Below are positions 1-59,332 of a stretch of DNA of 59,332 bases, piece after piece. Below the pieces are notes generated by a model. The model was not told where the DNA came from, did no database searches, and was given only the letters and a program-made list of their open reading frames with translations. Numbering within the stretch: the first letter of the stretch is position 1; each line of letters begins with the position of its first letter. This DNA comes from Ectocarpus siliculosus (taxonomy: Eukaryota > Sar > Phaeophyceae > Ectocarpales > Ectocarpaceae), in assembly GCA_000310025.1 (NCBI GenBank), contig FN648187.1, positions 68,167 through 127,498 on the forward strand. Reading direction: 5' to 3'. The translations under genes and the position numbers were made by a program.

Positions 1-552
1 CCCCAAAAGGGGGAGAGGAACCCGGGGGAAATTCTTTTTGGGGAACCAGAAATTTTTCCTCCCAATTGGGGGGGGGGGAGGGAAGCGCCCAAGGTTTTTT
101 TTAAGCCCCGGGCCCCCCCCCCGCCGGGGGGTTAGGTTTTTTTGGAAAACCCGGGGTTTTGGTTGGCCTTCCCCCAACCGGAAAAGGTTTAAACCTTTTT
201 CCCCGGCCAAAACAAAAATTTACCCCCCTTTTATTTGTTGTTTGTAAAATAAACCCGCCTTTTCCCCCAAGGGAGGTTTTCTCCCCGGGGTTTTTTTGAT
301 TTTTGTTCCGCCCCAGTGGCCGCGGCACCCCCTTCACCGGGGGGAAAAGGCATCCCGCGGGCGGCAGGGGGGGCAGCAATGTTCCCAGGGGCACCCCCCA
401 AAAAAAAGGAGGGGGTACACCCATAAGGTTTAAGGTGTGGCCCCCCCCCCCTCCCTTTTTGTTGTTTTTCCCCCCCTGCGGGCCGGAGGCACCCCCCCCC
501 CCCCCCCCCCCGGTATCATACGAAATATTGCAAACCACGGGACTCTCCCCAC
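1..552. other. Low-quality contig end
   Basis: This stretch is dominated by runs of G, C, A and T 5 to 20 bases long, with no codon structure on either strand. It begins immediately beyond the splice donor of a clean RNR1 exon. The pattern looks like consensus error at a poorly covered contig end rather than biology. Short open frames here translate to Gly/Pro/Phe/Lys repeats and should be ignored. The remaining RNR1 exons would be expected to the left, outside the window. Confidence 0.7.
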
Positions 553-3106
553 CTCGTCGCTGATGTACCCCGCCTGTCGGCCCGTCTTCGGGTCCACATA
601 GGCGTGCAGCTCCTCCACCGTATCGGCGAAGGACGGGCTCGTCGCGCGCTGCAGGTTTGATACCGAGATCCTCGCCGCCAGCCGGGCGTAGTGCGGGTGC
701 TCCGTGTTCATGTAGGCGCAGGTCTCGGCGGCGAGGGTGTCGAGCTCCCACGTCGTCACGCCGCTGTAGATGCCCTGCACCACCTGCGACGACCACCATA
801 AAAATAAGAGATGACAACAATAGCGTGTGGGATGACCGGGGTTGGGGGTGAGGGCCTGTATTAACGTTTTATGTTTATTTTTGTAACCTAAATTGAATAC
901 CTGAATTGGATTAACCAATTTGCGTTTTTGGTCAAAAAGGGCTTGCGTCGTTTTAACGCATTTTTGCAACACCGAAGTTCAGCAACACCCAAAGGCGGCG
1001 GAATCGCTGCCGCGAGGTGACGTGGTGACCTAACAGGTAGAGCGATAGACCATGTGCACCACACGGGAGCTGTAAAAACATATCAGCACACACACGAAGC
1101 TAAGCATCAGCAGGTGGTGCCAGCGGTCCAAGCCTCATCCTCAGGCTTGCTCTACAAACTGTTGTTTGGACCGTCTGGCTGCACACAACCGGCCGTTGAC
1201 TTTTGACATCGCACATATTGGAAAGCAACTTCCTCAGCAACCCAACCAGCGCGAAAATTTGGCACGCTCACAGATTCATTGCAATGCAGCTATCTCCCAG
1301 CAGCGGGCAGTGAGCGATGCGTGTGGGTGCCGCACGGCCAGTGTGCCACATGCAGTCCCGTCAGGGGTAACGCCAGCACGAGTTCAGCTCATCACGGGGG
1401 GGTGCAAAAGGGGCGCAGTGCAACTCGGGTACTTCGATTCAGCACAAAACAATTTCAATTTGCAATTGTTTTTTGCTGCACCCAATATCGAAGCCCCGCT
1501 TTTCCGGGCAGAGAAAGCCTCATCGTGTTTTTCCCTGTGGACCAATCAGCGTCTTTGGCCCCCGCCCCCCCCCCCCCCGAAATTATGTTTTGCAGGGGCC
1601 CCATTTAAGAACAAAATTAAAACTTTAATGGAGGGCCTGAAGGGACACATCCTCTGGATGGGGTACTAGCTGTAGGTGGCAAGGGCGATAGTGTGGGTGT
1701 CCACCTACCACGCTGCCGTAGTCCCCTTGTACCACCTGCGATAACGACGAGAGTACCGTAGGTTGCACAAGATATCACACCCCCTGGACCGATTTTCGAA
1801 GCTCGACTACTCCACGACGAAGAGGATGCCGAAACTGAAGTACCATACGTTTTCGGAAAGCTTTCGACGAGACGGTCCCAACGCCACCATTTTTCGGCAC
1901 CGTCAATGCTTTTCTTGCCGAGATATCGAGCTTCGAAAATCAGTCCAGGGGGTGTGATGTCTTATGCAACCTACGGTAGGTATGAGAAGAAGAATGACGC
2001 GCTTGGGGCGACTGCTGCGTCCGCGCTGCCAGGGTTCGGGGGTGAGGGGATATCTCAATTGAGGAGAGGAGGGGCGGGGGCGAAGGACGAGCGTGTGGGT
2101 CCCGCTCCCACATGTTGGCGTCGCTACCGACCCGCACGATAGGAAATTGCCTTGTTTGCCTCTTTCCAGAGCTCCTATACTCCGAAGTGACGCCGGGTGA
2201 TGGTGTAACTAGCCTTCTCCTCTTCGGCAACTTCTGTTTTTCGTCTTTGCTGTTGTTGTTGTCGTTGTCGTTGTCGTTGTTGTTGTTCATATTGTTGTCC
2301 TTGTTGCTTTCGCCTCGAAGAAAAAACACCGTTCTGGCTTCTGTGTCCGGACGGTACCGCCTCGTCCTGGCCAACCTCACAGGAATTTCCGAAAGGCCAC
2401 AGGCCAAATCCAAAAATGCCAGTTTTTGACCTGAAGAAGAACATTCCTAACAACTTGGATAACCCGCACTTGCTGCAATAGATATCTCCAAGCAACCGTA
2501 GTGGAGAGAAATCGAAGAGACATGCATGGGAGGAGGAACGTCGGAGGGAAAGGAAGCCTTCTGACCTCTGCTCGACACAGGAATGGCTTCAGCAAGAGAG
2601 ATCCAAAAGCTGCGTGGATAAATTGAAAGGACGAGGAAGACAAATACAGAGGCAGTCAGGCGGATGCTGGTTCAGGTCACCTTCTGCGCCACGAGGACCG
2701 GGTCGATATACCGCTCGTCAAGCCCCCAGCACAGCCGCCGGATGCGGGCCGTAATCTTGTCGAACATGACGGGCTCGCGGCGACCGTCCCGCTTCACCAC
2801 GTGCATCGACGGCGCCCCCCCCCTCTCTCCCTCCTCCAACAAAAACGCCTCCTCTTCCGAAGACGGCGACTGCTGTAACCGCCCGTCTTCGTCCCTCTCC
2901 TCCTTCCCCCCGCCTCGGTCACTGCTGTTTCTATCCTCCTCTGCTGCTATTGCCCCGCCGCCGCCGGCCCCTTGTTCATCCATCCTTCTCGGCGCGACAT
3001 CAACACCGCCACCTCCGCCGCTATTATTAACAACTCCAACGCCGCCGCTGCTGCTAGCGCTGTTCCGTGGCTGCGAGGAGGGGGCGGACTCCTCCTCGGC
3101 CTCCAT
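553..3106 (-). CDS. RNR1: Ribonucleoside-diphosphate reductase large subunit (RNR1), 5' part of gene
   Basis: This is the class I ribonucleotide reductase alpha chain, which reduces NDPs to dNDPs with the R2 subunit in the cytosol. Exon 1 is 2681-3106 and exon 2 is 553-783; both junctions are phase 0 (AAG|gtgacc donor, gtcgcag|GTG acceptor). Residues 101-142 are the ATP-cone start (MHVVKRDGR, then [15 protein letters not shown]). Exon 2 continues with [19 protein letters not shown] and the Tyr-Val-Asp-Pro segment typical of eukaryotic R1. The family usually starts at the Met of MHVV, which is at 2806. The ATG at 3106 adds about 100 acidic, Ser/Gly-rich residues unlike the family, so 2806 is a real alternative start. 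The catalytic barrel and C-terminal Cys pair are not in the window. The 1.9-kb intron contains a terminal-inverted-repeat element and a GTT/GTC microsatellite. Confidence 0.92.
1754..1978. mobile_element. Non-autonomous inverted-repeat element, copy 1 (MITE-like)
   Basis: A 225-bp element in RNR1 intron 1 has terminal inverted repeats of about 53 bp that match at nearly every position. Both ends read TACCGTAGGTTGCA inward, then CCCCTGGACCGATTTTCGAA (one C-to-T change at the right end), then GCTCGA. The outermost TA at each end could be a TA target duplication. There is no coding capacity. Four more related elements are described elsewhere in this window. Confidence 0.88.
2242..2312. repeat. 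GTT/GTC trinucleotide microsatellite
   Basis: An imperfect (GTT)n/(GTC)n tract lies inside RNR1 intron 1. Antisense translation gives Asn/Asp/Gln repeats, which explains the apparent open frames across it. No function is evident. Confidence 0.85.
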
Positions 3107-3171
3107 CCGCGGAGCCCCCTCTCGTAACCGGGAGGATTGGCTTCGGGCCCAACCTCTCGCTGCCGCCGCTG

Positions 3172-3177
3172 ACGCGT
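3172..3177. promoter_or_regulatory. ACGCGT motif upstream of RNR1
   Basis: A palindromic ACGCGT lies 66 bp upstream of the longer RNR1 start codon. This hexamer is the MluI cell-cycle box known from yeast RNR1 and other G1/S promoters. A single hexamer in GC-rich DNA is weak evidence, and no such box is established for this lineage to my knowledge. Treat it as a candidate only. Confidence 0.2.
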
Positions 3178-3273
3178 CCCGTGCTCCGTCGCTCTCTTGT
3201 GGCGGGGCTCCTCGCGGTTGCTGGAAAGAAAATCAAGGGGCATAGAGGGGAGGCTTCGGTAAAGGCTTGTAGG

Positions 3274-3357
3274 CTATAGAAGCCGAAATCAAACCATGAG
3301 AATAATAGTCAGCGGTGACTACATAGCCTAATTATGGTTTGGTTTTGGCTTCTATAG
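3274..3357. repeat. Fold-back (hairpin) element
   Basis: The arms start CTATAGAAGCC on each strand and continue for about 26 bp with three or four mismatches, around a loop of about 32 bp. It lies about 170 bp upstream of the RNR1 start in the spacer shared with the divergent CABIN1/HIR3 gene. It could be a tiny MITE of a second family or a structured regulatory element. It has no coding capacity. Confidence 0.75.
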
Positions 3358-6006
3358 GGCGGGGGAATACAGAGCACTGCGGGGATATGGCGATGGTTGG
3401 ATTATTGGATGGGTTGTTAGATTTACAATACATGACGACCAGAAATAGTAGATGCCGCCCCGGTACTCTGGAGAGGGTAGGGGGGGCAGGGCTGGCTTTT
3501 TCGCCGTTTATGCCGCGTGTTTTTCGATGCTGCAAAGTCACCCTTGGTTGATGTACATGTCTACCCGCAGGACTATTTTTGTAGTTTTTTCTTCAGGTCA
3601 AAAGTGGCCCAGGGAGGCTGGCCCACGGAAGCAAACCAAAGGCTGGTAGTTGTATGCAAGCAGGGCAAGGTTCCAAAAAGCAGCATCATTGGGAGATCTG
3701 CTCGCTCGGTTGCTGCGTGACGAAACGTGACTTATGCAAGAGAAAACAAGAAATAAACACCCCGCCTTTGCTCCACCTGCTTTTCGTTCTGTTGGGTCCT
3801 CCGGCTAACTGGGTGACAACCAAGACATCTCGCTCAACATACTTCCACCCCGGTAGCAAGCTGGCACATGGCTCTGCTGCAGGTTGTACACAACGAGCGT
3901 CCCCGTTGCCCAGCGTCCAACCTCTACGCAACAACAAATCCAGCGGTCAGCGATGGTACGCACACAAGTCACGCAGCGGCAGCGTCGTGCAGGCAGTGCT
4001 ACACAGACCGTACACTACAACCGGAGAGGCACACATTACCGAGTAGTGGAAATCGGTCCTAGAAAGACTGGTGGCACGAAGTGACTATCGAACCTGCTGC
4101 ACTCCAGGCACAGCAGCGGCAGCCGGCTAAGCACACATGTAGTGGGGCGATTACTCATATGGTGGCTAAAACCACATGCCTTTGAGGCCTGTGCCCCGCG
4201 GAGGTCTCTACGGCTGCCGTGCTTCTACTGCTGTGTCAGGAAAAATGTCCATCAAATTCCTGCGGTCTCGTTCATGACCCTCCTCTCTACACACAGCAAC
4301 GTAATCCCACCTGTGTGTAGACACAGGTCGCCCACAACCGCTGTGTTCTTCGGATACAGGGTCACACGAGAGTTAACGAATATGATGTTGGCTGTCAGAG
4401 GGCGCAGCGGCGGCGGTGTTTGAACTGAGTGGCGGCAGGTTGATGTGCCATATTGCAACAACGGGCCAGAGGGTGTACCTGTGGATACCCAGTCCATGCC
4501 GACGGCGGTCCAGTTGCCACCACAGACGTGGACGCTAGCATCCCGACCACGGCGCATGTCGCCCTTCTCCGCCTGACCATGCTCTCCCAGCTGTCTCTCT
4601 ACGATGGTGATGGATGTTGGCTGTGTGCGGCGGCCTCGCCTACTGGTGCGCCTGTATCCAGCAGCTCTATGCTACTGCATGAAGCGCAAGACGTGACTTG
4701 CCAGCACGTTCTGGTGGCTTGGTAGCTCCCAGTCGCTAGCTGCGTCCCTTTTGAAGCTCTCGTGGTTGGCTGCTTCGCAAACCTCTGCTGAAAGTCAGTG
4801 CTGCTGTGCTGCTGTGCTGTGCTGTGCGGCTGCTGACACGATCCACGTGCACTGCGGGGGCGCCGTGATGTATTCTACCCCCCCCCGGGTCAAAACAGGA
4901 CCCCAAACACAGCAACAACGCCGAGCACACAGCACACACACAGTGGTGCCGGGCGGAGACTTGGAGAGCATGGTAAGACTATTAAGGAGGAGGACGCAAG
5001 GTCGAGACGTTGCTTTTACCATAATCTCGAAAAGACCGCTAGAAGCGAAGAAGTATTGAGATATTGTGTAATTCGAAATTTGAAAAATCGAACGAATTGG
5101 ATGCGGGCGCATTTTGCACCGAGCCCTGATCGCTCGTATTTCGCTCTCTCTGCTGCTATCGCTGCTGTGGTAGTATTGCACCATGTTAAACCCTTCGGCG
5201 CCCTTGGTTAATTTTGTCGGATGACACAGCAACGATATGTATGAGAAATCATACCTGCACTGCTGTCAGTACGACACGTGCATTACACTGCACTTTCTTG
5301 CTCTCAGTACTGCACAAATCATCAGGTATCTACGTGACGGTTTATTCTTCCCATTATACTGTAGTGTGGGATGAGACAGTGTCCTCACCTCCGGCTGGGC
5401 TGGTGAAGACACCCGTCGTGAAAAGTGACCGTCGACGAGTGTATCTTAGGTTGAGTGCCTCATTAGACAACCACGCTCATCGATGCTACTTACTCGGCGT
5501 TATTTGAAGAATAAACTCTTGTAGGGAGGGTGGGCGGTGCTTGAACTTTTCTCCCTCTTGCAAAGAACGACGACACAGGCAAAATAGTCCGTCTGCATGG
5601 AAGGAGTTGAGTACATGTTAATCGTATATGCAAGGGGCGCTATTGGCTGCTCATAGGTTGGTGGCTAGGTACCACGAGGGAAACATGACCCTGTGTGTGT
5701 GCCTTCTCGAACACACAGGCACGACATGACCCTCCACTCCATGTTCCTCCGCGCGCTGGTGTGCGTACGCCCTTGATGGGACCGATCGAAAATCAATCAA
5801 CCGGGGTGCTGCCTCGTGGACGATGGACGCCCATGTCAGCATGTAGACCTTTGTATTTTTAGAAAAAAAATTAAAAAACAAAACGCGTATAAGTTTGCAG
5901 ATGCTAATACCAGAAACATGTACCGGTGCGGCGGGCGCCGGCTGCTTCCACGGTGCCCCCCCTTCTCACCCCGCCACCTCCCCAACCCCCCGGCCCGCAC
6001 GTACAG
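3358..6006. other. Divergent intergenic spacer, no gene recognised
   Basis: This spacer separates the divergent RNR1 and CABIN1/HIR3 genes. Several open frames of 60 to 145 codons occur on both strands, but they overlap one another, lack clear G/C bias at third positions and show no domain I recognise. Small GCT/GTGCT repeats lie at 4797-4834. The missing first exon and promoter of the CABIN1/HIR3 gene should be within this interval, but I could not identify them. Confidence 0.5.
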
Positions 6007-9000
6007 CTGTCATGGTCTATCATCAACGACGAGCCGCACCATGGAGAAGAAGCCGCCACGGCAGCCATCGACGAAGGACAGGCTTCGAGGGAGACCACGG
6101 AGGCTCGCGAAGCCAGGCGAGAAAAAAACAACATATATTAACTGCAGTTACAAGAGCGCACTTTGTTTTTTTGGACAGCCACCTGTAGCGTCCAAGGCCA
6201 CCTTCCCTCTCGTGCGGTGGCACCTTCTGCCTCTCGCTATCAATCTCGCTCCTCATTTGCCACGTGCTCTGGAAGTCGCGTCTCGCCAAGTTGTACGTAG
6301 AGGACAACACTCATTCTGCGTCCCCCCCTCGTGCATTTTGCCGCACCGCTTGTGCGTCGTATTTATATTTTCTCTCTCTCCCAGGCACAACGCGGTCTAC
6401 GAGCAGGCGTTGGCCTTGCACGGAGAAGGGGCCCCGCACTCGGACGCCTGGGCGAGAGCGAAGAAGCTGTACGACACCGTCATCTCTGACGAGTGAGAGA
6501 AGAGAGACGTGTTATCCCTCGGGGTGGGACTAGAATCATGTCGGTGAAACTTGGCGTCACTTCATCGACGGTCACCCCCTCCCCGCGTCATGACTAACTA
6601 CCGTATACGACACAAGAAAACACACCCCCTGGACCGATTTTCAAAGCTCGATTTATCAACAGCAGAAAGAGCGGGGGTGCCGAAAAACGGCGGGGTTGAA
6701 GCCGTCTGGTCGAGAGCTCTCCGATAACGTATCATTTCGTTTATACATCCTCTTCGTCGAGGAGTAATCGAGCTTTGAAAATCGGTCCAGGGGGTGTGTT
6801 ATCTTGTGTCATATACGGTATAACATAACTCGTGATGGTTGGGAACCTTGGCCGTCCCCCATGCCCCCCACCCCCTGTTTCGACACGAAAACCCTTGTTT
6901 TGCTCACATCCCCCTCTTTCCGTCTTTTGCCGGAGTTACGGACATAGGGTGTAAATTTATGAAAGGAGATGCTCTTTAGGTTTCAGCACTCTCTCAATCA
7001 ATGGGTCTCGCGAGTCCCCAATGCAGCACTGATGTGAAGGCGCTTGGTGAACGGAAAAAATAGCCAATATGACCAAGAGGAGGAATTGTTGCAGACCGAA
7101 CAAACTGACGGTTGTGAAACGGAACCCATAGACACGTAGACCGACGATACATCATTCCCGTGTGTCCCGTTTAAGAGGCGTGTTGGTTCGGGTGACTTGT
7201 TTCGGTTATGTTTCTGGGGGTCTCAGAGAAACGTCTTCAAAGGCCCTCTCCCATTCTGCTCCCTCGTTGCTCCTATGTCAAGAGTTTGATAGGCCCGTGT
7301 CGCCTGGGTCCAAGTGAAACGTGCTGAGGGATGTGCGTGTCAGGGAAGCACCGTGCTTTGGATTTGGAGGGTCACGCGGAAACAACAGACGCCCCCCAAA
7401 GCGCTTTCATTCTTCTTCCTCGCTGTTCCTTATCAAGAATTTTACGTACGCATGTCCCCTGGGTGGTCCAAGCGAAATGTGTTGCGGAACGTGCATGTCA
7501 GGCAAGCAACATGGTCCCGCGGAAGCAACATGAGACGCCTCGCACTTGTTATCAATCACCACCCCCCTCAATGGTCTAACGACTACGGCATGCACACACA
7601 CACCCCTCTTTCCCCCATCGCTTTTCTCGCGCCCCGTGCCGCCAAAACACGTGGTGGAAACAACGCCCTAAAAAAAAACTCTGGGAAAAAATAGACCAAT
7701 GGAGGACAAGAGGTCGGCGTCCAGCTTCGGCACTCCCGTGCGGTTCCTTTGCCTCAAGAACCTCGCCGACATGGTCGAGAGGGAGGGCGACAAGGCGAGG
7801 GCGCTGGAGCTTCAGGTCGCCGCTGCTGACGAGGACGCGACTGACGTGGCGGTGAGACAGACAGACAGACAGATTACCATGGAAGGACACCGCGAGGTAC
7901 CCCCCTCCCCCCCCCCGCACCTTCGGTGTCAGGAATGCTTTTTGCGGATGATTTTGTTGGTATGTCGGACACCCCTGAGGGACTGCAACTACAAATTGAC
8001 GCGGCGAAGAAGTTTTCTGATAAGTGGAGATTGTCGGCCAACGTTAAGAAGAGTGCCGTCATGGTATGCAACGAGGACAGGGAGGAACCAGTAGAACATA
8101 GATGGAAGTGGGGGATCGAGGAGATAGCAGTAGTGGACCAGTACACATACCTCGGGGTAGAGATCGCAAAAGACTGCTCGTGGAATGCACACATGTCTAA
8201 GGTAGCGGAAAAGGCCAAAGCACGAGCAGGGAAGCTGCACTCAATAGTCGCAAACCGGCACCTCGATACACGCATCAAATTGACGGTTTTGAAGAGCTTG
8301 ATCGTACCGCCGATAGAGTACGCCGGAGAAGTATGGGAAGGAAATAAGAAGGTAGTGAAAGAACTCGAGGCGGCGCAGATGAAAGCAGCGAAAATCATCC
8401 TAGGATGCTCCAAGGGCACAAGGAATGCAGCCGTCAGGGCAGAATTGGGAATCCAATCCCTACGGTCGGGAAGAGACGCAAGGAAGCTGACATGGCAGTA
8501 TCGCATGTGCGGGATGGGAGAGGAGAGGTTGCCGAGAATAGTATGGGAGGCGAAGTGGGCAAACAAAAAGAGGGGTAGACAACCTACGGAATGGGTCAAG
8601 GTTGTAGGTGACGTATGGAAGGGGTTAGACATCGACGAAGATGAAACGCTGGAAACGGGGGGTCCACAGGGGTTCAAGGAGAAGATATCTGTTGCTTGTG
8701 CCGAGAGAGAAAAACAGAATCTAAGGAAAGAAACCAAGGATAAGGAGGGTCTAGAAGTGTACGGAATGTTGAAAGAAGGAATAGGGTTCAAGGATTACCT
8801 ACATGAACCAATGGATGCAGGGACAAAGCTTAAGGTCAAATTCAGGACCGGGGACATAGGCCTTCGAGAACGTCGACGAAGACATAGGACTGTAGACGAC
8901 GAAGACGACAAGTTCAAATGTGATTGCGGCTTCGAATGCGAAGACCGTGTTCATGTAGTCGCGGAATGTCCGTGGTACGAAGAGGAGAGGGAAGTGTACA

Positions 9001-11357
9001 TGACCGAGCTGGGAAAAATGCAAGGGAGGTACAGGGAGATGTTTGAGGCATGGAAAAGAGAGGAGAGGACGGTAGCTGTACCGGGGAGTAGGAAGTGTTT
9101 TGAAAAGGCGGGAAGGGATATCGTTCGGATAGACAGACTAGGGAAGACATTTTTGAGCCACCTTTGGCAAAGTAGGAAGGCACGATTGGCCATCGGTGAT
9201 CGGTCCTGTGGGAACAATGCTCCGTCCTCTCGAGGACGCGTGGTCAACGGTCTAACCGCTAAGGCATGCAAAACATAAGAGTACACTCCCCCCCCCCCCA
9301 CCCCCCCGCACCACCCCGGCGTGCTCCGCCCCGGTTTTGTAGGGATGCGAGATCAACGGTCTAACGAATTGCGTGCACGACTATGAGTACACCCCCCCGC
9401 ACCCCCCCGAGACGTTTGAGGCATAGGTTTGAGGTATGGAATAGGTAGCGAGGAGAAGACGGTACATGTACTGGGGAGTAGGAAGTGGGCTGAAAAGGCG
9501 GGAAGTGATATCGATACGATAGACACGCTAGGGAAAACACTGTTGAGCCACCTTTGGCAAAGTAGGAAGGAACGATTGGCCATCGGTGATCGGTCCTGTA
9601 GAAATAGTGCCCCGTCCTCTCGAGGACGCGTGGTCAATGCTCTAACCGCAAAGGCATGCAAAATATGAGTATGCCCACCACCCCCGCCTCACCCCCGCGG
9701 GTCCCCCATCCCAGCTTGAAGACAGCACTAAATCATTGGAGGACTGAGACTACCACAAAGACACCACCGGTCCCCCCTCATCCCTTTCAACAGCATGTTC
9801 CCAACATGAAGAAAACAGTCCACCAATACCGGAGGATGGCGTGCAATCGGTACGGTACTCTTTGTCAAAATGTGGTGCACGATCATTGGTCAACAGAACC
9901 AAATACGCGCCACCCCCGGTCTCTTTGCTGAGTTTTACAGGATTGTGTTGTCAATTCTGCTGGGCCGCTCTTTTCTCCACTAACCGGTTGCTACTGGTGG
10001 CTGTGACGTGTAGGGTTTGTTGGATGTTCTTCCTCCATTCAGTCTGAACGTGTCTCCTCCGGTATTTCTCCCCATCGGCACCCATCCGGCGACAACGATC
10101 ATAACAACAACAACGACGACGACAGCAACAACAACGACGACGACGACAGCAACAATGACGACGACAACAACAATGACGACGACAACAACAACAACGACGG
10201 CGACAGCAACAACACGCTTGATCCACCCACCCGACCCCACCCCCACCTTATCTTCTCGCACAACCGCCCCCGCGATGCCATCAACGACGATGTCAGGTGT
10301 GGATGAAGATGGCGAGACTGTCACGAGCGGCGGGACTGTCAAACCTAGCCCGCCTGGCCCTGGAGCGCCTGCTGGAGGTGAACGGAGACCACGTCTTGGC
10401 CCTGAGGACCCTGAAGGACGTGCTTTCGGAGATAGGCGACGTCGCGGCCTGCCGCGAGGTAGGCGTAATCGAGTACTCACTTGAAGTGCTTTTTTTCCTT
10501 CGGGAGTGAAGATGGAAAACGTTCGCTAGGCTTCGACATGGTGTAGAGTTGGCGACGGTGAACCAACCCGACCGTCCTCTTTCAAGATGCTTTCCTAGGC
10601 CTGGGGAGCTACACAACGAAGGAGTTTTGCTGCTGGTTGACCCTTGTTTCGTGATGTAAGTTATAGGCTGCAGGATGTGCACACACGCAGACCACGCTCA
10701 CGACCGCTGCTGCTGCTGCGGGCGAGACAAGTTCCCGCCAACCACTCGCACAGGCGGTCTTGTTGGTTAGCTTTGCTGTACTACATCGGCCCCAACTGTT
10801 TGGCAATGCCTCGCCGAGGTTTCCGCTTTGTTTTGCCCGTTTGCTCCCGCCTTCCTGCCAAAACAAGTTCCTTCATACCGCCGCATCTCGGAAACTCGCC
10901 TGGTGCCAGCAGGTAACAAAACAGCTCCTCAACCTCGACCCTTACGCCGGCAGCGGCTTGTCTTCCGTCGCCGCCGTTGAGCACCCGTCCCCCGTTCCAT
11001 TCCACGGACCCCCCGCCACGACGGCTAGTACCCGCGGCGAGCAGCAACAGCAGGCAGGCCACCCGCTTCCTTGTCCTCGTTGGGCCTCTCCGTCTCGGTC
11101 CTCGCCCCCGCACTGCGTGGAGCGAACGCTGGACCTTCCGTCGTGGGAGCGGCTCGGCAGGCTGCTGATCGACACCCGGGCTTGCATCGTCCGCGGCCAG
11201 CGTGCCGCTCCCCCGGCTGCGGCGGCCGGGACGTCCGCCGGCGCCGGAGAGCTCGTCCCTGCAAGCGCGAGCAGCAGCAGCGCCGCAGTTGCGGCAGGCC
11301 ACCTCCTGGGTCGAGAAAGCGGCGACAGCGGTAGTGGCGGCGATGTTGACGTGCCCT

Positions 11358-11388
<31 letters not shown>

Positions 11389-11860
11389 TGTCTCAACAGC
11401 GGTGCCGCAACCGCCGCTGACCCTGTCAACCCCGGTGCGGATCGTTCTTCGTCTACGCGACGAGGCTCAAGCTGCGGCTGCTGCTGGCGCTGATGCTCCC
11501 GCCGGCTCCGCTTCCGGCTTGGAAGGCGGAGAGGGTGGCGACAGGAACGGGGTGGGAGCAACAACAGCGGCGGCAGGAAATGATTCCCACGAGCACAGCA
11601 AGCAAGAGCAGCATAATCAACGACGACTTCGACGGCCGTCCGTGGAGAAGGCGATGGAGTGGTACAGCGATGGTTCCAGCTCCTCGGACGATGATGACGA
11701 AGGCGGCGAGGAGGAAGGTGGCAAGGGCAAGGGCAAGGGGAAGCTGAACGGTGGCCGCCAGTCGGAGCTGAGGGCGGAGCGGCGGACGTCGGCCAGGCGG
11801 CAGAAGCAGGTCGAGATCCGCGAGGCGGACGTGGCTGCTGCTAGGGAGGATGACGTCGAG
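6007..11860 (+). CDS. CABIN1/HIR3 exons 1-5: N-terminal TPR block
   Basis: These exons carry the diagnostic similarity to CABIN1. The segment TTEAREARHNAVYEQALAL corresponds to the family N-terminus (TKEAQEAEA, then LYHKAL). FGTPVRFLCLKNLADM followed by ALELQVAAADEDATDVA and VWMKMARLSRAAGLSNLARL matches the TPRs around the family's TDV-LWYRIG-LA-LARRAFE region, and ALRTLKDVLSEIGDVAACRE follows. The last exon (10913-11860) is a long insert rich in Ala, Ser and Glu with (CAG)n-coded poly-Ala at about 11360-11390. It ends in an acidic stretch and a basic RRTSARRQKQ segment, resembling the basic region after the TPRs in CABIN1. Exon 1 ends at a GC rather than GT donor. The intron between 7852 and 10296 hosts a LINE fragment. 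Confidence 0.85.
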
Positions 11861-14800
11861 GTGAGCGAGGAAGGAAGTTCGTTTTGTGGAGTCGGTGCCT
11901 GCTCCTGTTGTTGTTGCTGTTGCTGCTGCTGCTGCTGCTGATGCTGGTCCATCTCGAGAGAACAAGCTCCCGCGAGCGCCCGCGAAACAGAATGAAGAAT
12001 TTCCCTGTCCATCGTCGACATCGCCTGACTTGCCCGTTCCCGATTCCTTACCCCCCCCCGGTGTTTGCCATCGGGGTTGGGTTTTCGTCGCTTGGCAACG
12101 ACGTAGTAAAACAAGCCAATTCATTTCGTGAACTCGGCAACCAGGTTACTTTTTTTTTTACCTCTGTTTTTTTTTTTGCGGTAACCATAATGGTGGTCGA
12201 GTAGATCATGTTGTGCGGGGTCGAGAACCCTCACTCCGCGCAAGGGGGATGATCGCACTACGTTGTGTTGAAATGGTCAAGCATCCTCGAGGCAGTTACA
12301 CCGTGCTTATAACTGTCTCTGGAAGTGAAAGCACCAGAAAATGTATTAAGTCATGCGCAGCTGTCATCCGTACGCAAGGAAGTAAGCACAAGATGCCGAA
12401 CACCCTTAGCAGGATGCAGCGCACCCTTCATGCGACTCGCCGAATACCTCACGGCGTTTCGCGCTTGGTGATGTGAGAGCCTGGTCCGGTGAGAACCCGG
12501 CGTGCTCCGTCCCGGCTTTGTAGGGATGCGAGGTCAATGGTCTAACGACTACGGCATGCACGACTATGAGTACACCCCCCCCTCCCCGAAAACCGCGTAC
12601 AACACAACGAACCAGTTCCGCGTGGCCAGCTTGTTCCTCACGGCGGAGGAGGCCTCGCACGACGACAAAGGGGATGGCGGCCTCGGTGCTGCGGCTGCCG
12701 CGGACGAAGAGGGGGAGCAGCAAGAGACGGAGCGCGCGTGGTGGCCGAACCTCGCGAGAGGTGCTGGCCGAGGCGCTCGAGTCGACGGCTCCGCGGCGGC
12801 AGAAGGGGGGGGGGCATGTGGCGACGCGGGGTGAGAACGATCGATCTTGATTTTGCTCGAATTGTGTTCGCAACAACCTTTCGGTGAAACAGCACATCAC
12901 ATACGCTATTTTTGTTTTGTGTGTTCCAGCCCAAGCTTTTTGATTCAACTGGGCAGCGAGACAGAAGCGTCGTGGCTAGGATGGTTTGAGTGTTGAGGCC
13001 AGTATGGCGCCGTCGTGAACTGCTGGTTGTTTTGAGGTGATGGGCGGGTGAGGAAGGCGAGGGATGCCAGCAAGCAGTCGTTGAGACTAAGATTCTTTTT
13101 TTTTTTGTGTGTGTATGCCTGTCGTTCGGGGACGCCGGGTTCGGCTGGCAGGGGGGGACGCCATGTCGATGTTTTCTGCACAGACGCACCATCTATCTTT
13201 GGGGAGAAACACAGTACACAATAGAAATTGTCGTTGTCGTTGTTGTCTTTACACCGAAACAGAATAGCCGCTAGAGATAAAAAATAGAAAAGTGACGCAT
13301 TTATTTCGGCATAAAGTGCGTGCCTTCTTTCGCTTGGGTCTCGTGGCGAGCTTGGTGAAACGGTTCGCTCACCACACTCCCCCGGAGTGCTCTGCTCTGT
13401 TGTATCGATTGAGCGCTTTCTAATAACAATTAGGTTTTCAACACACTAAGAAGCAGTTAGTGTAGTTCGTAGTCGTTGCGCCGCACGGAAACTTTGTGGC
13501 TGGTTGGGTGTTACTCTCCCCTCTCTCCCCTTCCCCGTGGCATATCTAGTTTGGCACAGCAAATGCAAGGACGATGAACGACCAGCTTCTGGTTCATCAT
13601 TGTGGAACGTAGCCTGTGTCGACGAAACCCGGCGTATCTCTCCGCCCCGGCGTTGTAGGGATGCGAGGTCAATGGTCTAATAACGACTATGGCATTCGTC
13701 TACGTGAGAGAATACCCCCCCTCACCACGTACATGCTCCGTCCTCTCGAGGACGCGTGGTCAATGGTATAACGCGGCATGTGTTTACATCAGAAACACCC
13801 CCACCCACTGTATGTGCAGGGAGCTAGAGGAAGAGGAGGTAGCGCTGGCTGCCAAGATGCTCCCGCGCTGGAAGCAGCGCCACGATGTAGACTGCCGCAG
13901 GTACGACAAGGAGAATATCTTGGAATATGTCGACGTTTCGAGAGACTCCAGAAAAAAAGTGTTCCAATGTACGCCTGGCGAGTTACTGAACGTCGTATTC
14001 TTGTGCAACCTTCATAGGTTTCAAGAAGAGGGGTTCTGTCGTAATTCGAGAGACGCCCGTATTGGGCGTTTCAATGTACGTGTGACGATTTGCTACTGTA
14101 ACACCATATTCTTACGCACGGCCTTCATAGGCTACGAGAAGAAGGATTAGTCGAAGTTTCGAGAGACGCCAGTAAAAGGTGGCGCAATGTACGTTTGACG
14201 ATTTACTCAACACCTCATTCTCATGCAATGTACGTTTGACGATATACTAAACGCCGAAGTCTCATGTACGGCCTTCGCCGCGGAAAGAAACGTCGCTGAT
14301 GGTGGCGGGGTATTGTATTTGCTGCTGCTGTTGCTGCTGCTCCGAAACGCCACCAGATGCGGGGAAGGAGGCATTGTCTTATGCTGCGACTTCTGCCACC
14401 TGGTCTACCACCCGAGATGCCTGGAGGTCACCCCGGGCCTGACCAGCCTCTTCGCCTGCTCCGACTGCAAGGAGGTGATTCAGCGGGACCCCCCCCCCCC
14501 CGCATTTGCTACGGCGGTGTTCGACACAAACGTCGATATACAGTACAGTAGGTGACGCAAGATACCACACCCCCTGAACCGTTTTTCAATGCTCGATTTC
14601 TCCACAACAGAATGAGTGGCAGCGCCGAGAAGGACGGCGAGCGTCGAGAGCTTTCCGAAAACGTATCGCTTCATATATGTATGCATCCTTTTCGTCGTGG
14701 AGTAATCGAGTTCTGAAAATCGGTGCAGGGTGTGTGGTATCTTGTGTCACCTACGGTACACACACGTCCACCGTCTGGGCGGGGGTTAAGATCGCTTTGT

Positions 14801-17721
14801 CGATGGTGTTCTTTGTACTGTCGTTACAGCCAGTGTTTTTAATTTGTCCGCTGACCTGGCTCTCTTCGCCCGTTTCGACTCCAAGGAAGTGGCGAGACTC
14901 TAAGCGGAAAACCCCAACATATTATGGTTTTGTGTTGTTTGCGGCGTTGTTGATCGCGCTGATGCTGGTGTGCCATTTTAGTTGCTTGTGATGCTGGTGT
15001 ACCTTTTCGTTGCTTGTGATGCTGGTATACCTTCTTGTAGCGAAGGGACGCGTGATGCGGTCTATGGCTTGGCGACGGCCTTGTGCAATCCTGGTTAGAC
15101 CGACCCTGGCAAATGGAAAGGGGATCAGTATGCGTTTTATTTGTACCATAATGTGTTCTTTTTCCCCAGCATGAAATATGTTGGAGGCTGTTCGTGCCTG
15201 CTACCGCGACAAAGTCTGTTGCTACAGTGTATTGCTTCATCACATAGAGAGAGGGATACGTGGTCAACGATCAAAGGCGAGCAACACACTGGTACGCCCT
15301 TCCCTCCCAACGACTACGGCAAAGCATGATTATGGGACCCCGACCCCCCCCCCCGCGCGCGCTCATTGGCGCCCCCCCTCCCCCTTGCTGGATGCCCAGG
15401 AAGCCGCCATCCTGGAGTGGGAACTCAAGGGTCGAGATGACGCCGCCAGCGGGGCCGTCGCCGGAGGTCTGCAAGAGTTGCTGCGGGCTGCCGATGGTCG
15501 CGCGGGGAATGCCGGTGTGGTCGACCTCATGCTTAGGTACAGGTCCCTGTTTAGTGCCGGTTGAATAGTGCCGGGTCAAATGTCGGCACGAGTGTCCACA
15601 CTACTGTGCTAAAACCTAGATATCCCTGTCCTGAATAGTGCCGGGGTCCGGTATAGTGCCGGCAAATATTCTGGGCACGTACCGGCACCTCTACTGTACG
15701 TGCATCTTATTTTTTGGCGTCGACCGCGCCAACCGGCTGGCTATTAATAATAATACGTCAGTCTCATTGCGGCTGAAAACACTCTTTCTACTAGCATAGA
15801 CCGCGCTAATAACGGCTGACCAATAGAAATACGTCAGGATCAATGCGCCTGAACTTATTACTACATAGCAAGACTGCGCTAGCTGACCAATGAAACGACG
15901 TCAGTCTCGTTGCGGCTGAAAACACAAAATGTTTTCGGATGACTATGATCTGAGAACCCGTGAATGGAGGCTCAGCTACTCTCCGGGTTAAAGATAGAAA
16001 TTTTGCGTGCGTGTGTGGCCCGCCAGCAGCACCGAGCCTTTTCTTCGTGCGTAAAGTGTAAAACAGCACCTGTAGTCCTGTAGTGGACACCCCCGTGCGA
16101 CGCCACCCTCCAGTCAAAAACAGTACTGCGGGCGGCGGGTAGACGGGGTGATGTTGCGACTCCATATGCATTTGCTCCTAGTTACAACGAGCTCAGAGTG
16201 GGTGTTATGCTCTGTTGGTGATTGTTAGCCAGCCTCTCAGCGCCGTTGTAGTTGATGGAAGAATCATGTGTACGCTCTTGGTTTTGTGCCCAGAAACAAG
16301 CACCTGCTTTGTCTGCAAGCCGGTGTGCTGCATAGGTCGACGCGAGTTGTTGAACCTCTCTTTCACACACATTTTGTTCCCGCATCCAAGCGCCCTTCAT
16401 GCTTCCTCTCGCTCTACGGGGTAGTGCTCTTCACACGAACACCACGAACACCACGAGCTGATCTTTTCCCGTTGCGCGTGACCATGGGGTCGCATTCGAC
16501 TACTTTATTTATTGCAAAACACACAGGTGGTTGAAAGGGGTCACCACAGCCCCGACGGACGACTTGTGTCTCGAGGCCGCCTATTGCGCGGCGGACAACA
16601 GAGCGAGGGGAGGAGGCCGTGGCGGGGGCAACGGGGGGGTTCCGCAGACAACCGCGGGGGTACCCTCGGGGGGGTATCAGCTCGCCGCGGTCGCTCTCGC
16701 CGTGGAGCCGATCGTAAGGGGGTGAGTAGTGAGGTTCACACCCCAATCACAACAACAAATTACTTGTTGATTTTGTTCCGAAACTCGGATGGTTTTTCTG
16801 TGCGCACGGGGCTTGTCCCACGGCACCAGCCATCGTGCTTGAATCAGCAGCCCGCCTACCTGCCTCGTTTCGCCTTCTACCTAGAGTCAACATTCCATCC
16901 ATTTTTTCCCGCCAAACGAAAGGTTGTGAGTCGGTACTATGCGCTTGTCGTCGCTAAGGCTCGGACACCCTGTTTGTTTTTTTTTCACATTTTGGCGAAG
17001 ATACTACACTACTTGAACCTCCCTTCTTCTTTGCACCATTCCCGCCGCTTCTGCAATCAACACGAGACCCCCCCCCCCCCATCCCGCCTTTGCACACATG
17101 CCGCAGGTACCTGCCCACCCGGTTCACCTGGCCGGCGTTGCTAGCCGTCGGCCCCCCACCAGCCACGGTCGACGCTGCCGCCCCTGGAGAAGACGACGGC
17201 CCCGAGCTAGGACTCGCGTGCGAGCTCGCGCTCGCCGAGATGCGCGTGGACAAGGCTCTGTCCCTGATGCGGCAGCGCCAGCAGCAGCAGCGGCCCGCGG
17301 GCGGCAGCAAGAGCAACGCGCACAGCCCTGCGGGTGTGCAGCCATCGGCGCCGGTGGGTGGCGCGGATCCTCCCACGGCGGCGGCGGTGACCGCAGCCGC
17401 TGCTCCGGCGGGAACGGCAGGAGCAGCGGCACCCCCTGCGGCGGCAGCGGCGGCAGCCGTGGTTGTGACTGACGGCGCTGCTACCGAGGTGGGCGGCAAG
17501 AAGAACGAGGGTGCAGGCGGCGGCGGAGGAGGAGGGTGTCTGCGCAGGTCCCCGGAAGACCTCGCCAGGGAAGCCTCGGACATTCTCGCGGACGCCGACA
17601 GGGCCATGCTGCAGCTGGAGCCTTGGTGCTTGGCTATCGACAACAGCAACCTTGGCGACGGTAGGCAGCAACGGAGAGAGCGGCAGAGAGAGAGGCAGAC
17701 AGACCGACGAAAGACAGAAAG

Positions 17722-17776
<55 letters not shown>

Positions 17777-20700
17777 TAAGGCGTTCGGGTTGTGGATGGG
17801 GGGGAAGGCCCCCTTTTACAGTCACCTTCTTCACATGTTGGCAGAGATCGCAACCTTTCTCTTGAACTGAACAGGCGCGCGCAGATGGAAGCCTTTGATT
17901 TTGGCTACAGCAGTACAGCAGTACCGAGAAGATGTTTCTTCTGAGTCATGTAGTCAAGTATCCTCGTCCCTAACCCTCTCTACGCCCGGGATGTATTGAA
18001 TCGCTCTTGACGGCTTAAGACGGCGATGGTGCCGCGGGACACGGAGAGTCGAACACCGCACCCTGGGTGCTGGTGGTGCGGTGGTGGTGGCTGAAAGGCA
18101 TACGGGCGAGGCAGGGCGGCCAAGCGGAAGAAGCCCTAGAGCACTTTCACCTCTGCGAGAGAGCCCTGCGGGGCAGAGGAAGAGAACAGCGGGCGCAGCA
18201 GGGTAGCGGCGCGAGCAGCGGGCAAGAGGAGGAAAAGGGCGACGAGTTCAACGATGAGGACGAGGAAGAAGTCGCGGTGCTGTTGCCGTACTGCTCGGTT
18301 CACCCGAGGATCGATCTGCAGGTGAGAGGGCAGTTCGGCGACCGGCGAAAGAACGCTCTCAACCAACGCATCGTGTGTCGGATCCCGGTGCGTGTAGACG
18401 GATCACCCAAGACGCTTGCTGATTCGATGGCACGGGGTCGCGAGCGCCCGGCGGCTCAACGGCGACGGAGACTGAACGACGAGGTCGCTCTGGGGTATTG
18501 TAGGCCGCATAAGATACCCTGGACCAATTTCTAAATAAGTGATCCGTCCGGAGTGGGCTCATGAGAGAACAGCAATGTCATCAAGGGGTGATGCGAGATG
18601 AGAATAAAGGAGGCAGCAGGATGAACCCGCAACTGGCCTTGGCGTTTCCCGAGCTGGTCAGATCACACAGCTGACGTGTGTCTAACTCGAACAGCCCAGC
18701 GAACCTCGACGAACCAAAAAAGAAGAAAATTACAAATCTGTACACAGTCTTCCTACTCTGCAGCAAACACAGCGAAGGAACCGAAGATGACGGAAGGCGT
18801 TGGAACCGTTGCGCAGAGAGAAAATTGTCCGATAACGCCTCTATTGATTCTGGCACCCCTCTTCGTCGTGGAGTATATTGCGTCCCCAAAACTGAAAAGT
18901 AAAAAATACCCACCCAATCATAGAGGTATTGTATACATACGGGTGAGTTGTTGGCGGAAGGGGTATAGAGGCGAATGTGAGCGAGGTGGACATTTACCAT
19001 CAAGACTACCCTCTGGAAATATTGGATAACATTCGCGCTCGATCCAGGGGGTGTGTTATCTTACGTCACGTCACCGACGGTAACACCACGTTCCTTCTCC
19101 TGCGAAGAAGAGCTCCCGCTGCTGTGGTTGAGACGTAAGCAACGGTGGGACGGAGCTCGCGGGTGTGCGGGGTGCTCACTTTCTGGCTTCGGCTGTTTCC
19201 TTGCGCTCGGAATCGTTTGCTGGGGACGGGCGGCCCTCGGGTTGCCGGACAAAATTACGCTCTCTGTCGCGTCCCACGGTCCTCGTCATTCACCTCTACG
19301 GAATACGTCCGCGTTAGTTGGACCACACGGGGGTCGAAAGATAATGAGCAAGAGTCCGGAACGGGCTTGAATGTGAAGACAGCAACAACAACGGTTTTGC
19401 ATGTGAAGATAAATAGCAACATCCGCCGCCAGTGGTCTCTGTCTCTGTCGGTCTTGCCGTGCCACGAAATCAAACGCTCACCCGTTCCCCACCCCCCAAA
19501 CTTCTCCCCGGAAAGGTTGTTCGGGGGCTTATTACCGACGTAGAACTCTCCGGCACAAGCGAGGCAGCGCGTGAGGCGTTCTCGAGTGCGATCCTTCTTC
19601 TCTCCAAGTGCGCTGCGGTGAGGAACGTAGACACGGCGGCGGGGCAGAGGGCGACCGTAACCGCGGGGACCGGCACCGGGGCGACAGCGGAGGCGGCGAG
19701 ACCGGGAGCGGCAAGCCAGAGCGGCGCTTACGGGAAGTCGGGAGGTACACCTGGCGGCGGCAGCAGCGGCGGCGGCGGCGGCGGCGGCGGCGGTGTGGAC
19801 GCGGCGGTCACCGAGTCCAGAGTTGGCGACGCGCCTGACTCTCAGAGTGTCGTGTCCGCAGAAAGCAACCCCGCCGGGTCGGCGCGTCTCGCACCCGGGG
19901 GCGGACAAGGCAACGGCGAACGGTGTTTTCCGTCGGCTGCGGTGGACGGGACGGCCCAGCCCGGCGGCACTGGTGGCGGTGTCAAAGCTTCATCGCCGCC
20001 GCAGCAAAGAGACCAGGCCCTGAAAGCGCTGGCGTGTGTGATGCGGGGGCTGGAGTCTCGCTTCGTGGCCCGGGCACCGTTGGCTTCGCCGCCGTTCCAA
20101 GGCTCGATCTCTGCGCCGCAATCGGCCGCCGCTGCGGCGGTGGCCGGTGGACCGGGAGCACCAGGCGTCACGGCCGAACCTAAGTCAGCAACGGCAGCGG
20201 GGAACAGGGGGGGCTGGACAGCCCGGGTGCTCTCGTCGCGAGCGGAGGAACTTCTGTCGGATCTGCTGGAGAAGGAGAAGGCGTTCTTGGCGCAGGTCAA
20301 CCGGGACGGCGCTCGCGCGCTCGAGCGGTTGGCGGCGGACCTCGACAAACCCAACGCCGCCGCCGCTGCCGCCACCTCTGCCCCGCCGCCGCCCCCACCG
20401 CCGCCGTTTTTCCTTGCGCGGACCTCTCCCGCTCCTGCTACGCCGGTCATAACGGTGCCCGCCGTGCTTGCCTCAGCGGGCGGAAGAAGTGATATAGCCG
20501 CTCCGCGCCTGACAACAGCGGGCCCGAGCTCACCGCCGGGAACGTCGACCGCGGCAGCGGTGTCCGGCGGTGAACGTGAACTTCTTTTTCGGCGGCGGCG
20601 GCGACACGTTCCCCTACGGCTCTCAGGGCCCGGCCTGGGCGACCAAAACTCGGTGTTCTCGATGATGCTCCGCGGCGCTTCCCTTCTCGACCGCCACGAA

Positions 20701-23700
20701 ATAGCCGTACTCCTCGCGGTGAGGTGCGCCGAGCACTTCCTAGACGCTTCGGACGTGCTGGCCTCCCCGAAAGGACCTCTAGGCATCGGCGGCGGTGGCG
20801 GCGGTAGGCGGGGGTCCCCGGCGAAGAGGAGGGCCGGTGCCGCCGGGAGGAGCGGGAGCGAGGGCCTAGGGGCGGTGCACCTCTTGCTGACGTCGAGATC
20901 CCCCGGGGCCGACCGGCGAGCGGTAGACGCCGCCGTTACGAGCGCGACGGCCGAGTTCCTGGCCCACGCCCTGGCCGTCGTCGTCTGGGCGGTCCCGTGC
21001 GCAGCGAGGGCCGAGCTGTTCGGGGATGGCGGCGGCGGTGGTGATGGCAGGCGGGAGATCGCGGCGGCGGCGGCGGCAGCGAGGAGAGCATCGGTTCTGC
21101 GATGCCTGGCTCGGCTTATGAGGCACTCGATGGAAGACGACAACACCAGGGTAGGAAGCACGTGATTCGCAGAGTTGACGCTCACGTTGGGTAGATGTTT
21201 GCGTTGCAGGGGCTACTGTTGTTGCGATGATTCCTGGGTCCCTTGGTGAAAAATAGTTTTTGTCCATCTTCGTGCACGAGCACGCTTGTTCCTCGACTAA
21301 GAACCCTTCATGGAATGACGCTTAAACCATACCACCAGGTCCTAAACCTGTGCGTTATCGCATGGCAAGCGATCGCCGCGGTTGCGCATGTGCCGAACAA
21401 CGCCTCCACTCGGACCGATACGGAGACGGGGAAACCCCTGCCGCCGGAGGGACGAAGCGCGATGGGGGTCGAGGCCGAGTTAGTACAATCATCCCACGAC
21501 GACGAAGCGGGAGGTGTTTCGACAGCAGATTGCGGCGCGTTTGCCGCGGAGTCCGTCGTTCGAGGCCTCGTTCGCTGCCTGTGCGGCGTGGTGGTGGGCC
21601 GGTGGAAGCAGACGGCGAAGGCGCGGAAGAAGGCCTGGGTTCTGCACGCAATGGAGGCGGTGCACGCCCTCGTACGCACCCTCGAGGTGGGGCTGCTGCT
21701 CGTATTGGCTCAGCACCGGCGGAGGGAAAAAGTCGCTGTGTAGTGCGGGGGGGGTTGGCGTGGTGTTTTGGCCCGATTCTCCTGTGGCGAAATTTAGAGC
21801 GCTTTTGTGGTTGGCTGATCTCGTCTTTGGCTTCGTTGTTGCAGTTTGACGGTACAATCGCCCGTGATCTGTGAAGTAGGCACCTGGGAAGCAAAGGTCA
21901 GCTTGGGTGATCCTCCAAAATATAAGTTATTGATCGGCGAGACCATCACGCTCACGAGCGGCGTTGAAACTCTCGGGAAGTTCCGGTGCACCTGTTGCGG
22001 GTGCAAGTTTGGGTGCAAGTATTGCCTCCCCCACCCAATATCTACTCACCCAATTCGCTGACCCAAACACACACGTTTGTACGCGCCTCGTTCTCCCTCG
22101 GCATTTCTCTCAGTACCTTCAGAGTGTCAGCTGCAGCAACGCCAAGCCATACACCGAAAACACCAACCTCACCGATAGCGACAGCGTCATCGGACCGAGG
22201 CTCAATCCGGGGGTTTCAGGCGTCGCCGGCAGTGACAGCGGCGTTATCACCCCCTCGGCGTCGGTTGGCGCAAACCCCGCGCGGCGTTCTTCCTCCTTTT
22301 TCTTCAACGCCGGCGAGCTCCGAGAGGTTGTGAAAGCCTTGATGGGCCTGTCGAATCTCCCCGACGGGCCGACTCCGGCCACAGCAGCGGCGGCGGCGGC
22401 GGCGGCGACTAAAGGGGCGGGAGGGGCAGCAGGCGGGGGCGGTGGGGGGGGAGGGGGAGCGGGGGCGAGCCCCCCGGGGGGGGGACTTGGAGTGAAGCTG
22501 ACGTGCTCATTGGCTGTCCTGGTGGTAGGGCTCAGCGACGCCGCTTCCTGGCTCGATGCGCCAAGACGGGTGCGTGCGCGTGGCACAACTACGCCGCATC
22601 GATATCGGCTCCTTCCGTGCGTGCAAGATGTAAACCTCAATCGCGCCATTATTTGTTTGCCGGTGCACATTGCTGTCGTCAAGTTTCGTGGCGGAGGTGC
22701 TTGTCCCAGGTCGAGATTTGGATCGTGTCTGCGAGACCGGACCTTTGCGGCCGTCTACACAAGCTAGTAAACCCTCCTATGTGTCGTTCTGTATCAATCA
22801 GCGAAATCATGGACTTTGACAGCCGTGTGTGCCCCCCGCGAGCACTCGTGCGTACGCGTTACTTGCGAGTGGCGTGACCCCCCCCCCCCCTTCCTCTTCG
22901 GTGCTGTACCCCCCCCGCGGGCAAACAATTGATGCCCAACACGTCGCAGGTCGGGCTGGTGGAAACGCTACACGCTCATCTAAAGGGGAAGCCTGGATCT
23001 GCTGCTGTGACCCTGGGGGGCGCTCTGGAGGGCAGGGCCGGCTACGGCGGGGTCTGCGCGGATGGGGAAGGGGTGTTCCTGAAGACAGCACTTCTTTACC
23101 TCTCCAGTCAACAGGTGAAGGGAAATAAATCGATGCATTTTACTTCTTCATCGACCGTTCTGGAAAGATGTATGGACGATTGAAACCCCAAAGGTACGGC
23201 GAAAAATAGCCGCCAGGTACAGATATTGCTTGAAGTTTGAGACGATCCACCCACCACGTTCTTGATTATCGTACTACTGTAACCCAGGGTCTAGCTGTGT
23301 ACCCATTGAGGACGAGAAGCATGATCCACGATCAAACTAACGAGCCCACCAATGCGATCCAGCTGAAACAATGCACCGCCGCTCTTCCTCAACCCCACGC
23401 TGCGCGACCCCCACCCCCCTTAAGGTGGCCTCCGCCGTGAGGAAAGAAGAACAAGAACGGCAGTCCCCCGGCGGCGAAAACAGAGACAATGACGACGTCG
23501 GTTTATCCCGCGATGTTGGTAGTGAAGATGGCAACGAAGACGATGATGACGGAGTGGAGATCGACGTGGAAGGCACTGAGGACGGCGACGACGGTGGTGG
23601 CGAGAGTGACGGCGGCGGCGGTGTCGGCGGCGGCGGCGGTAACGGTAGAGCCAAGGACAGGGAGATGGAAAGACTGACCAGCTACAATGGGTCGCCGAAG

Positions 23701-26700
23701 CAGGGCGATGCTGAGCCGGCCAGCGGCGGTGCCGGTGGCAGCCGCGGCAAGGGGCGAAGGCAGCCGTCAAAACGGGCCGAGCGCCTCGGGGAGCGAGTTC
23801 TTCGCGCGCTGTCCCAGTGCCAGGCTTGCCTGTACGACGTCGCCATGGCCCCCTGCGAGGTAAGCGGGAGAGGGCGTTGCCTCTCGAGCTGCTTCTTACC
23901 ATTTCCTCTCTCAAGCATCTTTTCAAAAGGAGCACTGCTGTGGCCTCTACCGGGAGGCGTGAACCGGGGGGCGTGGAAATGTGTTGTTGTCTCCACACGC
24001 ATTGAAAACCGTTCCGGTCTGCACTCAGTACCTTCTACTGTCCATATTGGTCCAACTGACGAACGCCTTCGGTGGTATATGTGGGCGATGTGTGTTTGTG
24101 AATAATGGGGCTCTTCCGCGCGGGTCACGTGCGTTCGACTCCCAATGCACAAGTTGGAAGGAGGTGACGCCCGGACACACAGATGGCTATCGCCCGTACA
24201 CCTCCGCTTGTCTCTTCTTCTCCGTTATGCTCGCCTTGAACTTTTGTTTTTTTTTTGCTCCAACATCTTCGAACTGCCGTCATTCCTTTTTTTGTCTGTG
24301 TCAACAACCCCAAATGTTCATGGTGGTAGCTATGCAAGCCGTTCCTTTTTTTTGTCTCTATCAGCCCCAAACGTTCATCGTAACTATAAGAGTCCCCACA
24401 CCACAGCACGCCCTCGTCCCCTGCGACTTGCGATCCGTGGGAACGCGCGCGCGCAGGACCACCGCTGCTTGACCCCGCCGAGCCCCCCCTCCACGGCCTT
24501 GGAGGCCCGCGCGCTGTACGTCTGCTGGGAGAGCCGCCTGCCCGACCTCCGCCGCTCCCACGCGCTCCGCCTTCTGGAGGCCGTCGCGGCCCACGCCGCG
24601 TTTTCGTCCCCGCCTAACACACGCTTCTCCAAGGCGGTGGAAACCCACGTGTTTTTGGCGTGGTCGCCGCTGGCGACGGCCAGGGCAGACATGAGAGCAG
24701 TCGAGAAAGATGGGCAGGGCGTTCAGGGCAGCAGCTCGAGGAGCAGCGGCGGGCCAGGGTCGCGCGTTTTGTCCTTCTTGCACGGGACAGGTTCAGCTCT
24801 ACCAGACGGGGTCTTCGACAACATGCCTGTTGCCAGCGGCGGAGGAAATGGTTGCTCGGCCCCGGCGGCGACCGGGACTACCATTGCGGCGGCGGCGGCT
24901 CCTAAAGACGGGACACGGGATGTGAACAGCGATAGAAGCGGTGCGTCGGCGGTGTCAGCAGGGACGGAGAGGGAAAAACGAGACACGCACGAGGAGCGAC
25001 GAGGACCGGGCACGGAGCGGGGGGACCCGCAGAGCGCGGGGAGGTGGGGTGGGGCCCCCGTGGACCCCGAGATGGAGGCTTTCCGGCGGGTGTACCTGGG
25101 TTTCTACAAGAACCTGGTGGAGGCCAAAGGAGTGCCTTCCGGGTTCAGATCGTGCGCGACGAAGTCGATCGGCGACGGTACGTAGGTCCTGCTTCTGTCA
25201 GCAGCTGCTGTTGTTATCGTGCGCAGTCAAGTCGACCCCCACGCGTAAGCTGTTGAGTTGAGTTTCAGTACACAGTGTGAGTATCGACATGAGACTACAA
25301 ACACTGATGTGAAGACACTGGAGGTTTGGACTCCTCGCTCGTGAAGTAACCGCTCTTCTTGCCTGCCTCCGTTATCGACTGGGCTTGCATCTTGGGGGAA
25401 AAAGAGTTGGAGTTGTCCCATACGACCATGGCCCGGTCCCGAACCGACAATATCCTGTCCACAGCTCCGACGCGATGGAGAGCCACACTCCCACGCCACC
25501 GCTTTTCGCGATCTTTTCTTTTTCGTGCACTCCTCCCCCTCCCCGTGCGGCGCTGTAGCGTCCGATACGGAGGCTGCGCTCATGCAGGGGATCCGGTGGC
25601 GCGTTCTCGATCTTAGCTTCTGTCCGGACCGGATGTCATCTTGGAAAGGGTTGGCGCAGGTGGGTGTTGCACCTTTTGCTTGGGTTCTGGAATTCAGTGA
25701 ACGGTGCGGTGCGGTGCGGTGCGGTGCGGTGCGGTGCGGTGCGGTGCGGTGCGGTGCGGTGCGGTGCGGTGCGGTGCGGTACAGTTCAGTGCGGTGCGGC
25801 CGCAGTGGACGGTTTTGGGGGCCTGTGTGTTGCTCGATGGTGTGTGTGGTCAGGAGAGACTTTTCCTGTTGGGTGAGGCGACTCCCTGCAAAGTGGCACG
25901 TGATCGAAAGCACATTTGAAAGCATTATGAGCGTTTGGTTTTTGTTTGTGTGGGAACTTTCCCACGGACAACCAAGCCGACATTCGAGAGGCCTTGGCGT
26001 GGGCCATCTACTAACCTTTGTTCGAGAGGGTACAACTGGGTTTACGTCCCCGCCCTCCCCGCCCCCGTCCCCTTCCCGGTTCCCCCACCCCCTCCCGCCC
26101 GCTGAACCCCCGTCAGTGCGCCTGTCGCCTGGCCGCCCTCTACCTAGACGCCTTTTCTCCGTCGTGCCATCGGTTGGGGATGCCCCTCATGGCAACAGCG
26201 GCGCCAGCTCGGAAGCCGATGGCCGACTCTCGAGCAGCAGGCCGCGGGAACCCTCCTCGATCTCCATCCGCCCCTGGCACGAAGGCCGGGGGGGAGGGGG
26301 CCGAGGCGATAGACTCGAGTGCGGCGGAATCTCCTGGTTCGTGTCCCGCCGCCGTTGCGCCGGGAGACACGCCGTCGCCCAACGCAGACGCCGTGATGTC
26401 GGATGTTGTTGATGCCGTTGATGGCGGCAGCAGTGGCGTTCCCGCTGGCTCACCCGCTCCTGGAAGGAAGGAAAGCGGCGGGGGGACTGGGAACGGTAGC
26501 GGTGTCGGTGGGGGCAGCCCCAGCAACGTGACGCCACCGGCCCCCGCCAACGATGCGACCATGGCTATCGAAGTAGCCGGAACCCGCAATCCCGAACAGG
26601 CAGGGCTGGGCGGCGACGACATTCCGAACTTGGTGATAGACATCGGCGACGGCGACACCCCAGCCGTAGCGGATGCCGCTGCCCCGATCGCGGCCGGCGG

Positions 26701-29700
26701 CACTTTCAGCGGGTCAATGGACGTCAGCACCGGACGCGGAAGAGCCCCCAGCAGCCTTGCGACGGCCGCCGCCGCCGGGTGCGCTACGATAGCGCCCCGT
26801 TCAACCTCGATGGTGACAGACGACGGCCGCAGTGGCAGCGGCAGCGGCGGTGGCGGCGGCGGCGGCGGCAGCGGCAGCGGCGTCGACCTTCTCGGCAAGC
26901 GCCGCCTTTCAACGGCCTACACGGGCCTCGTCATAGACACCGGCGATGCCGTTCTCCCCGCCGACGGCAGCGGGGCACGGAAACGGGGACGTCAGGGCGG
27001 CGGCGGATCGGAGAAGGAGACGCAGAGAACGGCATCGCCGCCGCCGTTCCAAGCGCTGGGGCTGCGGGGCACTCCCGGCCCCGACCTCGGCCCCTTCTTT
27101 CGAGGTACTTCGCTTGACGCGAGGGCAGCCAGGAAGGATGGGAAAGGCGGTGGGAGGCGGGGTGGCACGAGGTTGGCCGCGATTGCCGAGGGCCTGCGCC
27201 GTCTTGGGGCATCCGGGGCAAGAACGGCGGCGGAGTCGGCGGCGGCCGAGACGATGGCCACCCGGATTTTAGGCGGCAGCGCCACGCACGAGGTGCGGAT
27301 GTTGGTGTCATGTGTTTCTGAGGTAGTTTGGTCAGGAACGAAGGAGGATAGTCATGTTGTAGTCTGGTAAATGAGTGTGAAGTAGGTTTCTGCGTGGTCA
27401 GAAACTAAGGAGGAGAGGAAGGTAGCACCGTTGAGGTTCTGTGCAGGAATGGAGATTCACCTCAGAAACTGAATAAACGAGATATGGCAGCCTAGCATTG
27501 GGGCGTTCAAAAGATATGAAAACACGATTTTTGGAAAGGTGTGTGCGGTAAGCATCGGCAGACGTGATTGGACACAGCATGAGTCCTGGAGTGCCGGCTG
27601 CAATGATAGCTTGGAACTGTTTTCGCTGTTCGCGCTCGATGAGGGAGGGTAGCGAGCGACAACCAGACGGTCCAATCAGCGCGTTGTTGTGCTTACGGAC
27701 GTTTCGGGCATAGCGTGCCAGCGGGTAGTGGGGGTATTGCTGCTATGCGACCCCACTGCTGTACCCTGACGGGCAGTTTCTTTCTACCGACCGGTGCTGT
27801 CCGCTGTCGGAATATTGTCAGGCACTCGCGCAAGAGCGTGACGGACAGAGCTAGCGCCCTTATGCGCCCACCCATTTACGGCAGGGTTGTTTTATGTTCA
27901 CGTGCTAGAATGCTCATGATATCGCTGACAACGATTCCCTCTCAGTCTCTGTCGGCGTGTGCGGCGCAAGCAAGCACAGCATGAACACACACACATACCG
28001 CTGTACTACAATGTCCTTCCTTTCAGGAATGGGCCGCTTGCCTCGGGCACGCCTCCATCGCCGCCGCCGTCGGAGCCGCAGAAAAGGCTTTCTCGGCTTG
28101 GAAGGCGCTAGCCGAGGAAGCCCTTGCGAAGGCGCGTAGGGAGGCGCTCAGAGGTGGCGGTAAGGGCGGAGGAGGGCATGAAGGAGGAGCGGATGGAGGA
28201 GGTCTCGACGCCTGCGAGACGGCGGCTAGAGACCTCGCCGAGTGCTGCGAGGTGAGCGGGAACCACGCCCGAAGAAATGTTAAGTGGTGGTCTTTTTTGG
28301 AGGGCCTCGCTCGAACAACCACGTCAACAAGGGGTGTCAGTAACCTACCGTTTCAACTATATTCGGCGAGGCGGGCGTTGCTACATGGTTGCTGTTGGAT
28401 AGGTCGATATCCACGTCTACAAGTAGGGTGAAGTGCGGAGGCTGTCTTGGTTGGTGCATTTTTTTTCATCAATCCGGCGGAAGAGGACACGTAGTAGACC
28501 ACGCACGCTTACGTTTCTGCGCTTGAAATACGTACCAGCACGACAAAATGATCCGGCGCAAACTCATTCCTTAATTTGTTTCGCGCCACACCAACCAGGA
28601 AGAAGCCTTCATGAAGTTCATGCTTGCCCGCGACGTATGGCCCGGTGCCGAGCCCGCCTCCACCGCCACCGCCTCGGCCGCCGGCGGTGCGGCTTCCGTT
28701 ACCGCTGCGGGCCCCGCCCCCACCGCCGCCACCGCACCCGCCGCCCGTGTTCCAGCCGGCCTCGAAGCGGGTGGACGGCGACGCCTCCTGGAGTCGTCGC
28801 TGTCGCTGCTGCAGAGGGCGCAGCGGCTCCGCGAAACGGGGGGGGAGGGGGGGGGATCGTCGTCTTCGGCGCGCTCGCCCTCCCCGCCTTCGACGGCGTC
28901 GTCTTCCCCGCGTTGCCGGCGGCCGCTCAGCGGGTCTCCGGTGTCGTCCCGGCCGCGGTCGCCGAAGACGCTCGCGCGCGAAGCCTTTGCCGTCGGAGGG
29001 GGAGGGGAGCAGCAGGACAAGTCGGCGGCCAGAAAACGGCGCAAGCTGTTCGAAGCCTCTTCTTCCCCGGGCGGCGGCGGCGGCTCGGCTGCCGCTGCTC
29101 TGCCTCATGACTCCGCGAGGGTGAGAGGAGGGGGGGTGGGGAAAGAGGAGAAGAGGAACCGGGAGGCGGGTAAGGGGCAGGAAGAGGAGGAAGATGAGGA
29201 CGAGGACGACGTACTGCGCTGGCAAGTGCCGTTCGTGATGGGGCGGCTCTGCTCGCAGCTCGGCAAGGACCCGCGGGCTGTCCTGGAGAAGCTCGCGGAG
29301 GCGTTACGCTTGGCCCAGGTAGCGCGGCGTGATGTCGACGTCCCTGTTTGCATGTTCGTTGTGTATTTCGTACGTTGATGCACATTAGCTGTTGTTGTTG
29401 GTTGCCGTTGTCGTTGAAACCATTGTTGGTTCAAGAGCCATTTTTTTTTTGTTTTTTTTTTTTGTCTTCACTTCAAATCAGCGCTCACAGCACTAGTGCC
29501 GTTTACTCCAACCCGTGGTCACACAGAAGAGCCCCTCTCTACCCTCCCCTCCTGCGGTACTTTGCCTTCGATTTTTAATGCGAGAAGAGTTCAGCACTCT
29601 CTTCCCTCTGTGTACACACGAACTAGCGCTATCCACTAGACCAGGAGCGGAAGCGAGAGAAAAACTCACTTTGCAAGAAAATCTCGCTTACGCCGGGATT

Positions 29701-32700
29701 CGAACCCCTGACCTGACCTCTAGAAGGTTTCGCGGAGCCATGCACCCACCCCATGGACTTTCGTTGTGGATTTTTTACGTTGATGCACGTTTACTGTCGT
29801 TGGTGGTTGCCGTTGTCGTTAAAATTGTTTTCTTTCGAGAGCCGTGCACCCGCCGTGGACTTCCTCTGATCAGTTCCGTTGCCACCTTTTCTTGTGAACT
29901 TCCGGGTGTAGGGGGAGCACGTGCCCTTAGAAGATGAGCTGGAGGCCCTATGCCGCTTGCACTCGGCTCGCGTGGAGCTGATTCTCTCCGGAGACTCGAC
30001 GCGCTTCGCTGCCGTTGCCTCCACCGTGGAGGCGTTTCCTTTCCGAGAAGATGACACGGATGGCGACGACGAGGAGGGGGGCTCCGCAGATTTCGCCCCC
30101 CCTCCCGCCATATTTTCTACCTCGCCGTCCGCCACACCCGCCGCCGGTGGCGGCGGTGGCGGTGCTCCTGTGGGACAGGGGGCCGAGGAAGAGGATATAT
30201 GTGCGCGGAGGCTCTCGGTTCTGGAGAACTGTCTGGACGCTTTCGAGAGGTTGGTGTCGCCTTTGGTTGTTGCTGCACCGCGGTTCTCGCGCCATCGTTT
30301 CGAACAAGAACGGCTGCTGTTCGTTTTTTTGCTTTGAAACCGCCACATCGGTTGACACAAAAAAGCGTTTCTTGTTCCACGATTAGGACCCCTGTTGCAC
30401 CCCACGGAACCAACATGCCACAACCTCCTACCGGAATGCGGGTGTAGCGTAGCGTCTATTTCGCCAGTTGTACTGCCTTCGCCACCAGTCCGTGCCACGC
30501 CTCGACTAAATAAGTATTGGCTTGTCTCCGGAAGGTGTGATTGGCTAGATAAATTGTCTCCGAGCGACTCTGTCCCTGAATCCGTGCACGCTTGTTCCCT
30601 CCTCCTCTTTGGCGGGCGTTATGGAACAAACACCATAACTGCGTCACTAGTTGCCTCGACGAGAACAAGGGGCAACACACCGCCATCTTCGCCATGGCGA
30701 ACGCTATGTACAGGGGAGTCGCCATCGCCGACGACGCCCGCCTGGTTCTCTCGAGCGCAGAGGCCATGTCTCTTATGGTCAGGAACAGGTACGAGGCGGC
30801 GAAATGGCAGCATCGCTTCGACACCAACACTTAAACCGCTCTTGCCGCAAACTTAGGCTTAGGGTTGGGGTTAGGGTTAGGCTCCGGCAGTCACGTGTTA
30901 CCGACCAGCTCCACTTGTTTCGCTTTTTTTTCGCTGATTCGGGAAGACGTGGGCTTTTTCGTATGTATGTTTCCTTTTTTTTGCGCTCATGCCGTGTGTT
31001 CGAGGCAAGAGCATTTTCTAGCAACCAATACGGAAGAACAATAGCCGCGGTGTCGGCATCACTCGCGCAAGCCGCCGAGAGGCCCAACAGCAAGGGGGTC
31101 GTCGTGTATTATTTCCCTTTGTTTGTGCCTGTTAGTATCTAACGCTGAGCAGGGGACTTGCCCAAGCTCCGCTTCCAACGCTACAGCCAGAGATACACAC
31201 CAGCTTACAACAACCGCAGCTCATGAATCGCACCCTTCGTGTTACCCTTCTCTCCTTGCGTGCGTACTCCGTCAGCCAACGGGGACGGGCGTACGGCCCC
31301 CAGGCAGCCCTCCAAACGCTGAAACCGCTCTTCGAGAAGCGGCAGCAGCTCCTTCTGGCGATGAGCGCTTCGGACGGCGTGGTCGGGCCGGGGCTTGCTC
31401 TGCTGAGCTCGAGAAGGCGCAAGCTCCAAGCCCTCAAAAGAAAGGTGCATGTATTTTGGCAATACTACAAGGTATCAAAAAAGAGTCAGAACACGACAGG
31501 TTGGGATAGCTGTTTCCGCCGCAGAACCCAAGCTGGGAGCCTGTCGTTGTGGATGACAGCTAAACGAGAAGTGTGGAGGACATGCTGTATCCATTGTTGC
31601 ACGTACAAAAATAGGACCAAGATACGATCCGAGCGGAGGATCTTACTGATGGTTGATCAGCAAGAAACCCGACTATGGATGCGTCCCTCTTGGCGCCAAC
31701 TGCGGAGCTGGGGAATCCGAGACCCTCGGTCGTGGTCGCCCTCGCCCCTCTGGTGGCACTCTATTTTTTCTCTCTCTTCCGAGACCTTCTCCTTGCCAAA
31801 TCTCAACGAAGGAAAACTGTCAGCCCTTACTAGTGGGCAAAGACTTCTCTGACCGGGACCTCCCCCTGACGAGGGGAGCCTGTGTCCTTAGAAGGAAGCG
31901 TGTATGTGGATTCCGTATGCACACACCAAGTGTGCAGTAAGATACATCCTCAGAAATTCGGACAACCTTTCGGAGGTCGGGACACGGCTTGCGAACAGAC
32001 GAGTCTTGGGTATGCCGACCCTCAGTGAGCCCGGGCTCGATCCACTCTCTTCTTGGCCCCTCTCCTCGTCTGAATCTCACGGAATGAAACCTGCCTGCCC
32101 TCAGAAGCGGGTCGAAGCTAAATTCTACGACCTTGAGGACCCTTCGGCCACGGTTTCTACAGAAGGAACCCGGTCCTCATCTTGCATTTTACTTGAGACT
32201 TGCAAGTGTGCATTTGCTCGCACCCTCGTATTTCCTCCTGGCTGTCCGTGGTTCACAGTTAGCCGCAAACTGAATCGTGAACAAGAGAAAACACTATACT
32301 ACAGTATTGGCTGTTGGCCGAAGGGGGTGTGGTCACTTCCTGAAGATTCGCCTGGCGTACTGTACCCCCTTTTGGCTGACCCGGACCGTGTGTGCCTGTT
32401 CCTCCAGCGGTTCGAAGGTCCCTGAATAGAAACTGAAGCCCTCGATCTACTAGGCTACGGCCTGTTTGTACGAACGGCCCCGCCCCTGGTCCGTCCAACA
32501 CGCCTTGATCGACTCCCTCACCGACGACCGAACGAAAAATGTACCGAGTTGTCTGATCGCTCTTCCAGCTAAAAAATCCCTCTCACGGTCCCCGCCTTTG
32601 TACCGTCTGGGTGGCTGTCTGATCGCTTACTAATAGTTTGGAAATCCCTCTCACGATTCCCACCTTCGTACCGTCTGAATAGCTATCTGATCGCTGACTG

Positions 32701-35243
32701 ATAATTTGATAATCCAGAGTCTCACGAATCCCACCTCCACACCTTACCGTCTGGATGGCCGCCCTTCTTGGGGCATGACATGGAATTGCAGTACTACGCC
32801 CTGTACATTGAGCTTTTGCGAGCCACGAATAACACCGGGACGCTCCAGGGGCTCCTGCGGCGGACGAAAGGTGTCCGGGAAACCCGCGAAGAGGTGGTTT
32901 GGGTGCAACGGGGAGTCCTACGGTAAGCGTGCCTCTTTCACCCCCATGTCCGGTCTCTCTCCCTCTCTCTCTGCCTCTCTTGTTGCCATTTTTCTATCTA
33001 TCTCTCGCGTTTCCCTTTCTCGCTCGTGTGAGCGCTTGGTTCACGGCGGCCGCGTCTTTTTGTTCTGCCTTTACAGATCTAGCCTGGTTCACCGGTTCTC
33101 TTTTCCGTTATGTGCGTAGGTCGTCCGGTAACATGTTTTTTTTTCCCGTCGCAGCAGTTCTATGTCACGCCGCCATTCCGCCCAGTTGGTTGTGAGAATC
33201 CCTGTGTCACCCTACTTTGTGCGTTGCTCGTTTAGTCCCACCAGTTCGCAACAACGCACATCACATGTGAACGAATTCGACCCGACACTTGACTCCAAGA
33301 ACAACAAGTATCAGAAAAGGCACTCCATTGGCGATGCGGATTCCAACACTTAAGGACAAGTTTCTTCACGACAGGCTACCAGCATCCCCCCACCCCCACC
33401 TCATCCCCCAACCCCCGCCTCATGCCCCCACCCCCGCCTCTTGGGTCGTGCTACCCCCACCCGCCATCCTCCAACAGGGCTCTCCTCGCTATCCTGAGGT
33501 CCGACATCGACAACCGTGCGCAGAAGCGGCTGCACGGCGTTGCAGCCGCCGCTGCTCCTTCCCCCTCTAGGGGTGCCGGCGCAAATCCACCGCCGACGCT
33601 ATCGACAAGGCCTGCCACCGCCGCCGCGGGTGCCGCAGCTGTCACGGGAGACGGAAACACGAGCGCCACGGCCGGGCCACGCACCGGTACCGAGGCGGAA
33701 GTCCTCCGGGCGGTGGACAATCCGGGTGCCGCCCAACCGCAGGCAAGAGCAATGGCGGGGGCGGCGGCGGCGGCGACCGGGGTGGTGCCGGGGCCGCTAG
33801 GGCAGAGCAAGGAGGTTGCGGCCGCCACGCCGGCGGCGGCGGCGGCAAGTGGTGGGAGCAACGCTGCGAAGCCCGGGGGCGACGAGAAACCGGCTCTTGA
33901 GAACGCCTGGAATCTCTACGTGCAGGTAGATACCGAAAGTTCTGTTGTGTTCGCGAGTCAGGGACGAGCGCATGTGGTGTTCATGCCTCCAAGAACCCAG
34001 CAAGGGCCGCCGAAGGCTTAGTCTATTGCGGGCTAATAACAATCCTGTCGAGTGGACAGAAGCAGACAGCAGTAAAAGTAGGACTGAGGGAAGGACGAAA
34101 CGGCACATCCTGCGTAGCCACACCCCGCTCTCGCCCTAACCTAGGCCTCGGGGGGGGATTCCTCCCTCTGGTGTCCCAGAACCTCGACAGACTACCTCAA
34201 ACAACGTTGTACATTCTTCAACGTGGTGCGGATGTACAGGTGGTCGACCTGGAGTCTACCACACGAAGCGGTGGCGGCAGCAGCAGTAGCCTTCGACCGG
34301 GACAATCTTCTTGTTTCGGTCTAACGCTCCTCGGGGATGCGGAAGAGGTTCTCGTCAAGAGCTGGCAGGCGTTCGGCGCTGCCAACGCCGCCGTGCTGGA
34401 ACTCGTGGAACTACAGAACCCCCTTCCTTCGCCGGGAAAGGGAGCGGGACCGGATACCGGCGGCGGGATGCTCTTACGCAGGTGATTTGTTCGTTCTGCG
34501 TTTTACCACATTTTTTTTTTTTCATGAGCGCTCGCAGCATTCTGCCGGGTGGGAGGTCCAGTCCTTGGCCACACACACAGTCAAGCCCTAAAATAGACGC
34601 AACAGGGAAGGGCCCGTTGAGTTTGTAGGGGAATGATGTCTGCCGCGCAACCCGGCTGTAACCTGTGGGCCCACTGGTAGTTCTCCTGGGTCTTTACCCG
34701 TGCTTTGGCGGGCTGTTCCATGTTTCCCGCTCGGCCTTTAGAAAACTCTGGGTTGTCAGCTTGGCTGCCACAAGGGCCGTGCGGAATCCCGATTCCCGAT
34801 ACTCTCCGTTCCCGCCTTAGCGGTGGGTGGTTCTCTGCGATGAAAGTGTCCGGGGTCGGCACCGGAACAATCCATATCTTGTAGCCAACACAATCCCGTT
34901 GACCTCGGATATTTCTTTCGCTCGGCCTCTAAACAGGGCACGAGCCTGTTGCCACGTCTTCTGGCCGGACAAACAGGGGAGGGGCAAGATGTCCAAGTCA
35001 AAGCTCAAGCTCAAACGTCCGGCGGCGGCGGCGGTGGCGCTGCCGCTTGCATCTTCCGCCAACCGGGCTGCTCCTCGCCCGAAAGTGCAGCCTCGTACGA
35101 CGCCGCCACCTGCTTCGGCGGGGGCGGCGGTGGTAGCAAGGGACGCGGTCCAGCAGGACAAATCGACGGGAGGCAAAGGTGGAAAAGAGGCTAGGCCGGA
35201 CGTAGCCACGGCCGGGCCAGCAGCAACAACACCAACACCATGA
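6007..35243 (+). CDS. CABIN1/HIR3-type histone-chaperone TPR protein with embedded PHD finger
   Basis: Homologues scaffold the HIRA complex, which deposits histone H3.3/H4 independently of replication in the nucleus. Exons: 6007-6116, 6385-6492, 7725-7851, 10297-10458, 10913-11860, 12616-12830, 13820-13900, 14357-14474, 15400-15536, 16527-16721, 17107-17660, 18047-18321, 19516-21150, 21339-21686, 22123-22524, 22950-23114, 23425-23859, 24457-25177, 25559-25659, 26117-27292, 28027-28251, 28599-29318, 29912-30249, 30651-30788, 31010-31097, 31220-31444, 32792-32922, 33478-33925, 34180-34481, 34937-35243. Phases agree at all 29 junctions, giving about 3644 residues. Human CABIN1 is about 2200 residues; the excess is mainly Ala/Gly/Ser/Pro-rich insertions. 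The first exon was not found: 6007 follows a good acceptor (gtacag|CTG) with no in-frame ATG. Individual boundaries in low-complexity exons could be off. Confidence 0.82.
6599..6820. mobile_element. Non-autonomous inverted-repeat element, copy 2
   Basis: A 222-bp element of the same family as copy 1. It begins TACCGTATACGACACAAG and carries CCCCTGGACCGATTTTCAAA, then GCTCGA. The right end mirrors this (TACCGTATATGACACAAGAT read inward). It is flanked by TA on both sides and lies in an intron of the CABIN1/HIR3 gene. The centre is unrelated to copy 1 apart from a shared CGTCGAGGAGTAATCGAGC-like arm. Confidence 0.88.
7230..7545 (+). repeat. Tandem direct repeat, period about 155 bp
   Basis: Two diverged copies read CCTGGG(T/TGGT)CCAAG(T/C)GAAA, then a stretch ending in TGTCAGG(G)AAGCA. 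They are separated by a shared CATTCT...CTCGTTGCT/CTCGCTGTTCC...TCAAGA block. The repeat lies in the intron before exon 3 of the CABIN1/HIR3 gene. It has no coding capacity. Confidence 0.6.
7553..7607 (+). mobile_element. Short LINE-tail-related element, fragment
   Basis: This contains CTCAATGGTCTAACGACTAC followed by GGCATGCACACACACACCCC, the core and tail of the short family. It lies upstream of the CABIN1/HIR3 exon at 7725, in sense orientation. Confidence 0.65.
7920..9296 (+). mobile_element. 5'-truncated non-LTR (LINE-type) retrotransposon, RT C-terminal half
   Basis: An open frame of about 450 codons (7926-9278) begins right at the reverse-transcriptase catalytic motif (LFADDFVGMSD, the FADD box). 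It continues through the RT thumb (KWRLSANVKKSAVMVC, then YTYLGVEI). It ends with a Cys/His cluster (CDCGFECEDRVHVVAECP) like the C-terminal zinc-binding motif of many LINE RT proteins. The endonuclease and RT fingers are missing, as expected for a 5'-truncated insertion. No stop or frameshift interrupts the frame, so the insertion is fairly young. It lies in sense orientation in the intron between 7851 and 10297. The 3' end runs into a C-rich tail with A/C interruptions rather than poly(A). Confidence 0.88.
9306..9406 (+). mobile_element. Short LINE-tail-related element, copy at 9306
   Basis: This carries the unit GTAGGGATGCGAGATCAACG, then GTCTAACGAATTGCG, then GACTATGAGTACACCCCCC. The same arrangement ends the LINE upstream (GTCAACGGTCTAACC, then GGCATGC, then GAGTACACTCCCCC). 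It is a member of a dispersed short family that appears to use the LINE 3' end. Confidence 0.7.
9440..9680 (+). mobile_element. Second, 3'-terminal LINE fragment
   Basis: This segment repeats the last 77 or so codons of the upstream LINE. Both encode a KTLLSHLWQSRK/KTFLSHLWQSRK stretch, then LAIGDRSC, then SSRGRVVN and TAKACK, followed by a stop and a C-rich tail. Divergence between the copies is about 15 percent by eye, so they were inserted separately or duplicated some time ago. Together with 9306-9406 the locus holds three successive LINE-type 3' tails. Confidence 0.85.
10089..10216. repeat. AAC/GAC trinucleotide microsatellite
   Basis: An imperfect (AAC)n/(GAC)n tract of about 125 bp in the intron before exon 10297-10458. 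Translations give Thr, Asn/Asp or Val/Cys runs in various frames and are not genes. Confidence 0.88.
12495..12596 (+). mobile_element. Short LINE-tail-related element, copy at 12495
   Basis: A nearly full short unit: CCCGGCTTTGTAGGGATGCG, then GGTCAATGGTCTAACGACTA, then CGGCATGCACGACTATGAGT, then a C-rich tail. The tail ends about 20 bp before the 3' splice site of the exon at 12616 and provides most of its pyrimidine tract. Confidence 0.75.
12616..15536 (+). CDS. CABIN1/HIR3 exons 6-9: insertion with a PHD finger split by an intron
   Basis: Exons are 12616-12830, 13820-13900, 14357-14474 and 15400-15536. Joining 13900 to 14357 (phase 2) gives a complete Cys4-His-Cys3 PHD zinc finger. It starts DCRRCGEGG, continues LCCDFCHLVYHPRC and closes with FACSDC. 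The spacings are C-x2-C-x8-C-x2-C-x4-H-x2-C-x12-C-x2-C. PHD fingers read histone H3 tails. The flanking exons return to CABIN1/HIR3-like sequence (LQELLRAAD, then NAGVVDLMLRWLKGV), so the finger sits inside the chaperone protein. Family members I know lack a PHD finger. The alternative is a separate PHD gene between two parts of the chaperone, but the unbroken phase through all four exons argues against that. Confidence 0.75.
13630..13722 (+). mobile_element. Short LINE-tail-related element, copy at 13630
   Basis: The sequence CGTTGTAGGGATGCGAGGTC is followed by AATGGTCTAATAACGACTAT, GGCATTC and a C-run. It is the same unit as at 12495, in the same orientation, in the intron before the first PHD exon. 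Confidence 0.7.
13733..13808 (+). mobile_element. LINE 3'-tail fragment before the PHD exon
   Basis: The piece GCTCCGTCCTCTCGAGGACG followed by CGTGGTCAATGGTATAACG is nearly identical to the last codons of the LINE at 9218-9254. It ends in a C-rich stretch about 12 bp from the acceptor used by the exon at 13820. Confidence 0.7.
13925..14275 (+). repeat. Tandem repeat, period about 110 bp, in the PHD-splitting intron
   Basis: About three diverged units each start GTCGA/GTCGTAA + TTTCGAGAGAC. They contain CAATGTACG followed by TGACGATTT-like sequence and CTTCATAGG. They fill most of the intron that interrupts the PHD finger. No coding capacity. Confidence 0.7.
14544..14758. mobile_element. Non-autonomous inverted-repeat element, copy 3
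   Basis: A 215-bp copy with ends TACAGTAGGTGACGCAAG (left) and TACCGTAGGTGACACAAG (right, read inward), then CACACCCCCTGAACCGTTTT. It is TA-flanked and lies in the intron after the second PHD exon. Confidence 0.85.
15240..15360 (+). mobile_element. Degenerate short LINE-tail-related element
   Basis: Fragments GATACGTGGTCAACGATCAA, then ACGACTACGGCAAAGCATGA, then TTATGGGACCCC and a C-run resemble the short family with an insertion. The C-rich tail lies about 45 bp before the acceptor at 15400. Confidence 0.5.
15549..15665 (+). repeat. Dispersed ATAGTGCCGG motif cluster
   Basis: The decamer (T/A)TAGTGCCGG occurs four times in about 115 bp (near 15550, 15565, 15634 and 15652) just downstream of the exon ending at 15536. 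No function is evident. Confidence 0.55.
15718..15932 (+). repeat. Three tandem modules with ACGTCA and CCAAT motifs
   Basis: Three diverged units of about 65 to 78 bp share GACCGCGCTAA, GGCTGACCAAT, ACGTCAGTCTCATTGCGGCT and GAAAACAC. ACGTCA occurs in each (15755, 15831, 15898) and CCAAT in two (15820, 15887). ACGTCA is the bZIP/CREB half-site core and CCAAT the NF-Y site, so the array looks promoter-like, although it sits in an intron of the CABIN1/HIR3 model. It could also be part of an old repeat. Confidence 0.6.
16527..23859 (+). CDS. CABIN1/HIR3 exons 10-17: central region
   Basis: Exons are 16527-16721, 17107-17660, 18047-18321, 19516-21150, 21339-21686, 22123-22524, 22950-23114 and 23425-23859. 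Family landmarks are RWWWLKGIRARQGG then ALEHFHLC (CABIN1's YWLEGR segment) and RVLRALSQCQACLYDVAM (CABIN1's ALEQCFFCLYSYP). The intervening sequence is rich in Ala, Gly and Ser. Exon 19516-21150 alone is 545 codons and includes poly-Gly coded by (GGC)n. Exon 22123-22524 has a Gly run from 22430 to 22490. The acceptor at 23425 was chosen because a long pyrimidine tract precedes it and the frame then stays open. Length in low-complexity parts may be affected by sequencing error. Confidence 0.75.
17726..17773. repeat. GA dinucleotide microsatellite
   Basis: A perfect (GA)n tract of about 48 bp lies just after the donor of the exon ending at 17660. It is translated as Arg-Glu or Leu-Ser runs in shadow frames only. 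Confidence 0.9.
18496..19082. mobile_element. Decayed or composite inverted-repeat element, copy 4
   Basis: The right end is clear (reading inward: TACCGTCGGTGACGTGACGT, AAGATAACACACCCCCTGGA, TCGAGCG). The left end is weaker (TATTGTAGGCCGCATAAGAT, then CCCTGGACCAATTT). The 587-bp interior has another partial arm at about 18858-18900 (CTTCGTCGTGGAGTATATTG, then CAAAACTGAAAAG). This may be two overlapping insertions. It lies in an intron of the CABIN1/HIR3 gene. Confidence 0.6.
24285..24385 (+). repeat. Short tandem duplication in intron
   Basis: Two diverged copies of TTTTTTGTCT(G/C)T(G/A)TCA followed by CCCCAAA(T/C)GTTCAT lie about 60 bp apart in the intron before the exon at 24457. They may help form the acceptor's pyrimidine-rich region. 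Confidence 0.55.
24457..29318 (+). CDS. CABIN1/HIR3 exons 18-22
   Basis: Exons are 24457-25177, 25559-25659, 26117-27292, 28027-28251 and 28599-29318. The short exon 25559-25659 reads WRVLDLSFCPDRMSSWKGLA, very like the HIR3/CABIN1 TPR line that ends NPLRFESWQRL. It also restores phase between its neighbours, which supports the chain. Exon 28599-29318 ends with WQVPFVMGRLCSQLGKDP, the family's YMLGKI-EKL segment. Exon 26117-27292 is mostly Gly/Ala/Pro/Ser-rich with (GGC)n-coded Gly, perhaps disordered. Exon 28027-28251 (EWAACLGHASIAAAV onward) is TPR-like helix. Confidence 0.78.
25702..25780. repeat. GCGGT pentanucleotide minisatellite
   Basis: About 16 uninterrupted copies of the 5-bp unit GCGGT lie about 40 bp after the exon ending at 25659. 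The perfect array suggests recent expansion; it should be length-variable between strains. Confidence 0.92.
29370..29850 (+). repeat. Direct repeat pair flanking a tRNA-like locus
   Basis: The segment ACGTTGATGCAC, then GTTG(T/G)TGGTTGCCGTTGTC, then GTT(G/A)AAA occurs at about 29374-29445 and again at about 29776-29850. They flank a 330-bp insert that includes tRNA-like promoter boxes. This indicates a local tandem duplication within the intron after 29318. Confidence 0.65.
29629..29708 (-). other. tRNA-like locus with B box upstream of A box (permuted order)
   Basis: On the minus strand a consensus B box (GGTTCGAATCC, 29696-29706) is followed, not preceded, by a consensus A box (TGGTCTAGTGG, 29633-29643). 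After the T-loop and a 5-nt T-stem arm the next 7 nt (CGTAAGC, 29686-29692) can pair at 6 of 7 positions with GCTTCCG (29648-29654), which leads into the A box. This is the geometry of a circularly permuted tRNA gene (3' half, linker, 5' half). However, the T stem has only 3 good pairs, the D stem 3, and no anticodon arm is convincing. A degraded tRNA-derived element is the likelier explanation. Confidence 0.3.
29912..35243 (+). CDS. CABIN1/HIR3 exons 23-30: C-terminal region
   Basis: Exons are 29912-30249, 30651-30788, 31010-31097, 31220-31444, 32792-32922, 33478-33925, 34180-34481 and 34937-35243. Landmarks are PLEDELEALCRLHSARVELI (the family's YRLHASRLK line), CLDENKGQHTAIFAMANAMY (TPR-like), AFSSNQYGRTIAAV, and YYALYIELLRATNNTGTL (the family's KYLSFYM-LL line). 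The last exon carries a lysine-rich patch (KMSKSKLKLKRP) that could be a nuclear localisation signal, then a Thr/Pro/Ala-rich tail and stop at 35243. Similarity in 33478-34481 is weak and those exons rest on splice phase and G/C-rich third positions. Confidence 0.75.
30853..30881 (+). repeat. Interstitial TTAGGG-like tract
   Basis: The sequence TTAGGCTTAGGGTTGGGGTT followed by AGGGTTAGG matches the TTAGGG telomere unit with changes. It lies in the intron after 30788. Related single or double units occur at 45511-45537 and 53181-53210. Confidence 0.6.
31445..32540. other. Intron segment with unidentified open frames
   Basis: This is the first part of the 1.35-kb intron between the exons ending at 31444 and starting at 32792. 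It holds open frames of about 80 to 210 codons on both strands with rare codons and no recognisable motif. It may be an old transposon fragment, but I see no RT, integrase or transposase signature. Confidence 0.35.
32541..32770 (+). repeat. Tandem repeat, period about 75 bp
   Basis: Three diverged units share GTCTGATCGCT, then AATCCCTCTCACG(A/G)T, then CCC(A/G)CCTT(T/C)GTACCGTCTG. The array ends about 20 bp before the exon at 32792 and may have contributed to its branch or acceptor region. Confidence 0.75.
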
Positions 35244-37518
35244 ACAAAACGAACGGCTGCCTGCTCCAACAGGAACACCATGAACGAACAGCCAGATACC
35301 TGCTTCAACAGGAAGCCTCGTGGTACCTGCAACGTTAGCAACGGTGCGCCCCCCCCGGGGGGCGGGAAGGAGCGATACAGGAGAGGCGGGAGTGCGGAGA
35401 AGTCATAGCCGCGCTGCAGAATTTGAGAGCAACACACGTTGCCAAAGAGGATTCTGTTAGGCATCGGAAATAGCTCCGCCGGCAACGACTACTTGTACGT
35501 GTGAGGTTGTTAGCCTTGCCTCCCTCTGCGACACTTTGGGTATGTTTGTCGCCGGTCCGGTCTGCAGGCCTGGGCTTTGAATTTTTTGGGGTTATTGTGG
35601 CGCCGGTCTCTACCGTTGCTTCGACCCCGTTTGAGGTCTATCTTAGACAATGGGCAGGGTTTCGATAGGAGGGCGCTGATAGAAACAGGGGGTAGGGTGA
35701 CGTGCCATCGCTGCTGCACCAGCAACTTGGCGAGAAGTGGAACCGGGTTGTGCACAGGTTAAGTAGTATTTCGTAAATATTGATTACAACACGGCTGCCA
35801 TCGCTTCGTCTTTCCCGAAAGCAAGACGGCATCAGCAGACGAACGACGGGGAGAGCGGACGCTGCGCAGAACACATTTTTAAATCACAAAACAACTGAAA
35901 GTTGATAACGCAGTTACACACGTACCGCATGCTTTTTTTTAGGCCGTCCAAGTGTTGGCACAATAGACGCTCGTGAGGGGGGTAGACTATCCGCACTTAC
36001 GTCGTACGTGGTGAGGACGGAGAATTGCTTGGCGTGCATGCATGCTAGCGTGCGGTGCCGGACGCTGTGTACCCGACGCGTTCTCTGACAAAGGTGATGT
36101 TTCCGTGTAGTCGTTTTTCGTCGTGTTGTCAACGAACAACGCGTACCTCTACTGATGTACAATAGCGTTCATATTTTGTGTTGCTTGCCATATGGTCGTA
36201 ATGTATGCGCTGGGTATTGTGCATGCCGTACTGCTGTATAGAACAGCCGCCAGCGCCTGCATGTGCGCTTCGTTGCCTGTGTACGTTAGTTGCCAGGGAC
36301 GTGTGGGTTTGACGACCCCCATTGGTTATTGTTGTCGATGTCTACTTGTGGCGGAGCGCTCCTACGATCCCGTTTGCGCCGTCTGTGTCAAGATGCGACG
36401 ACTTCTCCCGACAAGGCCTGCAATGCTCATAAGTGAGCCACCACGCTGCCGACCCCGGAATGTGCGATTTCCACCTTCCACATCGAAGCTTGCCTCATTG
36501 CCCACGCCCCGCCTGAATCACCAACCTTCCGACCAATACGTGACACCAGTGACGAAGATTTTGCAGGAAAACGATGCGCAACCACCCGTCCGTGCGTGTT
36601 GCAATTTATTGTGGGCCCCGGTTGAAGCGAACGGTGTTGTGACCTCAGAGGGCACCGCCGTGACCGCCTCCTCTGTACTGAACGGAAGAGAGTACCGCGT
36701 CCGCCTGCCCAGACGGGGCCCGCGTGCAACTTGTGAATGAACAAATCAGACAACCCTCCAACGGCTCCCTTCTTTTTTTTGCCACACAGACGGACGGCTT
36801 TGTTGCCAATCATTCATCACCATTTTTTTTTTCTTCGAAAAGACCCGTTTACTTTTTCGCCTCCGCCTACGAGCATTCCTTGCACGCGTTACCCTACTAC
36901 CCTGCTGCTGAACGCGTTAAGTGACAGCAAAGGCCACGGTTGCCTTGCCTTCCAATACCCACGCCTCCCCAGCGTTTCCCACGGGGGTTCTGGTCGTGTG
37001 TGGTGTTGCGCGGAGCGTGGTGCGCACTGTGTGACATCCCTTCGTCGTCATTGGAACTCCCGACGGTTTCATTTCCTTTGATTGTTGACAGAACGGAGAA
37101 GACACGACGCCACTGCATGTAGAACATCCCCAAGCTTGGTAAGGAAGCAACAACAGTGACCAGGAGCAGGCGGGCATGCTGTGTGCATCTAGGAGACATC
37201 GCACAGATCCACCCAACCAAGTAGTCTACCGCATACTGTAGGTCATGAGCCAGAGGCCAGTGTCGTATTCCGGCCGACGAAGAGAGCGGAGACGTCACAG
37301 GAGACACAGAATCATACAACGGCAGGGCACGATCACACATAACTTGTAGCTATCTGAGGCACGGACAAGACCCAGCAAGGCCAACCGGCCTAGAACGAGA
37401 GAGGCAACGCAAGCCTATTACTGAGGGGAGAGTCGGCTTCCAACACAGCGAACAGATAGATATATCGACGGAACCGTCATCGGTAGACTACAAACTCTAG
37501 GCAGTATTGTGAAGCGTG
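35244..37518. other. Intergenic spacer between CABIN1/HIR3 and kinesin genes
   Basis: Both genes read rightward, so this holds the 3' UTR of the first and the promoter of the second. An open frame of about 182 codons at 36192-36740 (+) begins with a hydrophobic, Cys-rich stretch. It has no G/C bias at third positions and no family resemblance, so I do not call it a gene. No clear regulatory motif was seen. Confidence 0.5.
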
Positions 37519-39240
37519 ATGGTATCCAGCAGAATTGCTCCTACCGAGACTAGCGAAAACATGGCCGCATCAATAGAGGGTGGTGCTGGAGACAACAAGA
37601 CCGCGGCCACCACGGTGGAAAAGAAGAGGCAGAGCGGTAGCGGCCGGGCAAAAAAACGTTCACATTCGTCACAGGCAAATGACGCTCATCATGGAGAAGG
37701 GGGAAATATTGCCCAATCGAACGCCGCTACGGCGTCCTCCGCCGGTCTTGCGACGTCTTGCTCGGACGGAAATGACAGAAAGCACCACCGCCGACGCCAC
37801 CGCCATCGCCACGGGTCCAAGGGTGCTACAGGGGCCACAGCCAACAAGCACAACACCCACGGCGCGGACACAGCCTCGGATACGGAGGCTGGAGGACAAG
37901 AGGACAAGCTCAAGCTGCTCGTGGAGTTCATACCCTATGTGGGACTCGGCGACGCCACGCGAGACAACATGGTGCGTACGAGCAGGTGGTTCTTCGTTTT
38001 CATTCGCTATCCGATCACGCTCAAGCTTGAATATAGTGCCACTACCGTAGATAGATGTATACTGTAGATGCTTCACTATTTGGGAGAACGTACGTAGTCG
38101 TGAGCTCATGACGGCCTTCGTCGGGTCCGTACTTGACACCACAAACAAACGTGTGAAGTCCGTATCACCCGTGGGTACAACTAAGAGTACGCCGCGTGAT
38201 TCCCTCAATCCATAACCATACGACCAACTGTACTGTAACCAGGTACGGTCCATACTCAGCGCTGCCGACGCGGAGGAACTTGTTGGAAGGGACGACTATG
38301 GCAACACACTCCTTATCCTCGCTTGTCAGTACCGGTGCAAAGCCCTCGTACCACTCATCTTGGCGAGGGGCGGCGGCGCTATTGACGTTGACGCGGTCAA
38401 CTCTGAGGGCGCTTGCGCGCTGCACTTTGCGTGCTATAAGGATAGCGTTTGTGCGCAGACGGCCGTGCTATTGTTAGAGCGCGGGGCTGAACCCGAGGTT
38501 GTGGAAAAAACCTACGGGTGAGCTCATTGTTAAACTCGTCTTCACATCCCACACCATTCCGATCTCTACGCAGTTGTACCTTCGCGATACGTGACCTTAG
38601 CCAATCAGTAGAGAGAGCAGATCGCTGTGGTCACGGACTACTTTATGTAGACAACAAACAAGATCTAACCCCCAGACCAACACGCAAACGTCCATTCCTC
38701 GAACATCTTTTGTCGAGCCATTCTACTGCTACGGCAAAGTGTGGGGTTTTGAGCTCGAAGTCAGGGAGGACATTATCATTCGAAGGTGATCTCGTGTTGT
38801 GCACGGCTTCGCATCTGCCGTTATTTGCAAAAAATGGCAAATAGAATGAGCTACTGTCAGCAAGGACCAACCCCATGGTGAGGGTCTCCAGGGACGTGAG
38901 AGGGGTGCATCTTCCGGTCACTAGCTGTTATGAGCGTTGAAACGCGGCATATTTCTTCACAATGTCCGCGCGTATTTTGAACCTCCGTCCGGAATAACTT
39001 AGCTATCTGTGATGTACGTTGCGCGACGGAACGACAATATTTAAAAAAGGTGCACGCCGCTGCACTATGCAGCGGGTGCAGGGGACGTCAACCTCTGCAA
39101 GCGGCTAATAGAGAAAGGGGCCAAGGCGAACACTTGGGATTTGTACCAGTACACCGCCGTCGACTACGCCAAGCAGTCCGGGGCGACAGACTGTGTTGAC
39201 TATCTGGAGGAAGTTTCGGCGCCCGGGGCTAGCTCCACAG
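37519..39240 (+). CDS. Kinesin exons 1-3: disordered head and ankyrin repeats
   Basis: Exon 1 encodes a Ser/Thr/His/Lys-rich head with an HHRRRHRHRH run. Exons 2 and 3 encode about four ankyrin units: RDDYGNTLLILACQYR, then NSEGACALHFACYKD with LLLERGAEPEVV, then YGCTPLHYAAGAG with LIEKGAKANTWD, then YTAVDYAKQSG. The junction of exons 2 and 3 (TAC GG|gtgagc joined to aaaaaag|G TGC) rebuilds the YGCTPLH motif exactly, which fixes the splice. Ankyrin repeats bind proteins, so this is probably the cargo or anchoring end. Confidence 0.93.
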
Positions 39241-42200
39241 GTAAGGAAAAGGCCCAACAAGCGACGAGTAGTGACACCCACTGTTTCAGTCCCGAGCGCC
39301 GCTTAGTGCCGCTGTCCTTCCATCAACATTTCCTCGCCGTTAAGTGTCGTCGTTGAGGCGACGTGGCGGGGATGGAAGGGATCTCGGAGTCCCCATTTCG
39401 TTTCCACGGGTATCGAGCCGTCACGGTCTTCTTCCTGGATCCTGTGTTTTTTCGTGGATTGGTCTCAATACGACCACAACAATGATAGCTTTTGTGGACG
39501 CCAACAAGTCGCATACATACTGTAGTACAGCAGACATGACGGAAATACTTTGGGTCTTCGAGAGTAAGGGGGTTTAAGGCCCAACATTTGAGATATGATA
39601 CGCAACTAATTAGGGTTGATGGGGAGCTCATACAGCTAGTTTTTGCTCCTGTTCAAAAACCGGCGAGAAACAAAAAGTAGTGGCTACCATAACCGCATCC
39701 CAAAGGTATCTGCTCTGTGGCTGCTGCAACGGGTCTATACTTCTCTTTTTCAACAAAACCAACGCAGATACGTTCCTCGATCGCCAAACCTACTGGCCTG
39801 TCCACCTGTCCGTTCGTCCGTCTAAAACAAATAGCCACCATCAAGTTCTCCACCGGGCGTGGGGGGATCGTGACGAGCTCGGGGGTAGAGGCATCATCTA
39901 CCGGTTTCGTCCGCGAAGACAGCTTCGACACCGAAGACGGCGACGACTTTCGCCCACAAGGAAATGCCACCAGTGCTATTGCCACTGGGTGGCTGGGAAT
40001 GGTGGGGCGGCAGCCGAGCGCCTTCCACGAAGGCTTCGAAACGGGAGGGGAGGACGACGGGGAGGGCTTCTGGGGGAGGCAGTGCGACCCTGATTCCGGG
40101 ATGGCCTACTACCTGAACGAAAAGGTCGGTGCAGGTTCTCGTTTTGATCTCCAGGTGGTTCATGTCTATGTCACGTTTGGTCGTTAGCAGTCCGCGGGGT
40201 GGAGAGGTGGAAGCGGGGAGTGTGATGCGACCCGGCGTTCACAACTGTTTTCATTCCGGAGTTATCTGTACTATTTCTGGTCTTTTCAAAACTGCAATCA
40301 AGGTGTCGAGGGGGACGTGCTGGTTGGTAGGAATCGGTTGCCAACATAGGACTTGGTTGCGATTCACTTCATCGTCTAGTCTACCACAATATTTGTGGCG
40401 TTGTCGTTGTGCGGCTGCTGTCAGCCACGCTCCTTTTCTTCGAGGGTGTTCGAATGATTCAGGTCAACTTTGGATGCCAAGCCAGAGAGGGTTGTGGAAA
40501 ACGAGTTATTCCGATACTTCGTTTTCCTTGGTGTGGCGAAGCAACACCTGTACCTGTGTTTTGTTCTGACAGACTGGAGAGAGCATGTGGGAGAAGGACC
40601 TGCTAGCGCAGGCGCAGGCTCTCCGCAAGGAGGCCGGCGACGAGAATCCCTCGCCACACCTGCAGCAGTGGCTGAGGCAGCAGACGCACAAGGCGCGCTT
40701 GATCGCCTTCCTCGGGCGGCATGACCCTCTCAAACTCATGCAGGTGGGATGCAGTTGTTGCACATGTTGTGCTGCTGCTGCTGTTGTAGTTGCTTGCGTT
40801 GCTTATTGCGAAAATCAGTTTTCCATCAATGATGATTCCGCATGCCAGATGCGACGGTGGTCTTGATTCGATACAGACGGCTCCCAACATAAGGTTCGGT
40901 AAAAACGCGTAGCTCGCATGCGTACACACCGTGCTCTCCGCCGGTAGAAGTATCCATGTTTACTATTGATGTGGGTGTCCCGCGGCGGGGGAAACCAGCC
41001 GACTAGAAGAGACAGATGCATAATATCCTGTGGCGAGATCGACGATTGTGCAGCATCTCCTTGCCATAGTAACCGCTGACAACGCCCATGGTCATTTGGA
41101 CGCCCTCCCCCACAATAATCATCGGTGAAGCACAGAAACCATGAAAGTGCTGCGTTTTCTTGCCCCCCTACCTTTGAGAATGCCCCCGACGGAGGGTTCT
41201 TTTGTGCGAATTTTTTGTTTGGTCTCCTCCGGAACGTTCACAAGATAATCCGACACACGCGGTCTGGCAACGTTGCTGCTGCTGTCGAGTTCTTCTCGTT
41301 GTAGTTGCTGTTGCGGCTGGCCGTTGTCATATTCAAAACGCTTCCACCTAGTGTAAGTCAAGCGATATGTTCTTCCCGGTACCCCTGCCGATGAACGCAC
41401 GAGTTGCGGGTCTGTCCTTGCTCAGCGCCAAAACGTCGTTTGATGCGGCAAGACTCAACAAGCTAGAGTGGTATTCATTGGTCCTGCTCATTGCTTACGC
41501 TAGCGCAAAACGGAGAGACTACGTCCCCCAGGGTTGTTCAAGAAGGAGACCAACGGGTGTTCATCTCGGGTTCGTTGCTCCTGTGTTGTATTTTGCCCCG
41601 CAACCTTCGACAACGCTCCGAGGGTTGTTTTAACCCAAGTATTGAGTAGGGACGCCCCCCGGGACATTCTCAGGGGATGTTCCAACGGTATCGGGATCGG
41701 AGTCACTCAACGGTTACTTTTCAACACCCGATGGTCGTGTTCGTTAAGGTGGACGACATGTTGAAGCGGCGATTAGGCGACGAGGAGACCCTGTTCAACG
41801 AACTCGCCAACCAGTACTCCGCTCAAGAAGATCCCACCGTCACCGCTCTCGTGAGAACACCTCCAAGCAAACGTCATGTGCACATGACGGCTTCAAAGAT
41901 AGGACGAACACGTTGGAAACTGTGGCGTCGACTACCAGGAGAAACGTGCGCTGGCCCACCACTAGTTGGGGAAGGGTGATGGCTGAGAGCGAGCGAGCAC
42001 ATCTCTACCCTCTCTACCGCCAATTTCCTAAACACAAACAAACATGGTTGCGTTTTGCTGGAAGTACGGTAGACGAAGTGTGTTCAAGTGTGTTTTTTCT
42101 GTATGCGTTCCAGCCAGTACTTGGCAGAGGAAGAACTCGCGGTTCCCGCCTGGTGAGAAAATCCGAGGCTGGCAAGAATTACTTCATCACTGTTGAACAT

Positions 42201-45200
42201 CTAGGCGTGTCATGTGTCACTCTACCTCGGCACAAACACGAGACGTCATGCCATCGCATTCGGGTATTCGTAGACCTCTTTCGGGATTGATTCGAAACTC
42301 TTTGCCAGGGCCGTCCTGTAGAGCATAATCTTCTGGCTCCTATCGATTTGTCGTCGTGACTAGTTTTGGGTGCCACAAGGAAGATCGACAGGCCGTCAGT
42401 TGCAAATGGCAACGGCAATATTCGACAAGTTTGTGCCATCACAGAAACCGCCGCCCCTGCGACTATGTGGTTTTGCTCCAGCACCGGTATGATGGTGTGA
42501 GGTCTCTTCCCGATGCTGTTCCTTGTCGACTTGGTTCCTTGCTANNNNNNNNNNNNNNNNNNNNNNNNNNNNNNNNNNNNNNNNNNNNNNNNNNNNNNNN
42601 NNNNNNNNNNNNNNNNNNNNNNNNNNNNNNNNNNNNNNNNNNNNTCCTGTGCAAGCCGTAACTATTCTATCATCTCCGTCTCCGCTGCGCAACTCACGCA
42701 GGTTGAGGGGGCGGCGAGAGGATTCCGCGACCACAAGGTTGCCGCCGCTGCCCCTACCCCACCAATCCCAACCACACCTACCAACAACAACAACGACTCA
42801 TCATCATCCTCGCCACCGCTTTCACCATCCAAAGACACATCAGCAGTAGCGGTAGCAATAGACTCGTTGCTCGTCGGGGGGGGAGCGGGAAGGCTGGCAG
42901 GCGGGGGGGGGAGGCCGCCAACCGCTCCGGCGCAGAAGCCGGGGATGCGGACGGGGGCAAGAACGTCCACCACACTGCAGTCTACCCGGAGCGCGAAGGA
43001 GCTGGTGGGGACTGCCAGTTCCGGCAAGGTGAAGGGGTTACACCTACAGGGCAGGCTGGTCCACATTTGCAAAGAACCCTCTGATCGCTTGTCCAACTAC
43101 CCGAACAAGTGCTGGTCCCTTGCGTTCTCGTGGACACGTAGTGTTCCTCTACGGACACATGGCGTAAGAATTTTCCTAGAACTCCTAATTTCTCCAAGAG
43201 CTCTTAGTAGGTACACCGTTTCCTTGGTTGAGGTCAGTTGTTGTCCACCCTGCCGCACCATTTACGATGGTGCACATGTAGGCAAAGAGACTTGACAGAT
43301 TTAGACCATGTTGGTCCAAGGGTTGTCGATGCCATTCGCCGCCCTCTTCGCTTGAATGGAGTTGGTGTGGAACAGAGCAGTGGTCGAACACCGAGGACGA
43401 ACTAACTGTGTCCGAAGGAACCATGACGTACGGAGAGGCAGTACTGCCGTCAAGCTAGAGAGTTGTTCGAGAACGTAACCCTCTGGCATTTCCTTCCGAA
43501 AAGTTGCACCCAAGCTCACAAAGTTTGGTACTGAAAGGGTCCCCGTTCAGCGTCGTGCAACCTCTTCCTCAGGCCGCCTGGTCTGTTGGAAGTTTGCTTT
43601 TGTTGTAGCACGCTCCACCCAAACCGAAGGAAGAATTCCCTCCTCTGCTTCGCATCCCCATTGTGGTGTCACCGCCCACCCCTGTGTTGAATACGCCGGG
43701 GGTCTTCTTGGTGCCTTGCAGCTGGTCCCTACGGCACCGGCACAGCTGTCCCCTGAAGACTTGAAACATCTGCAGGAACAAGCTCAAAAGGTATGCTCCA
43801 CCCGTATGGACTAGAGCGGCTTTTCACCGTACAGTGTGACTATTCCCACACACACGCTCACATGCACAAAAGCCTTTGCAGTGACCAACTACTGGGTATA
43901 TGAGAGGCGCGTTGGTCGTCTCGATGCGATGCCACTGCTGCATCAACACCCGCTATAAACGTTTCAAGCGGTGACGTACAGTCTGCACACCGTAGCGGAT
44001 GATGCTCCTGTAATGGCGATAAAACAATATGATTGCGTGTCGGCATGTACCCCCTGTCGCGCTCTCGAAAGCAGCACGATAATGCGTACCCCACTGCTAC
44101 GTCAACAGCGATACCGTAACTACCCTGTTCGCACCGTCGACTTCCTTTTCTCTCCTCCGTTGTGGTTGCCGACAAAACTCAACGGCGCACGCAAAAACTA
44201 TCAGCGTCTGGACGACGTGAAGGCAGCGCACGAAGAAACAATGGAGGCTGAACGCAAGCTGCACAGGGACAAGACAGCGGAGGGGGAGGGAACCATCGCC
44301 CGGATGGAACACGACCTCGAAGAGGCCGCCTCGGAGGAAGAGAGGTAAGGTACATAGAGTTTATTAAGTAATAAGCTATGCTTGCTTCAGAACATAAATT
44401 TGGGTGGCTGTTAGTGCTTGCGAGAGATTTTGGTTTCATCCGCGCTAGGGAAGAAAAGTCGCGGCCGGTTGCGAGACCAACACCAACGACCACCGAGGTG
44501 CACCCGAGCGCATAGCCAATGTCACTTGGGAAGTCAACTTGTAGCCGATTTCATCACAATTCCCGCTATCTTCGAACTTTCTCCTCGATGTAGTAGCTTA
44601 GCGATGTGTAGATGCTCGTCTAGCAACATGGTGCAAAAAACCAGCCGGGGTGCCGTTCCTTGGAACAACGTAGAAAACGATAAACTTGAGGAGGGAACAA
44701 CAATTTCCGTCAGACCGACCCGTCGTTCAAGTTTGGCAATGGTATTCACCGCTCTAGGCTTTTTCTCGCAACAACCCAGGCTACGGTCAAACATTGGGGA
44801 GCAGAGGAAGCTGGCGGAGACTCTAGAACGTCAGTTGCAAGAGAAGCTTGCGAGTCAATCAGGGGAAGTGAAAGTCCTGTCTGAGGAAGCAGCGGCGTTG
44901 AGGAACGAGCTCAAGACAGTCGCAGAGGAAACACAGGTACCGTGATACTTCTACGTGTTGCTTCTGCGTTACTTTATCCCATCTGGTTTTGCTTCCGTAT
45001 GGGTATACGGTCGAAACCAAGAGCTGGCAAACCCTGTGTATCGCCTGCAGAGCGCACTCAGGAACTTGGTGAGAGGGCGAGTAGGCAAACGCGTTGGTAG
45101 GGTGTGCCTTCGGTGTTTGTACATTTAGCAATTCCGAAACGCTTTGGAATTTTGGCGTGTTCCCCAAAACTTCTCTCCGAGAGCGTGCAAAAGATGGAGC

Positions 45201-48200
45201 CTACCACCTTCCCTCACAATGTTCGTTGTCCTCCACAGGGCGGGGTCCCTCTATAGGGCAGGTGGTCGGTACTGGACGGGTGATATATCTTGGCATGCAT
45301 AAAATCATAAGCAAAAGTTGTTTCTCACGTTGAGTAGGGCAAGTGCCCAAATCGGGCGGGTAAATCGGCCTGGCACAGACTGCAGATACGGAGAGATGGC
45401 ACCCCCGCTGGACCGACTTTCAAAGCTCGACTGCTCCACATCCTAGTGGGTGGGGAAAGAGGCCACTAGCCTTCGCGAGGATGATAATCTTGGTTCTAGT
45501 AAACGATACAGGGTGGGGTTAGGGTCAGGGATAAGGATATGAAACCTCCCTCCCTTTTTCTCAGGTCTATGATTAAACCCTCCCGAAGACGGTCCAATGA
45601 GGCCAATCCTTCTACGAAACGCTCTTGGCGAGACGATTTGAAAACCACCGTTCTTGTTGTTGGCGCAGGCTTGGTCGTGGGGCAATCGGGCTTGGAAAAT
45701 CGGTCTACGCGGGGTGCCATCTCTCCACCCCCCTCATAGAGGAGGTCCACGGTGTTATTCCTTTCGTGCGTTGGTTGTCGTTGCTTATCCGGGCCAACCT
45801 CTTAAGTAGACTTCCTATTCGTCCCTTGTCTGACCTGCCTACAGGCGCTCTCCGATGTGGTAGACAAGGAACAGTCCGGGGCGGCCGCGGCGGCGGAATC
45901 GAGCCGCCGAGACATGGAAATGAAGGCCAAGGAGGAGTCCGATCTCGTACACGAGTGTCAGGTACTGCTGTTATTGCGTCTTCGTGGTGGTGTGTGTTTA
46001 GGGTGTCTGTCGTCCACTCTGTGTGTTGAGCCCGAAGAAATGCCCAAAGGAGGGGGCTGTGACATCGCGCAAGAACGCCCGGCGAGATGGTGCGAAAAGG
46101 GAGTTGGCGCTAGCAATGATGTCGAGAGCGAAGAGTTTTTCCCGCCGTGACCGGTGCTTCTGTATTCCAGCGGGTGTGAAAAGGTTGTCGTACTCGTGTA
46201 CGCTATTGAAGCGAGACACTTCTACCCTAACGTTCATGTTCACCTCACACATCGACATGTATCGTATTCTACTCACGCCCATGCTGACATCCTCGGGCGT
46301 CAGTTCTGCATGCAGCGGAAACGGAGACAAGCACCACGGGCACCATGCGTTGGCGTTGAGTGTACTTTCTCGCTCCCTTACGGTGGCGAATGTCTAAACT
46401 TTGTCGGCTCGAGCGCGTTAAACACATCAGACGATCCACGAATTCATTAGAGCCGCATCCAACCGCGCTCTCAAACCAGGCGTCGGTGGCGGCGGCAAAG
46501 AGCGACGCGGAACGCGCCCGGCGGGAGTTCGCGGCGCGGCGCCAAGCGGAGCAGCAGAACATTTTGGACAGGCTTGGCGAGCAGCTCTCGCTCCTGCAAA
46601 AGGAGCTCGCCGCTGCCAAGGCCAAGGCCGCAACAGATATCAGTCGAGCGCAGGTGATCTGGATGCGTGCCCGTTCCGAGTTCGATGAGTGGGTCTTAAG
46701 GCCTACCGCTACTGCTGTTGCGGTATTTCCCATATCGTACTCAGATGATACTGTATTTCGGCAAACGGTTAATCGTTCGAATATGCGATTGTCAGGTAGA
46801 GTATTCGGTGATTCGGTAGAGTACACGGTGAGGTGGACAGTTCGTTTATGCGGTCGAGTGAAAGTTTTTTTCGGATGGTGCTCTCCATAATGAGCCGACA
46901 GAGCGCTCCGCCCATTGTTATTCGACGTGTGTGCAAACTTGTTCGATACAACCAAGCTGGGATTCACCGTGGCGCATTTGTCGTTCCTGTTCTACCGCAG
47001 AGCGACGCCGCCGCCGCAATAAGCAAAGCGGAAGCCACCGCCGCGTTGGAGGCTACAGTGTCCGAGCAAAGAGAGAAGATGAGAGCTGAGCTAGAGAGGG
47101 CGATCTTAACAGCGGAACGGAACGGTCTGCTTCAGGGGCTTGTGATGAGCGAGTCAGAGAGGAGAAAAAAGGTTCGTCGACATTTGTTGCTGTTATGGTG
47201 GTGGTGATTGATGTCGTGTGTTGTTCTTCCCCTCAGCGTCGTTGGTGTCGAGTTCGTAGCGCAGGCGACATGTTCTACGGGTGAGCTTGGTCTTCAAGGA
47301 GTTTGCTGGTTGGACAATGGAAGTGAATGGCAACGAAGACGAGACAAGCCCTTTTAAACAAAACAATGATTCGCCCTTTTTCGTTTGTGATATGGTACCG
47401 CCCTCATGGTTCGAGTCCATTTTTCTTCTTGTTTGATGGTATTGAGCTTGACTGCAATAAACTCCTGATGCCAACCGGACAGTTCCCCGTCAACCAGTCT
47501 CAACAGCGGGGGAAATCGGTATGGACAAACTCAACGCGAAACTATCCGATGAATAAGCACAGTTTCGCATACCTCTCCAATGTCTCATAAAGACCGTGAT
47601 TTCTAGGCGCAGAAAAAGTACTTCCAAGCGTACAAACCATCCTAGCCATCCGCTTCCTGCCGTGCGCTCCTCGATACCTCGTGCTCGGTGCTCCAAACTA
47701 TTCGCCGTCGCCACACTCCCCCGCCCCTCATGCTTCAATGATCCAAAGCTGCACAACAAGATGGAGGATCTCAAGGGCAAGATTCGAGTTTACGTTCGGG
47801 TCCGGCCTTTCAGCAGCAAGGAGAAGGCCCGCGGCTGTACGGAGGCGGTATCGGCGCAGGGCAAGTCTACCATAGCGGTTCAAGACCCCAGGGTAAAGGA
47901 GGAGAAGACGTTCGACTTCGATCAGGTACTACAAGGTTTTTCGCGGTTTGTAACCCCCCCCATCATCCTTTCAGGCCGAACGTAGAAAAAACAAATTCGG
48001 TTGCCAAGACCGTTCGTAGATTCGGCATGGGTCACCTATACGGCAGCGCAAGGCGTATTATGAGCTCCTCGGTGTCTGCGGTGCGTACCGTGGGTGCGGT
48101 CAGCAGAGATACCTGCTCTCCCTCGGGCCAAAAAGCAAGCACTAAGCACGCACGCGTACACCCAACCCTTTGCGCCGTATAATCCTTTGCGGGCACCAGG

Positions 48201-50850
48201 TGTGGTCGGGAACGGAGGAGCAGGGCAACAACCAAGTAAACATCTTCAAGGACACCGGCTACCTCGTTACGTCCACCGTCGACGGTTACAATGTCTGCAT
48301 CTTCGCGTACGGCCAGGTATGAATGCAGAAGAGCTGATAGCAGCGTGGAGAAGAGTATCGTAAATGGAATCCTTGGAAAAGAGACCAGATGGGGAAGTAT
48401 GTTCGACATACTGGTACATAGGCGCAGTACGATTAGTCTGTGGTCGAGGAGTATTGACCAACAACAATTACCAGCACGTGGCGAATCTTTCTGCAGAATA
48501 TGGGTCGAACATACAGGCGTACGGGTAGGCGATGACGAACAATCTCAACGAATAGCTGGCGCGCGAACCAGTGTCAATATTTTTGGCTGTGATCCACTTT
48601 GGTAGAAATTGGGTCTTTCTGGCGGCGTAAATGATCCCTAACCCGCAGAAGCAAATGGCTCAAGTGTAGCAGGCCACAATATCCCTGCTACTTAGGCGAT
48701 TGGCGCCAAAGTCTCTGTCGGTTTGCGGTCTACGGTGTCAACTCTCCACGGCCACGCGGGAGAGGCGCAGACAAGAAAGTAAACCGAGCCTGCAGAGCCG
48801 ATTTTACTTGACTTCACCTGATGTGCGGTTTTCGTGGCTTCGTGGTCGCTGTCGATTGACTCCCTTCAACGAAAATTCCAACCACACGACAGACCGGGTC
48901 CGGAAAGACGTACACCATGTTCGGCGCGGGCGGGATCGGCGGCGGGGTTAATGCCAACGAAGGGGTGTGCGACGGGACCGCGGGGGTGACGCCTCGCGCG
49001 GTGCTGGAGCTCTTCCGCGTGCTCAAGGAAAGGGAGGGGCAGTACGAGTACAGCGTCAAGCTGTCCATGTTCGAGCTGTATCGAGACGGTCTGCGGGATC
49101 TGGTAAGTGCCGCTCGTTTCTGGCTGTTTGGCACCTCCACCAGTTCTTTAGGTTGCACTACGTGAAAGATTCAGCGTTTCAAATTCTCCGGAGGGTCGGC
49201 CATGATGCTGCGGCTTGCTGCCTTGTCTCTTTCCTCTGTCTACGCTTGATTCGGTACCCACGTCCGAACTTTCTCAGAATGATCTACTCGATCGCGGGCG
49301 TCCTCCTGCGTTAATACCTAATGCGGGCATGGTCTATCTGAACATCTAGTGGAGGATCGCACATCGGTCGCTATTTGACGAAGACAACACCCTGAGGCAA
49401 CATTGATCGGCATTTCTCGCTTCCAAAAGTTTCCACGTGCCGAAACTATGTGAAAAACATGAAGAAGTAGTTTTGGGGAATAACCAGTGGACATCGTCTA
49501 TCTTCCACGTTGGTTCTTTAGGCTTTGAATGTAGAACGCTCCAACTCTTCTGAGAGCACACCTGTCCGAGAAACGAAACATGGTGATACAGTGTTCCTTC
49601 TGTATTACATATCATCACCGTTGGTAAACCATTGGTGTTCGACACCTTCTGTTCTTCTAATGCCCCAGACGCCCGAACACTGACATTTATTTGCGGCACC
49701 CGCAGCTCGCCAAAAAGGGGAGCCACACCAAGCTGGTCATCAAGCTGGCCGAACATAGCGGCACGGGTCTGGTGGTGGTTGAAGGGGGGGTTGAGAGAGA
49801 AGCGAACGACATCAAGACGATGATCGACGTCATTCAGGTGAAGGACGGAGGGAATCCTCGTATCACACACAGTACCACCAATGAACACAGATCTTGAAAG
49901 AGTGTGTTTCCCTGATGCTTCGCGGTATACTGCAGGGGTGGTTATAGCTGAGCCGGAGCTGAGAGAAACACATTAATACCTAGAAGATGTTTGCCCTGGG
50001 CGCAGGAAGTTACGACACCCATGGGTAGCGTATTGCAAAGGTTGCCTAGATACCATCCGTCCTCTCCCCGCCCACGTACCCTTTCACCGCCCGTCCGACA
50101 AACCTATAGTACCCTGTGAATCGAGCTCCCTAACAGTGTGTTCGACGCAGGTCTCTTCGCACACGTATGGGTCGCCGTAACGCCAGCGCCGCATGCTACC
50201 AGCACCACCTTGTCGCCGACGCCCCTTCGTTACGCAACGAGACTGAAATATCCGGCGACCCTCCCATGTCTGACCCGCAGCTCGGGGCAGAGGGGCGCAC
50301 GGTGTCCTCGACGCAGATGAACTCGGACAGCTCCCGGTCTCACCTCCTGTGCTCGATCGTGGTAACCTCTACCAACCGTCGGACGGGGTCTTCCCTCCGA
50401 GGGAAGCTCACGCTGGTCGACCTCGCGGGTTCAGAGCGGGTGGGAAAGTCCGGAGCCTCGGGGGATCAGCTCAAAGAGGCCCAGAGCATCAACAAGTCCC
50501 TCTCGGCGCTGGGCGACGTGATCGGGGCGCTGACGACGGGGGTCAAGCACATCCCCTACCGCAACCACGCGCTGACCATGATGATGAGCGACTCCCTGGG
50601 CGGGAACAGCAAGACTCTCATGTTTGTCTGCGCGTCCCCCGCAGACTACAACGCCTCCGAGACTCTCAACGCCCTCCAGTTCGCCGCGCGGTGCAAGAGC
50701 GTCACTAACTCTACCGGGCCCGGCGGCGGAGGCGCGGCGGCGGCAGCGCAGGTGCAGGCCCTGAGAAGGGAGCTGCAGAAGCTTAAAGGGGGAGACGGGG
50801 GGGGCAACGAGGCCGCGAAGAAGCCTACTCAGCTCGCCCGACCGTTGTAG
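37519..50850 (+). CDS. Kinesin-14 (KCBP-like C-terminal motor) with N-terminal ankyrin repeats and a WW-like motif
   Basis: This is an ATP-driven microtubule motor; kinesin-14 members move toward minus ends and cross-link microtubules. Exons: 37519-37971, 38243-38517, 39050-39240, 39835-40124, 40573-40743, 41749-41850, 42702-43028, 43722-43790, 44205-44344, 44780-44936, 45845-45961, 46480-46653, 47001-47171, 47749-47925, 48200-48316, 48893-49102, 49706-49837, 50281-50850. All phases agree; the product is 1280 residues. The start is the first ATG in exon 1; a later Met at 37561 is possible. Order: disordered basic head (1-150), ankyrin repeats (152-306), WW-like motif (about 380-412), coiled coil (about 460-880), motor (about 885-1232), short tail. 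Plant KCBP has MyTH4-FERM in place of the ankyrins. An exon hidden in the gap-bearing intron cannot be excluded. Confidence 0.92.
39835..40743 (+). CDS. Kinesin exons 4-5: WW-like motif split by an intron
   Basis: Exon 4 ends with FWGRQCDPDSGMAYYLNEK and exon 5 begins TGESMWEKD. Joined, they give a WW-type motif: two Trp separated by 22 residues, with the central Tyr-Tyr and the Asn-x-x-Thr-Gly turn. WW domains bind proline-rich ligands. It lacks the usual trailing Pro after the second Trp (Asp instead), so it may be a divergent WW. The intron 40125-40572 falls exactly at the Lys|Thr of the turn. Confidence 0.75.
41749..47171 (+). CDS. Kinesin exons 6-13: stalk (coiled coil)
   Basis: Exons 6, 8 to 13 are rich in Glu, Lys, Ala, Arg and Leu with heptad-like spacing (for example RLDDVKAAHEETMEAERKL, then RKLAETLERQLQEKLASQ, then LLQKELAAAKAK). 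They form the dimerising stalk. Exon 7 (42702-43028) is different: a Pro/Ser/Asn/Gly-rich, probably flexible segment of 109 residues. Most introns here are phase 0; only the 44344/44780 junction is phase 2. Exons are small (69 to 327 bp) and similar introns separate them. Confidence 0.85.
42545..42644. other. Assembly gap (100 N)
   Basis: Exactly 100 N fall in the kinesin intron between 41850 and 42702. The round number usually means a gap of unknown size, so an exon or a larger repeat could be missing. Frames across the N run are meaningless. Confidence 0.98.
45390..45737. mobile_element. Inverted-repeat element, divergent copy 5
   Basis: The ends are AGAGATGGCACCCCCGCTGG, then ACCGACTTTCAAAGC (left) and AGAGATGGCACCCCGCGTAG, then ACCGATTTTCCAAGC (right, inward). 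The core CTGGACCGA...TTTCAAAGCTCGA is shared with copies 1 to 4, but the outer 20 bp differ, so this is a separate subfamily. It is about 350 bp long and lies in the kinesin intron before the exon at 45845. Confidence 0.75.
47749..50850 (+). CDS. Kinesin exons 14-18: motor domain
   Basis: The neck and first strand (HNKMEDLKGKIRVYVRVRPF) match the kinesin-14 neck signature and most resemble KCBP (NMIEDMKGKIRVYCRIRP). Next comes DGYNVCIFAYGQ | TGSGKTYTMFG, the P-loop, split by an intron between Gln and Thr. TPRAVLELF and ELYRDGLRDL follow, then switch I (NSDSSRSHL, about 1105-1112), switch II (LVDLAGSER, about 1138-1143), KEAQSINKSLSALGDVI and HIPYRNHALTMMMSDSLGGN. All nucleotide and switch residues are intact, so an active ATPase is expected. 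After the motor only about 50 residues remain, Gly/Ala-rich with one short basic helix (QALRRELQKLK). I cannot confirm a calmodulin-binding helix like that of KCBP. Confidence 0.96.
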
Positions 50851-51786
50851 TTTTAAAAAGTTCGATCGATATATTCGTTTGGTTTCTCGGTCGGACCCAG
50901 AATAGTGTATTGCGATGAACGGTAAAGCCAAGCAGCTGTACGATATGAGTCATTTTCAGTATTTGAGCGTTAACTTTGGCAACCACGCAGCCGTGGTTGT
51001 GAACATCCGAGGAATCGCGCTATTGAAGCGCTGTTTGAGTATCAACTTCGCCGGTCTTCCCATTGCAAACGTTGCGGATGGACATGCCCACTTATGGCCC
51101 TCACATGCCTCATGCTACACCTATGCACATTTAGTCATCATAGCCATCCGCAAGAAGGAAGCTTTGACGTGCCTATGCCTTCACTGCCGCAGCCGCGAAG
51201 TGAATGTCAAACTTCAACGCTTACGTAGAGCGCAAGTTGTTCCTGCTTGTTGCAGCGGCTGTGCTTCGCTTCGATTCGCTTTCCCGTGTTGTTGAGTCAC
51301 CTGACGTGTGCCTCCAACTCTTAGGAACGTCCCACCTACTAAGTATATGAACACTGGAGTACTACTCTGCTCTGCCCTGTCTATCAAGCCGCTGCCCAAC
51401 AGGGTATCTCTTCGATCTTATCCCTTGAATGGATATTTACCTATATACTGCTGCATCGCCTTGATCTACCTCCTAAAAGCTACACTCCTGTAACTCGGCG
51501 GATCCAATAGTCAACACTCAGAGCATCAGCTTTCCCGCTTCGCCAAGCAACAGTCGGGGTGGCTTGCGACAAAATTCGGCTTCATTTCCTACGTTCCTCT
51601 CCAGCGTTTAACATACACGTAGTGGTCAACAACCCATCTAAGAACACATGAAGAGCAAACTCCTCTCGGAATCCCTCTAGCACAGCTATCACCGAACATA
51701 ACAATACGCTAACCTCGTTATTGTTCCCATGATCTCCACTTTTAAAGCAGATGAAAACATCCACGCACTTCCGCCCAGCGTAAACA
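50851..51786. other. Convergent intergenic spacer
   Basis: This spacer between the stop codons of two convergent genes holds both 3' UTRs. Open frames of 60 to 126 codons lack family resemblance. No repeat or RNA gene was recognised. Confidence 0.6.
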
Positions 51787-54700
51787 CTACTGTGCCTTCG
51801 CGGCCGCAGCGTATGCTTCCCGTTTGTTCTCTAGCGCGCTCACCGCGGCTTTCAGCCGCAGCTCTTCCGCCTTTAGATCGGCGAGCTCCTTCAGCGCCGC
51901 CGCCTGGGCAACCTTTTTCCGTTGTCGCTCCTCGTTCCGCTGTCGACCTTCGAGGGCAGCAATGTTGGCTTTGACGAGCGACACATCGGCCTTGAACTGG
52001 AGGAGTTGGTATATCTTCTGCGCGCCTGCTACTTCCTGTTTCATAGGGAGAGGGCGTTATCGTCGTGTGTGCGATGGTAGTTGGGAACGCAGGGAGAAAG
52101 GACAAAACGAAGAAGCACCTTGCAATACATAAGATTTTGTTGAGCCTTACTTATGCGGACGTCAAAGGAGCGAATGCCAATCGAAAGCTGCGTTGGCGTC
52201 CGCGTTATTCCTGCGTGACTGTACGATGACCATATCAGCAAGGATTCATCAATCACCCGACATGGAGTTGTTGAGCGTGACCCCATCTTTAGAACGTCCA
52301 CGTAACCAACACGTCAGCATCAACCATGACGAAGGCCTGGTCTCAGCACAACACAACGTTGAAAACAAACCTGAGCAGGCTTCCCGCGGATATCAACCAG
52401 GTCTGGGCACGCTCCAGCCTTAAGGAGCGCCCGAACCGCTCTTTCGTGTCCGCGATGGCATGCGAGATACAAAGGCGTTCTCCCCTTGTCATCTTGCACG
52501 TTCGGATCGGCAGGAAGTTGACGAGGCCGCTTGGGCGCGGCGCCTCTAGGAGCGTTTTCTCCCCCGGCTGGCTGCACCTCATTCTGCCGTGGTTAACGGC
52601 ACAACGTACAGACATGATCAGGTGGTAGAGCGATCGAACGCTGAGGTTGTCCTACGTGCCCTGTCTTGATGTTCTCGACGTTGGAAGTTAGCTGTCGTCG
52701 CTTTACGGATGCTGCCAGGTTTGCGCAGCAGCTCTAGAGTCCTTCGAAAAACGCTTTGTCCTACTGTAGTACTAATGGTACAGAGAGGGTACACTCATTT
52801 GTGGATTTTGTCGAGGTTCTCCCTGTCCCCGCCACAAGTCTTGTGTCCTGGTGCATGGAGGTAGAGTCGATGACATGACTCGTTCACCCGTTGTGTTTGT
52901 TTTCGACTTGAAACTCAGCCTAACGTGGAGCACATAGTCACCTCATCCCCTTGGAGGAGCCGGCTAACGACTCTTGTGTTCCCGTGCTCCGCCGCGTCGT
53001 GAAGAGGTGTGAAGCCGCGCTCATCCACGGCATTTCGGTCGTCTCCCTGAAAGCACAGTCTGTTCGACCCGCGCGCAAAAAAAAAGGACAGAAAATCAAA
53101 GAGAGTAGAAATGAACACAAGGACCGTCGGTAGACCTTGTGTGATCACGCACCCCTGCACGGCCGAAAATGCGAACGATGGTTGAGGATTAGGGTTCGGG
53201 TTATGGTAGTTCAGAACCCCCGAACGAGGGAGCCAAGCTATTCGAGAACGGGAGAATAGATGTGCAAGCTTCGTTGTGACTCCACCTGTCGACGAGGGAC
53301 AGTTCCCCCCTCTCTGACGCAAAGTGCAGCGGCGTTCTCTTCCGCACGGCGGCCCTTGCCGCCCCGGACCCAACAGCGAATTCGCCTCCTCCGCCACCGA
53401 CGTCCGCAGACGCAAAGCTCAAGGGTGTGCCGTCTTCGTTGTGGGTAGCCGGTGAGTTCGACGAAGGAGAAGCGTCTTCGCGCGCCGGTTCCGGCGACCG
53501 CGGCGATCGCCGTTGTCGCTGTCCGTCTAAGAACTGCGCCACCAGGAGAGCGTTTTTTTTCTCGACGGAATGACGGCTGCAGCAGCGGCCATCGAGACAG
53601 GCCCCGTAGTCGATATGCTCTTGCACGCTGCAGCCGTTTCCGAAGCCTTGCCAGGGGCGAAGGCGTGGCGGAGGCACCGGTCTGTGGAATGAGGGGTCAG
53701 ACGGTACCCAACAGGGAAATCATTTGATCCAATCATGACGGCCAACAGCTTGTTCGCGCGTGCAGGCTAAGACAACGCAGAAGCACCTACATTTCCACCG
53801 CAAACTTCAAGGACGAAGTCAGCCTTCCAGGAGTGTACATAACACGTGCGAAACCTCTGAAAACCGTGACACAAGATATCATCGTCCTGCAAACCGAGCG
53901 GCATCTACTTTTACTCCCACAACGTGGTACTCTAACCTACTCCACTCGGAGTCTGCGAACGTGTCGATGCCGGTCCACGCCACAACTCCAGGCCCTGCCG
54001 GCCGACAAGCTGACGCTCCCGCCCCCGCCGGGTTGTAGTACTGTCCCGGGCCCGGAGTGTCGAACACTTTTTGGCCGACCGGGAACCGGCTGGCCGGCGA
54101 GAACAGGGTCGTCGGCGCCGGGGCGCTGCTTCCGCCGATGTTGGGGTCGTAAATGGCACCCGGAGTGTCCCTGGACGCTCCTGGTACGGCGCTCTCGGCA
54201 CCCGACGCCATGCCTGCCCCAAAGGAACAACTTTATTTTTGTTCCGATTGTGCCAGGAGCAAGGTGGCGGTGGGCGAGGGAACGTTATTTGTGCTTGTCG
54301 ATAGTTGTCCTTGGTCCTTTGGTGATGAGACGTTCCTTTCAAAACCCGGCGGGCACGACCACTTGTTTTCTAGAATCATTTGTGAACGACGCAATTCAAC
54401 ATTGGTCTGCCTCCGAAGAAGAGGCGAGGTGGTGGAAGTTTTGGGAGCATGAGGGTTAAGGCTGTGGACAGGAGGCTCCTGTTCCGCTACGTAAGATTGG
54501 CCTTCGAATACGTAACCCTACAGAACACGCACGTCACGAGCTCGTAGCTTCCAGGTTGAGTAGACGACGAAAAGGGTGTGATTGCAGACAGGTTTCGTAC
54601 AAGGATGAAAGGGCGACAGCACCCGATCAAGAGCAGAATTCTGCCCGTACAGCCAACGCGAACCCTGCTCGGTACATGTACGAATTCGGAGTTTTCGGGA

Positions 54701-56008
54701 GGTGCTCACCAGCACGCCATACAGCGTTGCTCTGATAATGGCATTGATCGTAGAATTGGTGGTTCACCTGGGTGCAGTACGCATAACCACCTCGTCGGCC
54801 AAGGCGATGTCGTACATTCCATCGCCAGCGGAATGCTTGCTACTGCCGACATCCTTCGGGCGCGGGTTGTTGTACGACAGGCGCACTCCTGAGAAAAAGA
54901 AGGCGCAGTGTTGGCTCACCAACGAGATTGAAAACCAATGAGGCAGAACAAGCCCCACGATCACAGGAAAAATGGCGTGAAATGTGATGCGAAGGGTGGT
55001 TGTTTTTAATCTTTGATGAGGCAAGCAGTAAGTATAGTCTGCGCCTATCGGGTCAGGAGGTGCTACTAAACACGCAGATACACCGGTGAAACTATTGCGA
55101 GCACATTCGGCAACAACCGGGTAGATTATATCCCGACCGTCGTTAATAAAAGAGAGCTTGGTAACGATGAAGGCATCTACAGTGCCCCAAAAGAACATGT
55201 CCAGGCGTTTCTTTCACCATTTGAAGAAGAAGAGGAACGAGCACGAGGTCGAGTCTCAGCCTTCCCCAGGGGCTGTACCACGGCGTCGTGGTACGCTTTC
55301 AACAGGTCGCCGCCGCCACCGCCACCTGACACGGCGGCGAAGATTTGCGTTCCGCATCTTCCTCCGGCAAAAGACGATGTCGGGGTTGAATACGCCGAAG
55401 AAGGTAACCTCACACGTCCGATACGAGTTTCCCTTCTGTTTGTACCATTCGCTCGCAACGGATTCGCAGTGCGGTTGCCCAGGTCGCAAGTCTGATGACG
55501 TTTTAGTATTGGCGGGGGAAGCGCCAACATGAGTGGGAACTTGTGTGCACTGGCCCACAACGCATGTGTTTGACAAGATGTGCAGAGAGACAATACGACT
55601 CTACGACCTAGACAATTGAGCGCTCAGCGTGCCTATCTGCTAGAATCTGTTACTGAGACTTAAAAGTCTCGTCACCAATTCTGCCAAGCAAGCCAAACTG
55701 GTCATGTCCTCGGTGGAACTCACACGTGTGTTTCGTTCTCGGCTTCCTCGGAGAGTCGCTGCTCTAGACCTGAGTTTCCACGCACGCCAGTACTCCGGGC
55801 TGTAAATCGGACCGTCCAGGAGCGGTGGACAAAAAAAAATTCCTTTGCGTCCTCTTCCCGTTTGTGGTTTGGAAGTTGCTCCTGGCGGTGGTGGGACTCG
55901 GCCGTGCTCTCGTTTGTACTGTTGAAGCTGCAACGTTCGCCGGATCCTGGCAGCATGTTCCCGCGCTGCTGCAACTACGCCATCCTGCTGGGAACCAGGT
56001 TCAGCCAT
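51787..56008 (-). CDS. STPGR (SHIPPO)-ankyrin protein, probable axonemal factor
   Basis: Exons in transcript order: 55724-56008, 55333-55408 (tentative), 54768-54888, about 53961/54015-54170, 53286-53681, 52942-53059, 52371-52583, 51787-52035. Phases agree throughout, giving about 540-555 residues. The start ATG at 56008 opens MAEPGSQQDG. Exon 1 has a GPIYSPEYW motif and ends at a perfect gtgagt donor. Exons 3 and 4 carry GDGMYDI, DTPGAIYDPN and DTPGPGQYYNPAG, the Pro-Gly-Pro-Gly-x-Tyr pattern of sperm-tail PG-rich repeats, which line the inside of flagellar microtubules. Exons 5 to 7 encode ankyrin units (EDGTPLSFASA, RTPLHFASERGELSLVDR, ERGFTPLHDAAEHGN, KGRTPLYLACHRGHERAV). The last exon is a charged helix ending in Ala-Lys-Ala-Gln. 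The donor of the fourth exon is ambiguous among three in-phase sites. Confidence 0.75.
52371..53681 (-). CDS. Ankyrin-repeat exons of the STPGR-ankyrin gene
   Basis: Three exons (53286-53681, 52942-53059, 52371-52583) encode four or five ankyrin units. The splice CGACAG|gtggag joined to gaacag|ACTGTG (phase 2) rebuilds LVDRLCFQGDDRNAVDERGF, a correct ankyrin spacing that the nearer acceptor at 53050 would destroy. Between units lie a Ser/Pro/Arg-rich insert and a Gly-rich loop, so the repeats are not a compact array. The first part of 53286-53681 (PPPRLRPWQGFG to YGACLDG) is less certain, but its acceptor (ctcattccacag) is strong. Confidence 0.8.
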
Positions 56009-57141
56009 GCCGGGAAGCAGACGCACGGCGGCCGCGCAACGCGAAGAAGCCGCTCACAATCAGTCGCCCGCCTCCGAACCGCTCACGAGACTGTGAGCGG
56101 TTCAGGGCTGGCCCAACTGATGAGCTGATGAGCTGATGAGGTCGCACGGTGAGGCGTCAGCAGTGAGGCGGTTTCGCGGTTCACGTGCCTGTGGGAACCA
56201 AAACGCAAAAACAAACCATGTGCGAAACCCATTCGGAACTATTTTCACACTCTCAACTCTCAACAGACTACCACCCAGTTACAACACTGCTGTGAGTACC
56301 GACTGCAGACAACAGACAACAGGCGCCCGGGATCACCACATTGGTGCTTTCTTTCCACGTTCACCGGCCGCCCTTGGCAGGACCATCGTGATCCCTCACC
56401 TATATCTGAGGTATGAAGGCAGAGGTTGTTGCACTTCACTTTCTCAAGTCTTGAGCAAGAAGTACAAACTTGGTCTTTGTCGAGGTGACACAGGCGACCA
56501 CTTAGTACACCGCAATGTCGCTCCTGCTGTATGTCATGCCTCAGTGGATTTCAGTCAGGATCAAAATAATCTCCCAGCAGCTGTGACTTTCGATTTGGGT
56601 GTGTAGAGTCACCAATTTGTCTCGTTCTCGCGGGTTGATGAGAGACTGTGTGCCGTCGAGAGACGTGCATAGGCAGCGTGAGAGGTGTTTGTTAATGGGC
56701 GGGCACACGGCAACCTTTACCTTTCTTCGCGTGCCGTTAGGTGTGCATAGGCAGCGTGTTTCGTGTTGTTTGGCTGGGCACAAGCCTTTTCTTCCTCACT
56801 GCTGTGATGACATACTTATTTATAAAATTAGTACATAATGTATTGCACGGTTTGCATGGTGTTTTTATGCAGAGTTTCTGACTGATCCTTTTCTGTACGT
56901 TCCTCTTTTTGCGCTGGGCTGACACCTGTGAACGGGGCGGGCCCAAGAACGCACATCATTGGCAACCCAAGGCACACGTGAGGGCCTGCTTCGCTGGACT
57001 TGGCGCGCTCAAGACAAAAATTGCTTCTATCTACATAGTTTGAAGAAAGGTCATTCCAAAGGGCTTCTGTCGCTCCTGACTCTACAATCACAGATGCGAC
57101 AGTGCTGTACAGAAGACGGTGCATAGCAATAAAAAACCTAC
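56009..57141. other. Upstream region of the STPGR-ankyrin gene, repeat-bearing
   Basis: A short direct duplication lies at about 56660-56790 (GTGCATAGGCAGCGTG twice, about 75 bp apart, each followed by a TTGTT and GGGC(A/G) stretch). A minus-strand open frame at 56828-57238 translates without strong composition bias (RRFFIAMHRLLYSTVASVIV and onward). It matches nothing I know and has no in-frame ATG near a good context, so it is not called as a gene. The promoter of the minus-strand gene should be near 56010-56300. Confidence 0.45.
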
Positions 57142-57486
57142 GTGAGTCAGAGAGGTCCTGTTGCTGTTCTTGTATTCCTGCTGCTGCTGGTAGGCAGCGC
57201 TGGTGGTCGTAGACTGGTCGCCGACATGATCGAGCCAACCCTACGGTGGCCGCTAGCCTTGGTAGCCACAGCCATCGTCGTGCTCGGGTCGTGGAGGTAC
57301 TCTGGCGGCAAGCCCATGTCGCTCCCTGGTGACATACGGTACGAGAGCGAGGAAATTAGCGTTTACTTCCCCTGGGTGTCGTGTATCCTGTTGTCGGTGT
57401 TCGGCAACATTTTGTTGCGCGCGTTGCAGGGAGGGGGTGGTGTAGGGCGTGTGCTGAACGGGGGGGCAACGGGCCACCATCCATAG
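57142..57486 (+). CDS. Possible exon of an unidentified membrane protein
   Basis: An open frame of about 114 codons starts after an AG (gtgagtcag|AGAGG) and has no in-frame ATG at its beginning, so it would be a terminal exon. It opens with a hydrophobic helix (VAVLVFLLLLVGSAGG). A second follows (WPLALVATAIVVLGSW), then a polar loop (KPMSLPGDIRYESEEISV), then a third (FPWVSCILLSVFGNILL) and a Gly-rich tail. The membrane-protein character and codon use make it more credible than the surrounding frames. I recognise no family. The upstream exons were not found. Confidence 0.4.
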   Translation: MSQRGPVAVLVFLLLLVGSAGGRRLVADMIEPTLRWPLALVATAIVVLGSWRYSGGKPMSLPGDIRYESEEISVYFPWVSCILLSVFGNILLRALQGGGGVGRVLNGGATGHHP

Positions 57487-59332
57487 AACCTCAACGCGTC
57501 GAGCTCGCATCCTAGAATGTTTGGCGAGCTCTGACGAGTGTGGGCCATACTATGTACGTTTCGTCTCAGCAAACGGCTGGCTCTCAACGGTTAGATCCAT
57601 TCGTCATAGTGTGAAAACGTAAACTTTGCTCATTGTACCCTTGGTTGAGGATTTAACAAGGTTCAGTACAACTAACATTGATGAAGTCGCGCGTCCACCC
57701 TTCCGGCGGCACACATCGGCGGGCCTGATGGGCGGACAAACGCCAACGTCTTCTCGTTACTTGGCTCAGCCGAGGAAGCCGAGCGCTATTATTACGGCCT
57801 TGGAGGGCATCACACAAAGCACAGCCAGCCGTACTTTCGTGGCGATCCGCGTCGAGACGAGTGAACGTTGGCTCGGCGGGGTGTGCTGCTGCTGCTGCTT
57901 GAAAGCTCTCCATGCTTGGTCGGGGGTCTTCCCCATTCAATGGGTGAACTCTGACTACTTGCCGCTTTGCTCGGGCTTCCAGAACGTTGGCCGAAGTAAA
58001 CCACCACCTACAGAAAGCCGGCCACCAGACAGAGTTGACACACCATGATCGAACAGAACCGGCGTTTGGGACCACTCCTGTTTTGATTCCAGCATTCTTA
58101 CCCCACTTGGACAAGTTGACACGCTTCGGTCACATCGTAGGTGCCAAGCTGGACAACTTCGTGATCGAAAAGAGCGCAAAAAGGAAGCTAGACACTTGCC
58201 AACTTACCGACCGATACGACCGTGCACATCATTGAGGGGAGTGTGGCGAGAGGCGCGAGCGAACTGTACTTTCTGTCCAGGACACACGCATTGACGGGGG
58301 TACACCGACAAGCGCGGTCTCACAGCGTCCAACTTTAGAGCTCACGCGAGGTATCCCTACATTTCGCAAGGCTGACGCGGTGTGCAGGTTGCAGCAAGTA
58401 TCGCCACCACAACAGGAGGACGAGAATTTCCCCCCGAAAAGGCACACACAAAAGAAACACGAACGGCCGAGACGGGGACCAAATCTGCGGGAGTGAGAAA
58501 ACAACCAAGCGTTTGTGTTGTCGGGGACTGGGGGGACAATTTCCCATAGCCAAAACGGCGACTGCATGCGGCTTTTCTTCCACTGTTTGCCGCGTCTTCC
58601 ACCGGCGCATAGAAGAATCTGCAGTGGTGCGGTCGACATCACCAACATGCGTCGACATCATCGACGTAGACGGCCCGGTACCTCTGTTGTTCCTCGCGGA
58701 CGGTTTAGGGATGAGAAGGGCCTCCAAGTACAACAAGATTGGGGAAAAGCACGTGGGCCACGTGGAGCTGCAATGTTTCCAGCCAGCACGCCTTCTCCGC
58801 GTCTCCTTATCTCGCACCCGCGAGCAAACAAAACAACAACACGTCTTGGCCAAACGAAACTCACAAGATAGTCGTGTCGGAGGAAGTTTGTTTTACTAGG
58901 AGAAAGACAAATTTATGCGTTATTTCTGAGGCATAGGCACAGCTGGGTACGCGCTACGGAATCTCCCCGGAAAGGGAGTGGCAAAATAATAGCATCCCGT
59001 GCCGTCAACAACACCTTGATGAAAACAACCCTCTGAAGCAGCCCCCCCCCCTCTACGCACCCACACCCTGACCCTCCTACTCCTCCTCCAAGCGTCTGTC
59101 GATCCACACAGACGTGTCTTCACACGTTGAAGGATAAACCAAAGCCACGCCTCGAGTTTATTTCAGCTCCTGCAACTCTCGCACACACTGCGCCTCAAGC
59201 CAAGCCAAGCCGCAATCCGCAGACACGCCGCAATACTCTCTGTAAAACCCCACACGTAACGAAGTATTTCTGCAGTTGATTGCGCCCCACCGCAAACATC
59301 AGCATAGGTACAACATGGGGTAGGGGATTTCT
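57487..59332. other. Right-end region, no gene recognised
   Basis: Several open frames of 60 to 170 codons occur on both strands, overlapping each other, without domain motifs or consistent third-position bias. A plus frame near 58640-58899 (VDIIDVDGPVPLLFLADGLG onward) reads somewhat protein-like but is too short and isolated to call. No RNA gene or repeat array stands out. Confidence 0.45.

What the first reader, a model, noticed from the sequence alone, without database searches (positions are those of the whole stretch)
12616..15536. PHD finger embedded in a CABIN1/HIR3 histone-chaperone protein
Two small exons (13820-13900 and 14357-14474) join in phase into a complete Cys4-His-Cys3 PHD finger. 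The exons before and after continue in phase into CABIN1/HIR3-like sequence. A histone-tail reader built into the scaffold of the HIRA deposition complex would link reading of H3 marks to histone deposition in one chain. Known CABIN1/HIR3 proteins, as far as I know, have no PHD finger.
Basis: partly seen in the sequence, partly recalled or inferred. Interest (0 to 1): 0.75.

Follow-up and report, generated by a model that had tools for sequence, protein, structure and literature searches.

The report
PHD finger inside CABIN1-like histone chaperone
One gene in this genome appears to join a scaffold protein of a histone-depositing machine (CABIN1/HIR3) to a small zinc finger of the kind that reads histone tails, an unusual combination that would let one protein both sense and help place histones.

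Summary
Exons 13820-13900 and 14357-14474 join in phase into a complete C4HC3 PHD finger; the junction itself rebuilds the first C-x2-C. Eleven exons (6385-18321) with GT..AG introns give 992 codons and no stop.

The gene is CABIN1-like: 4 of 389 plus-strand segments score 58 or more against human CABIN1, in CABIN1 order. 200 shuffles gave at most 1, and the minus strand 0 of 425. An N-terminal block matches at 31% over 111 residues (E 4e-10). The match next to the PHD (NAGVVDLMLR) is weak alone. One such gene, HIRA and ASF1 were found in the genome.

Added here: the PHD lies in a three-exon cassette (12616-14474, 414 nt, phase 0/0). Skipping all three exons keeps the frame; skipping only the two PHD exons does not.

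Weak points: no transcripts, no relatives found, Pfam PHD at 20 bits against a cut-off of 24, histone binding untested. That other CABIN1 proteins lack PHD could not be checked widely.

The parts
6385..6492 (+). CABIN1-like exon (N-terminal TPR region); phase joins to the next exon
   Evidence: GT-AG, in phase; likeness to human CABIN1 here is by eye only
7695..7851 (+). CABIN1-like exon, TPR region (CLKNLADMVEREGDKARALELQ...DATDVA)
   Evidence: Local alignment to recalled human CABIN1, score 65, which runs on past the exon end to 7993; joined to the next exon 31% over 111 aa, E 4e-10
10297..10458 (+). CABIN1-like exon, TPR region (VWMKMARLSRAAGLSNLARLALERLLEVNGDH...)
   Evidence: Score 58 to recalled CABIN1; part of the 111-residue match; weak Pfam TPR hits, best TPR_14 E 0.024, under cut-off
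10913..11860 (+). long exon, largely low-complexity, ends phase 0
   Evidence: Open frame; likeness of WERLGRLLIDTR and RRTSARRQK to human motifs is by eye
12616..12830 (+). cassette exon 1, acidic low-complexity linker; its 3n+2 length is needed to bring the PHD into frame
   Evidence: GT-AG; codon score highest in the model frame
13820..13900 (+). cassette exon 2: ...ELEEEEVALAAKMLPRWKQRHDVDCR; carries the first PHD cysteine
   Evidence: In phase; joins to rebuild C-x2-C
14357..14474 (+). cassette exon 3: PHD finger from the second to the last cysteine
   Evidence: Pfam PHD 20 bits, PDB PHD hits, only pattern hit in the window; codon score negative
15400..15536 (+). exon after the PHD (NAGVVDLMLR)
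   Evidence: NGGILELMMRY/NAGVVDLMLRY, score 41, a level that controls also reach; blastp 46.7% over 15 residues, E 0.057
16527..16721 (+). exon continuing WLKGVTTAP...
   Evidence: In phase
17107..17660 (+). exon, partly low-complexity
   Evidence: In phase
18020..18321 (+). CABIN1-like exon (VVRWWWLKGIRARQGGQAEEALEHFHLCERALR)
   Evidence: Score 63 to recalled CABIN1, blastp E 6e-4
25585..25656 (+). later CABIN1-like segment (GIRWRVLDLSFCPDRMSSWKGLA), same order as in human CABIN1; exon ends not determined
   Evidence: Score 59; blastp E 0.002
12494..12587 (+). copy of a young short repeat just upstream of the 12616 acceptor; shares sequence with the end of the LINE-like fragment
   Evidence: 40 near-full-length matches in G000 at 97-100% identity, this copy included; 107 candidates, 40 scored; related copies in the window

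Best explanation
This is the only CABIN1/HIR3-like gene detected in the genome, and its protein carries a PHD finger as a three-exon cassette. The cassette lies between the N-terminal TPR part and the later CABIN1-like segments. SHOWN in sequence: open in-phase exon chain, complete C4HC3 finger, CABIN1-like segments in order before and after it, symmetric phase 0/0 cassette, HIRA and ASF1 genes in the same genome. INFERRED: the protein joins a HIRA complex as its TPR scaffold, and the finger docks that complex on an H3 tail. The finger lacks the Trp two residues before the His that K4me3 readers usually have (position recalled), and it has acidic residues before the first Cys and in CCD-x-C. 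So I expect it to prefer an unmodified H3 tail, which suits newly made H3-H4 or freshly assembled nucleosomes. It would raise retention of the chaperone where H3 K4 is unmethylated.
For: Exon joins and frames. PHD family and nearest solved relatives ZMYND8, ATRX, PHF12, CHD4, NSD3, ZMYND11, AIRE. Only pattern hit in the window, 0 of 60 shuffles. Four colinear CABIN1 segments at score 58 or more (4 of 389) against at most 1 in 200 shuffles and 0 of 425 on the minus strand. N-terminal block E 4e-10. Whole-core global alignment to recalled CABIN1 137, against 100 shuffles of each side with maxima 88 and 98. One copy detected: the 9 matches of a 347-residue query all lie in this gene. HIRA at C2:652682 E 2.2e-16; ASF1 in three pieces at C26. 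[quoted passage not shown] RACK7/ZMYND8 PHD can also bind unmodified H3 (PMC10124903, passages).
Against: No transcript evidence. Human CABIN1 was recalled, not retrieved. The best chain of alignments of score 40 or more (319) was reached by 1 of 100 shuffles, leaves out 10297 and takes in likely noise; 30 alignments reach 40 here, against 23 on the minus strand and 26 with reversed CABIN1. With a threshold of 28 the chain does not beat controls (764; minus strand 806, reversed 749, shuffles mean 715). The global alignment sets the segment after the PHD against another part of CABIN1 than I propose. phmmer of the CABIN1-like blocks against PDB gives only TPR or chance hits. Pfam gives only sub-cut-off hits: FAT E 0.0012, TPR_14 E 0.024 and PHD. 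Codon score of the main PHD exon is negative. The residue two before the first Cys, which I recall as an acidic K4 contact in AIRE and BHC80, is Val here. No HUN/ubinuclein domain found (uninformative).
Confidence: 0.6

Rival explanations
1. Two genes abut here: an N-terminal CABIN1 piece ending near 11.9 kb and a second gene that starts inside the PHD exons (for instance at the ATG of MLPRWKQRHDVDC) and runs on downstream.
For: Reading on past the donor at 11861 gives a stop soon after (frame ends at 11941). An in-frame Met (residue 543) lies 12 residues before the first zinc ligand.
Against: The downstream part continues CABIN1 in order (scores 63 and 59), so the second gene would be the rest of CABIN1. 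Exon phases match across the supposed boundary.
Confidence: 0.1
2. The PHD cassette is real but mostly skipped: the main protein is an ordinary CABIN1 and the PHD form is rare or a splicing by-product of repeat-rich introns.
For: The three-exon cassette is 414 nt with phase 0/0, and the model without it has 0 stops. Introns around it carry a young repeat at 12494-12587 and related pieces at 13626-13772 and a MITE-like inverted repeat at 14536-14775.
Against: An intact C4HC3 finger with correct spacing argues for selection. Skipping only the two PHD exons gives stops (9 in the read-out frame).
Confidence: 0.2
3. The gene is another large TPR or helical-repeat protein, not CABIN1.
For: Identity is low (31%); Pfam gives no family over its cut-off for the parts scanned, and the best sub-cut-off hits are FAT and TPR; CABIN1 was compared from memory. 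The N-terminal block scores about as well against its best PDB hit, a designed consensus TPR (28.9 bits over repeated stretches), as against recalled CABIN1 (30.3 bits; slightly different query pieces).
Against: Later segments outside the N-terminal TPR block also match in CABIN1 order (18064 score 63, 25585 score 59).
Confidence: 0.1

Closest known systems
CABIN1 / yeast Hir3 / fission yeast Hip3 (TPR subunit of the HIRA complex)
   Same: N-terminal TPR block; later segments [23 protein letters not shown] and ICPNRFDSWAGMA have counterparts in the same order, and NGGILELMMRYLK weakly (human sequence recalled; Hir3 and Hip3 themselves not compared).
   Different: A PHD finger cassette between these parts; long Ala/Gly/Ser low-complexity runs.
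ZMYND8/RACK7 PHD (PDB 7cwh, 5b73)
   Same: Best PDB match, E 7e-6, CC-x-x-C core.
   Different: RACK7 has a PHD-BD-PWWP cassette (PMC10124903, passage); here a TPR scaffold.
ATRX ADD domain (PDB 3ql9)
   Same: CRWCAEGGNLICCDFCH against CRRCGEGGIVLCCDFCH; ATRX also belongs to an H3.3 deposition system, with DAXX (recalled).
   Different: ATRX has Cys where this finger has His (alignment) and an extra GATA-like finger (PMC9709290, passage); here a plain PHD.
PHD finger at G000 C24:1364687-1364809
   Same: The other match of the PHD exon in the same genome, 45% over 42 residues.
   Different: Lies on another contig with a Pfam PHD over its cut-off; the CABIN1-like query had no match there, but its gene was not modelled.

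Membership tests
PHD finger | Cys4-His-Cys3 ligands with canonical spacing | tested here: met
   C-x2-C-x8-C-x2-C-x4-H-x2-C-x12-C-x2-C in the spliced reading
PHD finger | Pfam PHD model match over its gathering score | tested here: inconclusive
   Full-length model match, E 7.2e-4, but 20 bits against 24, 17.9 bits in a longer piece; PDB PHD chains to E 7e-6
PHD finger | PHD fold | tested here: inconclusive
   Single-exon AlphaFold2 model, mean pLDDT 46.4, uninformative; the first ligand is on another exon; the spliced protein was not folded
PHD finger | Zinc and histone-tail binding | not testable with these tools
   -
H3K4me3-reading PHD | Aromatic cage with its Trp before the His ligand | tested here: not met
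   Sequence reads CHLVYH, no Trp; position of the Trp recalled, an invariable cage Trp is stated in PMC10124903 (passage)
CABIN1/HIR3 | N-terminal TPR block like human CABIN1 | tested here: met
   31% over 111 residues, E 4e-10 for the single comparison, against a recalled sequence
CABIN1/HIR3 | Later segments in the same order | tested here: met
   Scores 63 and 59 in order, 41 weakly; 4 of 389 segments at 58 or more against at most 1 in 200 shuffles; recalled reference
CABIN1/HIR3 | Sequence match to a database CABIN1/HIR3 record | not testable with these tools
   No eukaryote protein database; PDB search with the recalled TPR block gave 52 sequences, none named CABIN1
CABIN1/HIR3 | Binds HIRA and acts in H3.3 deposition | not testable with these tools
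   HIRA and ASF1 genes present in G000; ubinuclein HUN domain not found, search uninformative

The most novel reading that the evidence does not exclude
In this lineage the HIRA complex scaffold has a built-in, switchable histone reader: a phase-symmetric PHD cassette, gained as a block in repeat-rich introns, that reads the unmodified H3 tail and can be spliced out, so that one gene makes chaperone scaffolds with and without chromatin-reading ability.
Probability: 0.25. Interest if true: 0.75.

Novelty: new variant of a known kind. Interest (0 to 1): 0.5.

Why it matters
How the HIRA complex is sent to particular chromatin is, as I recall, usually explained by partner proteins. A reader inside the scaffold would tie sensing of H3 state to H3 deposition in one chain. 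It would be directly testable by H3 peptide binding, by removing the finger, and by comparing isoforms. It would also show that histone chaperone scaffolds, not only remodellers and modifying enzymes, acquire reader modules.

Tried and rejected
Relatives: the search for related loci in viral contigs (21 stretches matched a pattern, 0 confirmed) and genome contigs (50 matched, 0 confirmed) gave nothing, as expected for a eukaryote gene; metagenome scans were capped at 0. PDB searches with the CABIN1-like blocks gave no CABIN1 or Hir3 chain, and a recalled human TPR block gave other TPR chains. Chaining low-score alignments was uninformative (real 764, minus strand 806, reversed 749, 60 shuffles mean 715, max 856), so I rest on the strongest segments; the threshold of 58 was set. 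AlphaFold2 of the single PHD exon failed (pLDDT 46.4); no fold search followed. I considered that the poly-C repeat tails upstream of the 12616 and 13820 acceptors carried the exons in (3' transduction), but made no test; it stays a note. ARAGORN found no tRNA and Rfam no family at gathering score in the window.
Full report
OBSERVATION. I rebuilt the gene from the window. Eleven exons from 6385 to 18321, with ten GT..AG introns, join into 992 codons with no stop in the model frame and 19 and 24 stops in the other two. The start and the end of the gene were not modelled. Exon 13820-13900 ends in ...GAC TGC CGC AG and exon 14357 begins A TGC GGG, so the junction makes D-C-R-R-C-G, the first C-x2-C of a PHD finger. 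The rest, GEGGIVLCCDFCHLVYHPRCLEVTPGLTSLFACSDC, supplies the other ligands. In six frames of the window the pattern from the second to the last cysteine occurs once, at 14358, and in 0 of 60 shuffles.

WHAT THE FINGER IS. Pfam PHD matches its whole length at E 7.2e-4 but at 20 bits, under the 24-bit cut-off; in a longer 310-residue piece 17.9 bits, E 0.0033. Against PDB, 44 distinct sequences match at E up to 0.1; the best are ZMYND8/RACK7 (7e-6), ATRX ADD (1.5e-5), PHF12, CHD4, NSD3, ZMYND11 and AIRE. The genome search listed 30 Pfam PHD matches at E up to 1e-3; this one is not among them, presumably because it is split over two exons. The PHD exon's only other match in the genome is at C24 (45% over 42 residues).

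WHAT THE GENE IS. In the parts scanned, no Pfam family reaches its cut-off: the best for the N-terminal block are FAT (E 0.0012, 18.6 bits against 24.2) and TPR_14 (E 0.024); other frames gave weaker or no hits. In the region 5000-38000, 4 of 389 plus-strand segments score 58 or more, at 7702, 10297, 18064 and 25585, matching CABIN1 residues from about 75, 125, 609 and 1072 on, in order. The 7702 alignment runs on past its exon into the intron. None of 425 minus-strand segments reaches 58, and 200 shuffles of the human sequence gave 0 (176 times) or 1 (24 times); the threshold was set. The joined N-terminal part matches over 111 residues at 31%, E 4e-10. The stretch after the PHD reads NAGVVDLMLRWLK against NGGILELMMRYLK; its core scores 41, a level that controls also reach (30 alignments at 40 or more here, 23 on the minus strand, 26 with reversed CABIN1), so it counts only by its position. 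Weaker methods did not separate signal from noise: chaining alignments of 28 or more failed, and with 40 one of 100 shuffles reached the real chain. A global alignment of the core scored 137 against shuffle maxima of 88 and 98, but set the segment after the PHD against another part of CABIN1. Searched as a 347-residue query without the PHD core, the 9 matches in the genome all lie in this gene, so no second copy was seen. The genome also holds HIRA and ASF1; a ubinuclein HUN domain was not found, and that search is uninformative.

NEW DETAIL. The three exons 12616-12830, 13820-13900 and 14357-14474 add up to 414 nt and are bounded by phase-0 introns. The model without all three has 0 stops; without the two PHD exons 9, without 14357-14474 alone 9, without 12616-12830 alone 5, and without 13820-13900 alone 0 but with a broken finger. 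So the PHD lies in a symmetric cassette that can be gained or skipped as a whole. The introns around it hold mobile-element pieces. A 94-base repeat at 12494-12587 has 40 near-full-length matches at 97-100% identity, itself included, plus one 27-base piece; 40 of 107 candidates were scored. Related pieces lie at 7568, 9234, 9315, 9624, 13626 and 13733, the 9234 one at the end of a LINE-like reverse transcriptase frame (RVT_1 E 1.1e-4, 22.5 bits against 29.6). A MITE-like inverted repeat lies at 14536-14775. Whether these brought the cassette in is unknown.

CODING SIGNAL. Codon log-odds, trained on 1642 codons of five large open frames of this region, favour the model frame for 12616-12830 (40.9), 13820-13900 (4.3) and 15400-15536 (20.7). 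They do not for 14357-14474 (-3.5, with -7.2 and -3.3 in the other frames and 12.2 in one minus-strand frame). GC is 0.63-0.73 in the cassette exons against 0.47-0.54 in the introns around it.

MECHANISM. Inferred: the TPR scaffold binds HIRA (as reported for CABIN1, in the introduction of PMC4163656, passages) and the finger docks the complex on an H3 tail. PHD fingers either cage K4me3 with aromatic residues or bind unmodified K4 with negatively charged ones, and RACK7 PHD can also bind unmodified H3 (PMC10124903, passages). Here the cage Trp is absent, and acidic residues lie at -1 and -3 of the first Cys and in CCD. The residue at -2, which I recall as a K4 contact in AIRE and BHC80, is Val. 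So preference for unmodified H3 is likely but not certain, and a non-histone ligand is possible.

PAPERS. Searches: CABIN1, PHD finger and HIRA (3 papers); Hir3, CABIN1, cryo-EM (0); CABIN1, stramenopile (0); CABIN1, HIRA, Arabidopsis, domain architecture, three of four terms (579 papers, 15 listed); chromatin architecture terms (22, 15 listed); Ectocarpus, histone chaperone (6); Hir3, PHD finger (2); CABIN1, algae (3); calcineurin-binding protein, PHD, brown alga (0). No title or abstract start listed speaks of a PHD in CABIN1/HIR3. I read passages of PMC4163656, PMC10080907, PMC10124903 (found), PMC4357127, PMC9709290, PMC2636879 and PMC5809374; in the passages shown the two terms were not joined. 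The other listed papers were not opened, and this library is only the open part of the literature.

VERDICT. A real and unusual domain combination at sequence level, in a CABIN1-like gene. Splicing, binding and the absence of PHD in other CABIN1 proteins remain untested.

Noticed in passing
window 430-3232, minus strand: ATP-cone pieces (Pfam E 6.3e-7 over cut-off, and 0.0044 under it) of what looks by eye like a ribonucleotide reductase large subunit gene, divergent from the CABIN1-like gene.
   Followed up: partly
window 7845-9278, plus strand: Long open frame of a LINE-like reverse transcriptase fragment (RVT_1 E 1.1e-4, under its cut-off), overlapping the intron 7852-10296 of the CABIN1-like gene.
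   Followed up: partly
window 12494-12587; also 7568, 9234, 9315, 9624, 13626, 13733: Young short repeat ending C-rich, sharing sequence with the end of the LINE-like frame; copies lie close upstream of the 12616 and 13820 acceptors.
   Followed up: partly
window 14536-14775; relatives at 1752-1978 and 6599-6820: MITE-like element with inverted repeat ends, in the intron after the PHD exon.
   Followed up: partly
window 50134-50847, plus strand: Kinesin motor domain exon (Pfam E 3.6e-53).
   Followed up: no
window 42501-43295: Run of unread bases (X in the translation), either a gap or a withheld stretch.
   Followed up: no
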